This document shows positions 1-64,000 of a stretch of 64,000 bases of DNA, in pieces. This DNA comes from Paludisphaera mucosa. GTDB lineage: Bacteria; Planctomycetota; Planctomycetia; Isosphaerales; Isosphaeraceae. Location: contig NZ_JARRAG010000001.1 in NCBI RefSeq assembly GCF_029589435.1, positions 1,788,808 through 1,852,807 of the forward strand, given 5' to 3'. Position 1 is the stretch's first letter, and every line of letters begins with the position of its first letter. Made by a program: the position numbers and the translations under genes. The notes beneath the pieces are model-generated. The model was not told where the DNA came from. It saw only the letters and a program-made list of their open reading frames with translations, and made no database searches.

Positions 1-2426
<2,426 letters not shown>

Positions 2427-2438
2427 GCGAGCCATGAC

Positions 2439-2478
2439 GGCTCCCCTCCCGACCGGCCCGCCGGTCGGGAGGGGAGCC
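2439..2478 (+). terminator. GC-rich hairpin after clpB
   Basis: A perfect 18-bp inverted repeat (2439-2456 pairs with 2461-2478) with a 4-nt loop begins 12 nt after the clpB stop. No U-tract follows, so it could be a factor-dependent or L-shaped terminator, or a 3'-end stabiliser, rather than a classical intrinsic terminator. Confidence 0.7.
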
Positions 2479-2643
2479 TCGCGGCCGCTTATTCACCTCG
2501 TGCGCGTCGCCCGGCCGTCCGGTGGTTTCTCGACGTCGACGCGACGGGTATAGTGGCGCGTGTCTGGCCGACGTTCCGCGTCCTCGATTCCACGTCGAGG
2601 ACGGGCGTCGCGCCAAAATCGATCGATCGGGGAGGGCTCGACC

Positions 2644-5600
2644 GTGCGTGCTTGCCACCTGTCGGGGATGACCGTGGCGCTGCTGGCCGCCACGGCCGGC
2701 CTCTCCACCGCGGCGCTGGCGGCCGACGCCAGGGTCGAGTTCAATCGCGACGTCCGCCCGATCCTCTCGGAGAACTGCTACAGCTGCCACGGGCCGGACA
2801 AGAATCAGCGCAAGGCGAAGCTCCGGCTCGACGATCGCGAGGCCGCGATCAAGGACGGGGCCATCGTGCCGGGCAAGGCCGAGGACAGCGAGCTGGTCTC
2901 GCGGATCCTCAGCACGGACGACCAGGAGGTCATGCCGCCTCGCGAGGCTCACAAAACGCTCTCCGACGCGCAGAAGAAGATCCTCCAGGATTGGGTCGCC
3001 CAGGGGGCCGAGTACCAGGCGCACTGGGCGTACGTCGCCCCCACGCGGCATCCGCTCCCCGAGGTCCATCGCAAGGAGTGGGTCCGCAACCCCATCGACG
3101 CCTTCCTGCTCGCCTCGCTCGAAGCGAAGGGGGTCGAGCCGTCGCCCGAGGCCTCGAAGCGGAGGCTCATCCGCCGCCTCTCGCTCGACCTGATCGGGCT
3201 CCCGCCCACGCCGGAAGAGGTTCTCGCCTTCGAGAAGGACGCCGACCCGAAGGCCTATGAGAAGCTCGTCGACCGGCTGCTCGACTCGCCCCATTACGGC
3301 GAGCGCATGGCCGTCGCCTGGCTGGACCTCGCGCGGTTCACCGACACCGTCGGCTATCACGGCGACCAGGGCCAGCGGATCTTCCCCTATCGCGACTACG
3401 TCATCGCCGCCTTCAACCGCAACAAGCCGTTCGACGTCTTCGCCACCGAGCAGCTCGCGGGCGACCTCCTGCCCAATCCGACGCCCGAGCAACTCGTCGC
3501 GACCGGGTTCAACCGCCTGAACATGATGACCCGCGAGGGCGGCGCCCAGCCCGGGGAATACCTGGCGAAGTACGCCGCCGACCGCGTGAAGACCGTCGGC
3601 CTGACCTTCCTCGGCTCGACGCTGGGCTGTGCGGAATGCCACGACCACAAGTACGACCCCTTCACCCAGCGCGATTTCTACGCGCTCTCGGCCTTCTTCG
3701 CCGACGTGAAGCAGTGGGGCGTCTACAACGATTACGACTACACCCCCAACCCCGAGTTGAAGGGATGGAGCAACGACCACCCGTTCCCGCCCGAGGTCGA
3801 GGTCGAGAACGCGTATCTCAAAGAGCGTCAGCATCGGCTCGCCGATCGCCTGCGGAAGATCGCGGCCAAGCCGCCCGAGGCCACCGCATTCGCTGCCTGG
3901 ATGGAGGGGGCTCGCGTCTTCCTGAGGGAGTCGGAGAACGGCTGGCGGCCCCTGAAGCCGGTAGGCGACGAGGGGGAGAAAATCGAGGCGCTCGCCGACG
4001 CCAGCCTGCTCGTCACCGCTCCCGCGAAGGCGGACCCCAAGGCGAAGCCCAGGGCCAAAGAGGCGGGCTTCCGGTTCGAGTCGCCCGGGCCGGGATGGGT
4101 CTCCCGGATCCGCGTCGAACTGCTCCCCGACGCACACCACGGCGGGCGGATCACCCGCGAGGGGGCCGACGTCGCCTCCGTCGCCCTGAGCGCCACAGTC
4201 AAGCCCGGCGACGGCAAGCCGAAGCCCTTGCGGTTCCACCTGGCGGACGCCAGTTTGAAGACGCCTCGCTACTTCAACGGCGATGAAGTGCCCGGCATCC
4301 TGGCCGGCTGGAAGACCTTAGCCGAGCACGTCTCCGAAACGCACACGGCCGTCTGGTGCCTCGATCCGCCGATCGAGCTGAAGGTCGATCAGACTCTCGC
4401 GGTCGAGATCAAAAGCCCGCAAGCCGGCCGTCTGCGGGTCGCGTTCACGCCGTTCGGCGTCGGCGAGGACGGCAAGGCCGTCGGCGACCTGGCCTCCGAG
4501 ACCCGGGCGGCCCTTTTGGAGGCCGACGCCGAGCGGACCCCCGCCCAGGTCGAGGCCCTTCGCGGATTTTACGAGCGGAGCACGGCGGCCGACCCCGAAG
4601 CCTGGGCCCAGGTCCGCGAGATCACGAAGGAGATCCTCGCCTGCCGCGACGGCCGGGCGTTCAGCATGGTGACGAGCGCCGCGCCTCCCCTGGAGACGCG
4701 CGTCTTGCCCCGGGGCGACTGGCAGAATCGCTCGGGCGAGATCGTGGCGCCCGAGGTGCCGCGGTTCCTGCCGCACCAGTCGATCGCGTCCGATCGCCGG
4801 TTGACCCGGCTCGACCTCGCACGCTGGATCACCGCGCCCGAGAATCCGCTCACCGCCCGCGTGTTCATGAACCGGCTCTGGAAGCAACTCTTCGGCGCGG
4901 GCCTCAGCGGGGTCGTGGAGGACGTCGGCGCCCAGGGCGAATGGCCCGTCCATTCCGAGCTGATCGACTGGCTGGCGGTCGACTTCCGCGAGGGGGGCTG
5001 GGACGTCAAGCGGATGGTCAAGTTGCTGGTCACGTCGTCGGCCTACCGTCAGGATTCGCGGACCCGGCCCGAGCTGAAGGACCGCGACCCGGGCAATCGC
5101 TGGATCGCCTTCCTCTCGCCGCGTCGGCTGGAGGCGGAGTTCGTCCGCGACAACGCGCTGGCCGTCGCCGGGCTGCTGAACGCGGACGTCGGCGGCCCGA
5201 GCGCATTCCCGTATCAACCCGCAGGCTACTACGCGAACATCCAGTTCCCCGACCGCGACTACTTCGCCAGCCCCGGCGACCTCCAGTATCGTCGCGGCCT
5301 GTACGCCCACTGGCAGCGCACGTTCCTGCACCCGATGCTCGCGAACTTCGACGCGCCCGCCCGCGAGGAATGCACCCCCGCGCGGAACGTCGCCAACACG
5401 CCGCAGCAGGCCCTCACGCTGCTCAACGACCCGACGTTCGTCGAGGCCGCCCGCGTGCTGGCCGCCGGCCTCCTCGGCGGCGACGGTTCGGTGGACGACG
5501 AGGCCCGGATCGAACGACTCTATCAACGCGTGCTCGCGCGGCCCGTCGAGGCCGAGGAGCGAGCCTCGCTCGTCGGCTTCCTCGGAGAGCGTCGCAAGTC

Positions 5601-5748
5601 CTTCCGCGAGCATCCCGGCGAGGCCGAGAAGCTGCTGCGAGTCGGCCAGGCGCCCGCGCCACGGGGGATCGACCCGGTCGAGGCCGCGGCCTGGACGATG
5701 ACCTGCCGCGTGGTGCTGAACCTCCATGAGACGATCACCAGGTACTGA
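2644..5748 (+). CDS. PSD1-type planctomycete cytochrome c (PSCyt1-DUF1549-DUF1553)
   Basis: An exported multidomain c-type cytochrome of a family expanded in Planctomycetes. I chose the GTG at 2644 (1034 aa) because GGGAGGG lies just upstream and a signal peptide ending in LAADA follows. The open frame extends back to 2560, but that extension is Arg/Ser-rich and unlike a signal. Visible features: a PSCyt1 heme site C-Y-S-C-H at about residues 45-49; the DUF1549 region with a second C-A-E-C-H at about 329-333 followed by DHKYDP; a middle segment of unclear fold; and the DUF1553 region (LTARVFMNRLWKQLFG to RYNRVL-like end VVLNLHETITRY). The stop is 3 nt before the next ATG, so it is co-transcribed with the DUF1501 gene. 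These pairs are thought to act outside the cytoplasmic membrane, perhaps on polysaccharides; the substrate is unknown. Confidence 0.93.
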   Translation: MRACHLSGMTVALLAATAGLSTAALAADARVEFNRDVRPILSENCYSCHGPDKNQRKAKLRLDDREAAIKDGAIVPGKAEDSELVSRILSTDDQEVMPPREAHKTLSDAQKKILQDWVAQGAEYQAHWAYVAPTRHPLPEVHRKEWVRNPIDAFLLASLEAKGVEPSPEASKRRLIRRLSLDLIGLPPTPEEVLAFEKDADPKAYEKLVDRLLDSPHYGERMAVAWLDLARFTDTVGYHGDQGQRIFPYRDYVIAAFNRNKPFDVFATEQLAGDLLPNPTPEQLVATGFNRLNMMTREGGAQPGEYLAKYAADRVKTVGLTFLGSTLGCAECHDHKYDPFTQRDFYALSAFFADVKQWGVYNDYDYTPNPELKGWSNDHPFPPEVEVENAYLKERQHRLADRLRKIAAKPPEATAFAAWMEGARVFLRESENGWRPLKPVGDEGEKIEALADASLLVTAPAKADPKAKPRAKEAGFRFESPGPGWVSRIRVELLPDAHHGGRITREGADVASVALSATVKPGDGKPKPLRFHLADASLKTPRYFNGDEVPGILAGWKTLAEHVSETHTAVWCLDPPIELKVDQTLAVEIKSPQAGRLRVAFTPFGVGEDGKAVGDLASETRAALLEADAERTPAQVEALRGFYERSTAADPEAWAQVREITKEILACRDGRAFSMVTSAAPPLETRVLPRGDWQNRSGEIVAPEVPRFLPHQSIASDRRLTRLDLARWITAPENPLTARVFMNRLWKQLFGAGLSGVVEDVGAQGEWPVHSELIDWLAVDFREGGWDVKRMVKLLVTSSAYRQDSRTRPELKDRDPGNRWIAFLSPRRLEAEFVRDNALAVAGLLNADVGGPSAFPYQPAGYYANIQFPDRDYFASPGDLQYRRGLYAHWQRTFLHPMLANFDAPAREECTPARNVANTPQQALTLLNDPTFVEAARVLAAGLLGGDGSVDDEARIERLYQRVLARPVEAEERASLVGFLGERRKSFREHPGEAEKLLRVGQAPAPRGIDPVEAAAWTMTCRVVLNLHETITRY

Positions 5749-5751
5749 ATC

Positions 5752-7221
5752 ATGAATCGCCCAAGCGACTTCGAAGCCTGGCGGACGAACCTCCAGCGAC
5801 GCGTCTTTCTGCGAAACTCGGCCTACGGCATCGGCTCGCTAGCCCTGGCGGGATTGCTCGACCCCGAGCTGTTCGCGCGTCGGGCCCGCGCGGGCGACCC
5901 GGACGCGGGGAGGCCCGAAGATCATTGGCGGGGCGTGATCCGGCCGACGCACCTGCCGGTGAAGGCGAAGCGGGTGATCCACCTCTGCATGGCCGGCGGG
6001 CCTTCCCAGTTCGAGAGCCTCGATTACAAGCCCCGGCTCCAGGCGCTCGACGGCCAGCCCTTCCCCGAGTCGTTCACGCGGGGGCAGCAGCTCGCCCAGC
6101 TCCAGAACAAGGCCCTCATCGCGCGCGGCCCGTTCTGCGGCTTCCGCAAGCACGGGGCGTCGGGGCAGGAGATCTCCGACCTCTTCCCGAACATCGCGAG
6201 CCTGGCCGACAAGATCGCCATCGTCCGATCGATGACGACCGAGCAGATCAACCACGACCCGGCGCACGCCTTCATGAACAGCGGGTCGATCATCAAGGGC
6301 CGGCCCAGCATGGGCTCGTGGCTCCTCTACGGCCTCGGTGCCGAGACCGACGACCTGCCCGGCTTCATCGTCCTGACCTCCGCCGGCGCGACGGGCCAGC
6401 AGCCGGTCTCGGCCCGCCAGTGGTCGGCCGGGTTCCTCCCCAGCAAGTTCCAGGGGATCCAGTTCCAGTCCAAGGGCGACGCCGTCCACTACATCAGCAA
6501 CCCGCCGGGCGTCGACCTGGACGCCCAGCGCGGCTCGGTCGCGGAGATCAACCGCCTCAACGCCACGCTCGCCGCCGACCGCCTCGACCCCGAGATCCAG
6601 ACGCGGATCGCCCAGTACGAGCTGGCCTTCCGGATGCAGGCGAGCGTCCCCGAGCTGACCGACTTCGCCAGCGAGCCGCGGTCCGTGCTCGACGCGTACG
6701 GCGTGGCCAACCCCGGCGACGGCAGCTTCGCCTCCAACTGCCTGATGGCCCGCCGCCTCGCCGAGCGCGGGGTGCGGATGATCCAGCTCTATCACCGCGC
6801 CTGGGACCACCACGGCGACATCGCGCGCGGCATGACGCTGGCCTCGCGCGAGGTCGACCAGCCCTGCGCGGCCCTGGTCAAGGACCTGGAACAGCGCGGT
6901 ATGCTCGACGACACCCTGGTCATCTGGGGGGGCGAGTTCGGCCGCACGCCGATGGGGCAGGGGACCGGCCGCGATCACCACATCCTGGGCTTCTCGCTCT
7001 GGATGGCCGGCGGCGGGATCAAGGGGGGCGTGACCTACGGCGCGACCGACGAGCTAGGCTACAAGGCCGTCGAGGACGTCGTCCCCGTCCGCGACCTGCA
7101 CGCCACGATCCTCGCCCTCTGCGGGATCGACCACGAACGGCTCTCGTACAAGTTCCAGGGACTCGACGTCCGCCTGACGGGCGTCGTCCCGGCGCGCGTG
7201 GTCAAGGAAATCCTCGCCTGA
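5752..7221 (+). CDS. DUF1501 domain-containing exported protein
   Basis: A DUF1501 protein of 489 aa, a family with an alkaline-phosphatase/sulfatase-like fold that usually partners PSD1 cytochromes. The N-terminus has a Tat-like signal (QRRVFLRNSAYGIGSLALAG at about residues 15-34), which suggests folded export. Motifs include HLCMAGGPSQFE, NHDPAHAFMNSGS, WDHHGD, LDDTLVIWGGEFGRTPMGQG followed by GRDHH, and DLHATILALCGIDHE. The clustered His and Asp residues are consistent with a metal site. It starts 3 nt after the cytochrome stop. Its own stop lies in a short hairpin shared with the convergent trehalose synthase gene. The enzymatic activity is unproven for the family. Confidence 0.94.
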   Translation: MNRPSDFEAWRTNLQRRVFLRNSAYGIGSLALAGLLDPELFARRARAGDPDAGRPEDHWRGVIRPTHLPVKAKRVIHLCMAGGPSQFESLDYKPRLQALDGQPFPESFTRGQQLAQLQNKALIARGPFCGFRKHGASGQEISDLFPNIASLADKIAIVRSMTTEQINHDPAHAFMNSGSIIKGRPSMGSWLLYGLGAETDDLPGFIVLTSAGATGQQPVSARQWSAGFLPSKFQGIQFQSKGDAVHYISNPPGVDLDAQRGSVAEINRLNATLAADRLDPEIQTRIAQYELAFRMQASVPELTDFASEPRSVLDAYGVANPGDGSFASNCLMARRLAERGVRMIQLYHRAWDHHGDIARGMTLASREVDQPCAALVKDLEQRGMLDDTLVIWGGEFGRTPMGQGTGRDHHILGFSLWMAGGGIKGGVTYGATDELGYKAVEDVVPVRDLHATILALCGIDHERLSYKFQGLDVRLTGVVPARVVKEILA

Positions 7222-7228
7222 CCGTCCG

Positions 7229-7234
<6 letters not shown>
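7216..7234. terminator. Hairpin spanning two convergent stop codons
   Basis: GCCTGAC (7216-7222) and GTCAGGC (7228-7234) form a perfect 7-bp stem with a 5-nt loop. The TGA of the DUF1501 gene lies in one arm and the reverse-strand stop of the trehalose synthase gene in the other. It may be a bidirectional terminator; there is no T-tract. Confidence 0.4.
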
Positions 7235-10597
<3,363 letters not shown>

Positions 10598-10935
10598 GTT
10601 CTCACTCCATCGTTAGGGAACGCCTCGATGCGCCTGCCCGCTACGTGTTGAACGATCCCGGCCATCTTACGCAGATTCGATGCCATTCGTCTCTCGATCC
10701 GGGTGCCGAAAACGCCGAGGCGACCGGCCCGAAAGATGGCTGACGTAAAGCTCCTCGTAAATGGAGAAGCCACGCCACTTACCGGCGTGGGTATTTATGG
10801 GCGATTGAACCGAGTCGGACGCCGATGATCCGGCGCCAGCGGCCGGAGATCCATCCGAGCCTGGTTCGTGGCGATCGGCGAGAGCGACTGCCGAAACTGT
10901 TGTTCTTCGACGTTTGCGAACTGACCGCATATTCA
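10598..10935. other. Intergenic region upstream of treS
   Basis: There is no convincing gene here. A minus-strand open frame (10667-10957) has no family features, although its stretch KWRGFSIYEELYVSHL coincides exactly with the twin hairpin at 10750-10790. The part proximal to treS presumably holds its promoter and leader. Confidence 0.5.
10750..10790. ncRNA. Twin adjacent hairpins with complementary loops
   Basis: On the minus strand, CCACGCC and GGCGTGG (10790-10784 and 10776-10770) form a 7-bp stem around loop GGTAAGT. Directly next to it, GCTTCTC and GAGGAGC (10770-10764 and 10756-10750) form a second stem, with one G-U pair, around loop CATTTAC. The loops contain GTAA and TTAC, which can pair. 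The element lies about 150 nt upstream of treS and could be a leader structure. The assignment as RNA and its strand are inference. Confidence 0.3.
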
Positions 10936-10963
10936 TTGACAAGCTTATGCGGCTCATGACAAT
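10936..10963 (+). promoter_or_regulatory. Sigma70-like promoter for the PEP-CTERM gene
   Basis: A consensus -35 TTGACA (10936-10941) and a -10-like GACAAT (10958-10963) are separated by 16 bp and lie about 105 nt before the ATG at 11070. GCATA (10927-10931) and TATGC (10946-10950) form an inverted repeat around the -35 and could be an operator. Confidence 0.5.
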
Positions 10964-11069
10964 TTGAGATCAGCGCGGACCGCCGAGATCATGGACGCGC
11001 CGGTCGATGGTCGACCCGGGTCCCGGCCGTCGTTCAACGGGCGTCATAGGACTCGTAACGGGGCCTGGC

Positions 11070-11687
11070 ATGCTCAAATCAAGGGACATCCGAGAACTCG
11101 TGCGCCTCACCGTCATGTTCACGGCGTTAGGCGCGACATCCGCGTCCGTCAGAGCCGATCTGATCACCGCAACGTTCGTAGGCACCGTCAAAGACGGCCC
11201 GTTCGCCGGGACGGTCGCGGAAGGGAGCTTCTCTTACGACACCTCGGTCATCACCGTGGATCAACCATGTGCCTACCCCGGCAGTCCGGGCTTCTCCGTC
11301 TCGCTCACGATATTCGGGCAGACGTTCACCTATCTCGATGATATGGACTATCCCGTGCGCCCTTTCATCCAGGTGGCCGACGGCGTGCCGGTCTTCCTCG
11401 ACTTTGCGATCTCCGAGGCGGGCAACCAGGGGATTCTCGGTCCGGCCGGCAATCCGACGCCCATCGATCAACCGGGCGTCGCCGTGATCTTCCTGGGCGG
11501 ACTTTCTCCCGCAACCGGTGGCGGATATGAGGTCGAGGTGTTCGTGGCCGCCGTGCCGGAACCTCCCGCATCCGTCCAGTTCGCCTGTGCAGGACTGGGA
11601 CTCGCGGCTTTCAGCGTGTGGAAGCGACGAGACAGGCGGCGGGCTCGGCCCGGGATGATGTGGGGAGCGGCGACGCCGCCCTCGTGA
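11070..11687 (+). CDS. PEP-CTERM sorting-domain protein
   Basis: A secreted protein of 205 aa. I start it at the ATG at 11070 rather than 11007 because a signal peptide (LVRLTVMFTALGATSASVRA) then follows directly. The C-terminus carries AAVPEPPASVQFACAG, a hydrophobic stretch and the basic cluster WKRRDRRRARP, the tripartite PEP-CTERM signal recognised by exosortase/archaeosortase-type machinery. The tail runs about 12 residues past the basic cluster, which is longer than usual. The central part is a beta-rich, Gly/Thr-rich region with no recognised catalytic motif. No exosortase gene is in the window. The stop codon abuts the stop of the convergent SDR gene. Confidence 0.85.
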   Translation: MLKSRDIRELVRLTVMFTALGATSASVRADLITATFVGTVKDGPFAGTVAEGSFSYDTSVITVDQPCAYPGSPGFSVSLTIFGQTFTYLDDMDYPVRPFIQVADGVPVFLDFAISEAGNQGILGPAGNPTPIDQPGVAVIFLGGLSPATGGGYEVEVFVAAVPEPPASVQFACAGLGLAAFSVWKRRDRRRARPGMMWGAATPPS

Positions 11688-12476
11688 TCAGACGATGCTC
11701 CTCACGAGGCCGCCGTCGACCCGTAGCGCCGCGCCATTGATGGCCGAGGCGCGAGGGCTGCACACGAAGGCCACGAGGTCGGCGATCTCCGAGGGGTCGA
11801 TGAGACGAGCGACGAGCGAGGTGGGCCGATTCTCGGCCATGAACCGCCGCTCGGCCTCCTCGGGCGAGGCGCCGGGGTAGAGGTCCTGGACGAACCTGTC
11901 GACCCCCTCGGTCTTGGTCGAGCCGGGCAGGACGGTGTTGACCGTGACGGCCGTCCCCTTCGTCAGCTCGGCCAGGCTGCGCGAGAGCGAGAGCTGCATC
12001 GTCTTGGTCGCGCTGTAGTGGGCCATCTCCGGGGCCGGGCTCACGGCCGACTCGCTGGAGACGAACACGATCCGCCCGGTCTGCTTCTCCAGCATCCGCG
12101 GCAGGTAAGCCCGCGAGAGCCGGACGCCGCTGAGGATGTTGACTTCGAAGAGGCGCAGCCAGGCCTCGTCGGTCTCGTCGAGGAAGCCGACGGCCTCGTA
12201 GATCCCCAGGTTGTTGACCAGGATATCCACCTCGGGGAAGGCGCGGATCGTGGCTGCGCTGCCCTCGGCCGTGCCGTTGTCGGCGACTAGCGGTTCGATC
12301 CGGGCGTCGGGGAGGTCCGACCGAATTCGGTCGACCGCCTTCTCGACGGTGCCCGCCGATCGGCCGTTGACGACGACCCTCGCCCCTTCCGCCGCCAGCG
12401 CCCGCGCGATCGCGAGGCCGATCCCGCCCGACGACCCCGTCACGAGCGCGAGCTTTCCTTCGAGTTGGAGATTCAT
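11688..12476 (-). CDS. SDR family NAD(P)-dependent oxidoreductase
   Basis: A classical short-chain dehydrogenase of 262 aa. I start it at the ATG at 12476, where the Rossmann fold begins; the open frame extends further upstream but overlaps the hydrolase gene. Motifs: TGSSGGIG at about residues 13-20 (cofactor loop), NNLG at about 88-91, Ser140, and Tyr154-x-x-x-Lys158 in YSATK (catalytic), plus a C-terminal [13 protein letters not shown] typical of 3-oxoacyl-ACP-reductase-like SDRs. The Arg at NGRS suggests NADP preference. It lies 10 nt downstream of the MBL-fold hydrolase gene and is probably co-transcribed. The substrate cannot be inferred. Confidence 0.93.
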
Positions 12477-12486
12477 GATCGCGCCG

Positions 12487-13461
12487 TCACTCCTTTCCGC
12501 CTGGCTCGGCCCGTTTCTTGGCGATGCTGACGTACGCGAGTCGCGTGAACATCGCGCCGTTGAAGAAGCCGCCGCCCCACTTGGCGTCGAACTCGCCTGT
12601 CGGCCGTGCGGCCAGCACCTCGTCGACGGTCTTGCCCGCATCGACCATCGGCGCGACCCGGTCGTAGACGGCGACGAGCATCGCGCGATAGGCGCGGAGG
12701 TCGTCGACCGCGGCCAAGGGGCCGTGGCCGGGGATGATGCGCGTCCGGGGGCCGGCCACCTCGAGGATCCGCCCCGCCCCGGCGATCATGCCGCCGATCC
12801 AGCCCCGGCTCGACGAGTCGATGGCGGGGTAGAAGCCGTTGTTGACGAGGTCGCCGCAATGGATGAGGTCGGCCTCGCGCAAGTGGACGAACAGGTCGCC
12901 GTCGGTGTGGGCTGGCGGGACCGATTCGAGCTGGACGGTCTCCCCGTCGTGGAGGAGTTCGGCGGCCGCGAGCGTAAGGCTGGGCAGGGCCTCGGGGGGC
13001 TGGGCGGGGAAGGTGATCTTGAAGACCTCGTTCACCTGCTCGGCGCCGAGCCGCCGCTTGGTGGCGGCCGTCGAGAGGATCTTCGCGCCGCGCTTGAGGA
13101 ACGTCGCGTTCCCGCCCGAGTGGTCGGGGTGCCAGTGCGTGTTGATGACGAAAGCGATCGGCCCGCCCGCGAATTTCTCGGCCGCGGCGCGGACTTCCTC
13201 CGCCTTCGCGGAGATCCCGCAGTCGATCAGAAGGGGGCCGTCCCGGCCGGTGAGCAGCAACATGTTCCCGCCCGGTCCGCTCAGCAGGGCGAGGTTCTCG
13301 CCCAGCGAAATCGTCTTCACCGGCACGTCGAAGATCTTGGCCCCCTTCAGCACGCCCGAGCGCGGGTCCGAATCCTGCGGCGGATCATCGGCCTGGGCTC
13401 CGCGGAAGCTGCCGGAGGCATAAGCGGCGAGTCCCAGGGCGAGCGCGTTTCTCCTTCGCAT
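12487..13461 (-). CDS. Exported MBL-fold metallo-hydrolase
   Basis: A metallo-beta-lactamase-fold hydrolase of 324 aa. The ATG at 13461 gives a signal peptide ([17 protein letters not shown]); the upstream extension of the open frame has no signal-like character. The metal-binding motif HWHPDH is at about residues 109-114, with further ligands in PAHTDGD, CGDLV and GHG. The arrangement resembles the periplasmic subclass-B-like or SoxH-like hydrolases that are often annotated as MBL-fold hydrolases without known substrate. It is the first gene of a likely two-gene unit with the SDR downstream. Confidence 0.91.
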
Positions 13462-13738
13462 GGTCCATCTTCCTGAAGCCGAGGAAGGGGCTCGGTAACG
13501 GGCCGACAGCGAAATGTAGGGGCTTGTCGCCCGAGAATCCAGTAGGTAACTTGCGGTGGAGCAGACGGGCGGAGGCGCCACCCCCGTGGCCGAGCCGACC
13601 AACGAAGATGCGCCGACGGATCTCCCGCCGCTCCATCGAGAGCGTCGAAGTCTTCCCCGGCCGGGGCCGTGGCAACGACGCACTCTCGATTTGGGATCGC
13701 GGCCGAATGGGAGATGCGGCGTGTCGCGCAGGTTGAAC

Positions 13739-14317
13739 ATGTGCGGGTTCTCGATGGCGAAGATGCGGAGCCTGTTCGGCTCCGGCGATCTCCAGGCCGT
13801 CGACCGCGTTTTCCGGGGGCTCGCGAGCGATCTGGGCGATTCATTCGCATTCCACGACGAGGCCCGGCGAATCCTTGAGACCGCCATCATGAAGGGCGTG
13901 CCGTTTCCGGGCCTGGAGACTGAGAGCCAGCTTCATTACAAAGTCGCGAGCGCCCTGACGGGCGACGAGCAGGAGTTGCTCTGGACCGAGGCGAGCTCTT
14001 ACGGCGCGGACGCCATGGAAGTGGGTTTTCGGCGTTACGCCCGGAAACATGGAAGCCCCGAAACGCGGGCGTTCGTCCGCGGGCTGGTCGAGGGCCTGCC
14101 GATCTTCGGCCAGAACCTGCCGGAGGACGGTGAGGTCTACGCGGCGATCGGGCTGGCGAAGCTGCGTTTCTTCCGCCCTGGGCTGGTCGACCTCCGCGAC
14201 CAAATCGCCTTTCGCGCCGGGCCGAAGCACGAGGCTTCCGAGTTCGCGGCGGAGTTCTGCGGCTGGATCGACGAGATCATCGACGCCGGGCTCGACCTCT
14301 GGTACGCCACGGGCTGA
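13739..14317 (+). CDS. Hypothetical protein
   Basis: A protein of about 192 aa that I do not recognise. The frame is open from 13556, but sequence before about 13739 is Arg/Pro-rich and looks like shadow translation of the region upstream of the hydrolase gene. The ATG at 13739 has AGG nearby; 13754 and 13763 are alternative starts. The body is acidic and mixed alpha-helical, with Trp/Phe-containing segments (FCGWIDEIIDAGLDLWYATG at the end) and no signal peptide or membrane segment. It is convergent with the second DUF1501 gene, with 8 nt between stops. Confidence 0.68.
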   Translation: MCGFSMAKMRSLFGSGDLQAVDRVFRGLASDLGDSFAFHDEARRILETAIMKGVPFPGLETESQLHYKVASALTGDEQELLWTEASSYGADAMEVGFRRYARKHGSPETRAFVRGLVEGLPIFGQNLPEDGEVYAAIGLAKLRFFRPGLVDLRDQIAFRAGPKHEASEFAAEFCGWIDEIIDAGLDLWYATG

Positions 14318-14325
14318 GCGGCCGA

Positions 14326-15798
14326 TCAGGCCGTCATGATGGGCTTCACGACGTTCCCCGACACGTCGGTCAGGCGGAAGTAGCGGCCCTGGTACTTGAA
14401 CGTCAGCCGCTCGTGGTCGATGCCGAGCAGGGCGAGGATCGTGGCGTGGAAGTCGTGGACGTGGACGGGGTCCTTCACGACGTTGTAGCCGAACTCGTCG
14501 GTCTCGCCGAACGTCATGCCGGGCTTGACGCCGCCGCCCGCCGCCCAGGCGGTGAAGCAGCGGGGGTGGTGGTCGCGGCCGTAGTCGGTCGCCGTCAGCT
14601 TGCCCTGGCTGTAATTGGTGCGGCCGAATTCGCCGCCCCAGAGGACCAGGGTGTCGTCGAGCATCCCGCGCTGTTTCAGGTCGCGGATCAGGGCGCCGCA
14701 GCCCTGGTCGGTCTCCTTCGTGAGCTGGCGTATGCCGGCGGGGAGTCCGCCGTGGTGGTCCCAGCCGGGGTGGTAGAGCTGGATGAACCGGACCCCGCGT
14801 TCGGCCAGGCGGCGGGCGAGCAGGCAGTTGGCGGCGAAGCTCCCAGGCTTGCGCGAGTCGGGCCCGTAAAGGTCGTAGATGTGTTCCGGCTCGCCGGCGA
14901 CCCCGGCCGCCTCGGGGACCGAGGTCTGCATCCGGTAGGCCATCTCGTACTGGGCGATCCGCGCGGAGACCGCGGGGTCGAGGTTCGCGTCGTGCTCCTT
15001 CTGGTGCAGCTCGGCGAGGCGGTCGAGCATCTTGCGGCGGCCGGCGACGGTCTCGCCCGGCGGGTTCTCCAGGTAGAGCACCGGCTCGGCCCCGGAGCGG
15101 AACTGCACCCCCTGGTGGATCGACGGCAGGAAGCCGTTGCCCCAGAGTCGCGAATAAAGCGGTTGGTCGACCGGGCGGCGGCTGATCAGGACGGTGAACG
15201 TGGGCAGGTTCTCATTCATCGATCCCAGCCCGTAGCTCAGCCAGGCCCCGATCGAGGGCCGGCCGGCGATCTGCGAGCCGGTCTGGAAGAACGTGATGGC
15301 GGGGTCGTGGTTGATCGCCTCGGTGTAGAGCGAGCGGAGGAGGCAGATGTCGTCGGCGACCTTCGCCGTGTGCGGCAGCAGCTCGCTCATCCAGGCGCCC
15401 GACTCGCCCTGGCGCGAGAACCCGAAGAGCGAGCCCGCCAGCGGCAGCGCCGCCTGGTTCGACGACATCCCCGTCAGCCGCTGGCCCTGGCGGACCGAAT
15501 CGGGGAGGTCCTTCCCGTTCATCCGGTTGAGCAGTGGTTTGTAGTCGTACAGGTCGAGCTGCGAGGGCCCGCCGCTCATGAACAGGTAGATCACCCGCTT
15601 CGCCTTGGGGGCGAAATGGGGGCCGCCCAGCGAGCCCCGCGCGGCGTCGGGCGAGCCGGTCGGCGAGGGGTCGGCCGCGCCACCCAGGAGCGACGCCAGC
15701 GCCGCGCCGCCCAGTCCCAGGCTGGTCCGCGAGAAGAAATGGCGGCGCGTGCCCATCAAGCGAGGGTCGTGCAGGTGTTCGCGAAAGTCGCCCATCAT
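14326..15798 (-). CDS. DUF1501 domain-containing exported protein (second copy)
   Basis: A DUF1501 family protein of 490 aa, clearly homologous to the copy at 5752-7221. The Tat-like signal is TRRHFFSRTSLGLGGAALAS. Conserved pieces include YLFMSGGPSQLDLYDYKP, NHDPAITFFQTGSQ, WDHHGG, LDDTLVLWGGEFGRTNYSQG, GRDHHPRCF and DFHATILALLGIDHE. It begins 13 nt downstream of the PSD1 cytochrome stop, so the pair forms an operon in the same order as the first locus. GGGAG precedes the ATG at 15798; a second ATG follows immediately. The biochemical role is unproven. Confidence 0.94.
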   Translation of the reverse strand: MMGDFREHLHDPRLMGTRRHFFSRTSLGLGGAALASLLGGAADPSPTGSPDAARGSLGGPHFAPKAKRVIYLFMSGGPSQLDLYDYKPLLNRMNGKDLPDSVRQGQRLTGMSSNQAALPLAGSLFGFSRQGESGAWMSELLPHTAKVADDICLLRSLYTEAINHDPAITFFQTGSQIAGRPSIGAWLSYGLGSMNENLPTFTVLISRRPVDQPLYSRLWGNGFLPSIHQGVQFRSGAEPVLYLENPPGETVAGRRKMLDRLAELHQKEHDANLDPAVSARIAQYEMAYRMQTSVPEAAGVAGEPEHIYDLYGPDSRKPGSFAANCLLARRLAERGVRFIQLYHPGWDHHGGLPAGIRQLTKETDQGCGALIRDLKQRGMLDDTLVLWGGEFGRTNYSQGKLTATDYGRDHHPRCFTAWAAGGGVKPGMTFGETDEFGYNVVKDPVHVHDFHATILALLGIDHERLTFKYQGRYFRLTDVSGNVVKPIMTA

Positions 15799-15811
15799 GC
15801 GTCGGCTCCCT

Positions 15812-18800
15812 TCAGCGCTTCATCACGGTTTCGTCGTAGTTGAGCATCGCCTGGGCCACGACGGTCATCGCGGCGCAGGCGTGGGCGTCGAGCGCCAGGT
15901 CGCGCGGGGCGTCGCCGACGGCCAGCAGCTTGTCGGCGTCGGCCCGGCCGGAGGCGAACTCGTCGTACTGCTCGCGGTAGAGGGCTTCGAGGATCGACGT
16001 CTCGGCCTCGTCGGGCCGGCGGCCGGTCAGGACGCGGAAGACGAACGCGACGCGTTCGCGGGTCGTCGCGCCGCCCTCGCGAAGCGACCGCTCGGCCAGG
16101 GCGCGGGCGGCCTCGACGAACTGGGGGTCGTTGAGGAGCACGAGCGCCTGGAGCGGCGTCGCCGTGGGCTGGCGCTTGACGGCGCAGACCTCGCGGTTGG
16201 CGGCGTCGAAGGTCAGCATCGCGGGCGGGGGCGACGTCCGTTTCCAGTAGGTGTACAGGCTGCGGCGGTGGCTGCCCGGCCCCACGTCGCGGACGAACGG
16301 CAGGTTGGACTTCTCTTCCCACAGCCCGGCCGGCTGGAAGGGCTTGACCGCCGGGCCGCCCATCACGCCGACGAGCAGGCCGCCGGCCGCGAGGGCGTCG
16401 TCGCGGATCATCTCGGCCGACAGCCGATCGCGCGGTCCGCGCGCCAGCAGGACGTCGTCCGGGTCGCGAGCCTGCATCTCCGGCGAGGCGTCGGACGCTT
16501 GCCGGTAGGTCGCCGAGGTCACGATCGTCCGCAGGACGTGCTTGACGTTCCAGCCCGAATCGACGAGTTCCCGGGCCAGCCAGTCGAGGAGCGGCGGATG
16601 CGAGGGCAACTGGCCCTGGGCCCCGAAGTCCTCGGGGGTGGACACCAGGCCGCGGCCGAAGATCGACTGCCACCAGCGGTTGACCGTGACGCGGGCCGTC
16701 AGCGGATTCTTGGGATCGGTCGTCCAGCGGGCCAGGCCGAGGCGATTCCGGGGCAGGTCGGCGGAGAAGGGGAGGAGGCTCTTCGGCGTGTCGGGCGAGA
16801 CTCGCTCTCCAGGGGCGTCGTATGCGCCGCGGTTCAGGACGAAGGTCGGCCGGGGCTCGGCCATCTCCTTCATGGCCATGATCTCGACGATCGGGTCGGC
16901 GAGCCGGTCGCGCGCCGTGCGCGCCTCGATCAGGCTCGCGTACGCGGTCTTCGCCTCGGGGTCGACGTTCGCGAGGTAGTACGCGAAGAGCCGCTCGCGA
17001 TCCTCGGGATGCAGCGACGCCGGGGCGGCCGCCAGGCGGTCGTCGAGAGTCTTGCCGTCGTGGAGCTGGGCGGCCTCGATCGGGGCGAGCGAGCGGTCGA
17101 AGACTTGCAACTCGTCGACCTCGCCGTCCTTGAAGCCGCGGTCGCGGAAGCGCTGGCCGATGGTCAGCTCGTCCGAGCCGCCGCCGGCGATGGTCTTCGT
17201 CAGCTTGTCGCGGACGACGTCGACCGCCGCGGGCCGGCCGTCGACGAAGAGTCGCAGCCCCGCCGCCCGGCTCGACCCGTCGTACGTCATCACGACGTGA
17301 ACCCACTGGTTGACGGGCAAGGGGTCGTGGGCGGCGACGCCGATCGCGTTGCCGGGCCAGAAGTGGACGAGCGCGGCGGTGAGTCGGCCGTCCTCGATCA
17401 GGATCTGGTAGCCGCGGCTGCCGGCGTCGGTCCAGGCCGGCGAGCGCCTGAGCACGACGGCCCGCTCTTTGACGTCGGGAGTCTTCATCCAGAAGGCCAG
17501 CGAGAACGGCTGGAAGCGGTCGAAGTTGCCCAGCGGCAGGCTGACGCTGTTCTCGCCGTCGAACTTCAGGGCCTTGCCGACGCGACCCTCGACGACCTTC
17601 GGGCCCTCGATCGCCTTGCCGGGCTTGGCCGGGTCGACGCGGTTCGCCGTCGCGCCCCCCGCGTCGACGGCGTCGAGCGGGAAGTCGCCGATCCGCCCGC
17701 TCAAAACGGCCGGCTTCGGGTTGGCTCGATCGAGGGAATTCAGCCAGCTCTCGAAGGCCGGCCGTCGCGACTCGGCGAGCCCGGCCGCCTGCGCCTCGGC
17801 CGCCGTCACGCGGCTTGAGGCCTCCGCCAGCGCCTTCTCGCGTTCCACGTCGGTCAGCCAGAGGGTGGGGGTCGGTACGGCGTCGGTGAAGTGCGAGTAG
17901 AGGCCCGATTCGTCGATGCTGTTGAAGAAGCTGAACAGCGAGTAGAAGTCCTTCTGCGTGATCGGGTCGTACTTGTGCGAATGGCAGCGGGCGCATTCGA
18001 AGGTCAGGCCCAGGAACGCCGCGCTGTAGGTGATCGTGCGGTCGGCGACGTACTCGGTCCGCCACTCGGCCTCGATCGACCCGCCCTCGTTGGTCTGGCG
18101 GTGGTTGCGGTTGAAGGCCGTCGCCAGCACCATGTCGCGCGAGGGCTCGGGCATCAGGTCGCCGGCGAGCTGCCACTCGATGAACTGGTTGTACGGCAGG
18201 TTCGTGTTGAACGCGCGGACGACCCAGTCGCGCCAGGGCCACATGGCGCGGTAGACGTCGGCCTGGTAGCCGAAGGTGTCGGCGTAGCGGGCGACGTCGA
18301 GCCAGTCGACGGCCATGCGCTCGCCGAATCGCGGCGAGGCCAGCAGGCGATCGACCACCCGCGAATAGGCGCCGGGGCGTGAGTCGGCCAGGAAGGCGTC
18401 GATCTCGTCGAGCGTCGGGGGCAGACCCGTCAGGTCGAACGTCACGCGGCGGATCAGGCGCTCGCGCGGGGCCTCGGGCGAGGGGGCGAGGCCTTCGGAC
18501 TCCAGGCGGGCCAGGACGAGGCGGTCGATGGGGTTCTCGGGCCAGTCCTTGCGGGCGACGTCTGGGAGCGTGGGCCGCTCGGGGGGGATGAAGGCCCAGT
18601 GATCCTTCCACTCGGCCCCTTGCTCGACCCAGCGACGGAGCAAGTCGGTTTCGTGCGGGGTCAGTTCGCGTCCCAGCGACTTGGGAGGCATCCGCTCGCC
18701 CTCGTCGTCGCTGGTGATCCGCGCGACCAGCTCGCTGGCGTCGACGTCGCCGGGCACGACCGCGCGCAGGCCCGTCTTGGTCTCGCCGAAGGCACCTTCC

Positions 18801-19021
18801 TTGGTGTCCAGCCGCAGGCCGGCCTTGCGGTTCTTCGGGTCGGGCCCGTGGCAGTGGAAGCACTTGTCCGAGAGGACCGCGCGGACCTGGCGGTTGAAGT
18901 CGACCCGCTCGTCGGCCCCCGGCTTGGGGGGCGGATCGTCGGCCCTGGCGGCGGCCCACGCGGAGAGGATCAAGGAGCACGTCGCCGTCCATCGGATCCG
19001 GGGACAACCTCGTCCAGCCAT
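15812..19021 (-). CDS. PSD1-type planctomycete cytochrome c with LamG-like insert
   Basis: An exported c-type cytochrome of 1069 aa with a signal peptide (LILSAWAAARADD). The PSCyt1 heme motif C-F-H-C-H is at about residues 54-58. The DUF1549 region contains C-A-R-C-H-S-H-K-Y-D-P near residue 343. A concanavalin/LamG-like domain at about 480-650 shows GKALKFDGENSV, FSLAFWMKT and WVHVVMTYDGSS. The DUF1553 region (NPLTARVTVNRWWQSIFG onward) ends the protein. The LamG-like domain, absent in this form from the first copy, suggests binding to glycan or another extracellular polymer. It is the first gene of an operon with the DUF1501 gene, and a hairpin separates it from the DUF1559 gene upstream. 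Confidence 0.93.
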   Translation of the reverse strand: MAGRGCPRIRWTATCSLILSAWAAARADDPPPKPGADERVDFNRQVRAVLSDKCFHCHGPDPKNRKAGLRLDTKEGAFGETKTGLRAVVPGDVDASELVARITSDDEGERMPPKSLGRELTPHETDLLRRWVEQGAEWKDHWAFIPPERPTLPDVARKDWPENPIDRLVLARLESEGLAPSPEAPRERLIRRVTFDLTGLPPTLDEIDAFLADSRPGAYSRVVDRLLASPRFGERMAVDWLDVARYADTFGYQADVYRAMWPWRDWVVRAFNTNLPYNQFIEWQLAGDLMPEPSRDMVLATAFNRNHRQTNEGGSIEAEWRTEYVADRTITYSAAFLGLTFECARCHSHKYDPITQKDFYSLFSFFNSIDESGLYSHFTDAVPTPTLWLTDVEREKALAEASSRVTAAEAQAAGLAESRRPAFESWLNSLDRANPKPAVLSGRIGDFPLDAVDAGGATANRVDPAKPGKAIEGPKVVEGRVGKALKFDGENSVSLPLGNFDRFQPFSLAFWMKTPDVKERAVVLRRSPAWTDAGSRGYQILIEDGRLTAALVHFWPGNAIGVAAHDPLPVNQWVHVVMTYDGSSRAAGLRLFVDGRPAAVDVVRDKLTKTIAGGGSDELTIGQRFRDRGFKDGEVDELQVFDRSLAPIEAAQLHDGKTLDDRLAAAPASLHPEDRERLFAYYLANVDPEAKTAYASLIEARTARDRLADPIVEIMAMKEMAEPRPTFVLNRGAYDAPGERVSPDTPKSLLPFSADLPRNRLGLARWTTDPKNPLTARVTVNRWWQSIFGRGLVSTPEDFGAQGQLPSHPPLLDWLARELVDSGWNVKHVLRTIVTSATYRQASDASPEMQARDPDDVLLARGPRDRLSAEMIRDDALAAGGLLVGVMGGPAVKPFQPAGLWEEKSNLPFVRDVGPGSHRRSLYTYWKRTSPPPAMLTFDAANREVCAVKRQPTATPLQALVLLNDPQFVEAARALAERSLREGGATTRERVAFVFRVLTGRRPDEAETSILEALYREQYDEFASGRADADKLLAVGDAPRDLALDAHACAAMTVVAQAMLNYDETVMKR

Positions 19022-19152
19022 CAGCGGATGCCTCGGAAGCGGGACCCGACCGGGTGCGGCCTGCGGAGGCCGTTTCGTCGGGTCGGTGACCCACGCTCAG
19101 TGTAGCAGGGGGCGAGAGCCGGGGTAAAGGAGCGGGTCGCCCTCAATAGAAC

Positions 19153-19184
19153 GACCCGCCCCCACGCGGCGGCGGGGGCGGGTC
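19153..19184 (-). terminator. Hairpin terminator after the DUF1559 gene
   Basis: GACCCGCCCCC (19153-19163) pairs perfectly with GGGGGCGGGTC (19174-19184) around a 10-nt loop. On the minus strand it is followed by a short T-containing stretch (GTTCTATT). It lies 39 nt past the DUF1559 stop and ahead of the PSD1 gene, so that gene probably has its own promoter. Confidence 0.65.
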
Positions 19185-19222
19185 GGAGGGGAAGTCGACG
19201 GGGGAGCGCGTCGGTCGACGGC

Positions 19223-20392
19223 TCAGTAGGAGTCGGAGCTCAGGGTCTCGCCCTGGGCCCGCGAGCCGAGGCCCCAGAGGACGGGCCAGGCCACGCTGTT
19301 CTTCAGGAAGCGGACCGAGCCGTCGGCGAAGGCCGCGTTGGCGCCGCCGGGGTGGTAGCTCGCCAGGCCGACGATCCCGGCCGAGTCGAAGTCGGAGTTG
19401 GTGTCCCAGAACTGGCAGTAAGGGTACGTCGAGTTCGGCGGCACGAGCGTGTTGCCGAGGGCGTGCCCGTAGTTGCCGATGTGCCACAGGCGGCCGTTCC
19501 AGCTGCGCTGGCCGTTGGTGCCGTAGCTGCCCGTGCGCGACTGCCAGGACTGGGCGCAGGCCTGGAGGGCCGTCGTCAGATAGCCGCCGCCGCCCGGCAT
19601 GTTGGCCAGGGGGGCGTCCATGTTGCGGTTGGGCACGCCGGGCCATCCCGCGGAGTTCCACTGGATGCCGGCGATGTCGGAGATGTTGTTCTGCTGGTCG
19701 TTGAAGTCGCCGATCCGCCACTCGCCGAAGGCGATGGTGTTCGACGTGCCGTCGGTGATGTCGCGGATGCCGAACGACGAGCCGCCGACGTTGAAGATGC
19801 CGTTGGGGTTGTTGATCGGCCAGCCGAGCCACATGATCGTCGAGCCGGCGTTGGCGAAGTAGCTGTTGCCGGGGAAGAAGCCCATGGCGATGCCGTTCGA
19901 ATCCCAGCGGTTCTGGGTGATCCGCGGCGGCGGCGACGACGAGGGGCAGAGGAACGACGAGATGATCGCCATCATGCCGGTCGAGTTGGCGACCTCGCGG
20001 TTGCCGTCGCCGCGGGCGTTCGTCATGAAGTTCAGCGCGTTGTAGATGTTGCGCTGCTCGATGTAGGGCAGGAGCATGGACTGGGCGCTCCACGCGCCCC
20101 AGTCGACGCAGCCGTCGTGCGTGACGGGGTTGCAATACCCGCCCGCGCTGGCCGGGCCCGAATTGCCGCCCAGCGGGAAGGACCCAGCGGCCGACTCATA
20201 GTTGTGCAGCGAGAGGGCGAGCTGCTTCAGGTTGTTGACGCACTGCGAGCGGCGGGCCGCTTCGCGGGCCGACTGGACGGCCGGGAGGAGGAGGGCGATC
20301 AGGACGGCGATGATGGCGATCACGACCAGCAGCTCGATCAGCGTGAAGCCGACCCGGCGTGAGCTGCGGCGACAGAGAGAGACGTCGTGCAT
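19223..20392 (-). CDS. DUF1559 protein with prepilin-type N-terminus
   Basis: A protein of 389 aa from the large planctomycete DUF1559 family. The N-terminus has a type IV prepilin/pseudopilin signal: after VG, FTLIELLVVIAIIAVLIALL forms the cleavage-methylation helix, followed by PAVQSAREAARRSQC and NNLKQLALSLHNYE. The C-terminus contains the family hallmark ASYHPGGANAAFADGSVRFL (H-x9-DG). The ATG at 20392 is preferred, with GAGGA upstream. Such proteins are presumed to be processed by a prepilin peptidase and displayed or exported by a type II/IV-pilus-like apparatus; the function is unknown. A small lipoprotein gene lies 204 nt upstream on the same strand. Confidence 0.95.
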   Translation of the reverse strand: MHDVSLCRRSSRRVGFTLIELLVVIAIIAVLIALLLPAVQSAREAARRSQCVNNLKQLALSLHNYESAAGSFPLGGNSGPASAGGYCNPVTHDGCVDWGAWSAQSMLLPYIEQRNIYNALNFMTNARGDGNREVANSTGMMAIISSFLCPSSSPPPRITQNRWDSNGIAMGFFPGNSYFANAGSTIMWLGWPINNPNGIFNVGGSSFGIRDITDGTSNTIAFGEWRIGDFNDQQNNISDIAGIQWNSAGWPGVPNRNMDAPLANMPGGGGYLTTALQACAQSWQSRTGSYGTNGQRSWNGRLWHIGNYGHALGNTLVPPNSTYPYCQFWDTNSDFDSAGIVGLASYHPGGANAAFADGSVRFLKNSVAWPVLWGLGSRAQGETLSSDSY

Positions 20393-20596
20393 CAAGAGAT
20401 CCTCACAAGAATGGCAGAGGTAATGAAGGCTGCACTCGGCCGCACCGGATCGTGCGGCGGGCGGTTCCCCGCCAGGGCGAAGCAGGGGATCGGCGCTCCG
20501 CGGCCGGATCGCTCGGGATCAGCCGAGCGGTCTTCGGGTCGAGCCCGGTTCGAGAGCCCGCGACCGAGCGGGGTCTCGATCCTGCCGGCCTCGGTG

Positions 20597-20809
20597 TCAG
20601 GGCTTGACCGTGGAGTCCTTGGCGCCGCTCGAAGAGGCGGCGGCGTCGACCTTCGACGAGCCGCGGGCCGGGGCGGCGTCCTTGGCGGGCTCGGCGGCCG
20701 CGGGGGCGGGGGCCGGCGGCGGCTGGACCGGTTCTTCCTTCGTGCAGCCCGCGAGGGAGCCGAGGACCAGGGCCGAGCCGCAGATCAGGGAAGTACGAAG
20801 GCGCGTCAT
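20597..20809 (-). CDS. Small lipoprotein
   Basis: A 70-aa predicted lipoprotein starting at the ATG at 20809. The signal ends in the lipobox LAGC (SALVLGSLAGC). The mature part is short and low-complexity: Pro/Ala-rich, then Lys/Ser-rich (APARGSSKVDAAASSSGAKD), consistent with a disordered envelope-anchored tail. The open frame extends back to 20998, but that extension lacks signal-like sequence. It sits upstream of the DUF1559 gene; small lipoprotein genes are common neighbours of that family. The function is unknown. Confidence 0.78.
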   Translation of the reverse strand: MTRLRTSLICGSALVLGSLAGCTKEEPVQPPPAPAPAAAEPAKDAAPARGSSKVDAAASSSGAKDSTVKP

Positions 20810-21449
20810 GGGAGCATTTCCTTTTGCTTGAATCAGCCCGGCGCTCGAAGCCGGCGGCGCATCGACACGCCGCTCGAGGCCCGCGTCGCCCCCTAGCCTC
20901 TCACCCGAGCCGAAAGCCTCGACGGCGATCCTCAAACATCCCAGGGAGACCAGATCGGAAAAGCAGTCGCCATCGGATCGAGGATCGCAACTCAGCACGA
21001 TGCCGAGGGCCGAATGACTTCGGATTCAGCCCTCATTGTTCATGAAATACAGTTCAAGCGCGCCCGAGTCAAGCTGGCAGAGGTTTTTCAACCCATTCCA
21101 CCAGGCTTCTCTAACATCCTAGTGAATTAGGATATTAAGACTCGCAAGCGTCTCGCACGCGATCATGATAAACAGATTTGAGACTCGCAGGACGGCGCCA
21201 ACGGGCCGCGCCTCCGCCATTTGTCGTATAGCGTCGAATAACCCGCCGTCGGCCCTCACGAACGGAAAATCCCGCGACCACGTCGCCACCAAGCAAGAGT
21301 GCGCGCAATATGTTAGCGAATGTTTCCACTCGACCGATCTTGATCGATGGTGGTCGTGCCGTCGCGTCTTCGACGCCGTGCCGAGCGTTTCGTCAGGGGC
21401 CGGCGCGTCAGGTCGGAGGTCGAGCGTCGTGCAGAGCAGGAGACCGGTG
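20810..21449. other. Long intergenic region between divergent genes
   Basis: I see no supported gene. The segment around 21030-21180 is markedly less GC-rich than its surroundings. It contains the promoter-like site for the lipoprotein gene and a small inverted repeat ATCCTA/TAGGAT (21116-21121 and 21128-21133). Open frames here are shadow-like. Confidence 0.5.
21044..21072 (-). promoter_or_regulatory. Sigma70-like promoter for the lipoprotein gene
   Basis: On the minus strand, -35 TTGACT (21072-21067) and -10 TATTTC (21049-21044) are 17 bp apart in a low-GC patch. This predicts a leader of about 230 nt before the lipoprotein ATG. Confidence 0.4.
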
Positions 21450-21995
21450 ATGTCCCGAACGCCGACGATTCGCGACCTCGAACCCCCTCCGGTCGTCGTC
21501 CTGCATGAGCGTTCGGGCGCGTGGGCGCGTCAGCTTCGGCCCCGGTTCCAGCGCGAGCCCGTCCGCTGGTTCGAGACCCGGTCGACGGCCGACCTGCTCG
21601 CCGCGATCTCGGCCGCGACGACGCCTATCATCGTGATCGAGGCCGGACCCGACCCGATCCCGGCGCTGCGGGATCTGGCGGCGGTGCTGGCGCGAGGGTC
21701 GTCGCCGTTGGTCCTGCTCCTCGACGCCGAGGGACGCCCCGAGGTCGCGGCGGTCGCCCGCGAGCTGGGGGCGTCCCTCGCGGAGCCGGGCCGGGCGACC
21801 CCTCCCCAGGTCGCGGCCTGGCTGGCCCGCTGGCTCGCGCTGGCGGCGAAGGCGATCCGGGCCGAGGGGTGGTCGCGCCCCTCGCCGGCCGACCCCGCCC
21901 GCGAGCCGACGGCCTGGATCGAAGAGCAGATCGCGGCGGCAGCCCGGATCGAGCCCGAGTCCGACGAGGACTTCCCGCCGGCTCGCGAGTCCTAG
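21450..21995 (+). CDS. Hypothetical protein with degenerate receiver-like fold
   Basis: A 181-aa protein starting at the ATG at 21450, preceded by GCAGGAG; the frame is open further upstream without coding character. Residues about 10-135 alternate hydrophobic strands and helices (PPVVVLHE, TPIIVIEAGPD, PLVLLLDAEG, then an Ala-rich helix), as in CheY-like receiver or Rossmann-like domains. I cannot place a clear phospho-acceptor Asp and Lys pair, so this is only a structural guess. The C-terminus is acidic and probably disordered (PESDEDFPPARES). It is 71 nt upstream of the Mrp ATPase gene on the same strand. Confidence 0.75.
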   Translation: MSRTPTIRDLEPPPVVVLHERSGAWARQLRPRFQREPVRWFETRSTADLLAAISAATTPIIVIEAGPDPIPALRDLAAVLARGSSPLVLLLDAEGRPEVAAVARELGASLAEPGRATPPQVAAWLARWLALAAKAIRAEGWSRPSPADPAREPTAWIEEQIAAAARIEPESDEDFPPARES

Positions 21996-22066
21996 TCGCC
22001 GGGGACGCATTCGCCTACAATGGGCCGACGTCGGATCGCACGCATGGCCCCTGGGGACGAAGCGGA

Positions 22067-23233
22067 ATGTCGGGCAAGTCGGAAACCGTGTTGACCGAGA
22101 AGGATGTGCTGGCGGCCCTGAAGGGCGTCAAGGACCCCGACCTGGGCCGCGACCTGGTCGACCTGGGGATGATCCGGGACGTCCGCGTCGGCGACGGCGT
22201 GGTCGCGCTCACGGTCAACTTGACCACCCCGGCTTGCCCGCTCAAGGCGAAGATCGAGGCCGACGTCCGCAGCGCCCTCGTCAGCCGGCTCCCCGAAGGC
22301 CTCACGATCGAGATCAAGATGACCGCCGAGGTCCGCGGCAAGGGGACCGCGGAGTCGGGCGACATCCCGGGCGTCAAGAACGTCATCGCGGTCGGCTCGG
22401 GCAAGGGGGGCGTCGGCAAGTCGACGATGGCGGCCTCGATCGCCTTCGGCCTTCGCGCGCACGGGGCGAAGGTCGGCCTGATGGACGCCGACGTGTACGG
22501 GCCCTCGATCCCCCACCTCGTCGGCGCGTCGGGCCGGCCGATGACCAACGGCGACCACATCGTGCCGATCGAGGCCGGCGGCCTGAAACTCATGTCGATG
22601 GGCTTCCTTCTGGAGCCCGACCAGGCCGTCGTCATGCGCGGGCCGATGCTCCACGGCATCATGCAGCAATTCCTGCGGAAGGTGGAATGGGGCGAGCTCG
22701 ACTACCTCGTCATCGACCTGCCGCCGGGCACGGGCGACGTCCCGCTGACCCTGGCGCAGACGCTGCCCCTGACCGGCGCGGTGGTGGTCTGCACGCCTCA
22801 GGAAGTCGCATTGATCGACGCCGCGAGGGCCATCGCGATGTTCCGCCAGCTCCGCGTGCCGGTGCTGGGGATGATCGAGAACATGGCGTTCTTCGACGTC
22901 CTCGCCTATCTCAAGGAGCGCGGAGGGCCCGAGGCCCGTCGCCTCGTCGACGGCAAGGCCTGCTTCGACCAGGACGGCGACGAGCGCGTCTACCTCTTCG
23001 GCCAGGGCGGGGCACGGCGCAAGGCGCACGCGATGCAGGTCCCCTTCCTGGGCGAGGTCCCGCTCAACCTGTTCCTCCGCGAGAGCGGCGACGTCGGCCG
23101 GCTGGAGGCCGCCTTGCAGGACGGCTCGCCCTCGAAGCCCTATCTCATGGGCATCGTCGAGCAGCTGGCCGCTCAGATCAGCATCCAGAACCTCAAGAAC
23201 GTCAAGATGCCCAAGCTCGAGATCCTCAACTGA
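22067..23233 (+). CDS. Mrp/ApbC (NBP35-like) P-loop ATPase with N-terminal MIP18 domain
   Basis: A cytoplasmic iron-sulfur carrier-type ATPase of 388 aa. Residues about 10-90 form a MIP18/DUF59 domain with the conserved Cys in TTPACPLK. The deviant Walker A GSGKGGVGKST is at about 110-120, followed by MDADVYGPSIPHL and DLPPGTGDVPLTL. The family helps assemble and hand over Fe-S clusters as a dimer. Oddly, after MIENMAFF (about 271) the usual CxxC that bridges a cluster is absent; the segment instead has an insertion with one Cys and rejoins the family at YLFGQGGAR. The start at 22067 was chosen because the MIP18 domain begins there; TACAAT at 22016 may be a -10. Confidence 0.92.
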   Translation: MSGKSETVLTEKDVLAALKGVKDPDLGRDLVDLGMIRDVRVGDGVVALTVNLTTPACPLKAKIEADVRSALVSRLPEGLTIEIKMTAEVRGKGTAESGDIPGVKNVIAVGSGKGGVGKSTMAASIAFGLRAHGAKVGLMDADVYGPSIPHLVGASGRPMTNGDHIVPIEAGGLKLMSMGFLLEPDQAVVMRGPMLHGIMQQFLRKVEWGELDYLVIDLPPGTGDVPLTLAQTLPLTGAVVVCTPQEVALIDAARAIAMFRQLRVPVLGMIENMAFFDVLAYLKERGGPEARRLVDGKACFDQDGDERVYLFGQGGARRKAHAMQVPFLGEVPLNLFLRESGDVGRLEAALQDGSPSKPYLMGIVEQLAAQISIQNLKNVKMPKLEILN

Positions 23234-23272
23234 TCACGAAGCCCGGGGCCGTCCGTCATCTGGCCGCCTTTT

Positions 23273-23306
23273 TGCGTACTAGTTGGAGTTGGATTCTTAG
23301 TACGCA
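23273..23306. promoter_or_regulatory. 9-bp inverted repeat, possible operator
   Basis: TGCGTACTA (23273-23281) and TAGTACGCA (23298-23306) are perfect inverted repeats separated by 16 bp, with centres 25 bp apart. They lie between the Mrp gene and the Gly/Tyr-rich protein gene, 42 nt before its ATG. A dimeric regulator site and an RNA stem-loop are both possible. Confidence 0.4.
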
Positions 23307-23347
23307 TGGCAAGCCGACCGACTTCGATGATGGATGGAGTGTGTCCG

Positions 23348-23686
23348 ATGCGACTGAAGACGATATTGTTGACGGCCTTCCTGACGAGCCTCTCCGCCGC
23401 GACCGCCCAGGCCCAGTACTGGGGCGCGCCCGGAGTCGTCACCGTGGCCCCTTCGCCCTATGCGGCGACGGTCTACGGCAGCCCTTACGGCGTGGTCGCC
23501 CCCGTTTCGCCGGTGATCGTCCGGCGGACGCCCATGGTGATGGCCCCGGGCGTGACCGTCGTCCGACCCGGTTGGGGTTACGGCCCGGGATACGGGATGG
23601 GTTACGGCCCGGGCTACGGGATGGGTTACGGCCGGGGCTACGGCATGTACGGCCGCGGCTACGGGCGCGGCTGGCGGCGTTGGTGA
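23348..23686 (+). CDS. Exported Gly/Tyr-rich repeat protein
   Basis: A 112-aa protein starting at the ATG at 23348; an earlier ATG at 23306 lies inside the inverted repeat and gives a poor signal. The signal peptide is RLKTILLTAFLTSLSAATAQA. The mature part has a Tyr/Pro/Val-rich region, then three tandem copies of GYGPGYGM-like octapeptides and a GRGYGRGWRRW end. Such low-complexity Gly-Tyr tails occur in small envelope or structural proteins of many bacteria. No enzymatic motif is visible. Confidence 0.8.
   Translation: MRLKTILLTAFLTSLSAATAQAQYWGAPGVVTVAPSPYAATVYGSPYGVVAPVSPVIVRRTPMVMAPGVTVVRPGWGYGPGYGMGYGPGYGMGYGRGYGMYGRGYGRGWRRW
23576..23647 (+). repeat. Three tandem 24-bp repeats within the Gly/Tyr-rich gene
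   Basis: Units 23576-23599, 23600-23623 and 23624-23647 are near-identical 24-mers encoding GYG(P/R)GYGM. In-frame repeats of this kind can expand or contract by slippage. Confidence 0.9.
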
Positions 23687-23734
23687 CGTAGACGCTCCAC
23701 GGCGTCCCGATGGTTCCAGGGAAGCGCATCCTCC

Positions 23735-24997
23735 ATGGTCCGACCACTCCTCGCCGCGGCCGTCCTGATCCTTTCCTTCAGCTGGGCGTCGAACGCCGAC
23801 GCCCAGCAGGCCGTCCCGCTCGTGATCGACGACCCGGCGAAGGTCGGCGTCTCGGCCGAGCGGCTGCCGCGCGTCTCGGAAGTCGTCCGTCTGCGGATCG
23901 AGGCTCGCGAGATCGCCGGTGCGGTGACGCTCGTCTCCCGTCACGGCAAGGTCGTGCATTACGAGGCCCAGGGCGTCCTGGACGTCGACTCGAAGCGGCC
24001 CATGACGCCCGACGCCCTCTTCCACATGGCGTCCACGACCAAGCCCGTGACGGCGGCCGCGGTCGTCATGCTGATCGAGGAGGGCAAGGTCCGTCTGACC
24101 GACCCGGCCTCGAAGTTCATTCCCGAGTTCCAGAATCCCAAGGTGGCCGTCGAACGCGACGGCCGGATCGAACTGGTCCCCGCCCGGCGTGAGGTTCAGG
24201 TCCTGGACTTGCTCACGCACACCTCCGGCCTCCTCAGCGGCGGCCTCGGCCAGAAGCAGGCCCCGGGCGACGCGACGTCGCCGCACAGGGGCGACGCCCT
24301 GGGCGATTACGTCAAGCGGATCGCGACCATCCCGCTCGACTTCGAGCCCGGGACACGCTGGTCTTACAGCCCCTTCGGCGGCATCGACACGTTGGCCAGG
24401 ATCGTCGAGGTCGCCTCGGGCAAGTCGTTCGACGTCTTCCTGCGCGAGCGGCTGTTCGAGCCCCTGGGGATGCACGACACGTTCTTCCACACCCCGGCCG
24501 ACAAGGAGTCGCGGCTCGCCGCCTACCACTCCCGGAAGGGGGAAGAGTTGAAGAAGGGGGACTACTCGTTCTCGTTCGTCGAGCCCTACAACTCGGGCGC
24601 GGCCGGTCTGGTCTCGACGGCCGCCGACTTCCACCAATTCGGCCAGATGCTGGCCAACGGCGGCGAGCTGAACGGCAAGTGGCTCTTGAGCCCCCGCGGC
24701 GTGGCCATCCTGTCGTCGAACCACGTCGGCGAGAAGTTCCCGGGGAACCTGGGCCGGCCCGAGGGGATGGGCTTCGGCTTCGCCGTCGAGGTCGTCGTCG
24801 ACCCCATCAAAGCGGCAACATTCCGGTCAGTCGGCAGCTTCGGCTGGGACGGCGCGTGGGGGACGCAGATCTGGGTCGACCCTCGCGAGGGGATCGTCGC
24901 CGTCTTCATGGTCCAGGCTACGGGCGTCCGGGCGATCCAGAACGACTTCGGCACGGCCGTCATGCAGGCGATCAAGGATCTCGACAGTCCCCGCTGA
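23735..24997 (+). CDS. Exported serine hydrolase (class C beta-lactamase family)
   Basis: A 420-aa protein of the beta-lactamase/esterase EstB/penicillin-binding-protein superfamily. The signal peptide is PLLAAAVLILSFSWASNADA. The nucleophile motif S-T-T-K is at about 100-103 (HMASTTKPV). The second motif Y-S-P is near 211 (WSYSPFGG), where class C enzymes have Y-x-N; LLTHTSGL is also present. The third motif is probably SFGWDGAWGTQIW, replacing K-T-G with a variant seen in esterase-like members. An esterase or D-amino-acid peptidase role outside the cytoplasm is likelier than antibiotic resistance. It is convergent with the glycosylase gene. Confidence 0.92.
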   Translation: MVRPLLAAAVLILSFSWASNADAQQAVPLVIDDPAKVGVSAERLPRVSEVVRLRIEAREIAGAVTLVSRHGKVVHYEAQGVLDVDSKRPMTPDALFHMASTTKPVTAAAVVMLIEEGKVRLTDPASKFIPEFQNPKVAVERDGRIELVPARREVQVLDLLTHTSGLLSGGLGQKQAPGDATSPHRGDALGDYVKRIATIPLDFEPGTRWSYSPFGGIDTLARIVEVASGKSFDVFLRERLFEPLGMHDTFFHTPADKESRLAAYHSRKGEELKKGDYSFSFVEPYNSGAAGLVSTAADFHQFGQMLANGGELNGKWLLSPRGVAILSSNHVGEKFPGNLGRPEGMGFGFAVEVVVDPIKAATFRSVGSFGWDGAWGTQIWVDPREGIVAVFMVQATGVRAIQNDFGTAVMQAIKDLDSPR

Positions 24998-25009
24998 GCG
25001 GATCAGCGG
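24991..25009. terminator. Hairpin spanning two convergent stop codons
   Basis: CCGCTGA (24991-24997) and TCAGCGG (25003-25009) form a perfect 7-bp stem with a 5-nt loop. The stop of the serine hydrolase gene and the reverse-strand stop of the glycosylase gene are the inner ends of the two arms. Confidence 0.4.
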
Positions 25010-25626
25010 AGATCCAGGCTCCGCCAGAGATACCAGCTCGCGACCGAGCGGAAGGGCCGCCAGGCCTCGGCCAGGGCGTGGCAGTCTTGCGGCTTCGGCA
25101 ACTCGGCGAGGCCGTGCTTGTTGCGGAGCGCGGCGCGGACGCCGAGGTCGCCGATGGGCAGCACGTCGGGGCGGTTCAGGGCGAAGATCAGGAACATGTG
25201 GGCCGTCCAGACGCCCACGCCCTTGATCGTCGTCAAGGACTCGATGATCGCCTCGTCGTCCCAGCCCTCGTCGAACTGGTCGACGGGGGCCGACCCGTCG
25301 GCGACGGCCGCGGCCAGGTTGAGCACGTAGCGCGCCTTTTGACCCGACAGACCGCAGCCGCGGAGCGCGTCTTCGCCCAGCTCCAAAAGCCGGTGGGGAT
25401 CGTAGGGCCGTCCCGCGAGGTCGTGCAGCCGCTGGCTGATCGCGGCCGCCGCCTTGGTCGAGATCTGCTGCGAGACGATCGACCCGACGAGCGAACCCAA
25501 TCGGTCTTCCCGGGGCGCCAATTGGCAGGGCCCCACGCGCCGGATCACTTCTTTGAGGTGGGGATCGACGCGTTTGAGGTGGCGGAGGGCCTTCGCCCAG
25601 GGATCGACCGTTGCGGTAGGGCTCAT
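25003..25626 (-). CDS. DNA-3-methyladenine glycosylase (AlkA/HhH-GPD family)
   Basis: A 207-aa base-excision repair enzyme that removes alkylated purines. The helix-hairpin-helix is at about 133-149 (TIKGVGVWTAHMFLIFAL), followed by the catalytic Asp160 in VLPIGDLGVR. The N-terminal SLVGSIVSQQIS is typical of the superfamily. The lack of four C-terminal Cys excludes the EndoIII Fe-S type. The length matches short AlkA-like proteins (MAG2/DNA-3-methyladenine glycosylase 2) without the N-terminal AlkA domain. GGAG precedes the ATG. It follows the conserved unknown gene by 16 nt, so the two are probably co-transcribed. Confidence 0.93.
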   Translation of the reverse strand: MSPTATVDPWAKALRHLKRVDPHLKEVIRRVGPCQLAPREDRLGSLVGSIVSQQISTKAAAAISQRLHDLAGRPYDPHRLLELGEDALRGCGLSGQKARYVLNLAAAVADGSAPVDQFDEGWDDEAIIESLTTIKGVGVWTAHMFLIFALNRPDVLPIGDLGVRAALRNKHGLAELPKPQDCHALAEAWRPFRSVASWYLWRSLDLR

Positions 25627-25642
25627 CGGGTCGGCTCCGGGC

Positions 25643-26389
25643 TCAGCGCGAGGCGATGATCTGGGCCAGGGGGCGCACGACGCGGGGGAGGATCGAACGT
25701 TCGAGGATCTCCTCGCCCAGCTCGCGCTGGCGGCGGAAGGAGTCGAGGAACGTCAGCTCGGGGCCGTTGCCCCAGTACTGGCGGATCGTCAGATAAAGGC
25801 TGATCTGGTCGTCGGCGAAGTCGCCCGTGCGGACCTGATAGGTGCTCGTCCGCGTCTCGATCGAGAGCCGGGCCTGGAGCTGGCACGACTCGTCGAGGGC
25901 CACCGTCAGCGAGGGCTCGAAGTTGACGACCTTCTTCATCCGGGGCGTCTCGATGAGGCCCTCGAAAGCGCTGCCGACCCCCAGGGCCTCGGCGACGACC
26001 TCGTCGTGGTTGCCGTCGTAGGTGAAGTCGAACCCGAAGGTGACGTCGAGGGCCTCGCAATCGAGCAGGCTGATCGACAGGAGCGGGGGAGCAAGGTCCA
26101 GCAGAAGTTCATGCTGGCGATAGGCCTCGGCCGACGATTCGGGGTTGGTGCAGCCCGAGGCCAGCCGCCGGCCCTCGATGGCGACCGATCGGTAAGCGTC
26201 CTCGTCCTTATCGCTCTCCAGGACCAGGTCGCCGTTCTCGCGCGACTGGAAATTGCGGAGTTCGGGGAAACCCTTCCTCATCTGTTCGAAGAAATGCAGG
26301 ACCGTATCACGGTTGTTGGGCAGCTCCATCTCGGTATTCAGATTGACGTTTACGTAGTAATCGTCGGCGTCGCGGTTGTAGCGATTCAT
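25643..26389 (-). CDS. Conserved hypothetical protein
   Basis: A 248-aa protein I do not recognise. It is acidic, without signal peptide or membrane helix, so probably cytoplasmic. The N-terminal segment is Asn/Tyr-rich (RYNRDADDYYVNVNLNTEME). The middle is strand-rich (LLDLAPPLLSISLLDCEALDVTFGFDF). The C-terminus is helical (ERSILPRVVRPLAQIIASR). GAGG lies upstream of the ATG. Upstream on the same strand, after a 223-nt gap, is the J-like/zinc-ribbon/FnIII protein; downstream by 16 nt is the glycosylase. Its base composition resembles its neighbours. A functional tie to either neighbour is inference. Confidence 0.82.
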   Translation of the reverse strand: MNRYNRDADDYYVNVNLNTEMELPNNRDTVLHFFEQMRKGFPELRNFQSRENGDLVLESDKDEDAYRSVAIEGRRLASGCTNPESSAEAYRQHELLLDLAPPLLSISLLDCEALDVTFGFDFTYDGNHDEVVAEALGVGSAFEGLIETPRMKKVVNFEPSLTVALDESCQLQARLSIETRTSTYQVRTGDFADDQISLYLTIRQYWGNGPELTFLDSFRRQRELGEEILERSILPRVVRPLAQIIASR

Positions 26390-26612
26390 CCGTCGGGCCT
26401 CATCGTCTTGGTCGATTTACGCCGTCGTCGATCTCGCGGGGCGAAAAAGCCCTCGCCGCGCGGGAGACCGGCGGATCCGGTGTACGTGCATCTCCATACA
26501 TTCTACCAGAATGGGACCGGAGTGGGAACGAACTCGCCCACAGCGTAATCGACCAGTTTAGCTTAACGCTATTTTATCGAACGACTTACATTCCGTCTGT
26601 CCCACGAGGCGG

Positions 26613-29600
26613 TCAGACGCGGGCCCGGCCGGTTTCGGGGTGTCGGATGCGAATCGGAGGGGTGGCGTCGGGGTCGCGGGAGGGGTCGAGGAAGGCGCGG
26701 ACGCCCTCCTCGGTGAGCCGGGGGTCGGGGGCGATCGCGTGGCTGGCCCCGTCGCGGCCGGCGGGGATGCGGGCGATGACCTCGCCGTCCTCGACGGAGA
26801 CCGGGACGGCTCGCGAGTTGGCCACGACCACCATCGGCGGGGTCTCGGAGCCGGCGGGCTCGGTCCGGACGGCGAGCGTCCAGGGCCGGCCCGGGAACCA
26901 GGGGCGTTTCCACTGATAGGCGACGGTGATCTCGGGATGCGGTCCCGGGACGACCGTCTCGGCCGACGGTTCGCTCCCGGGGGAGTGCAGAAGGGCCCCG
27001 TCGGCCTCGTCCTGGGCGTAGACCCGGACGTGCCAGTGGGTCGACCGCAGGCCGCCGGACGGCTCGGCTTCGGGGGGCGTGGGGGCGTTCAGGATCCAGG
27101 AGCCCGCCCGATCGTACACATCGCGAGCCACGCTGAAGCGCAAGGCCGTCGGATCCTCGGGCCCGGCCGGTCGCTCGCCGCGGCGCGCCACGACGCGGGC
27201 CGAATGGGCGTCGCGCGGCCATGCCCATCGAAGCTGGATCCGGGCCACGTCGGGCGAGCCGGCGGTCGGGTCCAGGCGTACGGCGCGAAGATCCGTCGGG
27301 TCGGTGAGCCGGGCGAGCCAGACGCCCCGGCCGACGATCAGATGGCCGTTGAGTGCGGTCAGGGGGGTGTAGTATCGCGAGGTCGAGCCCAGGGGGTCGA
27401 AGTCCTCGGCGCTCCCCGGCCCCGTCGAATCGATCCAGTCGCCGGCGACCGCCTCGACCTCGGCCGGCGAGACCGAGGCCCCCGGCGGCTGGGGCAGGGG
27501 GGCCGACGTCCGCCGCAGCCGGACGATCCCCCGGCCGGGCTCCGCCCATTCGATGCGGACGCGGCCGGAGGGGTCGAGGATGGCCCGCGGCGGGCCGGCC
27601 GGTGCCCCGGGCGGGCTGGCGGCCACGGAGAGCGTCGCGCCCGAGGAGGGGAACCGGCGACCTTCGGGCGAGCGGTAGATGGCGAAGACGGCGTAGTGGT
27701 AGACCTGACCCTCGACGACGTCGCGATCGACGGCCGTGTCCGAGGCCGCCGCGATCCGGTCCCCGTGGCGCGGGTTCCGGGGGACGGCGATGCGGTTGCG
27801 GACGACCCGGACCTCTGCGACGCCCTTCGGCGCGTCCCAGTTCAGCACGATCTCGCCGTCTCGGACCTGGGATCGCAGGTTCCGCACGTCCGGGAGGAAG
27901 ACGATCGGCCCGGCGGCGACGGCGGCCAGCGACTCGGACTTGCCACGGCGGCTGAGCACGGCGTAGCTGACGGTCGAACCCGGCTCGACCCCCGGGTCCT
28001 CGAACTCGGCGGCCGAGACCTCGGCGATCCGCGTGCCGTCGCCGGGGTGCTCGGGCAGGCCTCCCGGCTTGCGCAGGATCACGAACGTCGGCGCGGCGAG
28101 GCCGTCGGGCTCGGGCGGGAGCCACGCCAGCCGGACCCCCTCGGCGGTCACGCGGGCGTCGAGGTTCGTGGGGGCGTCGGGCGGGCAGCGTTCCAGGCCG
28201 TCGAGCGCCGCGGGGAGGTCGGCGGCCAGCCCCAGGCTGCGGCCGTACAACCGACGGGCCTCGGGCGGGTCCACCCGTTCCAGCCGTCGCGCCCGGCCGG
28301 CGAGGATCTCGGCCTTCCGCAGCCGCTCGACGATCCGGCCCTGCGCGTCGGCGATCTCGGGCGAGCCCGCGGCGACGAGCTTGCGCCACGTCGCCAGGGC
28401 CTTGGCCGCCGTGGCGAGACGGCCGCCGGCCTCGGCCAGCTCGAAGGCCATCCGGACCTCGTCCAGCTCCTGCTCGCGCTCGGCGATCCGCGACATCCCG
28501 TTCCGCGCGCCGACGTGCTCGGGGGCGTACTTCTGGACTTCCTCCAGGTGCCGCCGCGCGCCGGCCAGGTCGTGGATCCGAAATGCGTGCAGGGCCGCCG
28601 CGAAATGGCGGACGAGCGCCTCGCGGAGGACCATGCGGAACCCGCAGGCGCACTTCGGGGCGTCGACCAGGTTCGAGCGCTTGCAGACGGGGCATTCCCA
28701 CTTGAGCGAGGCCCCGCAGTGCTTGCAGCGGACGGCGCCCACGCCCCGCGCGGTCGGGCTCAGCTCGGTCACGCCCGCGCAGTTGCGGCAGCGGAGCACC
28801 CGGTATCCGGGGCCGCCCGCCGCCCCGTTCTGCGGCGCCGCGGGGCGGGACGACGCCCCGCCGGGGTCGACGGCCACGCCGGCCTTGCGACAGGCGCGCT
28901 GGATCAGGCGGTGGGCCCGGTCGGGGGGGATCCCCCGCGCGCCGGCCTCGTCGATCAGGGCCACGTGCGTCCCGGAATCGATCCGGACGAGCCCGCGGAC
29001 GGCGAACGCGGAGGTCTGCTCGAAGCGGTCCTCGGCTTCGAGCACGAGCGTGCGGTCGTAGCGGGCGCGGTGCTTGGGCGATCCCAGGTGGGTCTGCGCG
29101 TGCGAGACGACTTCCAGCCAGGCGGTCTTCTCGGCCGTGACCTGGGCCTTCTTCATCCAGCGCTGGCGTTCCTCGTCGGCCCGCGAGGCGATCAGGGCGA
29201 GCGGGGCGTCGCGGAAGAGGCCCAGGGCGTCGTACAGGTCGCGGCGGTCGAGGTGGTCGAGCGCCATGCGGATCTGCCGCCGCGTCGAGGCGTCGAGCAC
29301 GTCCGGCGGCGTCTCATCCTCCGGCTCGACCTCGCCCGGCCCGCCTTGTTCGACCAGGAACGGGATCGGCCGCATGAGGCGGTCGAGCGAATCGCCGTCG
29401 ATCCCCAGGCGGGTCGCCTCGCCGCGCAAGAGTTCGCGGTCGGCGGCGTTGAGCCCCCCCTTGGCGGCGCGGAGGCGGACCAGGCGGTGCAGCTCGTCGA
29501 GCTTCTCCTCGCGGCGGGCGATGTCGGCCGCGGACAGCTCGGCGTCATAGGCGGCGCGGTTGACGGGGCCGCTCAGGAGCGCCGCGCGGAGCACCGGGAT

Positions 29601-29750
29601 CTCGTCGAGGAAGAGCTGGTTGGCGTGCCGCGTCTTGGGGTTGCGGGTCCCCATCGACCAGGCGGGCTGCTTCTTCTTGAGCGCGGCCTCGATCTCGGCG
29701 GGGGAGGCCCCCGGCTCGACGCCCAGTCGTTCGTAGTAATCCGCAATCAT
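26613..29750 (-). CDS. J-like / zinc-ribbon / FnIII-like multidomain protein
   Basis: A 1045-aa protein with no signal peptide or membrane helix. It starts with a J-domain-like segment at 4-70 (DYYERLGVEPGASPAEI) whose expected HPD is replaced (KKQPAWSM). A second J-like segment lies at about 170-232 (DLYDALGLFRDAP). Each is followed by a similar helical unit, near 95-130 and 255-295. Two zinc-ribbon-like cysteine pairs follow: CRNC and CKHC (321-345), then CPVC and C-A-C-G (353-370). A helical, TPR-like stretch spans about 375-520. From about 525 to the end there are four or more FnIII-like beta modules (for example VRLAWLPPEPDG, IVLNWDAPKGV, VRIEWAEPGRG, IQLRWAWPRD). The architecture suggests a cytoplasmic scaffold or co-chaperone-like protein. 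No Hsp70 gene is in the window. The gene is divergent from the RidA gene. Confidence 0.88.
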   Translation of the reverse strand: MIADYYERLGVEPGASPAEIEAALKKKQPAWSMGTRNPKTRHANQLFLDEIPVLRAALLSGPVNRAAYDAELSAADIARREEKLDELHRLVRLRAAKGGLNAADRELLRGEATRLGIDGDSLDRLMRPIPFLVEQGGPGEVEPEDETPPDVLDASTRRQIRMALDHLDRRDLYDALGLFRDAPLALIASRADEERQRWMKKAQVTAEKTAWLEVVSHAQTHLGSPKHRARYDRTLVLEAEDRFEQTSAFAVRGLVRIDSGTHVALIDEAGARGIPPDRAHRLIQRACRKAGVAVDPGGASSRPAAPQNGAAGGPGYRVLRCRNCAGVTELSPTARGVGAVRCKHCGASLKWECPVCKRSNLVDAPKCACGFRMVLREALVRHFAAALHAFRIHDLAGARRHLEEVQKYAPEHVGARNGMSRIAEREQELDEVRMAFELAEAGGRLATAAKALATWRKLVAAGSPEIADAQGRIVERLRKAEILAGRARRLERVDPPEARRLYGRSLGLAADLPAALDGLERCPPDAPTNLDARVTAEGVRLAWLPPEPDGLAAPTFVILRKPGGLPEHPGDGTRIAEVSAAEFEDPGVEPGSTVSYAVLSRRGKSESLAAVAAGPIVFLPDVRNLRSQVRDGEIVLNWDAPKGVAEVRVVRNRIAVPRNPRHGDRIAAASDTAVDRDVVEGQVYHYAVFAIYRSPEGRRFPSSGATLSVAASPPGAPAGPPRAILDPSGRVRIEWAEPGRGIVRLRRTSAPLPQPPGASVSPAEVEAVAGDWIDSTGPGSAEDFDPLGSTSRYYTPLTALNGHLIVGRGVWLARLTDPTDLRAVRLDPTAGSPDVARIQLRWAWPRDAHSARVVARRGERPAGPEDPTALRFSVARDVYDRAGSWILNAPTPPEAEPSGGLRSTHWHVRVYAQDEADGALLHSPGSEPSAETVVPGPHPEITVAYQWKRPWFPGRPWTLAVRTEPAGSETPPMVVVANSRAVPVSVEDGEVIARIPAGRDGASHAIAPDPRLTEEGVRAFLDPSRDPDATPPIRIRHPETGRARV

Positions 29751-29978
29751 GTCTGGATCGATCGTCCCGCCCGCGGCCGACGTCGGATCCTCCCTGCCCG
29801 CCTCGTCCCCTCCGACGCTCCATTCTGGGACGCGGAGGGCCGATCGTCCAGCCCCCCCGCGGTCGGGGGCCCGCGGCCTTGTCGCTCGGGCCGCCGGCCA
29901 CTACGCTGGCTCGGGCCGGATCGCCTGGCGGTCCGACGCAAAGCCCAGGGGAAATCGAACAGGGAGCGACGCAGACCC

Positions 29979-30416
29979 ATGACCTCCAAGGTGAAGATCA
30001 CGACGACGCAGCAGAACGGCCGGACGCACGCCTCCAGCGGATCCTCCTGGGAGGGCGTCATCGGCTACTCGCGGGCCGTCCGCGTGCGGGACCAGATCCA
30101 CGTCACCGGCACCGTCGGCGTCGAGGCCGACGGAAAGTATTCGCCCTCGCTCGCCGCCCAGACCCGGCGGGCTTTCGCGATCATCACGGCGGCCCTCGAA
30201 GCCCTGGGCGGCAAGCCGGCGGACGTCGTCCGGACCCGGATCTACGTCACCGACATCTCCAAGTGGAAGGAAGTCGGCCAGGTCCACGGCGAGCTGTTCG
30301 GCGAGATCCGCCCCGCGCTGACGATGGTGCAGGTCGCCGCCCTGATCGACGCCGACGCCCAGGTCGAGATCGAGGTCGAGGCCGTGGTCCAGGACGAGGA
30401 TCCCCGCCTGGCCTGA
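29979..30416 (+). CDS. RidA/YjgF family protein
   Basis: A 145-aa Rid-superfamily protein. I start it at the ATG at 29979 (AGGGAG upstream), where similarity begins; the very long frame upstream is a shadow of the opposite-strand gene. Family features: VRVRDQIHVTGTVG, QTRRAFAIITAALEALGG, VVRTRIYVTDI and RPALTMVQVAALIDADAQVEIEVEAV. In archetypal RidA the last motif has an Arg (Arg105 in E. coli) needed for imine/enamine deamination; here the aligned residue appears to be Leu. It may therefore belong to one of the Rid subfamilies without that activity. Confidence 0.9.
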   Translation: MTSKVKITTTQQNGRTHASSGSSWEGVIGYSRAVRVRDQIHVTGTVGVEADGKYSPSLAAQTRRAFAIITAALEALGGKPADVVRTRIYVTDISKWKEVGQVHGELFGEIRPALTMVQVAALIDADAQVEIEVEAVVQDEDPRLA

Positions 30417-30443
30417 CGCCGGACCCCGCGCCGGGGCGCCGCC

Positions 30444-30953
30444 TCAGCGCGGCCCGGCCAGCGGGCCGCGGTCGGCCTCGCGGAGCGATTCGGGGACCGG
30501 CAGCTTCGACAGGGCGTAGCAGTAGCCGGCGACGGACCGGATCTGGACGTCGTCCAGCAGCGGGCCCCAGGGGGCCATCCGGGTCCCCGTCACGCCGGCC
30601 CGGATGACGCGCAGGACGTCGTCTGGCTTGTCGCCGTGCTTCCACCTGCCGTCGGTCAGGTCGCCCACCTGCTCGCCGCCGAAGCTCGTCGACAGCGGCC
30701 CGTTCCCTTTGCCCGAGAGCCCGTGGCAGGGCACGCACCGCGACAAAAAGACCGACCGCCCCTCCATCAGGAACGGGTCGTTCAGGACCTCGGGCGGCGG
30801 CGGCTCGGCCGGCGGCGCGAAGCTGAAGTAACCGACCAGGCCCGAGAGGATCAGGAGTCCCAGGCCGACCAAAACCCACTTGCCCGCGGAAAAGTCGGCC
30901 GGGGCGGCATTCGAAGGGGCGACGTCAGGATTCGACAAGGTAGGGACCAGCAA
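30444..30953 (-). CDS. Membrane-anchored monoheme cytochrome c
   Basis: A 169-aa protein with an N-terminal transmembrane helix at about 25-45 (WVLVGLGLLILSGLVGYF) and a Pro-rich linker. One heme-binding C-V-P-C-H lies at about 73-77, with a likely distal Met126 in GTRMAPWG. The fold resembles the cytochrome c domains of CcoP or alternative complex III components, but no oxidase or quinol-oxidoreductase gene is nearby. The start is uncertain: the longest frame uses TTG at 30953 with a weak ribosome site. It is convergent with the RidA gene. Confidence 0.88.
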   Translation of the reverse strand: MLVPTLSNPDVAPSNAAPADFSAGKWVLVGLGLLILSGLVGYFSFAPPAEPPPPEVLNDPFLMEGRSVFLSRCVPCHGLSGKGNGPLSTSFGGEQVGDLTDGRWKHGDKPDDVLRVIRAGVTGTRMAPWGPLLDDVQIRSVAGYCYALSKLPVPESLREADRGPLAGPR

Positions 30954-31577
30954 CCGAGCCAGCGGGCGGGAACGACGCGATCGGCGTCACACATCGACGA
31001 GCGTCCACCCTACCCGCCGAGGCCGCCCGCCGACAAGGCTGGCCGCGAGGAGGCCGTCCGGCTCTGCAACGAAGCCGGCCGTTCCGCCGCGCCCGAATTT
31101 CTTCCGCAGCATCCTGGACCATCCTGGGTATAGGGGACGGTGCGTTTCGACCCAGGTCGCGGCGGCGGACGAGGGGCGGGGTTTTCGATCGCGAATCACC
31201 AGCGAAGCCAAAATCAATGCAGCTTAAAAGTCGAATCGAAAACACTTTGCGGCGAATCGACTGGTCGGCTTTCGCGACGGACGAACCCGATTCGAAGCCG
31301 TTCCCGATGCCGAATGACGGACGGCTTCCGCGTGGCCTTTCCCGGCTGGAATTCGATGGGTCGACTCGTTTCGCAAGGCTTCTCGAAACCCGTCCGCTCG
31401 CCGTCGACGGTGAAAAAAGACATACGGTTTTCACCATCGAAGCCAATTTCAAACCAGCGTAAACGCTTGATTCAGTCAGGACTTATGGGCGACCAGAGAC
31501 GCCATGCGTCCGGCGCACGAACCCAAATCGAAGCCGATCCCCGGCGGGCTCCCGACGAGTGGCCAGGTGGGCTCCGT
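30954..31577. other. Lower-GC intergenic region
   Basis: The stretch from about 31130 to 31480 is less GC-rich and has weaker third-position GC bias than the neighbouring genes. It holds short open frames on both strands, including the weak 31217-31462 candidate. It may hold a decayed gene or the promoter of the cytochrome gene. Confidence 0.4.
31217..31462 (+). CDS. Doubtful small ORF
   Basis: An 81-codon frame beginning ATG in a low-GC stretch. The translation has a basic N-terminus (QLKSRIENTLRRIDWSAF) and no recognised motif. Codon third positions are less GC-biased than in neighbours, and the reverse strand is also open. It may be a recent or decayed gene, or non-coding. Confidence 0.2.
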   Translation: MQLKSRIENTLRRIDWSAFATDEPDSKPFPMPNDGRLPRGLSRLEFDGSTRFARLLETRPLAVDGEKRHTVFTIEANFKPA

Positions 31578-32801
31578 TCAAAGCTCGGGGATCGTTGCGG
31601 CCTTCCCGCGTCGGCGGCGAAAGAGTCGAATCCAGAGGGGCGAGAGGACCAATCCGAGGACGACGGCGCCGATCCCGCCCAGGACGAACTTCGCCCTCAG
31701 GATGCGCCAGTTCATGGCCTGCTGGTGCGACACGGACGGCGAGATCGCGGGGAGCGAGGGCGGGGGCGGCTCCGTGTACCCCGTCCAGAATTCCGGGTCG
31801 TCGTCGGGATGCCGACCTTGCTGGAGCCGGGCCGTCATGAATCGCGTCCGGGCCTCCTGCCAGGCGTCGGCCTCGCGTCGCAGGTCGTGATAAGGCGCTT
31901 CGTGCACATCCTCCAGCTGCACGAAGTCGGGCCGACGAATCCAGGCCGTGAGCGCCTCGCCCCTGGGGGCGTCGGGGATCATCGAGCCGCGTCCGTCCTG
32001 GATCAACTCCTTGCAGCGCAGCCACGCGTAATAGGCCAGCGAATTTCGACCCCCGGCCCGCTCCGGGGAGAAACCCTGCGTATCCTGCCCGAGGGCCATT
32101 TTGAGGGCGTTGTAGACGTCGATGCTCTCCCAGGCGTTCCCGAGCACGATCAGGCCCGACAGGCCGAGGACGGCCTTTCGCGCCTCCGCCGGATCCATGG
32201 CTCCCACCTCGACCTGATCCCGGATCCCCAGGAAGTTGGGGAGATCCTCGAACCCGGCCAGGGGCGGGGGAGTCAGCAGCCAGTCCAGGAACCGGAGCTG
32301 GTACGACTCTCGCCCGAAGTGGGCGTCCGGGTTGATCGCGATCGCCCGGGCGATCTCGTCGCGGGCGGAGCGGACCTCGTCGAGCTTCGCGCGATCGGCC
32401 CCGGCTCGGACCCATCGGTGGACCAGGAACGTCCCCAGGTTGGCGTGGTAACGGTAGGTGTGCTCCCTCGACTCGGCCCCGTCGGGCCAGGTGTCGAGGA
32501 GTTTCCGCTTCCGCTCCATCCAGGCGATCGCCTCGTCGCCCCGGCCCAGCCGGTCGCAGGCGACCCCGGCGTCGTCATACGCCGCCAGGTCCCGAGGATG
32601 CTCAATCAGCCGCTTCTCCACCCGCTCCAGCCGCATCTCGTAGAAGAGCGGGGGGTTGCGAGGGAAGCGGCCCGTCAGGACGGCCACGACGTCGGGCAGG
32701 CCCTTCGCCTCGTCGGCCGGGGTGTCCCGATCCCAAAGGCAGGCGAGGAGCAGGGGCGGCGAGGCCAGCACGAAGGCCGCGAGGATCCAGGCGCGACGCA
32801 T
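31578..32801 (-). CDS. TPR-like protein with N- and C-terminal membrane segments
   Basis: A 407-aa protein starting at the ATG at 32801, where a signal or anchor (RAWILAAFVLASPPLLLACLW) begins; the frame is open to 32855. The body is helical with TPR-like repeats (AYDDAGVACDRLGRGDEAIAW, then HANLGTFLVHRWV and INPDAHF). The C-terminus has a second membrane helix (FVLGGIGAVVLGLVLSPLWI) followed by a basic RLFRRRRGK stop-transfer. The Cys in LLACL might be a lipobox, but the context is weak. It lies 78 nt downstream of the MFS gene on the same strand. The role is unknown. Confidence 0.8.
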   Translation of the reverse strand: MRRAWILAAFVLASPPLLLACLWDRDTPADEAKGLPDVVAVLTGRFPRNPPLFYEMRLERVEKRLIEHPRDLAAYDDAGVACDRLGRGDEAIAWMERKRKLLDTWPDGAESREHTYRYHANLGTFLVHRWVRAGADRAKLDEVRSARDEIARAIAINPDAHFGRESYQLRFLDWLLTPPPLAGFEDLPNFLGIRDQVEVGAMDPAEARKAVLGLSGLIVLGNAWESIDVYNALKMALGQDTQGFSPERAGGRNSLAYYAWLRCKELIQDGRGSMIPDAPRGEALTAWIRRPDFVQLEDVHEAPYHDLRREADAWQEARTRFMTARLQQGRHPDDDPEFWTGYTEPPPPSLPAISPSVSHQQAMNWRILRAKFVLGGIGAVVLGLVLSPLWIRLFRRRRGKAATIPEL

Positions 32802-32879
32802 GGCCGAAGGTCCTGCTGATGAGCCGGCGATCGATGCCCTACAACCCAATGACAAGCGTAGGAAGTTCGCCCGGCCTCG

Positions 32880-34160
32880 TCAATCGGCGGCCACGGCCTT
32901 CTCGGCCAGGTCGGACCGGGGCCGGATGGCCAGGACGACGACGGCGGAGGCCAGGGCGATGAGGGCGAAGACGCCGAAGATGACCGCGAGCGGCATGTGG
33001 CGGTCGCGGAGGGCCCCGAAGCCCCAGTCAGCGAAGCCGCCGCAACTGATGCTGACCAGGTTCATGACCCCGTAGCCGGTGGCCCGCCGGTCGGCCGGGA
33101 CGATCTGCGAGAGGATCGGCATGTTGTTGCAGTCGAAGAACCCCCAGCCGATCCCATAAAGGATCAAGAATGCGACCGCCAGCCCCAGGTGTTCCGAGAA
33201 ACCGACCCCGAAGAGGGCGGGGAGGAACAGCAGCATGCCGGCCGCGCTCACGAAGATCCGCCCGCGATCGGTCCGGCGCATGCCCATGTCGGCGAGCCAG
33301 CCGCCCAGGACCACGCCCAGGAGCGAGGCGATCTGCACCGGCAGCACGGCGTAGACGCCCGCGTTGCCCTGGGTCAGCGAGAATCGCTCCTTGAGGATGT
33401 CGGGCATCCAGTCCTTCACGACCCAGCCGGCCATCGCCGGCAGGGTGAAGCAGACGACCAGCAGCAGGTAGTCGCGGTTGCGGGCCAGCTCGCCCAGGGC
33501 GGAGCCCATCGAGGCGCTGCGGTGGGCCCGCTCGCTCTCGCGGACGGGCGGGTCGCGGAGGACCAGCAGCAGGGGGAGGGCGTAGAGCACGCCGACGACG
33601 CCGCTGGCCTGGAAGGCGAACCGCCAGCCCAGGTCGGGGGCGTCGGCGACGTGGCCGGCGAAGCCGCCCAGGATCAGGCCGGCGTAGATGCCCGTCTGGT
33701 GCAGGCCGACGGCCCGCGAGCGGGTCGACCCCGAATGGTAGTCGGCGATCAGGGCGAGGGCCGCGGGGATGTAGAAGGCCTCGCTGATCCCCATCAGGGC
33801 GCGGGTGGCGACCAGGCCGTCGTAGGTCGTCACGTAGCCGGTGGCCCAGGTCACGGCCGACCAGACGAACAGGCTCGCCACGATCACGATCCGGCGGCTG
33901 AAGCGGTCGGCGATGTAGCCGCCGACGGGGCTCAGGATCGCGTAGACCCACTTGAACGAGCCCAGCATGAACCCCCAGTTCTCGCGGCTGGCGATGTCCG
34001 GGATGTCGCCCATCATCGACGTCTTCATCGCCGCCAGCATCTGGCGGTCGAGGTAGTTCAAGAGCGCCACCGGGACGAGCATCGCCACGATCACCCAGGC
34101 GATGCGCGGCAGCCCCGGCGAAGATTCGGGGAGCCCGGGATCGAGCGGTACGGCGGACAT
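32880..34160 (-). CDS. MFS transporter
   Basis: A 426-aa inner-membrane secondary transporter with 12 predicted helices. The first helix contains LLNYLDRQMLA, and the loop 2-3 motif is GYIADRFSRR. These are characteristic of the anion:cation symporter and spinster-like families, which carry organic acids, sugar acids or similar anions. AGGTGA precedes the ATG. It is flanked on the same strand by the four-repeat secreted protein upstream and the TPR-like protein downstream, which give no clue to its substrate. Confidence 0.92.
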   Translation of the reverse strand: MSAVPLDPGLPESSPGLPRIAWVIVAMLVPVALLNYLDRQMLAAMKTSMMGDIPDIASRENWGFMLGSFKWVYAILSPVGGYIADRFSRRIVIVASLFVWSAVTWATGYVTTYDGLVATRALMGISEAFYIPAALALIADYHSGSTRSRAVGLHQTGIYAGLILGGFAGHVADAPDLGWRFAFQASGVVGVLYALPLLLVLRDPPVRESERAHRSASMGSALGELARNRDYLLLVVCFTLPAMAGWVVKDWMPDILKERFSLTQGNAGVYAVLPVQIASLLGVVLGGWLADMGMRRTDRGRIFVSAAGMLLFLPALFGVGFSEHLGLAVAFLILYGIGWGFFDCNNMPILSQIVPADRRATGYGVMNLVSISCGGFADWGFGALRDRHMPLAVIFGVFALIALASAVVVLAIRPRSDLAEKAVAAD

Positions 34161-34298
34161 GATGGCTTCACCTGGGAGAGGACGGCCGGCGTCGGCGAGG
34201 CGGCCCGGCGCCGAGCAGCCGGGCCGAGGAGGGACGCATTATCACGCGGCCCCCCGGCCGGATCCACCCCCGGGAGTTCCCCGGGCGCAGACGAACGA

Positions 34299-35576
34299 TC
34301 ACGGAATTCTCTTGAGCGTGGCCCCGATCGCGTCGACGTCGACCTCGGCGTCGCCCAGGCCGGCGTCGGTGTAGGTGACCGACAGGTTCAGTTCGCCCTT
34401 GAGGAAGGCCGCTGCCCCGGCGGGGTCTTCCAGGACGGCGACCTGCTCCTTCCAGCCGTCCTTCTTCAGCCCGGCGAGCAGGGCCTGGACGGAAGCTTTC
34501 GCCCGGCCGGCCGCGAGCCTGTATTCGATGCGGCCGCCGGAGACCGTCACGTCGCGCGCCTCGGCCGGGACCGCGATGCGGATCTCGGGTTTGGGCTTCC
34601 GCATCGGGGCCGGCTGGGGCGTCTCCTTCGCGGCGAGCATCTCCTCGACCTCGGCGGCCGACATGTGGCGCAGGAGGCCGCGGGACTGGCCGTCGATCGT
34701 CTGGATGTGGAGCGAGAGGAGTTCCTGGGCGGCGTTCCGGAAGAACAGGGCCTCGCCGATCCGCTCCTTCGACGGAGCATCCCGCACGGCCTTCCAGCCG
34801 AGCTTCGCGAGCCGCTCGGAATACTCGTCGAAGAGGGCCTTCGGGTCGCGCGGGGCGTCGAACGAAAGTTCCTTGGTCACGTCGGCGTAATGGGCCCGCG
34901 ACGCATCCGCCGGCGCGGGGAGGTCGGCCGACATCAGCTCGGACGAGTAGTCGACCACCGTCTTGCCTCCCTGGGCTGGTGCGGCCGTGACCCGGGCGCT
35001 CAGCTTCACGGCGTTTCGCTTGTAGAACCGGACGTCGCCAGCCTCGCCGTAAGGCTCCCAGGCCTGTTCCCGGAGTTTCCCGCGAACCTCCTCGGCGGTC
35101 GCCGGGACGGCGCCGGGGGCGAGGTAGGCCTTGCCGACCGGCGTCTCGTAGAACGGCGTGGCTCCCGCGGGCACGGGCAGGGCGGCGGTGTCGACGTCGC
35201 CGTGATTGAGGATCGTCACCGCCGCGACGCCGGGCTTCGCGCCGGGGAAGGCCGTGACCGAGGCCTTGAAGCCGGACTTGGAAAAAGTCCCGCTCGCCGC
35301 CTGGGCGCTTGCATAGCCGCCGGGGACCTCGTCCCATTCCGCGCCCAGGAGGGCCTTTTTCACGAAGTCGTACGCGCCCGCCGCGTCGGCCTTCACCTCG
35401 TACGAGACCCCGGCCAGGCGTCGATACGACGGCGCCACGGCCCCCGGAGGCAGCGGGAACGTCGCGAGATCCAGGACCGCCGCGGCCCGCTCGACGGTCG
35501 CCGGCTCGTCCGCCCGGGCCGGCTGCCAGGCCGCGATCGCCAGGCCCGCCGCGAGACAAAGGGAATTCGACCGCAT
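34299..35576 (-). CDS. Secreted protein with four internal repeats
   Basis: A 425-aa exported protein (signal NSLCLAAGLAIAAWQPARADE; GGGAG before the ATG). It appears to be built of four divergent copies of a roughly 65-100-residue alpha/beta module. Each has a helix ending in a conserved Trp (ALLGAEWDEV, REQAWEPYG, AKLGWKAVRD, KKDGWKEQVAV), then an F-x-K/R segment and a strand pair (FSKSGFKASVTAF, FYKRNAVKLSARV, FFRNAAQELLSLHI, FLKGELNLSVTYT). No catalytic motif is evident. It could be a ligand- or partner-binding envelope protein. I do not know a family name for it. Confidence 0.85.
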   Translation of the reverse strand: MRSNSLCLAAGLAIAAWQPARADEPATVERAAAVLDLATFPLPPGAVAPSYRRLAGVSYEVKADAAGAYDFVKKALLGAEWDEVPGGYASAQAASGTFSKSGFKASVTAFPGAKPGVAAVTILNHGDVDTAALPVPAGATPFYETPVGKAYLAPGAVPATAEEVRGKLREQAWEPYGEAGDVRFYKRNAVKLSARVTAAPAQGGKTVVDYSSELMSADLPAPADASRAHYADVTKELSFDAPRDPKALFDEYSERLAKLGWKAVRDAPSKERIGEALFFRNAAQELLSLHIQTIDGQSRGLLRHMSAAEVEEMLAAKETPQPAPMRKPKPEIRIAVPAEARDVTVSGGRIEYRLAAGRAKASVQALLAGLKKDGWKEQVAVLEDPAGAAAFLKGELNLSVTYTDAGLGDAEVDVDAIGATLKRIP

Positions 35577-35703
35577 GCTCCCCCCCTGTGCTGGGCCACT
35601 ACCGACGAGTCGCCCCGTCGCGACCTCGGCTCGGCCTCAGTAGTCTAGGCCGCGATCGGCGGTTCGTGACGGGCGGGGCCTCGATGGCCCGGGCCGCGGC
35701 CGA

Positions 35704-37185
35704 TCAGGGGGCCGTCAGCGTGATCCGGCCGAGCTTGTAGCGGCGGGCGCCGTCGTCGGCCGCGAGGGGCAGGGCGAGGACCGGCGCGCCGTCGCGGCGG
35801 CCGACGGAGATGAAGACGTCGTAGGTCCCGGGCCGGGTCGGCACGGTGAAGACGCCGAGCGGGTCGTGGTGCGGCATCGCCACGACGAATTCCGAGCGGA
35901 CCTCGCGGACGGGGGCCGCGTCGATCGGGCCGACGGCCAGGGTGCGGACGTCGAACGACTCATCGACGTTCACCGAGACGATCCCGCCCTTGTCGTCCTT
36001 CAGCGTCAGCGCCGGGAACCCGCCGGGATAGCATGGCGAGACGCCGGCGTTGGCCCAGGCGCTCTCGACGACGAACGGGGCGCCGAGCGTCGTCTCGCGG
36101 GGCCAGGCCGCCGAGCGGATTTGGATGCGGTAGCCCAGGCGGCGGTTGATGCGATCGATGATCGGCCGGTTCTCCTCGAGCTCGATCCGCGGCCACCAGT
36201 GGATCGACATGTAGCTCGCATGATAATCCTCGACCGACTTCGCCAGCAGCGACCCGTCGCCCCAGGCCCCGCGCTCCTTCGAAGAACCGTAGTGCTCGTG
36301 TTCCAGCACGACGGGCAGCGTGGGCCAGAACGCCTGCGCCATCTCGGCGTGATACCAGGAGTTCGGAGGCGGCTGCACCAGGATGCTGTCGTCGCGGAGG
36401 GTGACGCCCTGCGACAGCGCGTAGTCGGTCGCCGGCTGATGGGCGCCCGCCCGGCTGGGGCCGGCGACGTCGTCACTGATCGCCAGCAGGCTCCGCTTGA
36501 AATGCTTCTTGTAAAGGTCGACGTGGGCCCTCACGGCCGCGAGGGTCCGGGCGTCGTCGAGCTGGGCGCCGAAGCCGGTGTGGCCCTCGCCCCACATGCC
36601 GAACGAGCCGACATCGATGAACGCCACGTCGGGATTGCCGTCGTACCTCTCGGCCATGGCCGCGAGGAAGGCGTCGAGGCGGGCGAGGAAGATTGGGTCG
36701 AGGTAGTCCGGCTCCCAGAGCGGACCGTCCTTCGACGGCCCCTTGCCGAACGTGAAGTTCACGCCCTTGGCGCCCGCCTTCTGGACCCACCGCGGGGTGG
36801 CGTCGCGCATCCAGCTCTCGGTCGAGGTGACCCGGATCGCGATCTTCATCCCCTTCGCCCCGAACCGCCGCGCGGGGGTGTCGAACAGCGACCAGTTGAA
36901 CCGGCCTTCCTCGGGCTCCAGGAACGCCCTGGGGACGCGGAGGTAGACCGTCGACAGCCCCGGGAAGTCGTCGAGCGTGTCGGACGCCTCGAGCTTCGAG
37001 CCGTAGTTGGCGATGATGTTCGAGTAGTAGTGGAGCGTCCAGCCCATGTCCGGATTCACCAGCGCCCGGCCGTCGTCGCGGGGCGTGACGGCCACCCACG
37101 CGGGCTCCTCGCCCCGGGCGGCACCTTGCAAGAACGGGGGAAGGGACAGGGACGCCGCGATCACAATGTTCGTGAGCCGCATCAT
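35704..37185 (-). CDS. Exported DUF4832-like protein (glycosidase-like TIM barrel)
   Basis: A 493-aa secreted protein with signal RLTNIVIAASLSLPPFLQGAARGE. The N-terminal two-thirds looks like a glycosidase-type TIM barrel (VNPDMGWTLHYYS, STVYLRVPRAFLEPEEGRFNW, MKIAIRVTSTESWM, VAFIDVGSFGMWGEGHTG). The C-terminal beta domain resembles DUF4832 (FVVESAWANAGVSPCYPG, PTRPGTYDVFISVG). Glu residues in LEPEEG and WGEGH are candidate catalytic acids. The family is probably carbohydrate-active but largely uncharacterised. GAGG precedes the ATG. The DeoR gene is 83 nt upstream on the same strand, so read-through is possible. Confidence 0.86.
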   Translation of the reverse strand: MMRLTNIVIAASLSLPPFLQGAARGEEPAWVAVTPRDDGRALVNPDMGWTLHYYSNIIANYGSKLEASDTLDDFPGLSTVYLRVPRAFLEPEEGRFNWSLFDTPARRFGAKGMKIAIRVTSTESWMRDATPRWVQKAGAKGVNFTFGKGPSKDGPLWEPDYLDPIFLARLDAFLAAMAERYDGNPDVAFIDVGSFGMWGEGHTGFGAQLDDARTLAAVRAHVDLYKKHFKRSLLAISDDVAGPSRAGAHQPATDYALSQGVTLRDDSILVQPPPNSWYHAEMAQAFWPTLPVVLEHEHYGSSKERGAWGDGSLLAKSVEDYHASYMSIHWWPRIELEENRPIIDRINRRLGYRIQIRSAAWPRETTLGAPFVVESAWANAGVSPCYPGGFPALTLKDDKGGIVSVNVDESFDVRTLAVGPIDAAPVREVRSEFVVAMPHHDPLGVFTVPTRPGTYDVFISVGRRDGAPVLALPLAADDGARRYKLGRITLTAP

Positions 37186-37268
37186 GGGTGATGCCTCGGG
37201 GGGGGGATTGGCACGGCGGGCGAGGCCCTCATCATACCGCGCCGCGATCCCGGGTCGACCGGGTCGAG

Positions 37269-38024
37269 TCAGGCGCTGACGACCTCGACCCCCAGGTCGC
37301 GGTACGGCTGGATCATCTCCTCGGACGCGTCGGAATCGGTCACGAGGTGGGTAAGCCGCCCGGCCGGGGTGACCAGGTGGGGGGCGACGGTTCCGAGCTT
37401 CTCGCTAGCGGCCAGCACGACCACCCGCGCGGCGTGGGCCGCCATGGCCCGCTTGACCTCGGCCTCCTCGCCGTCGAAGGTCGTCACGCCGGCCTCGGGA
37501 TGGACGCCCGCCGCGCCCAGGATGCAGAGGTCGGGGCGGAGCAGGCGGTACGCGTCGACCGTCGCGACGCCCACGGCGGCCCTCGCCGACTTGAACAGCC
37601 GGCCGCCGACGATCACGCCCTCGATATTGGGATGCTCGGCCAGGACGGTTGCGGCCGGCAGGCTGTGGGTGACGATCGTCAGCGAGAGGTCCGGGTCGAG
37701 TCGATCCAGGACCGCCAGCGGCGTCGTCCCCGCGTCGAGGGCCACGAGCTGCCCAGGCTGGAGCAGCCGGGCCGCCGCCGCACCGATGCGCCGCTTCGCG
37801 TCGGTCGACTCCTTCTGCCGGGCCTTGTGCTCGACGGACGTCGGCGTGCGGGGCAGGGCGCCGCCGTGAACCCTCTGCAAGAATCCGGCGCGGTCCAGCT
37901 CGCGGAGGTCGCGCCGGACCGTGTCCTCCGACACCCCGAAGCGGCGGCTCAGCTCCGACGCCAGGATCTTTCCCTCGGTCTGGAGGACTTCCAGCAGCTT
38001 CTGCTTTCGCTCGGCCGTCAGCAT
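37269..38024 (-). CDS. DeoR/GlpR family transcriptional regulator
   Basis: A 251-aa repressor-type protein. The N-terminal winged helix-turn-helix is at about 20-45 (LASELSRRFGVSEDTVRRDL), followed by RVHGGAL. The C-terminal sugar-phosphate-sensing DeoRC domain has VALDAGTTPLAV, LTIVTHSLPAA, VIVGGRLF, ILGAAGVHPEAGVTTFD and EAEVKRAM. Members typically respond to phosphorylated sugars. GAGGATC lies upstream of the ATG. It is divergent from the MFS-HAD-AKR-amidohydrolase-cupin cluster. The shared 223-bp region contains two mirror-image arrays of putative half-sites, so it probably represses both itself and the cluster. Confidence 0.94.
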   Translation of the reverse strand: MLTAERKQKLLEVLQTEGKILASELSRRFGVSEDTVRRDLRELDRAGFLQRVHGGALPRTPTSVEHKARQKESTDAKRRIGAAAARLLQPGQLVALDAGTTPLAVLDRLDPDLSLTIVTHSLPAATVLAEHPNIEGVIVGGRLFKSARAAVGVATVDAYRLLRPDLCILGAAGVHPEAGVTTFDGEEAEVKRAMAAHAARVVVLAASEKLGTVAPHLVTPAGRLTHLVTDSDASEEMIQPYRDLGVEVVSA

Positions 38025-38100
38025 CCCGATCCTCGCAGGTTACCCGGTGCCGTCGAATCTGGCCGGGCGACATCGCATCCGCCGCCGTCTTCGTCAATCC

Positions 38101-38127
38101 TGCACGATCTTGCGGCAGTCTGCATGA
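38101..38127. promoter_or_regulatory. Putative DeoR operator array 1
   Basis: Three direct half-sites start exactly 10 bp apart: TGCACGA (38101), TGCGGCA (38111) and TGCATGA (38121). The array lies 77 bp upstream of the DeoR start. It is the inverted counterpart of array 2. Confidence 0.5.
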
Positions 38128-38155
38128 GGAATCCGAGAAATCTCCTCAAACCGTC

Positions 38156-38183
38156 TTGAGGTGATCGGTGCCCGGCGTAGAAT
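38156..38183 (+). promoter_or_regulatory. Putative promoter of the MFS operon
   Basis: TTGAGG (38156-38161) and TAGAAT (38178-38183) are separated by 16 bp. The -35 is also one arm of CCTCAA (38144-38149)/TTGAGG, so a mirror-image -35 faces the regulator gene. The predicted start of transcription lies just before operator array 2. Confidence 0.45.
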
Positions 38184-38202
38184 CCACGGTAACCAAGAAT
38201 CT

Positions 38203-38231
38203 TCGTGCAAATAGTCGCAGAGTCATGCAGA
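38203..38231. promoter_or_regulatory. Putative DeoR operator array 2
   Basis: On the minus strand, TGCATGA, TGCGACT and TGCACGA follow at 10-bp steps; on the plus strand the GCA cores end at 38209, 38219 and 38229. It mirrors array 1, and a 9-bp exact inverted match links 38119-38127 to 38223-38231. It sits between the predicted -10 and the MFS start codon, a position suited to repression. Confidence 0.5.
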
Positions 38232-38247
38232 AACGAATCGACGCCCC

Positions 38248-39510
38248 ATGATCGCTCCACCGGCCCTGATGCGGCGGCGGTATCTTCCTTCCTCCCTGAG
38301 GTCGCCGACCGGACACGAGCGGCTCGCGGTGTTCGGCCTCTTCGCCCTCGACGGCGTGGGGTTCGGGTCGTGGGCCGCGTATCTTCCGACCTACAAGGCG
38401 CGTCTGGGCCTGAGCGACGGCCAGCTCGGCATCGCCCTTTTCGCCCTGGTGATCGGCAGCCTGGTCTCGATGCCGGCGGCCGGCCGGGCGCTGGCGACCC
38501 GGAGCACCCGGGCGGTGGTCCTGGCCGGCTCGACCTCGTTCAGCCTAACGGTCCCGCTGGTGGCCTTCGCCGCCATGACGCTGGGGAACATGGCCGCCTT
38601 CACGGCCGCCGCGCTCCTGTTCGGGGCGACGAAGGGACTGATCGACGTCTCGGCGAACGCCCATGCGATCGACGTCGAGCGTGACGGCGGCGGGCCGTTG
38701 CTGTCGACCTGTCACGGCGGCTGGAGCCTGGGCGTCCTCTGCGGCGCGACGGCCGTCGCGGGCGCGTTGAAGCTGGGAATGCCTCCCTTGCTCGCCACCG
38801 CGCTTATCGCCGCGGGGCTTCTGGGCCTTACCGCCGCGGCCCATGCGACGCTCTCGAGCTTCGATCCCCCGAAAACGAAGGGCCAGGCCCCGTCCATCCG
38901 TCCCCGAGGGCGGCTCATCCCGCTGGCGGGCCTGGCCTTCCTGGGCCTCTTCTGCGAGGGGGCGATGGGAGACTGGGCGACGATCTACCTGGCCGACGAG
39001 GTCCGCGCGACGGCCTCGGCGGCCGCGCTCGGCTTCGCCGCGTATTCGCTCGTGATGATGTTCGGCCGCTTCGCCGGCGACCGCTTCGTCGCCAAGTTGG
39101 GCCCGGTCGCCGTGCTCGCCGTCAGCGGGCTGAGCGTGGCCCTCGGACTGGGAATCGCCCTGGCCTTGCGGACGTACCCCGCGGCGGTGGCCGGCTTCGC
39201 CCTGGTGGGGTTGGGCGTCTCGAACATGGTCCCGATCCTCTTCCGATCCGCGGGCCGCGGAGCCGACTCGGGCGCGGCCATCGCGTCGGTCTCGACCGTC
39301 GGCTACCTCGGCTTCCTGGTCGGCCCCCCGCTGATCGGAGCCCTGAGCCAGTCGGCAGGGCTCTCCATCGCACTCTCCGTCGTCATCCTCGTCGGCCTGA
39401 CGATCGCCGCGGGCTCGCGGGTCGTCGCCGATCCTCCGAAATCCGCATCCGATCCATCCTCGAAATCCGAAGAAAGAACACCGCATGTCCAGTCCGAAGC
39501 GACCGCCTGA
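38248..39510 (+). CDS. MFS permease (FucP/YbjJ-like)
   Basis: A 420-aa inner-membrane transporter with about 12 helices. The N-terminal helix LDGVGFGSWAAYLPTYKARLGLSDGQLG and the GALKGLIDVSANAHA-type helix 4 (here GATKGLIDVSANAHA) resemble the fucose-permease/YbjJ branch of MFS. The ATG at 38248 has no strong ribosome site; 38269 is an alternative. It is the first gene of the cluster divergent from the DeoR regulator and overlaps the HAD gene by 26 nt, indicating translational coupling. A sugar or sugar-derivative substrate is inferred from family and context only. Confidence 0.92.
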   Translation: MIAPPALMRRRYLPSSLRSPTGHERLAVFGLFALDGVGFGSWAAYLPTYKARLGLSDGQLGIALFALVIGSLVSMPAAGRALATRSTRAVVLAGSTSFSLTVPLVAFAAMTLGNMAAFTAAALLFGATKGLIDVSANAHAIDVERDGGGPLLSTCHGGWSLGVLCGATAVAGALKLGMPPLLATALIAAGLLGLTAAAHATLSSFDPPKTKGQAPSIRPRGRLIPLAGLAFLGLFCEGAMGDWATIYLADEVRATASAAALGFAAYSLVMMFGRFAGDRFVAKLGPVAVLAVSGLSVALGLGIALALRTYPAAVAGFALVGLGVSNMVPILFRSAGRGADSGAAIASVSTVGYLGFLVGPPLIGALSQSAGLSIALSVVILVGLTIAAGSRVVADPPKSASDPSSKSEERTPHVQSEATA

Positions 39511-40324
39511 ATACGCCCTCGCCGCCATCGACATCGACGAGACCCTCATCGGCCCCGACCGGAAGGTCGGCGCGGCCAACCGCAAGGCGATCGAACGCCT
39601 GCAGGCCCTCGGCTGCCGCGTGGTGCTGGCGTCGGGCCGTCGTCATGCGAACATGCTTCCCTACTACGCCGAGCTGGGCCTGGACGACTTCGTCGTCTCG
39701 TCGCAGGGCGCCCGCGTCGAGCACGCGACGACCGGGAAGATCCTCCACCGCGCCGAGATCGAGCCGACGACGGCGGCCTCGCTCGTCGCCGAGGGTTTGA
39801 GGCGCGGCTTCAGCGTCCTCCTCTGGCTGGAAGACCGCGTCTTCGCCCAGGAGCGGAGCCGCTGGACGGCCGCCTACGAGAAGCTCACCGACGACCCGGT
39901 GACGATCGCCGACCTGGCCTCGCTGACCGACCGCCCGGCCGAGAAGGTGATCTGGACCGCCGACCCGGCGGTCGTCTCGCAGACCGGTCGCGAGCTTCAG
40001 GGCGAGATCTACGCCCAGGTGCTCACGACGATCACCGAGCCCTGGTCGCTGGAGTTCAGCGCCCCCGACGCCAACAAGCGCGACGGCGTCGCGGCCCTCG
40101 CCCACCACCTGGGCGTCCCGCGCGAGGCCGTGCTGGCGTTCGGCGACGGCAACAACGACGTCGAGATGCTGGCGTGGGCCGGCATGGGCGTGGCCATGCC
40201 CCACGGCCGGCCCGCGGCCCACGCCGCCGCCCGGATCATCGCTCCCGAAGGGGACCGCGAATCGGCCCTGGCGCGCGGCGTCGATCAGGTCCTCCGCCAC
40301 CGCGATGGCGTGATGGTGGCCTGA
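39485..40324 (+). CDS. Cof-type HAD-IIB phosphatase
   Basis: A 279-aa cytoplasmic HAD-superfamily hydrolase. Motif I is DIDETL with nucleophile Asp16 and Asp18; motif II is LASGRR. The conserved Lys is probably in ANKRDGVAALAHHLG, and motif IV is GDGNNDVEML at about 219-228. The IIB cap matches Cof/YbiV-like sugar phosphatases. It overlaps the end of the permease gene by 26 nt. A role in dephosphorylating a sugar phosphate related to the imported compound is plausible, which would also suit control by a DeoR-type sensor. Confidence 0.94.
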   Translation: MSSPKRPPEYALAAIDIDETLIGPDRKVGAANRKAIERLQALGCRVVLASGRRHANMLPYYAELGLDDFVVSSQGARVEHATTGKILHRAEIEPTTAASLVAEGLRRGFSVLLWLEDRVFAQERSRWTAAYEKLTDDPVTIADLASLTDRPAEKVIWTADPAVVSQTGRELQGEIYAQVLTTITEPWSLEFSAPDANKRDGVAALAHHLGVPREAVLAFGDGNNDVEMLAWAGMGVAMPHGRPAAHAAARIIAPEGDRESALARGVDQVLRHRDGVMVA

Positions 40325-40410
40325 TGGACCGTATTGACCGGGCCCTTAGACTGGGATGAGGGGCGACACGATCGAGCCAGCCTGACCACCACCACCCGCG
40401 GGAGCCCGCC

Positions 40411-41529
40411 ATGTCGACGCGCCGTCAAATCCTCACGTCCGCACTCGCCGGCGCGGCCGCGGCGGCCCTCGCTCCCCGTCTGACCGCCGCGACCGACGAC
40501 GAGAGGCCTCTGCCCCGGAATGAGCCTTCGACCTCGGGGCGTTACCGGCCTCGCGAGCGGTTCGGGCTCGGCGGCGTGGCGATCGGCAACGCGTTCCGGC
40601 CCACCACCGACGCGATGTCCGAGGCCACGATGCGAGCGGCCTGGGACGGCGGCGTCCGCCACTTCGACACGTCGCCCTGGTACGGGCTCGGCCTGAGCGA
40701 GCGGCGATTCGGCCAGTTCCTCCACGCCCAGGCTCGCGATTCTTTCGTGATCTCCACCAAGGTCGGCCGCCTGCTGAAGCCCGACGAGACCTTCAAGAAG
40801 CCGTTGTTGTGGAAGGACTACCCGCCCTTCCGCTACGAATACGACTACTCGGCCGCCGGCACCCGGCGCTCCATCGAGGACAGCCTCAACCGCCTCGGCC
40901 TGGGTCGGCTCGACATCGTCTACATCCACGACCTCTCGCCCGACAACGCCGACATGGGCGCCGAGTGGACCAGCTACTTCGACGTCGCCATGAAGGGGGC
41001 GGCGAAGGAGCTGACGAAGATGCGCGACGAGGGGGTCATCCGGGCCTGGGGCTTCGGCGTCAACACGATCGAGCCCTGCCTGCGGGCTCTCAAGGAATCC
41101 GACCCCGACATCTTCCTGTCCGCCACGCAGTACTCGCTGATCCATCACGAGGACGACCTGCATACGCTCTTCCCGGCCTGCGAGGAGCGGGGCGTCTCGA
41201 TCGTCGTCGGCGCGCCGCTGAACTCCGGCTTTCTGGCGGGGGTCGACCGCTACAATTACAGCGAGGACTTGCCCGAGAAGTTCGTGAAGAAGCGTGCGAA
41301 GCTTCGCGAGGTCGCCGGCCGCCACGGCGTGGACCTTCGCACCGCGGCCCTCCAGTTCTGCGCGGCGCCGAAGGTCGTCTCGTCGGTCATCCCGGGAGCC
41401 CGCTCGCCCGAGCAGGCCCGGCAGAACATCGCCTCGATGAAGGTCCGGATCCCGGACGACTTCTGGGCCGAGTTGAAGCACGAAAAGCTGATCGCCGCCG
41501 ACGCACCGACGCCCAAAGCCGCGAGCTGA
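40411..41529 (+). CDS. Tat-signal aldo/keto reductase
   Basis: A 372-aa NAD(P)-dependent oxidoreductase with an apparent Tat signal (STRRQILTSALAGAAAAALAPR). The catalytic tetrad is complete: Asp in HFDTSPWYG, Tyr in the same motif, Lys in ISTKVGR and His in IVYIHDL. Sequence type is near D-threo-aldose/L-fucose 1-dehydrogenases and pyridoxal 4-dehydrogenase (long insert after KPDETFKK, LNSGFLAG near the nucleotide site). GGGAG precedes the ATG. It lies 86 nt after the HAD gene and 20 nt before the amidohydrolase gene. An exported, cofactor-dependent reductase is unusual unless the cofactor is loaded before Tat export. Confidence 0.93.
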   Translation: MSTRRQILTSALAGAAAAALAPRLTAATDDERPLPRNEPSTSGRYRPRERFGLGGVAIGNAFRPTTDAMSEATMRAAWDGGVRHFDTSPWYGLGLSERRFGQFLHAQARDSFVISTKVGRLLKPDETFKKPLLWKDYPPFRYEYDYSAAGTRRSIEDSLNRLGLGRLDIVYIHDLSPDNADMGAEWTSYFDVAMKGAAKELTKMRDEGVIRAWGFGVNTIEPCLRALKESDPDIFLSATQYSLIHHEDDLHTLFPACEERGVSIVVGAPLNSGFLAGVDRYNYSEDLPEKFVKKRAKLREVAGRHGVDLRTAALQFCAAPKVVSSVIPGARSPEQARQNIASMKVRIPDDFWAELKHEKLIAADAPTPKAAS

Positions 41530-41549
41530 CCACTCACCAAGGGACGACG

Positions 41550-42920
41550 ATGCTTCGACATGGGGCGATCCTCGGGCCATTCCTCCTGGCGGCGGCGCTT
41601 CTCGGCTCGGCCGCCCGCGCGGACGACGCTGGGACCGTCGCCCTGACGCACGTCCGGCTCATCGACGGAACCGGGGGCGACCCGATCGACGACGCGACGA
41701 TCGTCGTCGCAGGCGGCCGGATCACGGCGGCGGGTCCGGCGGACACGGCGATCCCGCCGGGGGCCACGGTCCGCGACCTCCGGGGGAAGACCGTGACTCC
41801 CGGCCTGATCTCCGACCACAGCCACGTCGGCCAGGTCCGGGGCGCGACCAACGGGGCCCCGAACTACACCCGCGAGACGATCGAGGCCGAGCTGCGACAA
41901 TATCGCGATTACGGCGTCACGACGATCATGGCGCTCGGCAACAACGGCCCTTTGTTCGGCACGCTTCGCGAGGAGGCCCACGCCGGGGCGCTCGGCGGGG
42001 CCGACCTGTTCGGCGTCGATCGCGGCGTCGGCGTGCCCGACGGCGGCCCGCCCCAGGCCATGACGAAGCTCGGCGCCGACCAGCTCTTCCGGCCTCGCAC
42101 GGTCGCCGAGGCCGTCGCGGCCGTCGACGCGATGGCCGACCGCAAGACCGACCTCGTCAAGCTCTGGCTCGACGACTTCGGCGGGTCCGCCGCCAAGATG
42201 ACGCCCGACGTCTACACGGCCGTGATCGAACGCGCCCACGCCCGCGGCGTCCGCGTCGCCGCCCACATCCACGACCTGGCCGACGCCCGGGCCATCGTCG
42301 CGGCCGGCGCCGACATCCTCGCGCACGGCGTCCGCGACCGGCCGGTCGACTCCGACCTGATCGACGCGCTCAAGTCCCGCGGCGTCTGGTACGTCGCGAC
42401 GCTGGCTCTCGACGACGCCAGCTTCGCCTGGGCCGACCAGGCGGCCTGGACGCGATCGCCGTTCGTCCGCGCGGCGCTCTCCCCGGAACTGGCCCGTCAG
42501 ATCGACGACCCGAAGTGGCGAGCCGGCATCCTCGCCGGCCCCGGGCTCGCGGGCTCGCGGTCTTCCCTGGTCATGAACCAGCGAAATCTGAAAACCCTCT
42601 TCGACGCCGGGATCAAGATCGGCTTCGGCACCGACAGCGGCGCGACGCCGCTGCGCGTGGCCGGCGTCGCCGAGCATCGCGAGCTGGCGTTGATGGTCGA
42701 GGCGGGCCTCACGCCGCTCCAGGCCCTGACGATCGCCACCTCCCGCGCGGCCGGCGCGTTGAATCTGGACGACCGGGGCCGCATCGCACCGGGCCTGCGA
42801 GCCGACTTCCTCGTCTTCGACGCGGACCCGTCCCAGGACGTCGCCAGCACCCGGATGATCCGCGAGACCTGGATCCAGGGCCGGTGCCACCCCCGCGTCG
42901 AGCCCACCGCGACTCCTTGA
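41550..42920 (+). CDS. Exported amidohydrolase (imidazolonepropionase-like)
   Basis: A 456-aa metal-dependent hydrolase. I start it at the ATG at 41550, just after AAGGGA, giving signal GPFLLAAALLGSAARA. Amidohydrolase features: VRLIDGTGGDP with VTPGLISDHSHVG (HxH metal site), Lys in LVKLWLDD (possible carbamylated bridge), AAHIHD and AHGVRD His ligands, and Asp in FGTDSG. The C-terminus IAPGLRADFLVFDADP is typical of the composite beta domain. Related enzymes act on imidazolonepropionate, prolidase-type dipeptides or lactones; the substrate here is unknown. It is spaced 20 nt from the reductase and 21 nt from the cupin gene. Confidence 0.93.
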   Translation: MLRHGAILGPFLLAAALLGSAARADDAGTVALTHVRLIDGTGGDPIDDATIVVAGGRITAAGPADTAIPPGATVRDLRGKTVTPGLISDHSHVGQVRGATNGAPNYTRETIEAELRQYRDYGVTTIMALGNNGPLFGTLREEAHAGALGGADLFGVDRGVGVPDGGPPQAMTKLGADQLFRPRTVAEAVAAVDAMADRKTDLVKLWLDDFGGSAAKMTPDVYTAVIERAHARGVRVAAHIHDLADARAIVAAGADILAHGVRDRPVDSDLIDALKSRGVWYVATLALDDASFAWADQAAWTRSPFVRAALSPELARQIDDPKWRAGILAGPGLAGSRSSLVMNQRNLKTLFDAGIKIGFGTDSGATPLRVAGVAEHRELALMVEAGLTPLQALTIATSRAAGALNLDDRGRIAPGLRADFLVFDADPSQDVASTRMIRETWIQGRCHPRVEPTATP

Positions 42921-42941
42921 CAACCCGGAGACTGCAACACC

Positions 42942-43553
42942 ATGAGCGAGATCGATCGTCGCGCCTTCGCCGCGCTGCTCGCGGGCGGGGGGCTGCTGAA
43001 CGCCGCGTCCCGGGCGGCCGAGGGCGAGGAATTCGTCAGGATCATCCGGTTGGAGCCCGGCGAAGGCATACCCAACAACCCGAAGCTGCCGGTGCTGCTG
43101 TATCGGGGGTTCCTCAAGGCCGACGCGAACGACCCGGCGGCCCACGAGGCCCTCTTCGAACGCAACGGCTGGCCCCCCATGTGGCGTAACGGCGTTTATG
43201 CCTTCCATCACTACCACGCTACGGCCCACGAGGTCCTCGGCTTCGCCGGCGGGCGGGCGACCCTGCTGCTGGGCGGCCCCGGCGGCCAGAAGGTCGACGT
43301 GGAGGCCGGCGACGTCGTCCTGCTCCCGGCCGGCACGGGCCACATGCGGCTCGACGCCTCTCGCGGCTTCCTGGTCGTGGGCGCCTACCCGCCCGACCAG
43401 TCGCCCGACCTCCAGCGCGAGGCTGCGACGCCCGAAATGCTCAAGACGATCGAGTCCGTGGCCGTCCCCAAGATCGACCCCGTCCTGGGCGAGGAGGGGG
43501 CTGTCTACGACCGGGAATGGCTCGGACGCAGGCCGTCCGGCGAGACGCGGTGA
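42942..43553 (+). CDS. Exported cupin-domain protein
   Basis: A 203-aa cupin with a Tat-like signal (DRRAFAALLAGGGLLNAASRAAEG). The cupin core spans about 85-150: YAFHHYHATAHEVLGFAGG supplies His and Glu metal ligands, and VVLLPAGTGHMRL the last His. It resembles the YjlB-type single cupins of unknown reaction. GGAG lies before the ATG. It is the last gene of the DeoR-controlled cluster, and a small hairpin follows. Confidence 0.88.
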   Translation: MSEIDRRAFAALLAGGGLLNAASRAAEGEEFVRIIRLEPGEGIPNNPKLPVLLYRGFLKADANDPAAHEALFERNGWPPMWRNGVYAFHHYHATAHEVLGFAGGRATLLLGGPGGQKVDVEAGDVVLLPAGTGHMRLDASRGFLVVGAYPPDQSPDLQREAATPEMLKTIESVAVPKIDPVLGEEGAVYDREWLGRRPSGETR

Positions 43554-43569
43554 AGCTCGGGCTAGGGGC

Positions 43570-43586
43570 CCCGGTCTTCCGGGTTT
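43570..43586 (+). terminator. Small hairpin with short T run after the cupin gene
   Basis: CCCGG and CCGGG (43570-43574 and 43579-43583) pair around a TCTT loop and are followed by TTT. The stem is short, but the position suits the end of the operon. Confidence 0.35.
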
Positions 43587-43688
43587 GACCGCCGCCGCGG
43601 GCCGCCGGTACGATGGGCTTTTCCGCCGTTCCGCCGGCAGCAGCGTACTCGTTCCAGACCGGCGGCGCGGCCTTCCGGGAGACGTCGG

Positions 43689-45278
43689 ATGCGGTGGTCG
43701 GTCGCTTCGAGGTTGGTTCGCCTTAGACATCCATTCCTGGCCCTCGCCCTGCTGGCCTGCCTCCTCGGCGCGGCGGCGGGCTGTTCCGAACCCGTCGCCG
43801 AAGCGCCGAAGCCGCCGCCGACCTACCCGGGCGTCTCGCTGACGATCGGCGCGATCGGCGACACGGCGATCCTCGCCGGCGTCGCCGCGCAGCGGGGCGA
43901 ATGGACGGCCACCCGCAAGGGCGAGATCGCCGTCGCGACCGACGCCGCCAGGACGGTCGAGAACGCGGGCGACCTCGACGTCCTCGTCTTCCCCGCCCAG
44001 GATCTCGGCGCCCTGATCGACCGGAACCTGCTGGCGGTCATCCCCAACGCCGTCGTCCTCCCCGAAGCCCCCGCCCCGGAAGGGGCGAAGCCCGCCGATC
44101 GGAAGTCCGAGGCTTCCGAAGATCGCGAGGCCGAGGGCTTCCAGTACATGGACGTCGCCCCCGCCTTCCGCGAGCAAGTGAGCAAGTACGGCAGCGACCG
44201 CTACGCCCTGCCGATCGGCGGCTCGACGCTGATCCTGGCCTATCGGCGCGACGCCTTCACCGCCGAGGCGAACGTGAAGGCCGCCAAGGAGCAGGGCCTG
44301 TCGCTGGAGCCGCCCGCGACCTGGGCCCAGCTCGACGCGCTGGCGCGCTTCTTCCAGGGCCGAGACTGGGACGGCGACGGCACGCCCGGCTTCGGCCTGG
44401 CCGCCGCGCTCGGGAAGGACGCCGAAGGGGTCGCCGACGCCACGTTCCTGGCCCGCGCCGCGAGCCTGGGCCAGCATCGCGACCACTACTCATTCCTGTT
44501 CGACGCCGACGACCTGGCCCCCCGCGTGGTGACGCCCCCGTTCGTCGAGGCGCTCAAGGCGATCGCCGCGTGGAAGGCCGTCGGCCCCCCGGGCGTCGAG
44601 GCGTTCGACGTCGCCGCCGCGCGGGCCGCGTTCCGCGAGGGCAAGGTCGCCATGCTCATCGACCGGGCCGAGAAGGCCGCCGAGTGGTCGTCGGACAAGG
44701 CCGTCGCCGGGGCCCCGCTGCCGGGCTCGGAGCGGGTCTACGAGCCCGCGCGCAAGACCTGGGACGCCGGCGGCTCGATCAACCGGCCGACCTACCTGCC
44801 GTTCGGCGGGGGCTGGCTCGTCGGCGTCCGCCGCGGGATCGCCGACGAGAAGCGTGCGGCCGCGTTCGACCTGGCCCTCTATGTGGCCGAGGCCGACGTC
44901 GCGAACCGGATCCTGGCCGAGCGGGCTTTCCCCATGCTCTCCGTGCGGGCCAGCCAGATGGGCCGGGGGCTCCCCGACCCGTCATCGGCCCGCAACGTCG
45001 ACCCCCGGAGCTGGTCGGGCGCGGTCTCTCGCAGCCTGATGGCCGAGCGCGTCTTGCCGGGGCTTCGCATCCCCGACGCCGGCGGCTACCTCACGGACCT
45101 CTCCGCGGGGCGCGTCGCGGCGATGGCCGGGAAGGCACCCGACGAAGCCCTGCGCGACGTCGCCGCCGCCTGGACCGCCCGCAGCAAGACGCTAGGCGTC
45201 CCTCGGCAGCTCTGGCACTACCGCCGCAGCCTGAACACCCTGGCCACGCTCCCCGAGCCTCCGGCGCGCGACAAGTGA
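43689..45278 (+). CDS. Solute-binding lipoprotein (ABC sugar-type)
   Basis: A 529-aa extracellular solute-binding protein. The signal ends in lipobox AAAGC with Cys at about 32. The fold matches type 1 sugar/oligosaccharide-binding proteins: VFPAQDLGALIDRNLLAVI, ALPIGGSTLILAYRRDAF, PPATWAQLDALARFF, a repeated alternating alpha/beta pattern, and FREGKVAMLIDRAE near the C-terminal lobe. It is longer than the usual 400-450 aa because of C-terminal helical sequence. No permease or ATPase gene is adjacent, so it would need to work with components encoded elsewhere or act as a receptor. GGGAG precedes the ATG. Confidence 0.88.
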   Translation: MRWSVASRLVRLRHPFLALALLACLLGAAAGCSEPVAEAPKPPPTYPGVSLTIGAIGDTAILAGVAAQRGEWTATRKGEIAVATDAARTVENAGDLDVLVFPAQDLGALIDRNLLAVIPNAVVLPEAPAPEGAKPADRKSEASEDREAEGFQYMDVAPAFREQVSKYGSDRYALPIGGSTLILAYRRDAFTAEANVKAAKEQGLSLEPPATWAQLDALARFFQGRDWDGDGTPGFGLAAALGKDAEGVADATFLARAASLGQHRDHYSFLFDADDLAPRVVTPPFVEALKAIAAWKAVGPPGVEAFDVAAARAAFREGKVAMLIDRAEKAAEWSSDKAVAGAPLPGSERVYEPARKTWDAGGSINRPTYLPFGGGWLVGVRRGIADEKRAAAFDLALYVAEADVANRILAERAFPMLSVRASQMGRGLPDPSSARNVDPRSWSGAVSRSLMAERVLPGLRIPDAGGYLTDLSAGRVAAMAGKAPDEALRDVAAAWTARSKTLGVPRQLWHYRRSLNTLATLPEPPARDK

Positions 45279-45318
45279 TCGATCGGCCCTCGCGGCCCCG
45301 GCCTCGCGAACAAGGTCC

Positions 45319-45897
45319 ATGAGCGAATCCGAAGCCGACCAGACCGAGCCGAACCTCGCGAGCGCGCTGGACGAGAACGGCCTGCTCGCGCTCGACGTCC
45401 CCGCCTTCGTCCGCCGCGGGCAGGACGTCGAGTTCCTGATCAGCTCGCTCCACGAGCGCTGCCGCAGACATCGCCTGGCCCGGCTCGACATGGTCCACGT
45501 CCGGCTCCGCCAGTGGGCGAAGGTTGCGACCGGCCCCGGCGACTGGGCCGACGCCTTCCTCGGGCCGATCGACGGCCTCTGGCCGCTGGCCGAGGCCGAG
45601 TCCCCAGCCTGGAGCCGCCGTCCCGGCTCGCCGCGCCAGCGGCGGGCGATCGCCCGCGACCTCGTCGCCAGCGTCGAGCGCTTCAACGAACGCTGGGCCG
45701 CGTTCGTGGCCAGACTGGACATCGATCTCGTCAATACGGCGATCGAGCACTACAACGCGTACTATGTGATCGAGAAAGAATGCGTCCTGGGCTCGGCCCG
45801 CCTGGCGGCGATGTTCTTCACGCCGCTCGTCAAGGTCTCGGCCGCGTCTCTCCTGGCCGACCATCCGCCGCTCCCCGTCCCCGAGCCGAACGCCTGA
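45319..45897 (+). CDS. Hypothetical protein
   Basis: A 192-aa protein, probably cytoplasmic: no signal peptide or membrane helix. AAGGT precedes the ATG, 40 nt after the solute-binding lipoprotein gene. It is mostly helical with Trp/Arg-rich segments (VHVRLRQWAKV, FNERWAAFVARLDIDLVNTAIEHYNAYYVIEKEC), and the N-terminus is acidic. I recognise no family. The spacing suggests co-transcription with the lipoprotein gene. Confidence 0.78.
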   Translation: MSESEADQTEPNLASALDENGLLALDVPAFVRRGQDVEFLISSLHERCRRHRLARLDMVHVRLRQWAKVATGPGDWADAFLGPIDGLWPLAEAESPAWSRRPGSPRQRRAIARDLVASVERFNERWAAFVARLDIDLVNTAIEHYNAYYVIEKECVLGSARLAAMFFTPLVKVSAASLLADHPPLPVPEPNA

Positions 45898-45934
45898 ACC
45901 GGACGACGATCCCTTCAACCTCTGCGAGAGCCCC

Positions 45935-47512
45935 ATGACCCGACGTCTCGACCAACCCAGGCCGACTTCAATCCTTTCCGCGGCGTGCGCGTCGCTGCTG
46001 CTGATCTGCGCCTACGCGACGTCCGCCTCGGCGCAGGCGGTCATCGAGGCCAAGCCGAAAGCGGCCGATGCGCCCAAGGCGGCCGCCGCGGCCTCGAACG
46101 TGTCGTTCGCGATCACGTACACGGAGAAGGTCGCCCAGGGCTCGCCGATCACCGGCCGCGTCTACGTCATGCTGGCCGCCGCAGGGTCGCCCGGCGAGCC
46201 GCGGTTCGGGCCCAACTGGTTCCGCCCCCAGCCGTTCTTCGCCAGGGACGTCCGCGACTGGAAGCCGGGCGAGGCGGTCGTGATCGATGCCCAGGCCGTC
46301 GGCTTCCCCGACGCGATCGACAAGCTGGCCCCGGGCGACTACCGCGCCCAGGCCGTCGTCCGGGTGAATCCCGACACGGCCAAGATCGGCGACGGCGAGG
46401 GCAACTTCTTCGGCCCCATCGTCGACTTCAAGGCCCCGGCGGCGGCGGCCGAGGCGATCAAGCTGACGGTCGACCAGGTCGTCCCGCCGCACGTCTTCAA
46501 GGAGACCGATCGCATCAAGTATGCGGAACTCGTCAGCCCGTTGCTCTCGGCCTTCCACGGCCGGGAGATCAAGCATCAGGCGGCCGTGATCCTGCCCAAG
46601 ACCCCGCCGAGCGGCAAGTCGCCGGCGGTCTACATCATCACCGGGTTCGGCGGCGACCATCATTCGGCCCCCCGCTACGCCCAGTCGCCGGGCATGCGCT
46701 TCGCCGAGGACATGACCCGCATCGTCCTCAACGCCGACTGCGGCACGGGCCACCACGTCTTCGCCGACAGCGCCAACAACGGCCCGCGCGGCAAGGCCCT
46801 GACGGAGGAGTTCATCCCCTACCTGGAGAAGACCTTTAACCTCATTCCCGACCCCCGCGCCCGACTGGTCAACGGCCACTCGTCGGGGGGCTGGAGCAGT
46901 CTTTGGCTCCAGGTCGCCTACCCCGACTTCTTCGGCGGCGTCTGGTCCACGAGCCCCGACCCGGTCGACTTCCGCGACTTCCAACGCATCGACGTCTACG
47001 CCGCCGGCGAGAACATGTTCAAGGACCGACAGGGCGAGCGCCGGCCGCTCGCCCGCATGGGGACGAAACCAATCCTCTTCTATGAGCCGTTCTCGAAGAT
47101 GGAGGACGTCATGGGTACCGGCGGCCAGCTCGGCTCGTTCGAAGCCGTCTTCAGTCCCAAGGGCCCCGACGGCACGCCGCTCAGGCTCTGGGATCGCAAG
47201 ACGGGCGAGATCGACGCCGCCACCGCCAAGGCCTGGGAGTCTTATGACATCCGCCTCGTCCTGGAGCGGAATTGGCCAACCCTCGGCCCCAAGCTCGCGG
47301 GCAAGCTGCACGTGATCACCGGTTCGATCGACACCTTCTACCTGGAAGGCGCGGTCGTGAAACTCAAGGCGTCGCTCGAGAAGCTCGGCAGCGACGCCGA
47401 CGTCGAGATCATCCCCGACAAGGATCACGGCAACATCCTCGACCGCAACCTGGCCGAGCGGATCGATCACCAGATGAAGGCGGCCGTCGCCCCCGTGCTC
47501 GAAGCGAAGTGA
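45935..47512 (+). CDS. Exported alpha/beta hydrolase-fold esterase
   Basis: A 525-aa secreted protein of the putative esterase (esterase D/feruloyl-esterase-like) alpha/beta-hydrolase group. The signal ends at ATSASAQA. The N-terminal beta region (about 50-170) resembles an Ig-like accessory domain. The hydrolase core shows AVYIITGFGGDHHS, the nucleophile elbow NGHSSGGW with Ser at about 315, and a C-terminal IIPDKDHGNIL, where Asp/His may complete the triad. Such enzymes release acyl groups from polysaccharides or other esters. Its stop is 6 nt from that of the convergent VanZ-like gene. Confidence 0.9.
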   Translation: MTRRLDQPRPTSILSAACASLLLICAYATSASAQAVIEAKPKAADAPKAAAAASNVSFAITYTEKVAQGSPITGRVYVMLAAAGSPGEPRFGPNWFRPQPFFARDVRDWKPGEAVVIDAQAVGFPDAIDKLAPGDYRAQAVVRVNPDTAKIGDGEGNFFGPIVDFKAPAAAAEAIKLTVDQVVPPHVFKETDRIKYAELVSPLLSAFHGREIKHQAAVILPKTPPSGKSPAVYIITGFGGDHHSAPRYAQSPGMRFAEDMTRIVLNADCGTGHHVFADSANNGPRGKALTEEFIPYLEKTFNLIPDPRARLVNGHSSGGWSSLWLQVAYPDFFGGVWSTSPDPVDFRDFQRIDVYAAGENMFKDRQGERRPLARMGTKPILFYEPFSKMEDVMGTGGQLGSFEAVFSPKGPDGTPLRLWDRKTGEIDAATAKAWESYDIRLVLERNWPTLGPKLAGKLHVITGSIDTFYLEGAVVKLKASLEKLGSDADVEIIPDKDHGNILDRNLAERIDHQMKAAVAPVLEAK

Positions 47513-47518
47513 CCGGCC

Positions 47519-47944
47519 TCAGCCCGGCTCGCGCGCCGGTCGCAGGAGATGGCGGGCCGCATCGATTGCGACGAACCCCAGCGCGGCCCCGAGCGTGTTC
47601 AGGATCACGTCGTCGACGTCGCTGAACCGCGAGCCCGACCGCGACTGGGCGGCCTCGATCGCCGCGCTCAGGGCGAGCCCCGCGAGCGCGGCGTGCCACA
47701 GTCGGGGACGGCTCCCGAGCAACACGAACGCCGCGCCGAGCGGGGTGAAGACCACGACGTTGCCCACGATGTTGACCCAGAAGCCCCGGCCGCCCCGAGA
47801 GAGGTCGCGCGTGATGCTCTCGAAGGGCGTCAGGCGGATGCGCTCGGACGCGGGCGGCGGCTGCGCGTTCTTGTAGGCGAGGGTCAGGGTCAGGAGCAGG
47901 AAGAGATAGACGACCAGCAGCGTGACGAGCAGCGATCGGAGCAC
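47519..47944 (-). CDS. VanZ-like membrane protein
   Basis: A 141-aa integral membrane protein with four hydrophobic segments. The first is LRSLLVTLLVVYLFLLLTLT. The VanZ-like core has WVNIVGNVVVFTPLGAAFVL and SDVDDVILNTLGAALGF near the C-terminus. The start is a GTG at 47944 with AGGA upstream. VanZ was named for teicoplanin resistance, but most homologues have no known function. It is divergent from the coiled-coil unknown gene at 48089. Confidence 0.9.
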   Translation of the reverse strand: MLRSLLVTLLVVYLFLLLTLTLAYKNAQPPPASERIRLTPFESITRDLSRGGRGFWVNIVGNVVVFTPLGAAFVLLGSRPRLWHAALAGLALSAAIEAAQSRSGSRFSDVDDVILNTLGAALGFVAIDAARHLLRPAREPG

Positions 47945-48088
47945 GGCGACGGTCCTTCGGGCGGTGAGCTATCGATCGTCGATCGAAGCGCGTACCATGA
48001 AGTTCCATGGTGTCGATCGCCGCCCCGGAACGCAATCGGACCTCACTTCGGCGCATCGCCCGGCGGCGCGGAACAGACGGAGTCGGCC

Positions 48089-48964
48089 ATGCCCGTGCTC
48101 GATCGCGAGGAATTCATCGAGCAGGCGTACTTCTTCCACGCCTTCCGCGAACGCCTGGCCGACGGGGTCCCCTCGCAGGACATCCTCCTGCGCATCGGCG
48201 AGGAGCTGCTGTCGACCACCAAGCTCCCCATGGCCGTCGGCTTCCTGGCGACCGAGAGCAAGGTTACGGGCCTGATGGCCCCGGCGATGAGCCACCTGGG
48301 GCACTACTTCACCGCCTTCCAGGCCCACGTCATCGGCCAGGCCGAGGCCGACCTGAGCCGGTTCCCGATGGAACAAGCCCTCCTCGTCCTGGAGCGCGAG
48401 GTCGAATACAAGATGAAGGGGGCGTCGCTCCCCGGCCTGTTCATCTTCCAGTTCGAGTCGCTCTCGCGCAACCGCCTGGGCTACAGCAAGGGCCTGGCCG
48501 CGATGGCCGAGGACCCGATGTACGACGAGGACTGGCGCGACTACATCCTGACGCTGCAGGCCCGGCTGGGCGACGTCGACTTCGCCGACCTGATCTTCGT
48601 CCGCTCCGCTTACTTCGCCAACGAGCGGCGTAAGCTGAAGCCCGACTTCGTCCCCAAATACCCGCCCCTCTTCGGCGAGAAGGAGGGCAAGATCGCGCGG
48701 GCCAACCGCGGCCGCGACCCGCTCTACCTCTTCTCGGCCCTCCAGCGCCAGCTCGGCTATCCCGAGGTGCCGCGGCCGAAGCGGCCCGATGGCGTGGAAG
48801 ACCGGCTGACGATCCTCGAACAGCGGGTCGCGCAGCTCGAAAACCGACTCAAGTTCGTCGAGGGGGCCGGGAACCAGCCCCTCGACGTCAGCCAGGTGAT
48901 CGTCAAGCCCGAAGACACCGCCGGCATCCCCAGCGGATGGGCCGCGAAGCGGCTCGGCTCCTGA
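48089..48964 (+). CDS. Conserved hypothetical protein with C-terminal coiled coil
   Basis: A 291-aa protein, probably cytoplasmic. I start it at the ATG at 48089 with GGAG upstream; the frame is open to 47549 only as a shadow of the VanZ gene. The first 180 residues are helical (REEFIEQAYFFHAFRERL, LPMAVGFLATESKVTGL, MEQALLVLEREVEYKMKG). Then comes a basic, Pro-rich linker and a clear leucine heptad coiled coil at about 245-265 (LTILEQRVAQLENRLKFVE). I know no function for it; the architecture suggests an oligomeric or adaptor protein. Confidence 0.82.
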   Translation: MPVLDREEFIEQAYFFHAFRERLADGVPSQDILLRIGEELLSTTKLPMAVGFLATESKVTGLMAPAMSHLGHYFTAFQAHVIGQAEADLSRFPMEQALLVLEREVEYKMKGASLPGLFIFQFESLSRNRLGYSKGLAAMAEDPMYDEDWRDYILTLQARLGDVDFADLIFVRSAYFANERRKLKPDFVPKYPPLFGEKEGKIARANRGRDPLYLFSALQRQLGYPEVPRPKRPDGVEDRLTILEQRVAQLENRLKFVEGAGNQPLDVSQVIVKPEDTAGIPSGWAAKRLGS

Positions 48965-48986
48965 ACGACGGAAGGTGCGAAGCCCG

Positions 48987-50189
48987 ATGAACCGACCCGC
49001 GAAGACGCTGGCCTGCCTGATCCTCGCGAGCCTCGGCCAAGCTCGGGCCGCTCCGCCTGACGCGGGGCCGGGACGATTCGCCTTCGACCGGATCGTCCTC
49101 GACGCCGACTTCCCGGGCGCCTATCAGGTCGAGGTCGCCGACGTCGACGGCGACGGCAAGCCCGACGTCGTAGCCCTCGGCGGCGACGTCTGCGCCTGGT
49201 ATCAGAACCCGTCCTGGACCAAGCGGATCATCACGTCCGGGAAGACGGCCCCCGGCGTCATCAGCAGCGCCACGGCCGACCTCGACGGCGACGGCAAGGC
49301 GGAGGTCGCCGTCGCCTACGAGTTCGAGATGAACCAGCCGAAGCGCGGCAAGCTCTTGCTGGCGAAGCAGGGGGCGAGTCTCGACGCGTCCTGGACGCTG
49401 CTGCCGATCGAGGACCTCGGCAGCATCCACCGGCTGCGTTGGGGCGACCTCGACGCCGACGGCAAGCTCGACCTGATCGTCGCGCCGATCTTCGGGCCGG
49501 ACGCCGTTCCGCCGGGCTTCGACGACCCCGCCCGGCTGGTCGCCTACGTCGCGGTCGACGTCCACGAAGCCTCGCGCTGGAAGAAACGCCCGCTGACCTC
49601 GCGGCGGGTCGCTCACGCGATCGAGTACCAGCCGACGTTCGCCGACGTCGCCCATCCCACGGTACTCGCGGCCGACAATCAGGGCGTCACCCTAATCGGG
49701 CCGCTCGCGACCGACGCCGAGCCCGACGCGGTCGACCTGGCGCCCGGAGCCGCCGGCGAGGCGCCCAAACGGGGGGCGAGCGAGATCCACCGGGGTCGCC
49801 TCCGGGACGGCCGTCTCTTCCTGGCGACGCTCGAGCCCTGGCACGGATCCGAGGTCGTCGTCTGGCCGCAGAAGGCGGCGGGCGGTCGCGAGTTCGGGCC
49901 CCGCGTCGTGCTCGACGACACCCTCGCCGACGGCCACGCCCTCTGGGTGGCCGACCTCGACGGCGACGGCCAGGACGAGGTCTTCGCCGGCCACCGGGGC
50001 AAGGATCACCGCGTGAGCCTCTATGATTACGACGAATCGACGTCATCCTGGCGTCGCACCGTCGTCGATCGCGACGTCGCCCCGCAGGACCTCCGGGGCG
50101 GCGACCTCGACGGCGACGGCCGGCCCGACGTCGTCGCGGCCGGCGGGTCGGCTCGCAACGTCGTCTGGTACCGGCTCCGTCCTCGCTGA
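48987..50189 (+). CDS. Exported FG-GAP/VCBS repeat protein
   Basis: A 400-aa secreted beta-propeller-type protein. I prefer the ATG at 48987 (GGAAGG 11 nt upstream) over the GTG at 48975. The signal is KTLACLILASLGQARA. At least five Ca-binding FG-GAP-like motifs are visible: DVDGDGKPDV, DLDGDGKAEV, DLDADGKLDL, DLDGDGQDEV and DLDGDGRPDV. They are spaced through the protein as in integrin-like seven-bladed propellers. The role is probably binding or scaffolding outside the cell. Its stop is 3 nt from the convergent glycoside hydrolase stop. Confidence 0.9.
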   Translation: MNRPAKTLACLILASLGQARAAPPDAGPGRFAFDRIVLDADFPGAYQVEVADVDGDGKPDVVALGGDVCAWYQNPSWTKRIITSGKTAPGVISSATADLDGDGKAEVAVAYEFEMNQPKRGKLLLAKQGASLDASWTLLPIEDLGSIHRLRWGDLDADGKLDLIVAPIFGPDAVPPGFDDPARLVAYVAVDVHEASRWKKRPLTSRRVAHAIEYQPTFADVAHPTVLAADNQGVTLIGPLATDAEPDAVDLAPGAAGEAPKRGASEIHRGRLRDGRLFLATLEPWHGSEVVVWPQKAAGGREFGPRVVLDDTLADGHALWVADLDGDGQDEVFAGHRGKDHRVSLYDYDESTSSWRRTVVDRDVAPQDLRGGDLDGDGRPDVVAAGGSARNVVWYRLRPR

Positions 50190-50192
50190 GAG

Positions 50193-51623
50193 TCAGGGCA
50201 GGGCGGCCGTCGCGGCGATGAGCGCCGCCCTGGCTTTGACCCGGGAGGCAGGGTCGACGGTGCAGGCCTCCCAGTCGATCGCCGGCACCGCGACCGGCCG
50301 CTCGACGAGGCGGCGGTCGCGGGCCAGTTCCGTGAAGACCCGCCCCCAGGCCTTCATCGCCCCGTCCGCGCGCAGAAGGCCGATGCGCTGGGTCACGTCG
50401 CCCGCCTCGGGCTGGTCGTAGAGGCCCCAGTGGATCCATCCGACGGCGCCGACGTTCGCCGACAGATCCACGAGATTTCGGCTCCAGCGGGCCTGGTCAT
50501 CCTCGCTCGCGGGCGGGTGCGTCTCACTCCCGAATTGGAGCGGACCGCCGCCGTACCAGCCGTACTCCGCCACGACGACGGGCTTCCCCTTCGCCCCCCG
50601 TACCACCTCGCCGACGACGCCCGCCAGGTAGGCCAGGTTGGTCTTCTCGGCTTCCGGCCGATAGGTGTAGAAACCTCCTTCGATCGGATAGAAGTGGACT
50701 TCCAGGAAGTCGATCAGGGGCGCGAGCCGTTCGGGCCGGAAACCGGCGTAGCCCTCGGGCCCGCCGAGATTGAGGGGCACGCTGAACTGGAGCAGGCCCA
50801 CGGTGACGAGCGCCTCGGGATCGGCCGCCTTGATCGCGGCGGCCTGGCGTCGCGTCCAGGTCACGGCGACGTCCTCACGATACCTCTGGTAGTCCCGCAG
50901 CCGGCGCGACGTCACGGGCGCATCGCGCGGCGGGATCGCTTCGGCTTCGAACGGCGAGACGCCGCCCGCCTCGTCGCCCCAGGCCGCGGCCAGCCCCTGC
51001 GGGTTCTTGTACGTCGATTCCAGCCATCGGCTCCAGCCGGCCTTCATCGCGGGGGTGTCCCAGGCGACCACGGGTTCGTTGAGCAGGTCGTAGGCGAAGA
51101 TCACCCCGCGGCCGCGGTAACGTCCAGCGAGTTCCGTCCAGAACGCCTCCATCGTGGCGAGGAATCCGTCGTCGGCGATCCGGTCGACCTTCGCCCAATC
51201 GGGCACGCCTTCCCAGTGGTCCGGGCCGGTCGGATGCACGCGGATCCCCGCCTCCTCGGCGATCGCCAGGAACCGATCCAGCTTCGCGAGGGCTTCGGGG
51301 TCGATCCGGCCGCGCTCGGGCAGGAACGAGCCCAGCGTCAGGAAAACGCGGACCACGTTCACGCCCATGGCCTTCATCCGCATGAAGTCCGCGCGGGTCG
51401 CGTCGGGGTCGAACGTCTTCCAGACCTGAGGCGCCCAACCGGTTTCGGGTCGGAAATACGTCAGGCCGAACGGCGTGAAAGGCTCGCCCCCCGACGTGAC
51501 GAACGCCGACTTGCCGACGGCGACCTGGACTCTCGCCATCTCCCCGCCCGGGGCGGTCGCCGCAGCACACGCAAGCGTCGCAATCAGGGCCGCCCGACGC
51601 AGTCCAAGCCGTCTCGAAGACAT
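50193..51623 (-). CDS. Exported GH5-like glycoside hydrolase
   Basis: A 476-aa secreted TIM-barrel hydrolase. The signal is RAALIATLACAAATAPGGE. Clan GH-A features: an N-terminal GLTYFRPETGWAP, VVRVFLTLGSF, a general acid/base Glu in YDLLNEPV (about 184) and a likely nucleophile Glu in VVVAEYGWY (about 352). HFYPIEGGFY follows strand 6. It resembles cellulase/mannanase-like or GH5-type enzymes with unassigned substrate. GGGAG lies upstream of the ATG. It fits the carbohydrate-degrading character of this part of the window. Confidence 0.88.
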   Translation of the reverse strand: MSSRRLGLRRAALIATLACAAATAPGGEMARVQVAVGKSAFVTSGGEPFTPFGLTYFRPETGWAPQVWKTFDPDATRADFMRMKAMGVNVVRVFLTLGSFLPERGRIDPEALAKLDRFLAIAEEAGIRVHPTGPDHWEGVPDWAKVDRIADDGFLATMEAFWTELAGRYRGRGVIFAYDLLNEPVVAWDTPAMKAGWSRWLESTYKNPQGLAAAWGDEAGGVSPFEAEAIPPRDAPVTSRRLRDYQRYREDVAVTWTRRQAAAIKAADPEALVTVGLLQFSVPLNLGGPEGYAGFRPERLAPLIDFLEVHFYPIEGGFYTYRPEAEKTNLAYLAGVVGEVVRGAKGKPVVVAEYGWYGGGPLQFGSETHPPASEDDQARWSRNLVDLSANVGAVGWIHWGLYDQPEAGDVTQRIGLLRADGAMKAWGRVFTELARDRRLVERPVAVPAIDWEACTVDPASRVKARAALIAATAALP

Positions 51624-51915
51624 CGTCCACGCTCCCGACGCGAGATCCCTCGACCCACACGGGCCGGGCGAGTCCTCGCCACTCCCCGCCGTCTCGCAGT
51701 CTGCCGCGCCCCGGGCGCCCGGTCCAGGACTTGCAAGAGGACCGCACGACGATAAGGCCAGGAGCGACGATCAGGGCGAAACCCCGTGAGACGCATTACG
51801 ATGGCTGCGTCGTCCCGAGGACGACGACGTTCGATCTCATCATCACGCCTGGACGATCCAGCCAAGGCCGGCGGCCCGCGTCGACCGGGCGGGCGAACCG
51901 GAGGTATCCCGTCCC

Positions 51916-53172
51916 GTGACGACTCATGCAGCCGCAGTCCCTTTGGTCTCCCTCATCTTCGGCGTCACCTATCTGGCCCTGGCGATCGGCCGGGTGCCCG
52001 GCCTGAGGATCGACCGGGCCGGGATCGCCCTGGTCGGGGCCGTCGCCATGCTCGCCTGCAGCGTCCTCACGATGCGGGAGGCGGCCGGGGCCGTCGATTA
52101 CGAGACCATCGTCCTCCTCTTCGGCATGATGGTCGTCGTGGCCTTTCTGCGACTCTCCGGGTTCTTCGCGCTCGCCACAGAGGGCGTCGCCCTTCGCTTC
52201 TCCCACCCGCTGGCGTTGCTGGCGGTGACGATCGGCCTGTCGGGCGTCCTGTCGGCGTTCCTCGTCAACGACGTCGTCTGCGTCGCCCTCACGCCTCTGA
52301 CGCTCGACCTCTGCCGCAGGCTGAAGCGCCCGCCCATCCCTTACTTGATCGGGCTCGCGACCGCCTCGAACATCGGCTCGGTGGCGACGATCACGGGCAA
52401 CCCGCAGAACATCATCATCGGCTCGCTCTCGCAGATCTCCTACATCCGTTTCTCCTCCCGCCTGGCCCCCGTGGCGGCCGTCGGCCTGGCGTTGAACTTC
52501 GCCGTGGTGGCCCTCGTGTATCGCAAGTCGCTGGGCCAGGCGCTCGAGTCGCCTCCGCAGCCCGTGACCGGGAATGACGTGAAGCCGCGCGTCCACGGGC
52601 CGCTCCTGATCAAGAGCGCCGTGGTGACTTTGGCCGCCATCGCCCTCTTCTTCGCCGGCCAGCCGATCGCCGTGGTGGCGCTGGTCGCCGCGGCGATCTT
52701 GATGCTCGACCGCGTCCGGCCGTCCAAGGTCTATGAGTCGGTCGACTGGCCGTTGCTCGTCATGTTCGCGGGCCTGTTCGTCGTGGTGCACGCCTTCGAG
52801 CGGGACGTCGTCCGGACGTGGGGGATCGACAGGTGGCGTGCGATCCTCGACTCCCCGGTGGTCATGGTGAGCGGGCTGTCGGTTTTGCTCTCCAACCTGG
52901 TCTCGAACGTACCGGCGGTCCTGCTCTTCAAGCCCTTGATGGCGGCGATGTCCGACGGGGCCCGCGAGCAGGCCTGGCTCGCCCTGGCCATGTCGAGCAC
53001 GCTGGCCGGGAACCTGACGCTGCTGGGCTCGGTGGCGAACCTGATCGTCGTGGAGAACGCGCGGCGGGCGGGGACCGAACTCGGATTCCTCGAATACCTC
53101 AAGGTCGGCGTGCCGCTGACGATCGCGACGACCGTCGTCGGCGTCGCCTGGCTCGCCCTCACACGTTACTGA
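51916..53172 (+). CDS. ArsB/SLC13-type (ion transporter superfamily) permease
   Basis: A 418-aa membrane protein with 11-12 helices. The start is GTG with GGAGGT 11 nt upstream. Signature features of the ArsB/NhaD/DASS ion transporter superfamily are the duplicated halves with SNIGSVATITGNPQNIIIG and SSTLAGNLTLLGSVANLIV, the substrate/cation-binding hairpins. SNVPAVLLFKPLM is also characteristic. Substrates in the superfamily include arsenite, Na+/H+ and dicarboxylates or sulfate; I cannot choose among them. No arsenic regulator or arsenate reductase gene is nearby. Confidence 0.9.
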   Translation: MTTHAAAVPLVSLIFGVTYLALAIGRVPGLRIDRAGIALVGAVAMLACSVLTMREAAGAVDYETIVLLFGMMVVVAFLRLSGFFALATEGVALRFSHPLALLAVTIGLSGVLSAFLVNDVVCVALTPLTLDLCRRLKRPPIPYLIGLATASNIGSVATITGNPQNIIIGSLSQISYIRFSSRLAPVAAVGLALNFAVVALVYRKSLGQALESPPQPVTGNDVKPRVHGPLLIKSAVVTLAAIALFFAGQPIAVVALVAAAILMLDRVRPSKVYESVDWPLLVMFAGLFVVVHAFERDVVRTWGIDRWRAILDSPVVMVSGLSVLLSNLVSNVPAVLLFKPLMAAMSDGAREQAWLALAMSSTLAGNLTLLGSVANLIVVENARRAGTELGFLEYLKVGVPLTIATTVVGVAWLALTRY

Positions 53173-53192
53173 ACTGGATGCCGAGAACGCGA

Positions 53193-53231
53193 ATCGCCCC
53201 GGGAGCGGCGGGCGCCGGTCTCCGGGGCGAT
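53193..53231. terminator. Hairpin between convergent genes
   Basis: ATCGCCCCGG (53193-53202) pairs perfectly with CCGGGGCGAT (53222-53231). It lies 20 nt after the transporter stop and before the giant surface-protein stop on the other strand, a position suited to a terminator. Confidence 0.55.
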
Positions 53232-53249
53232 GCGGTTGAATTCGAAGGG

Positions 53250-53271
53250 CCCCGGACTTTCAAATCCGGGG
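53250..53271 (-). terminator. Second hairpin, 3' of the surface-protein gene
   Basis: CCCCGGA (53250-53256) and TCCGGGG (53265-53271) form a 7-bp stem with an 8-nt loop, 15 nt past the surface-protein stop on the minus strand. TTCGAATTC follows the stem. Confidence 0.5.
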
Positions 53272-53286
53272 GCGTCGGTTCGAAGG

Positions 53287-56200
53287 TCAGAGTCCGTTGA
53301 AGGACGACCCGACCTTGAGCTTGTTGCGGCGCGAGAGCAGCAGTCGATCCCAGGCGAGGGACTCTTCGAGCACCTCGCTGCGGTGGGATGTCAGCTCGGA
53401 CAGGATCGATTGCAGGGCCGCGTCGACGATCCTGCCGTTCGTGTTCGCGCCCCGGGCGGCGGGCGTCGCGAAGTAGGAGCCGATCGAGCGGCCGCTCGGC
53501 GGCGGCGGCGTGGCCTGGGCGACCAGCGGGACGACGCCGGCCGCGGCGGGCGTCGTCGAGCCGGTCGCGACCGTGCTGGTCAGGGAGGACGGAGTGCTCG
53601 CCCCGGTGGAGACCGATAGCGTGTATTCGCCGGGGCCGCCGGCGGCGCTCAGGACCTCGATGTAGTAGGTACCCTCTTCCAGCCCCGAGAGCGAAAGCGA
53701 GGCGTTGCGGCCGTCGGCCGAGTCGTCGTCCTCGGCCACCACGTTGCCTTCGGCGTCGAGGATCCGGATCGCGGGATCCAGGTCGTTCACGAATTCGCCG
53801 CTTCCGCCGCCCGGCGTGCCGGTGACGACGTCGAGCGTGCCGTCGGACCCGACCTGCACGGAGTACACGTCGCTGTCGTCGAGCGTGAGGATGAGCGTCC
53901 GCGGATAGATGTCCCCGGAGAAGGCGAAGAGGGCCTCGGGGGCGCCGTTGAAATCGATGGACGACAGGGCGGCACCGACGGTGAACACCCCGCCGCCGGC
54001 GCCGAGGATCGCGGCCAGGGCGTCGGGGGTCAGGTCGAAGGACAGGAAGGCGAAATCCTCCAAGAAGAAGACGTCGCGCGAGGCGTACAGGACGCCCGAG
54101 CCCAGGTCGTCGAAGATGTCGGTGCGATCCGCGCCGCCCGCCGTCACCTCGTCCGCCGACGTCGTCACGTCGTAGAAGCCGATGGTCTCGAAGAAGTCGT
54201 TCGACGCGTAGAACGGGTTGAAGATCTCGAGGCGGGCGCTGGCGATCCGGGCCCCCGCGGGCAGCGAGGAGAGGTCGAAGCTGAAGAAGCTCCGATACTC
54301 GGCGTCGTCCGGGATGTATCCCGTGAGGTAGTTCGTGTTATCCGACTGGTGGAATCCGTAGTCCGTGTACCAGCCCGAATCCGAGGCCTCGATCGCGATC
54401 GTGCCGCCGCTCGTCACGGCCCCCAGCACCGTGGTCGTCCCGCTCGACAGGTCGAGCGGCTGGGCGGTCTCGATCGAGTTGTTTGACTCGACGTCGAACA
54501 CGCCGCCCCGCGTGACCACGAGGCTGTAGTCGACCAGATTGCCGCCGGTGACGCGGACGTAGTAGATCCCGGCCGCGCCTCCGGCGAACTCCAGGGCGTC
54601 GTTGACGTTGGTGTCGACCGACGAGCCGGCGACGATCACGTTCCCGAAGGCGTCGAGCAGCTCGATGTCGACGTCGCCGCCGGACAGCGAGGTCGCGACC
54701 ACCGACGCCCCCTGGCCCGCGCCCAGGGTGAAGCTGTAGACGTCGGGGACCACGGGCGGGGGGTTGAGCGGGTGGTTTTCCACCGAGACCTGGAGCAGGT
54801 ACTCGGCCCCCGGCTCGACCGGGCTGCCGAAGGGATAGCTTCCCACCCCGAGCAGGTAGACGCCCGGGGCGTCGAAGATCCAGGTGATGAGGGAATCCAG
54901 GCTCGTGCCGCTTCCCGGGTCGAGATTGCTGTCGTCGCTAGTGGCGAGGAGATTGCCCTCGATATCGAAAAGGTACAGGTAGGAGTCGAGTCCCGACGAG
55001 AAGTCGATGTCGAAGATGCCCTCGGAGCCGGCCGTGTCGACGGTGAACGAGTAGAAATCGAAGGTGCCGTCGCCGGTCCCCGCGACCGACAGGTGCGCCG
55101 CGATGGTGGAATCGAAGATGAACGGATCGAAGTCCAGCGTCCACGGCCCGCCGTCGAGGTCCTGGGTGAACTCGTCGTTGGGCTCGATTTCCGGGATCAC
55201 AGACCCCGCGGTCGGGGTCTGGCCGACGACCGCGCCTCGGTCGGCTCCTCCCGGGAGCGCGATGAACGTGGTGTCGAGCGACTGCGCCGAGGACGGGTCG
55301 TCGTTCGAAGGTCCGCCGTAGGATTCGTCTTCGACGGCGGCGTTGACGAGGAGATCGAAGAAGTAAAGGCCGGGCGAGCCCGTGCCGCCGATCCGGATCG
55401 TGTACACACCGGCGGCGACGGCGGGGACCGTTTGCAGGATGACAAACGCGCCCGCGCCCGTCGCCGTGGCCAGGCTGACGCCATCGGGCCCGATCAGCTC
55501 CACGGATCCCATCAGGCTCGAGGGGTCGAGCAGCACCGTTATGGTCTGCCCGGCGTCGAGCTGGATCGTCCAGTCGTCGGTGTCGTCGTCGGAGCTGATC
55601 AACCCTTGCGAGGAGAACGGAGTCTCGTAGATGAGCCCGCCGAGCGGGGCGACCGACACGAGCGGGGTGGGCACCGAGCGGGTCGCCGCGTCGATCTGGA
55701 AGCTGACGTAGAAATCTCCTCCCTCCACCCCGTCGCCGGAGACGTTGGGCGGGATCGGGAAGGCCAGGGGCTCGCCGTCCAGCTCGAGCCCCACCAGGTC
55801 CTGGAAGCCCACCTCGTCGCTGAAGAGCACGAGGGTGTAGAGATCTTCCGGCAGGAAGCTGAAGGTGGCCGTGAGGACCGTCCCGGTGGAGTCGAAGCTG
55901 AAGCTGATCGGGAGGTAGGTCCCCGAGAACGCGCTGAACAGCACGACGTCCGAGGAATCGATGAGCGACGTGTTGATCGCCTCGGAGAACGCGATGACGA
56001 CCGTGAAGTCGCCTTCCGGCAGGGTGTCGCCCTGCTGGATGGACGAGGAGACCACTCGGGGAGCCGTATTATCGATGGTGAAGGTGCTGGAGAACGACTG
56101 GATCGCGGTGTTCTGCACGTCCCGGATCGAACCCGAGCCGATCGTGATGGTGTGCCGGCCCTCGGTGGCCAGGAAGGCGCCCGACGGGGCCGAGGTCAGC

Positions 56201-59200
56201 TCGATGATCCCGAATCGCCCGGTGCTGGTCACCAGGTCGCCCCAGGCGCCGTAGTTCGAGCCGGGATCCCAGTTGATGACGGTCGCGTCCTCGTCGCCGT
56301 TGAAGTCGTTCGGTTCCCCGAACGCCCAGTTGGTGAAAGAGACGGCCTCGCCGCTGGACCAGACGAACGTCCCCTCCTGGGCGATGTCGTTGAGGCCGAT
56401 CCAGTACTGGTCGTTCTTCGAGGCTCCCGAGAAGAAGGAACGCTTCAAGAAGTTCTGCTCGGCCTGGCTGCCGACGGTCACCAGGTGGCCGCCCAGCGCC
56501 GCGGCCTGGGCCTCGGCGTCGAGCCAGTCGGCCGCGGCCGAGGTCAGGACGTAGTAGTGGCCGTTGCCGCCGTCCTCGACCTTCCACTGGAACACGAACG
56601 AGACGTCGAAGGTCGCCGTGTCGCCGTCGACGAGCGTGACGCCGGAGGCGGCGACGCCGTCGACCTTGAGGTCGCCGGGCTGGAGGGTCGTCGCCAGCAC
56701 CTGGTCGTTGAAGTCGATCGTGATCTGCGACGGCGGGTTGGCGACGGTCGAGCGGGAATCGGGGTCGACGTCGCTGACGGAGAACGACGTCCGGGCCCCC
56801 GTAGCCCCTGCCACCGAGAGGATGTACTCGCCGCCGACGGCATCCTCCGAGTCCGTCGAGGCGAGGATCTGGATGACGTAGAGCCCGCCCCGGCCTGTGG
56901 GGACAACGTACGACAGGACGGCGTTCCGACCGTCGGGCGAGCCGTCGTCATTGCTTGCGACGAGGTTCCCGGCCGGGTCGTAGAGCCGGATGATCGGGTC
57001 GAGGACGTTGACGAATTCGCCCGAGCCGTCGGCCGGCGTGCGGGTCTCGATCCGGATGGTGGCGCCGGGCCGGAACGTGGCGCGGTAGAAGTCGCCCCCC
57101 CCGGTTTCGCTGGCGCCGCCGGCGTCGTCGCCCCCCAGCGCGCCCACGGTGAAGTCCAGGGGCACGAAACGGATCGGTGAGCCCGAACGCGAGAACACGG
57201 AGAACCCGCCCGGAGGGTTGATCGTGCCCAGGTAGATCTCGCCGCCGATCACCGCCACGCCGCCGATGTCGCCGGCGTTGGGGAAGAAGGAGTTCGTGAT
57301 CTCGCCCGTCACGGGGTCGATCTCGAGCACGCGACCGCTGAACCCTTCGGTCGCGATCAGGGCGTCCGGGCCGGAGATGCCGGCCAGGCCGCCGGCCAGG
57401 TTGACGTTGAAATTCAGGACCCGCACGACCTGGTCCGTGACGGGGTCGAAGACCAGGATCTGGTCGGTGTCCGAATCGGAGATGTAGATGAGGCCGCCCA
57501 GGGCCGCGATGCCGTCGAGGAAGTCCAAGCCCGTGGGCAGCGCGGTGACGTCGATCACGGCGCCCGTATCAGGGTCGAGCTCGTAGAGGTCCGAGCTGAC
57601 GAACGAATTCAGGAAGAACACGCTCGCGCCGTCGAACGCCAGGCCGTCCGCCTGGGAGCTGGCGCCCTGAGGCGCGGGGATCCGGCGGATCTCCTCGCCG
57701 GTCTCGGGGTCGAGTTCGAGGATCGAGCCCAGGGCGTTCGACGAGGTCGCGAAGAGGCGGCCGCCGCCGGCGGGTGACGTGTAGCCCAGGACCCAGGTCT
57801 TGCCGTCCACCACCGTGGCGTCGAGGTTCGCGGCCGACGCGAAGTCGGTGTTGAGGCCCGTGTCGAAGGCGGCGTTGCGGGTGGCCACCAGGCTGTACTC
57901 GCCGCTCCCCCCCGAGACCTCGATGGTGTAGGTCCCGGCCGTCGAGGCGACGAAGTTCCCGATGTACGAGGCGATGCCCGCCGCGGCGTTGGTGCTGCCG
58001 ATGGCGACGATCACGCCGTTCGGATCGCGCAGGACCATCCCGGGGGCCACGCCGCCCAGCGACGTCAGGGCGAGCGAGACGCTCTGGCCGGCTTGCAGGT
58101 CGAGCCGGTAATAGTCGTCGTCCGAGGCGAACTCGAACTGGGTCACAAGGCCGTAGCCCGCGTCGACGAAGCCGTCCGCGTCGTTCACGTCGCCGAGGCC
58201 GACGATGCGCGTGGTGGGGGCGAATTCATTGAGCGTCGTCGAGCTGAAGTAGAGGGGCACCGTGCCCGAGGAGCTGAAGACCTGGAAATCCAGGATGAGG
58301 TCGCCGAGGGCCGGGTCGTACACGAACGCGTCGTCGACGTCGATCAGGATGTCGAACGGGCTGGGCGATCCGGTCGCCGAACTCGACAGCGTCAGGAGGC
58401 CGTCGTACACGGTGACCACGCCCGACCCGAGGTTGGCGTCGAAGCTCGACGAGGCGTCGAAAACGCCGTGGGCCGCGTAGCCGACGCGGATCTTGACGTC
58501 GAGCTGGAGGTTCGAGAACCCACCCTGCCAGTCGGGGCGTCGGAACTTCACCTGGTCCAGCAGGCCGCCGGCGTTGAACTCGCCGGCGTCGTAGATCTGC
58601 TGGTAGTGCATGCTCGTCCAGCCGAAGGGCTGGAGCACGAAGGGGAGGGCGTTGCCCCAGCCGCCGTCGAACTCCTCGAATGACTGCGGCACCGTGGAAG
58701 CCCCGCCGCTCGCCGTGCCGATCACGGCGGCCCGCTCGGCCCCGGTCCCCGTCGGGCCGCCGCTCAGGCTGATGAACGCCCCCGACAGGTCCTGCGCCGT
58801 GGCGGCCGTGTCGTTGGACGGCCCGCCGAAGACCTGGGCGTCGACGTCGGCGTTGAGGATGATCCGCACGACGTAGTCGCCGGTCGTCCCGTCGGCCCCC
58901 TGGACCGTGATCGTGAACGGGACCGGGGCCGCGCCGGGGCCGGCCAGCGGGCCCGGGACGCGGTAGGCCCGGATGATCGCCGACTGGCCGGCGGCCGAGG
59001 CCGCGCCCGAGCCGACCTGGCCTCCCGGCCCGACGAGCGAGACGGCGCCCTTCAACTCCGAGCCGTCGGCCGGCGTCAGGATGACGACGATCGTCTGGCC
59101 CGAGTCGACGGTGATGGAGAAGCTGTCCGAGTCGCCGGCCGTGCCGATCCGCCCGCCCTGCTCGTTGTCGTAGATCAGCGATCCGGGAGGGGCCTGGGCG

Positions 59201-61314
59201 GTGAGCGGGACGGGGAAGGCGACGTCGCCGAAGTCCAGCTCGTACGTGCCGACGAACGCCGCATTGCCGTTGCCGAAGACGTCCGTCACCGCGCCGGCCC
59301 GCAGCGTGGCCGTCAGCACGGCCTCGGCCGTCAGGCCGGACAGGAAGAACTCGATCGAATCCGCGTCGATGAAGGCGAAGCCCACGACCCCGCCCTGGCT
59401 CAGGATCAGGTCTGAGGTCTGGACGCTGCCCGGGGCGACGGCCTCGTTGAAGTTGAGGGTCAGGCTGGCGACGGGCAGGGCCAGCACCGAGCCGACGGGC
59501 GGCGAAGTCGAATCGACGACGAGCTGCACCGCGTCGTAGGAGAAAGTGGCGTGATAGGAAGCGACCCCGTCGCCGTCCTCCAGGCGCGTGAACGCGTCGG
59601 CCGCCACGTCCAGGCTGTTCGGGCCCTGGACGACCGGGCTGGCCAGGAAGGTGAAGGTCAGGGTGTCGGCGTCGGTGAATGCGACGGAGTCGGCGGGCAG
59701 GCCGTTGATCGTCAGGTCCGAGGCGTCGACGGTCGACGGGTCGTAGGGCGAGGACAGGTTGAGGACGAACGAGGCGGGCGGCGTGCCGATGAACAGGGAT
59801 CCGTTGGCGGGGTCGCTGCTCACGACGGTCAGGCCGGCGTCGAACTTGCCCGTCGAGAGGCCGAACGAAATGCTGTTGAGGGTGTCCTCGACGCCCCGGA
59901 ACCCCTCGTTGGGATTGAACAGGTCGTCTCCGAAGTCGACGTCGACGTCGTCGCCGCCGCCGGCCTCGTAGATCTCGTTGGGGCCGACGCCCACGGTGTT
60001 GGGCAGGTTGCCTCCCTGGTCCATGATGTTGGGCGAGGGGTCGAACTGGTCGGTGTGCCAGTTGGCGAAGAAGTGGCCGGCCTCGTGGGCGACGATGTTG
60101 CCCACGCCCACGCCGACCAGCCCCACGATCGAGAGGCCCAGCGAGGGGTCGAAGAACTGGTTCAGCGAGTTCGGGTCCGAAGCCGGGGCGCTGAGGAGGT
60201 CCAGGAGCGTGACGGCCGAGTCCTCCGTCTCGAAGTTGCCGACGTCGATCGACTGCGCGATGCCGATCGTCGAGATGCCCAGCTCGTCGATCGTGCCGCC
60301 GACGATCACCCGGCTGACGTTGGGCTGGCCGAACGGATCGGGGTCGTCGCGGCTGTTGCGGACGTCGATGCCGTAATGGCCGGGGATTCCGTCGGAATCG
60401 AAGTCGCCGTTGTTGCCGATGTTGGCGAAGTTCTCCGAGACCGAGGCCACGATGGCGTCGATCACGGCGTCCTCGTCGCCGGGTCCCAGGCCCCAGCCGG
60501 GCAGGAACGCCGAGAGCGGCGACAGCGTGCGGATGCCCGACCCCCCGAAGATCGAGGCGTCGATCGTGCCGCCGTCGAAGTCGAGGTAGAGGATCTGCTT
60601 CGTCCCGATCGGCTGCGATTCCAGCGCCGGGCGGAAGGTTCGGAGGTTGAGGGTGTAACCGCCCGAGCCGGCGTCGACCGCGATGGTGTAGGTCCCGGGC
60701 GTGTCGACGACCCAGGACAGGGCCGCGTTGCCGTTGCGCAGCAGCGGCGACGAATCGGGATAGATGAACGTCGCGTTCTGCGAGGAGCCCATCAGCAGCG
60801 AGCCGTCGGGGGCGCGGAAGCTCAGGTCCGTGGCGCCGCCGTCGACGTTCGCGCCGAAGATGTCGCCGGCCTGGAGGTCGACCGAGAAGAAGTCCTGGTC
60901 GCCGGAGGTCAGCGTCCCCGTGACGTCGACCGCCGAATCCTGGCCCGGCCCGAAGCCCAAAGGCATCGGGTTGGCCAGGGCGATCGTGTCGTTGGGCTCG
61001 GCCTCGTTGAAGCTCGAGAACGTGGTGATCGGTCCGCCCGACGACCGCACGGGCGTCGAGCCGGGAGCGTTCGGCCCCACGGCCGCGCCGAGCGCCGCGG
61101 TCATCTGCCGGGCCACTTCCGAGATGGTCAGGCCCTGGGGGAGATACGCGGTGGCGAGCGACGGGAACTGCTGGATGGCGGCCATGGTCTGGGCCAGGCC
61201 GTCGGTCAGCATGACGCGGCTCTCAAGATGCTCGAGCGCGGCCCGCCGGAAATTCGGCTTGCGAGAGGCCGGGACGGTGCGATTGCGTCGAGGGGGACGG
61301 GAAGCGGATCTCAT
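53287..61314 (-). CDS. Giant multidomain surface protein with metallopeptidase-like and C-type lectin domains
   Basis: A roughly 2675-aa extracellular protein. The ATG at 61314 is chosen because GAGGAG sits 7 nt upstream and the planctomycete LEPR-XLL-like N-terminus follows (FRRAALEHLESRVMLT). Order: PPC-like domain (about 110-210); metallopeptidase-like region with ILYLDFDGG and zinc-site HEAGHFFANWH (about 405-418) and NIMDQGG as a possible Met-turn; Big/SwmB-like Ig repeats (about 490-690); further PPC-like repeats; a propeller-like segment (about 1180-1370, ILELDPETGEEIRRI type repeats); a C-type lectin domain (about 1570-1705, HLVTVGSQAEQNFL, WIGLND, FGEPND); Ig and PPC repeats; a CBM96/DNRLRE-like domain (about 2308-2458); a final PPC-like repeat and a short basic C-terminal segment. 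The function is probably adhesion with proteolysis. Confidence 0.9.
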   Translation of the reverse strand: MRSASRPPRRNRTVPASRKPNFRRAALEHLESRVMLTDGLAQTMAAIQQFPSLATAYLPQGLTISEVARQMTAALGAAVGPNAPGSTPVRSSGGPITTFSSFNEAEPNDTIALANPMPLGFGPGQDSAVDVTGTLTSGDQDFFSVDLQAGDIFGANVDGGATDLSFRAPDGSLLMGSSQNATFIYPDSSPLLRNGNAALSWVVDTPGTYTIAVDAGSGGYTLNLRTFRPALESQPIGTKQILYLDFDGGTIDASIFGGSGIRTLSPLSAFLPGWGLGPGDEDAVIDAIVASVSENFANIGNNGDFDSDGIPGHYGIDVRNSRDDPDPFGQPNVSRVIVGGTIDELGISTIGIAQSIDVGNFETEDSAVTLLDLLSAPASDPNSLNQFFDPSLGLSIVGLVGVGVGNIVAHEAGHFFANWHTDQFDPSPNIMDQGGNLPNTVGVGPNEIYEAGGGDDVDVDFGDDLFNPNEGFRGVEDTLNSISFGLSTGKFDAGLTVVSSDPANGSLFIGTPPASFVLNLSSPYDPSTVDASDLTINGLPADSVAFTDADTLTFTFLASPVVQGPNSLDVAADAFTRLEDGDGVASYHATFSYDAVQLVVDSTSPPVGSVLALPVASLTLNFNEAVAPGSVQTSDLILSQGGVVGFAFIDADSIEFFLSGLTAEAVLTATLRAGAVTDVFGNGNAAFVGTYELDFGDVAFPVPLTAQAPPGSLIYDNEQGGRIGTAGDSDSFSITVDSGQTIVVILTPADGSELKGAVSLVGPGGQVGSGAASAAGQSAIIRAYRVPGPLAGPGAAPVPFTITVQGADGTTGDYVVRIILNADVDAQVFGGPSNDTAATAQDLSGAFISLSGGPTGTGAERAAVIGTASGGASTVPQSFEEFDGGWGNALPFVLQPFGWTSMHYQQIYDAGEFNAGGLLDQVKFRRPDWQGGFSNLQLDVKIRVGYAAHGVFDASSSFDANLGSGVVTVYDGLLTLSSSATGSPSPFDILIDVDDAFVYDPALGDLILDFQVFSSSGTVPLYFSSTTLNEFAPTTRIVGLGDVNDADGFVDAGYGLVTQFEFASDDDYYRLDLQAGQSVSLALTSLGGVAPGMVLRDPNGVIVAIGSTNAAAGIASYIGNFVASTAGTYTIEVSGGSGEYSLVATRNAAFDTGLNTDFASAANLDATVVDGKTWVLGYTSPAGGGRLFATSSNALGSILELDPETGEEIRRIPAPQGASSQADGLAFDGASVFFLNSFVSSDLYELDPDTGAVIDVTALPTGLDFLDGIAALGGLIYISDSDTDQILVFDPVTDQVVRVLNFNVNLAGGLAGISGPDALIATEGFSGRVLEIDPVTGEITNSFFPNAGDIGGVAVIGGEIYLGTINPPGGFSVFSRSGSPIRFVPLDFTVGALGGDDAGGASETGGGDFYRATFRPGATIRIETRTPADGSGEFVNVLDPIIRLYDPAGNLVASNDDGSPDGRNAVLSYVVPTGRGGLYVIQILASTDSEDAVGGEYILSVAGATGARTSFSVSDVDPDSRSTVANPPSQITIDFNDQVLATTLQPGDLKVDGVAASGVTLVDGDTATFDVSFVFQWKVEDGGNGHYYVLTSAAADWLDAEAQAAALGGHLVTVGSQAEQNFLKRSFFSGASKNDQYWIGLNDIAQEGTFVWSSGEAVSFTNWAFGEPNDFNGDEDATVINWDPGSNYGAWGDLVTSTGRFGIIELTSAPSGAFLATEGRHTITIGSGSIRDVQNTAIQSFSSTFTIDNTAPRVVSSSIQQGDTLPEGDFTVVIAFSEAINTSLIDSSDVVLFSAFSGTYLPISFSFDSTGTVLTATFSFLPEDLYTLVLFSDEVGFQDLVGLELDGEPLAFPIPPNVSGDGVEGGDFYVSFQIDAATRSVPTPLVSVAPLGGLIYETPFSSQGLISSDDDTDDWTIQLDAGQTITVLLDPSSLMGSVELIGPDGVSLATATGAGAFVILQTVPAVAAGVYTIRIGGTGSPGLYFFDLLVNAAVEDESYGGPSNDDPSSAQSLDTTFIALPGGADRGAVVGQTPTAGSVIPEIEPNDEFTQDLDGGPWTLDFDPFIFDSTIAAHLSVAGTGDGTFDFYSFTVDTAGSEGIFDIDFSSGLDSYLYLFDIEGNLLATSDDSNLDPGSGTSLDSLITWIFDAPGVYLLGVGSYPFGSPVEPGAEYLLQVSVENHPLNPPPVVPDVYSFTLGAGQGASVVATSLSGGDVDIELLDAFGNVIVAGSSVDTNVNDALEFAGGAAGIYYVRVTGGNLVDYSLVVTRGGVFDVESNNSIETAQPLDLSSGTTTVLGAVTSGGTIAIEASDSGWYTDYGFHQSDNTNYLTGYIPDDAEYRSFFSFDLSSLPAGARIASARLEIFNPFYASNDFFETIGFYDVTTSADEVTAGGADRTDIFDDLGSGVLYASRDVFFLEDFAFLSFDLTPDALAAILGAGGGVFTVGAALSSIDFNGAPEALFAFSGDIYPRTLILTLDDSDVYSVQVGSDGTLDVVTGTPGGGSGEFVNDLDPAIRILDAEGNVVAEDDDSADGRNASLSLSGLEEGTYYIEVLSAAGGPGEYTLSVSTGASTPSSLTSTVATGSTTPAAAGVVPLVAQATPPPPSGRSIGSYFATPAARGANTNGRIVDAALQSILSELTSHRSEVLEESLAWDRLLLSRRNKLKVGSSFNGL

Positions 61315-62031
61315 GTTGCGGCTCCTCGGCGATGGTGATGCATACGAGATGTGGCGGTCTTCGGCCGACCGTCGGCTGCGCCCATCGCCCCCCTTTCGAA
61401 GGCCCTGAGCGACGTCGCAATGACGGCTGCCGCGCGGAAATTCGGATCGCAAAGCGGCGCGTTCGAGCGGATTCGGCGACTAAACAGTTGATCGGGAGAG
61501 ATGGACGATCGGAACGAAGCGACCGAGAACATGGGGGCGGCGTTTCGATCCACCCCGAATGGAGTTTTCACGTGTCGATCCCCGCTCACCCCTTGAGCAC
61601 GCTTGAGGACGCGCCGAGGATCCGGAGAGCAGGCGTGACGACCGGGCGGTGGAGGAAGTCCGCGTTTCTTGCGGTCGATGCACGAGATCCCCGTCGTCCC
61701 GCGTCGGCCGATTTCGACTCGATTCTGGACGCCTTCAGAGTTGACATCTCGGCCGCGGCGGCAGGCGGACGGCGGGTCGCGACGTCGGGCCCCGATCGAG
61801 AGAAACCCGGCGGCCTCTCGAAACGACCCCCGGCGATCCACGCGTGCCGCGCCGGGGCCTGGCGTGCCCCTCGAGGCGGTCGACTCGTCCGCTGCGACAT
61901 CAACGTCGTCTCGTTGAATCAGTCCGCCGGCGACCGAGCGTGGAGATCGAATCCGTCCAGAATTGGCTCAAGCGTCACGGGAGAGCGTGCCGCCCCGATC
62001 GAGCATCTCGGCCTTACGAGACCGCTCGGAG
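61315..62031. other. Intergenic region upstream of the giant surface-protein gene
   Basis: Open frames on both strands are Arg/Pro/Ser-rich shadows without motifs or convincing ribosome sites. The minus-strand promoter of the giant gene should lie here. I could not pick a clear -35/-10 pair. Confidence 0.5.
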
Positions 62032-62724
62032 CTACGGACGACGAGCAAGGCTCTCGACGCCCCGGTTGGCGGCCTCGAAGAGGCGGCGGCGAAGCAGGCC
62101 TCCCGCGGCGATCAGTGCGGACGCGCCGCAGAGGACCAGGCTCGAGGGCTCGGGCACTGCGCTGACGGAGACCTTGTCGATCCCCAGGGCGCTGTCAAAG
62201 AACGAGTCGTTGTCCACCGCGTTCGCGACACCGAATTCCAGCGTGTAAGATCCGCCCGACGCGATCAGGAAAGAGACCGACACCCACCCCGTCGTGCCCT
62301 GAGGTCCGACGGTCGCTTCATCCGCGCTGAAGAGGGTGGCGACCAGGTTCTGCGACCCGTCGTAGAGTCGGGCGTACCCGTAGTCGTTGTTCGCGTCGTC
62401 CCCGGTGTCGAAGAAGACGTCGAACGAAAGCGTTTCGCCGGCGCTCGCCTGGAAGGTCTGCGACAGGGTCGTCGCCACGTCCACTCCGAGGCCCGTCCTG
62501 AGATAGCCCAGGTAGTCGAGGTCGGTCGGGAAGAAGGTCCCGCCCGTGCCCAGCGAAGAGACCGAGAACTCCGCGGTCGCCAGCGAGGGATCGTTGGCCG
62601 ACCATCCCGCGAGATCCCCCGTCTCGAAGGAACCGTTGATGACCCCAGCATCGACGCGAGACGCGGTCGAGGCCGTCAGCCCGAGCGCGACGATCAGCAA
62701 GACTGGATAGGAACCGAATCTCAT
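62032..62724 (-). CDS. PEP-CTERM sorting-domain protein (second)
   Basis: A 230-aa secreted protein. The signal is SYPVLLIVALGLTASTASRVDA. A jelly-roll-like beta domain follows (VINGSFETGDLAGWS, TLSQTFQASAGETLSFDVFFDTGD, VSFLIASGGSYTLEFGVAN), similar to carbohydrate-binding or NF-domain proteins that carry PEP-CTERM tails. The C-terminus has SAVPEPSSLVLCG, a hydrophobic helix and the RRRLFEAANR basic cluster. It should be handled by exosortase-type sorting machinery, which is not in this window. An AT-rich region lies just upstream. Confidence 0.9.
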   Translation of the reverse strand: MRFGSYPVLLIVALGLTASTASRVDAGVINGSFETGDLAGWSANDPSLATAEFSVSSLGTGGTFFPTDLDYLGYLRTGLGVDVATTLSQTFQASAGETLSFDVFFDTGDDANNDYGYARLYDGSQNLVATLFSADEATVGPQGTTGWVSVSFLIASGGSYTLEFGVANAVDNDSFFDSALGIDKVSVSAVPEPSSLVLCGASALIAAGGLLRRRLFEAANRGVESLARRP

Positions 62725-63330
62725 CGTTAAGCACCCTCGTCACATCGACTCGGCCTTGAGTCCATGATGCCCATCCCACACGGATGAGTCGGAGATCGAA
62801 TAGGGGGCCGATTATTCAGTGGGTTTGAGCGAGATGCAAGAAAATAATTAATTAGGGTCCTTTTCGACTAGTCTGAAAAATTTAGTAGTTTATCCGTGCT
62901 ATTCTCATGATCAGATTCGACGTGCACGGATCGACCCCAAACCGGTCGGCCCGATCTCGAACCCTCGCACCTCGCGCCTGACTCGTCCGGCCCGGTGCAG
63001 GCCGTCCGACGCGCTCAACCGATTGGGCCGTCGTCGACTCACGATCCGTGGGATCGGACGGACGAATCCTCTTCCTCGATCCCGACCTGAGCCGCCCGCA
63101 GGCCGGCAGGCCGTCCCCGGCGGACGACGGCATGGACCCCGGGTCCGACGTCGATTCGCCATTCATGCGGCGACGGTGCGGGCGGAGGCTCCTCTGGATA
63201 GGAGTATCCAGGTAAGCTGTGGGAGTTGCTCGCGACGAACGCTCCTGGGACCGCGGACGCCTCCACCTTCCGTCGAGCCGTCGGGTCTCCTCGGATCGGC
63301 GTCGAACGGTCTGTTGCTACGAGGTGACGA
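62725..63330. other. Intergenic region with an AT-rich patch
   Basis: No supported gene. The stretch from about 62815 to 62905 is strongly AT-rich for this genome, with runs such as AATAATTAATTAGG, and probably holds the promoter of the PEP-CTERM gene. An 18-bp palindrome is noted separately. Confidence 0.5.
63194..63211. promoter_or_regulatory. 18-bp inverted repeat upstream of the third PSD1 gene
   Basis: CTGGATA and TATCCAG (63194-63200 and 63205-63211) pair perfectly around a GGAG loop, about 120 nt before the PSD1 ATG. It could be a dimeric operator or a leader hairpin. Confidence 0.35.
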
Positions 63331-64000
63331 ATGCGATTCGAGGTCCGCACCCCGGCCGGTCCTGGACGAGTCGGACCCGTCGTTCGAACTGCCGCCGGGA
63401 TCGCCCCGCTGCTCGTCGCTCTCTCGACGACGTTTCCCGTGAAAGCCGCCGACGAGTTCGAACGCGAGGTTTTCCCGATCCTTCAAAAGCATTGCCTCGC
63501 GTGCCACGGGCCCGAGAAGCGGCGCGCCGGGCTGAGGGTCGACGTCAAGAAGGTCGTGTTCGAGGCGACGGACGCCCGCGGCGCGGCGATCATCCCGGGG
63601 CGGAGCGGTGACAGCCCGATCTACCGCCTGGCGGCCGGCCTCGACGACGACGCGGTCATGCCGCCGAACGACGAAGGCAAGCCCACCCTCACCGAGCCGG
63701 AGCTGAGCGTGCTCCGCGCGTGGATCGACGCCGGGGCTCGATGGCCGGACGGCGTCGGTGGGACCGTCGAGGATCCCGGCCGGCACTGGGCTTTCCATCC
63801 GCTGCACCGTCCAGACCCACCACGAATCGAGGCGGCCGACGTCCGCAACCCGGTCGACGCATTCCTGGAGGCGCGCCTTCGCGAGAAAGGCGTTGCGCTC
63901 GCGGGGCCGGCGGACCGAAGGGCCTGGATCCGCCGGCTCTCATTCGACCTGCTCGGCCTGCCCCCGACGGTCGAGGAGGTCGACGCTTACCTGGCCGACG
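63331..64000 (+). CDS. PSD1-type cytochrome c, N-terminal part (3' end outside window)
   Basis: The beginning of a third PSCyt1/DUF1549 protein. The ATG at 63331 has GAGGTGA directly upstream, and a signal-like segment follows (AAGIAPLLVALSTTFPVKAA). The heme motif C-L-A-C-H is at about residues 55-59, then GPEKRRAGLRVD and DDDAVMPPNDEGKPTL. The DUF1549 start is recognised in HWAFHPLHRPDPP, VRNPVDAFLEARL and RLSFDLLGLPPTVEEVDAYL. The frame is open to the window edge after about 223 codons. The two complete copies predict a DUF1501 gene further downstream. Confidence 0.93.
   Translation, partial: MRFEVRTPAGPGRVGPVVRTAAGIAPLLVALSTTFPVKAADEFEREVFPILQKHCLACHGPEKRRAGLRVDVKKVVFEATDARGAAIIPGRSGDSPIYRLAAGLDDDAVMPPNDEGKPTLTEPELSVLRAWIDAGARWPDGVGGTVEDPGRHWAFHPLHRPDPPRIEAADVRNPVDAFLEARLREKGVALAGPADRRAWIRRLSFDLLGLPPTVEEVDAYLAD

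Follow-up and report, generated by a model that had tools for sequence, protein, structure and literature searches.

A duplicated, HPD-less J-like domain in an FnIII protein of the Isosphaeraceae and its probable place in a dedicated two-Hsp70 machine

The closest described systems are the Hsp70-type GAP1-N2 DO-GTPase systems, which include an FNIII-DnaJ component (Kaur, Burroughs, Iyer and Aravind, 2020; PMC7159879). In the portion of that paper available to us, the FnIII protein has an N-terminal J-like part or TPR repeats and is encoded beside HSP70 and GrpE, and a subset of the systems carries a second HSP70 that lacks the peptide-binding domain. The same portion places the Hsp70 theme mainly in actinobacteria and firmicutes and predicts that GAP1-N2 systems act in conflict with invaders (PMC7159879).

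Here, we describe a gene from a 64,000-nucleotide stretch of the genome of Paludisphaera mucosa, a planctomycete of the family Isosphaeraceae (the whole stretch analyzed is hereafter referred to as the window), whose product we denote the scaffold protein (Table 1). Like the systems of Kaur et al., as far as the available portion describes them, it combines FnIII repeats with a J-like/TPR part and goes with GrpE, an Hsp70, and a truncated Hsp70, and its distant homologs adjoin DO-GTPase and GAP1-N2 genes. Unlike in those systems, the Isosphaeraceae gene stands apart from the Hsp70 operon, GAP1-N2 is missing from the P. mucosa genome, and the J-like domain occurs twice, without the HPD tripeptide; HPD loss, tandem J domains, and Hsp70 residue changes found no mention in the portion of PMC7159879 available to us. 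The initial annotation, made from the letters of the window, ranked the gene as its best candidate for a poorly described system. Because the framework, as it appears in that portion, was published in 2020, the system is not undescribed in the strict sense, and the HPD-less form is new as a variant rather than as a kind.

Table 1. Coordinates of the scaffold gene and of the features of its product in the window.
Feature	Coordinates	Strand	Basis
Scaffold gene, 1045 aa	26613..29750	-	ORF, family homologs, codon-position differences
J-like domain 1 (J1), residues 1-72	29535..29750	-	Pfam DnaJ, model helices, Foldseek
J1 II-III loop WSMGTRNPK (31-39), replacing HPD	29634..29660	-	invariant residues, distant-genus loop motif
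Helical unit after J1, residues 76-130	29361..29525	-	model helices; resembles unit after J2
J-like domain 2 (J2), residues 168-236	29043..29249	-	model helices; J1-J2 profile match
J2 conserved VTAEKTAW motif (204-211), without HPD	29118..29141	-	alignment
Helical unit after J2, residues 237-292	28875..29042	-	model helices; profile match
Zinc-ribbon site 1: C321, C324, C342, C345	28716..28790	-	invariant cysteines
Zinc-ribbon site 2: C353, C356, C367, C369	28641..28694	-	invariant cysteines
TPR-like helical stretch, 373-520	28191..28634	-	model helices, pLDDT about 90-96
FnIII module 1 (about 525-615)	27906..28178	-	model, Foldseek, Pfam fn3 E=0.11
FnIII module 2 (about 616-712)	27615..27905	-	model, Foldseek
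FnIII module 3 (about 720-815)	27306..27593	-	model, Foldseek
FnIII module 4 (about 817-936)	26943..27302	-	model, Foldseek
FnIII-like beta-sandwich 5 (about 939-1045), C-terminal RHPE....R	26616..26936	-	model

Differences between the ORF and that of a congener numbered 163, 118, and 422 at codon positions 1, 2, and 3, and a search of 45 family genomes recovered full-length homologs of the protein across most Isosphaeraceae, both of which indicate that the gene is coding; the homolog of Paludisphaera soli is 75% identical. Matches were detected in 38 of the 45 genomes, a number that falls to 37 because the partial match in G003 is a thioredoxin-TPR protein and was rejected, and two of the 37 are damaged copies. 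The gene is apparently single-copy, since paired match rows in one genome cover separate parts of the query. In a class-wide sample of 398 genomes, clear homologs were identified in five genera outside the family (G123, G201, G278, G377, and G379). Weak J-profile matches (E 1e-8 to 1e-3) in many class genomes were left out of this count; most span the J positions only, in ORFs of ~300-450 aa, and they are taken to be ordinary J proteins. NCBIfam and PADLOC gave no assignment for the scaffold protein. A plus-strand ORF (26640-30416) overlaps the gene; by eye, its C-terminal end is a RidA-like gene, and the long stretch upstream of that end most likely owes its open frame to high G+C content.

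AlphaFold models of the protein were built from 21 family sequences in two halves (residues 1-520 and 512-1045). The model of residues 1-520 (mean pLDDT 83.5) displays J topology twice, with helices at 5-9, 17-34, 41-59, and 62-95 in J1 and at 172-176, 184-199, 206-222, and 225-251 in J2, each set followed by two further helices. Foldseek matched J domains to this model at probability 1.00 (TM 0.55-0.73 on the target, rmsd 2.0-2.4 A), with E-values of ~0.4 because the match is short. Both model and search therefore find the four-helix J fold of canonical J-domain proteins such as DnaJ and CbpA. Unlike these, the scaffold protein has two J copies, carries a WSxGTRNPK loop without HPD, and matches Pfam DnaJ (E=0.002, 18.6 bits) under the gathering cut-off of 27.8 bits. 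The two J blocks, each a J-like domain with the helical unit after it, match as profiles (probability 95%, E 2e-8), and the initial annotation was therefore right to read them as a duplicated block.

Among 27 J proteins examined, none had HPD in the helix II-III loop of either J copy; one homolog (L056) has an HPD that is misplaced, between helices III and IV. At the J1 loop, W31, G34, R36, N37, P38, and K39 are invariant in a 23-sequence alignment, and the pattern W-[ST]-x(4)-N-P occurs at this position in three of the five distant genera (G278, G377, and G379). J-like regulators without HPD that act in an Hsp70 machine are exemplified by Pam16/Magmas (cf. PMC11349236, PMC8605242), and Pam16 has a J protein that bears HPD as its partner. 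The scaffold protein is like them in its HPD-less J-like fold and may also act in an Hsp70 machine. We know of no sequence kinship between them, and, unlike for Pam16, no HPD-bearing J protein was found in the scaffold/Hsp70 module.

The eight zinc-ribbon cysteines are invariant in 23 of 23 sequences and are also kept in distant homologs, and TPR chains were among the matches, weak ones, of the N-terminal model in Foldseek. For the C-terminal model (mean pLDDT 84.3), the top PDB matches were fibronectin FnIII 7-10 fragments (3t1w, E 3.7e-12); the FnIII fold is thus identified by structure match, the Pfam fn3 match being under cut-off. Strand counts on the model give five beta-sandwich modules. 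Module 3 is missing in homologs of genus g13 (an alignment gap in rows L030 and L033), and H1037, P1038, and R1044 of the C-terminal motif are invariant in the 23-sequence alignment. The protein, which we read as cytoplasmic, starts MIADYYERLG, with no signal peptide apparent in the sequence. The architecture proposed by the initial annotation, namely two HPD-less J-like segments, two four-Cys zinc-ribbon-like sites, a TPR-like stretch, at least four FnIII-like modules, and no signal peptide, is thus borne out, and structure prediction recovered J-like and FnIII-like folds in the respective halves.

In four of the five outside genera, the scaffold homolog immediately follows the genes for GrpE and for one or two special Hsp70s. 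The order is GrpE, Hsp70A, Hsp70-vWA, scaffold gene, DO-GTPase, GAP1-N2/M, DO-GTPase in G123; DO-GTPase, GrpE, Hsp70A, Hsp70-vWA, scaffold gene, GAP1-N2/M in G201; and GrpE, Hsp70A, scaffold gene, zinc-ribbon/vWA protein in G278 and G379. Both Hsp70s are therefore beside the homolog in two of the four Hsp70-linked genera (G123 and G201), whose operons also contain GAP1-N2 and DO-GTPase genes. The homolog of G377 had no Hsp70 match on its 8-kb contig. G123 also encodes a second J-like/zinc-ribbon protein of 807 aa (L169:5551-7974, minus strand), upstream of the Hsp70 operon and 41% identical to the first over the N-terminal part.

Within the Isosphaeraceae, Hsp70, truncated Hsp70, and GrpE are encoded at loci other than that of the scaffold gene, with matched presence. 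The family orthologs of Hsp70A and Hsp70-vWA (40-43% identical to the G123 proteins) lie in a separate, conserved partner operon, where they are followed by two FHA-type genes (FHA1 and the FHA-like FHA2) and a vWA gene; by eye, the FHA1 product seems to have membrane segments. Genomes of Singulisphaera, Tautonia, and genus g7 also encode, just upstream, a DO-GTPase and a second GrpE. The P. mucosa genome has the partner operon, with the second-type GrpE at another locus, and neither a GAP1-N2 match nor a DO-GTPase related to that of the partner locus was detected in it. Its one DO-GTPase2 match (G000:C1:463319-463831) belongs to an ORF of ~800 aa that occurs in nearly every family genome (n=45), even those without the Hsp70 pair, and that we regard as a separate core GTPase. 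The expectation of the initial annotation that a chaperone-like partner is encoded elsewhere is supported by the operons outside the family and by the co-occurrence described below, docking on it being what we infer; the neighborhoods of homologs include Hsp70-like and vWA genes, for which it proposed a survey, plus GTPase and FHA genes.

Counting all copies in the 45 genomes, 35 encode both the scaffold gene and Hsp70-vWA, two the gene only, none Hsp70-vWA only, and eight neither (Fisher p 2e-7, for genomes that are not independent). The two gene-only copies are damaged: in G004, the reading frame shifts immediately after the J block, and in G005, a genome without the Hsp70 pair, J1 is missing and the J2 motif is degraded. 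Counting intact copies only, the distribution is 35/0/0/10; when completeness of 90% or more is required, it is 25/0/0/7. Mapping onto a DnaK tree of 40 genomes gave five losses of Hsp70-vWA, and the scaffold gene was lost or broken in 5/5, a number of events with which a sign test cannot reach 0.05. As a control, the gene was compared with GAP1-N2 (27 both, 10 gene only, two GAP1-N2 only, six neither); this weak association was not significant in the more complete genomes, and GAP1-N2 was rejected as a within-family partner. Seven of the ten genomes without Hsp70-vWA have a single GrpE match, and the second match of the others (G003, G005, and G022) adjoins a different Hsp70; judging from coordinates, genomes without Hsp70-vWA seem to retain no second-type GrpE.

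The HPD of a J protein and its target arginine in Hsp70 are regarded as central to the activation of Hsp70. In DnaK, this target is Arg167, on which the aspartate of HPD acts and which is paired with Asp393 of the linker and Asp481 of the SBD (PMC7289447). Position 167 of Hsp70A is Ala, Asp, Ser, or Tyr in 31 of 31 sequences and never Arg, and position 393 is Asn in 30 and Asp in one, whereas R167 and D393 are kept in 40/40 DnaK sequences and in 6/6 of another Hsp70 family from the same genomes. The HPD-less scaffold protein thus goes with an Hsp70 without the HPD-responsive residues. Loss of R167 is not common to both special Hsp70s, since Hsp70-vWA keeps it in 22 of 28 sequences (D393 in 28/28). 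Lys70, Glu171, Asp194, and Thr199 are kept in all Hsp70 sequences compared, so ATP hydrolysis by the special Hsp70s is probably retained. As read from these residues, the losses of HPD and of R167/D393 may reflect an altered interface or parallel relaxation of constraint. A natural module that lacks both contacts, keeps its ATPase residues, and is conserved throughout a bacterial family provides a test case for other ways in which J-like proteins drive or gate Hsp70.

Operon linkage and matched loss therefore point to the scaffold protein as the J/FnIII component of Hsp70-type GAP1-N2 'conflict' systems. We consider it probable that it is the J-like/FnIII part of a dedicated two-Hsp70 machine descended from such systems, a reading built on observed architecture, distant operon linkage, matched loss, HPD absence, and Hsp70A residue changes. 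That the Isosphaeraceae version is a dispersed, GAP1-independent, HPD-less variant of the theme of Kaur et al. (2020) is well supported. Against the main reading stand the position of the gene outside the Hsp70 operon within the family, the small number of loss events (five), and the tendency of genomes without the system to be small. The docking mode, binding, ligand, and physiological role set out here are inferred. The machine would comprise GrpE2, Hsp70A, and Hsp70-vWA together with membrane proteins of the FHA and vWA types that the partner operon encodes. The tandem J-like block would dock on Hsp70A, Hsp70-vWA, or both without using the usual HPD-R167 trigger, the zinc ribbons and TPR-like helices would organize the assembly, and the FnIII rod, for which the initial annotation proposed a protein-binding role, would bind a ligand or client, so that Hsp70 ATP cycles could build or reshape a regulatory complex close to the membrane. 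The presence of FHA and vWA proteins in the partner operon suggests that this complex is phospho-dependent. More tentatively, and with less than even confidence, removal of the near-universal trigger on both sides, with the W-[ST]-x(4)-N-P loop and other coupling instead, could have made the pair an orthogonal switch free of cross-talk with DnaJ/DnaK. The protein, which was without a family assignment, thereby gains a partner and a testable context, and a predicted conflict system can evidently lack its GTPase/GAP1 core and still keep its Hsp70/FnIII part.

Least certain is the output of the machine, which may be defense against invaders or a housekeeping role. One reading makes the protein part of a GAP1-N2-type system that is active against phages or other invaders, with FnIII modules that sense the invader. 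The available portion of Kaur et al. (2020; PMC7159879) proposes defense of this kind for the parent systems, and the same component set in G123 and G201 and the lower mean column identity of the FnIII half (54%, versus 65% for the J/zinc-ribbon half) are in keeping with it. We nevertheless regard it as unlikely: the P. mucosa genome has neither a GAP1-N2 match nor a relative of the partner DO-GTPase, PADLOC gave no match, the gene has ordinary neighbors (RidA, cytochrome c, and DNA glycosylase), and its distribution is one of loss rather than gain. A housekeeping role is suggested by single-copy, family-wide retention, and such a domesticated role fits this retention, the ordinary neighbors, and the lack of GAP1-N2 at least as well as conflict with invaders does.

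It is quite improbable that the protein is a variant J-domain cochaperone of the housekeeping DnaK/DnaJ/GrpE system with the FnIII rod as its client-binding part. Such a role would account for the J fold in model and Foldseek search and for the position of the gene 25-29 kb from dnaK in three Paludisphaera-group genomes, but the II-III loops of the 27 J proteins lack HPD, a DnaK-type Hsp70 is present in 45/45 family genomes whereas the gene tracks Hsp70-vWA, and the distant operons encode special Hsp70s rather than DnaK. Very improbable, in turn, is that the J-like block is a relic, that the zinc ribbons and FnIII modules work alone, and that co-loss merely follows genome reduction. HPD has indeed been lost, and genomes without the gene and the Hsp70 pair are mostly small (3.4-6.2 Mb), but equally small genomes (G012, G021, and G024-G026) keep both, conservation is higher in the J half, whose loop motif is invariant, and damage falls in or beside the J part where the Hsp70 pair is gone.

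Genes for RidA, cytochrome c, a DNA glycosylase, and a conserved 248-aa protein accompany the scaffold gene in some members of the family but show no chaperone link, and these window neighbors were rejected as a functional unit. The RidA-like gene (29979-30416, plus strand; by eye) is divergent from the scaffold gene across a 228-base gap. The 248-aa protein (gene at 25643-26389, minus strand) had no match in Pfam or NCBIfam and shows ~70-88% identity across nine Isosphaeraceae loci, where its gene usually follows the scaffold gene at a short distance and in the same orientation. The dnaK gene (G000:C1:1786468-1788246) lies about 560 bases before window position 1, and its closeness to the scaffold gene in three genomes of the genus was taken as local synteny. 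Farther away, a 1076-aa ORF (41256-44486, minus strand) had no Pfam match at E 0.001 and may not be a gene, and a 2721-aa ORF (53287-61452, minus strand) with PPC, Big_5, lectin C-type, CopC-like, and sorting-tail domains probably encodes a giant secreted surface protein.

Follow-up and report, generated by a model that had tools for sequence, protein, structure and literature searches.

The stretch of DNA analyzed here (the window) comprises 64,000 nucleotides of the Paludisphaera mucosa genome (contig NZ_JARRAG010000001.1, forward-strand positions 1,788,808 to 1,852,807). A single open frame on its reverse strand at 53287..61314 runs from ATG to TGA and encodes one chain of 2675 aa, exactly as the original prediction had placed it; all features of this gene given below lie on the same strand. 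The gene has a GC3 of 0.94, and direct reading found a Shine-Dalgarno-like GAGGAG (61322..61327) with 7 nt between it and the ATG. The encoded protein lacks cysteine altogether and has 13 lysines, 75 arginines and 334 acidic residues. A search of its own genome revealed no second copy of the gene, the sole other match being a pre-peptidase C-terminal (PPC) domain piece at 37%. The adjacent upstream gene (62032-62724, reverse strand) encodes a PEP-CTERM-type protein of 230 aa that matches TIGR02595 at its cut-off (16 bits), and the neighbours at 51916-53172 (forward strand) and 50193-51623 (reverse strand) encode a CitMHS/ArsB-type transporter and a GH5/GH42-like glycosidase, respectively. A planctomycete protein with the domain order PSCyt1-PSCyt2-LamG-PSD1, and with a laminin-G-type domain mid-chain, is encoded at 15812-19021 (reverse strand). 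Scanning the window against Rfam and for tRNAs yielded nothing.

Pfam analysis of the 2675-aa protein revealed six PPC stretches (E 1.2e-28) and three Big_5 stretches (E 2.3e-18), bearing out the many PPC/Ig-like modules that had been proposed. Near the N-terminus, a regex search located LESRVML (aa 30-36; 61207..61227), which we take to resemble the motif named LEPR-XLL; the LEPR-XLL-like N-terminus of the original prediction thus stands as a motif and found no NCBIfam model match at E ≤ 1. It is followed by an uninterrupted PPC domain (aa 103-228; 60631..61008), recognized from its AF2 model and from VIA matches to PPC-type collagenase domains, and by a peptidase module (aa 232-497; 59824..60621) described below. 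The C-terminal tail (aa 2576-2675 plus the stop; 53287..53589) has no anchor recognised by Pfam or NCBIfam, and no anchor or secretion model matched. A T9SS sorting tail was considered and rejected, as the Por_Secre_tail matches fall inside PPC domains and outside the C-terminal tail.

The remainder of the chain consists of two diverged copies of one unit, Big_5, Big_5, PPC-like, PPC, PPC, delimited by self-alignment and HMM parse as copy A (aa 497-1507; 56794..59826) and copy B (aa 1508-2575; 53590..56793). Self-alignment of residues 600-877 with 1747-2042 scored 287, of 1067-1165 with 2191-2288 scored 127, and of 1408-1509 with 2482-2574 scored 175, against maxima of 73, 64 and 61, respectively, in 100 shuffles each. 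In copy A, Pfam and the HMM parse placed Big_5 domains A1 (aa 497-592; 59539..59826) and A2 (aa 600-692; 59239..59517), and self-alignment and the parse placed the PPC-like domain A3 (aa 698-828; 58831..59223). The corresponding domains of copy B are Big_5 B2 (aa 1747-1879; 55678..56076) and PPC-like B3 (aa 1880-1997; 55324..55677), both from self-alignment and HMM parse, preceded by Big_5 B1, which is divided into an N part (about aa 1513-1577; 56584..56778; model positions 1-60) and a C part (about aa 1708-1746; 56077..56193; model positions 63-93). The core of the scaffold unit was detected in 38 of 397 genomes of the class, several of them with two to four copies per frame, and in six of 294 genomes across the phylum; one of these six is the own genome, and a single one of the rest matched strongly. 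Among 23 scaffold-protein frames, 17 carry the pattern [LF]E.R.[LMVI][LM] within the first 500 residues (regex).

The last two PPC domains of both copies are split between their first strand and their second, which bears D-x-Y-x-F. By HMM parse, host A4 consists of an N half at aa 829-872 (58699..58830) and a C half at aa 1063-1147 (57874..58128), A5 of aa 1148-1182 (57769..57873) and 1404-1507 (56794..57105), B4 of aa 1998-2037 (55204..55323) and 2187-2271 (54502..54756), and B5 of aa 2272-2303 (54406..54501) and 2478-2575 (53590..53883). The protein therefore holds five inserted domains, four in PPC strand-1/strand-2 turns (slot 1 in A4 and B4, slot 2 in A5 and B5) and one, the lectin, within Big_5 B1; no other Big_5 was split by the rule that model positions 1-60 and 63-93 flank an insert. 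In the AF2 model of the intact PPC domain at aa 103-228, strands 129-135 and 141-147 are linked by a five-residue turn exactly at the slot site.

The slots were surveyed in 40 fetched stretches plus the window. Of 81 candidates, 56 were kept and 25 dropped, retention depending on a strong N half (slot 1), a gap of at most 600 and the removal of duplicates. Slot 1 (n=32) was empty in eight cases, contained a short segment in two and an insert of more than 60 aa in 22, while slot 2 (n=24) was empty in six, never short and filled by more than 60 aa in 18; as the scanned proteins were chosen as matches, these ratios are not class-wide rates. The 40 inserts measure 118-493 aa. In empty copies the N half joins the C half directly, with -4 to +6 residues between them, and with HMMs of intact hosts the excised hosts outscored either piece alone (in bits) in 22 of 22 cases for slot 1 and 18 of 18 for slot 2. 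Two relatives (L118, in genome G265, frame of 9522 aa; L117, in G226, 3939 aa) have three or four scaffold copies, and all four slot-1 sites of L117 are empty.

An initial junction count (22 at 39-40 and 18 at 27-30) was partly circular, the half-models having been cut at the window protein's own boundaries. With HMMs built from empty copies, 19 of the 22 inserts of slot 1 had their splits at positions 36-44 on both sides, and 15 of the 18 inserts of slot 2 had theirs at 20-34. The exceptions include slot 1 of L127, where the insert is long and apparently enters the host at a later point, near model position 61, and L113 and L115, each with one C part starting early. In an unanchored scan with the empty-host model, which allowed the split anywhere from 18 to 105, slot 1 gave 22 splits, all of them within positions 32-42 (of 131), and slot 2 gave 10, all within positions 25-34 (of 126). 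When inserts were placed artificially at random sites, the split was detected in 40 of 40 cases, mostly no more than a few residues from its true place, so the method does not impose the insertion site. Together, the unanchored scan and this control led us to reject the splits as an artefact of the choice of HMM boundaries. It is also very improbable that the protein is a plain tandem array, with its extra domains consecutive, the "N halves" mere linkers and no slots at all: the Pfam PPC model in the window protein does begin at the D-x-Y-x-F strand, which makes a linear reading natural, and at least one insert type (cluster 0, below) exists as a free protein, but against this stand the direct closure of the insert-free copies, the scores of every excised host and the five-residue turn of the intact domain.

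The five inserts of the window protein differ from one another. Slot 1 of copy A holds a domain with no Pfam match (aa 873-1062; 58129..58698), delimited by the slot survey and assigned by BLAST to cluster 0, and slot 1 of copy B holds a whole PPC domain nested in the PPC host (aa 2038-2186; 54757..55203; slot survey). Slot 2 of copy A is filled by the predicted propeller-like repeats (aa 1183-1403; 57106..57768): four D/E-P-x-T repeats at 1202, 1247, 1290 and 1333, spaced 43-45 aa, are consistent with a propeller, and the matches to propeller families are weak, below the curated cut-offs. L115 carries its one relative among the 40 inserts, likewise in slot 2. In copy B, slot 2 holds a DNRLRE/CBM96-like candidate (aa 2304-2477; 53884..54405; cluster 3), named from weak, sub-cut-off matches. 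The insert of Big_5 B1 (aa 1583-1707; 56194..56568) is the C-type lectin domain that had been anticipated, confirmed by Pfam (Lectin_C at 1596-1685, E 1.8e-10, 41.9 bits against a gathering score of 22.6) and by phmmer matches to mannose-receptor-type domains in the PDB. It is cysteine-free; direct reading revealed EPN at aa 1667-1669 (56308..56316) and, at 1691, WGD in the place of WND, EPN and WND presumably being the calcium-site motifs of mannose-type C-type lectin domains, in which WND is usual. Its best genomic match (54%) is a frame of 492 aa in a member of the same genus (L078, genome G004). That frame is a free C-type lectin with both EPN and WND, and it carries two VPEP-type (PEP-CTERM-like) tails. 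The head, the scaffold and the lectin differ in their nearest kin, as would be expected of a mosaic.

Across the relatives, the 40 inserts fall into 16 BLAST clusters, eight of them singletons. Clusters 0, 1 (NIDO) and 3 (DNRLRE-like) each occur in both slots, cluster 0 three times in slot 1 and three times in slot 2. In six genomes, cluster 0 also stands alone, in frames of 286-390 aa, and one more match lies in an 841-aa frame. Pfam identified NIDO in six of the 40 inserts and ThuA in two, and single cases of a subtilase, FG-GAP, an InhA-type MAM domain and others. Slot 2 of L116 (~aa 2059-2540) apparently contains a subtilase-type serine protease domain, assigned by insert length and text. 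The extra domains listed in the original prediction are nested inside hosts and not arranged linearly, and the combination in one chain, which it had called unusual, resembles a single draw from a mix-and-match repertoire. The duplicated scaffold, the nesting and the finding that relatives exchange inserts between the two slots go beyond that prediction.

The peptidase module contains the predicted HEAGHFFANWH (aa 410-420; 60055..60087) followed by NIMDQGG (aa 429-435; 60010..60030), which supplies Met431 at the Met-turn position, 11 residues after H420. Both were examined in an alignment of 36 homologues (A2) that left out near-duplicates, two fragments (L040 and L058) and the remote L062. 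H410, E411, H414, H420 and D432 are invariant in 36 of 36, and further invariant positions include D245, R335, N360, D455 and D456. The three His that serve as zinc ligands stand at the spacing HExxHxxxxxH, which also holds the catalytic Glu, so the third ligand, whose spacing had been proposed as a check, fits the metzincin pattern; a chance match of HEAGH was rejected, as H, E, H and H are kept in all 36 homologues. The Gly of HExxHxxGxxH (position 417) is present in 33 of 36 family members and replaced by Ala in the other three, namely L023, L054 and the window protein, so that the window member departs from a rule its family follows. Segments peculiar to the family are DFDG, NSRD, R-x-I/V-x-GG, GxGPDxIxGTxDD and EGFxGxED.

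Searched against the PDB, the 36-sequence profile matched metzincins at the top, over the active-site helix only (stromelysin-3, E 0.03; fragilysin, E 0.04); among the best 60 matches, three were Spo0B on another stretch and the remainder were titled metzincins or metalloproteases. An earlier profile from 11 sequences had found nothing in the PDB. In Pfam, 30 of the 36 A2 members gave a weak Reprolysin_2 match (best 7.8e-5), and individual family members matched the Reprolysin, Matrixin, M57 and M43 models weakly. The window member did not score above the curated cut-off for the named peptidase families M10, M12, M43 and M57 (Reprolysin_2, 11.9 bits against a cut-off of 27; in another Pfam search, none at E ≤ 0.1), and the module had no NCBIfam match. 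Judged by these searches, it is an unclassified family that lies below every Pfam and NCBIfam cut-off.

A first AF2 model of aa 98-498 gave a fold search dominated by the PPC domain. The peptidase module modelled alone (pLDDT 67, pTM 0.74, the C-terminal 48 residues at low confidence) places HEAGH in a helix at 165-185 and has the element order strand, long helix, strands, active-site helix, which is the order expected of zincins. Foldseek against the PDB returned no match at E ≤ 0.001. By VIA, 49 of the best 50 matches were metzincin or archaemetzincin-type by title, the other being 4l6t (ECX); the best was 2x7m (Z 7.7, rmsd 4.6, 143 aligned) and the best 50 spanned Z 5.9-7.7, values below 8 that by themselves might reflect a common arrangement. 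As Z was nearly tied among archaemetzincin, adamalysin and matrixin matches, no named family was chosen. A HEAGH segment outside a metallopeptidase fold had been named as grounds for dropping the predicted zinc-peptidase-like site, and neither the AF2 model nor the VIA ranking refuted that site in this way. Since motif, profile and ranking converge on one clan, the module is very likely a metzincin.

It is unlikely, in our estimate, that the module is a pseudoenzyme or acts only in self-processing, leaving the protein a structural adhesin. The change of the zinc-motif Gly to Ala would fit such a role, as would the frequent replacement of the Met-turn residue within the family (Met 21, Ile 11, Ser 3 and Ala 1, hence non-Met in 15 of 36) and one 248-aa fragment outside A2 (L058) that reads HEAGR, with Arg replacing the second His. 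Against it, the three His and the Glu are kept in all 36 homologues from four phyla, and 17 more invariant residues are compatible with a working site.

Of 297 genomes of the class, 33, the own genome among them, hold a homologue of aa 103-490 that spans the peptidase, and in 17 more the match is confined to the PPC part. Within the own family, the module occurs in one of 45 genomes, that of the window, and in none of the other 44. The named relatives belong to Planctomycetota, Actinomycetota, an Acidobacteria MAG and a Hydrogenedentota MAG, of which the MAG labels are possibly wrong; a search of viral contigs revealed no relative. The nearest relatives of the peptidase are L053 (75%) and L023 (66%), and in the tree the window member pairs with L053 (support 81/85) within a poorly resolved fan that also contains the other phyla. 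Its position in the tree and its absence from the rest of the family would fit a lateral gain, without proving it.

The protein is probably a secreted or surface-displayed giant with a head of N-terminal PPC and metzincin peptidase, followed by two slotted, rod-like scaffold copies that hold putative binding inserts at their sides. The chain would exit each host PPC domain, and here also one Big_5, at one turn, fold a whole foreign domain, return and complete the host. The five inserts (one of unknown type, a propeller, the C-type lectin, a PPC and a DNRLRE/CBM96-like domain) would then be held sideways with their ends together and the far face free. By analogy, the lectin, the propeller and the other inserts may serve as contact points that hold glycan or protein targets, and the metzincin may cut protein nearby; secretion, surface display, binding and proteolysis are all features that we infer for the giant protein. 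The adhesin of the original prediction, which would bind glycan or prey and be anchored in the envelope, is likewise a putative role. More broadly, we lean slightly towards the view that the PPC strand-1/strand-2 turn, within a repeated five-domain scaffold, is a standard port of planctomycete giants, with domains of unrelated folds, proteases and propellers among them, swapped in and out of two such ports, combined here with a head from an unclassified, cross-phylum metzincin family.

The strongest competitor of this display model, still doubtful in our judgement, is that the chain is no adhesin and works as a degradative machine that unites glycan binding and a protease for food gathering. 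Planctomycetes degrade complex polysaccharide, and in some relatives a slot is occupied by an enzyme or a domain resembling one (subtilase, ThuA), both of which count in its favour; the inserts, however, are mostly small beta-rich binding-type domains (NIDO in 6 of 40) or of unknown type, which counts against it.

The closest known parallel to such a display lies in the RTX adhesins AhLap, FrhA and MpIBP. According to the available parts of the relevant papers, their ligand-binding domains project from split Ig-like domains with the insert ends together, nested splitting is known (vWFA), and the display is backed by structures and binding data (PMC12077191, PMC10865825). As far as those parts describe them, the RTX adhesins share with the window protein a very long chain and a domain inserted in a split host, insertion in the window protein and its relatives being judged by sequence model. 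In contrast to the RTX adhesins, the window protein has PPC hosts (plus one Big_5), a five-domain unit that is repeated and offers two slots each time, a fused metzincin and a planctomycete source, and no RTX family was among its Pfam or NCBIfam matches. With the named metzincins (M10, M12, M43, archaemetzincin and kin), the module shares HExxHxxxxxH, a Met-turn-like segment and its fold ranking, and differs in falling below their curated cut-offs and in its own conserved segments. Fibrillar adhesins share with the proposed layout of the window protein a plan of stalk plus adhesive domain; they differ from it in that stalk and adhesive domains form separate classes, and PPC and Big_5 are absent from the searchable portion of the account (PMC8286594).

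Giant genes of more than 5 kb with surface-type domains are common among planctomycetes, according to the accessible text of two accounts, which gives size counts and a few InterPro domains and describes no slotted scaffold (PMC5352709, PMC5177795). A literature search that included few subscription papers found nothing joining split domains, adhesins and planctomycetes, which is no proof of novelty, and, within the same scope, no domain insertion in PPC domains. The literature searched also contained no inserted or nested domain alongside PPC, among the matches listed, and nothing joining planctomycetes, giant proteins and C-type lectin; five papers in it mention both metzincins and planctomycetes. 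We file the protein as a case of split-domain display, a known principle, here in a version with PPC domains as hosts, units that repeat and inserts that can be exchanged.

Planctomycete giant genes have been counted in the literature, but the logic behind them has for the most part yet to be read. If a repeated scaffold carries a fixed slot, the sequence by itself would give a rule for locating the business end of such giant proteins, much as split domains provided one for the RTX adhesins, and the slots make the binding of each insert testable. The PPC turn would be a natural site, already in wide use, at which a small beta domain accepts insertions, and it may be usable in protein engineering of harmless display systems; the head adds a metzincin family without an entry in the libraries searched. 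If this reading is true, planctomycete giant genes would diversify like a plug board, through two PPC ports.
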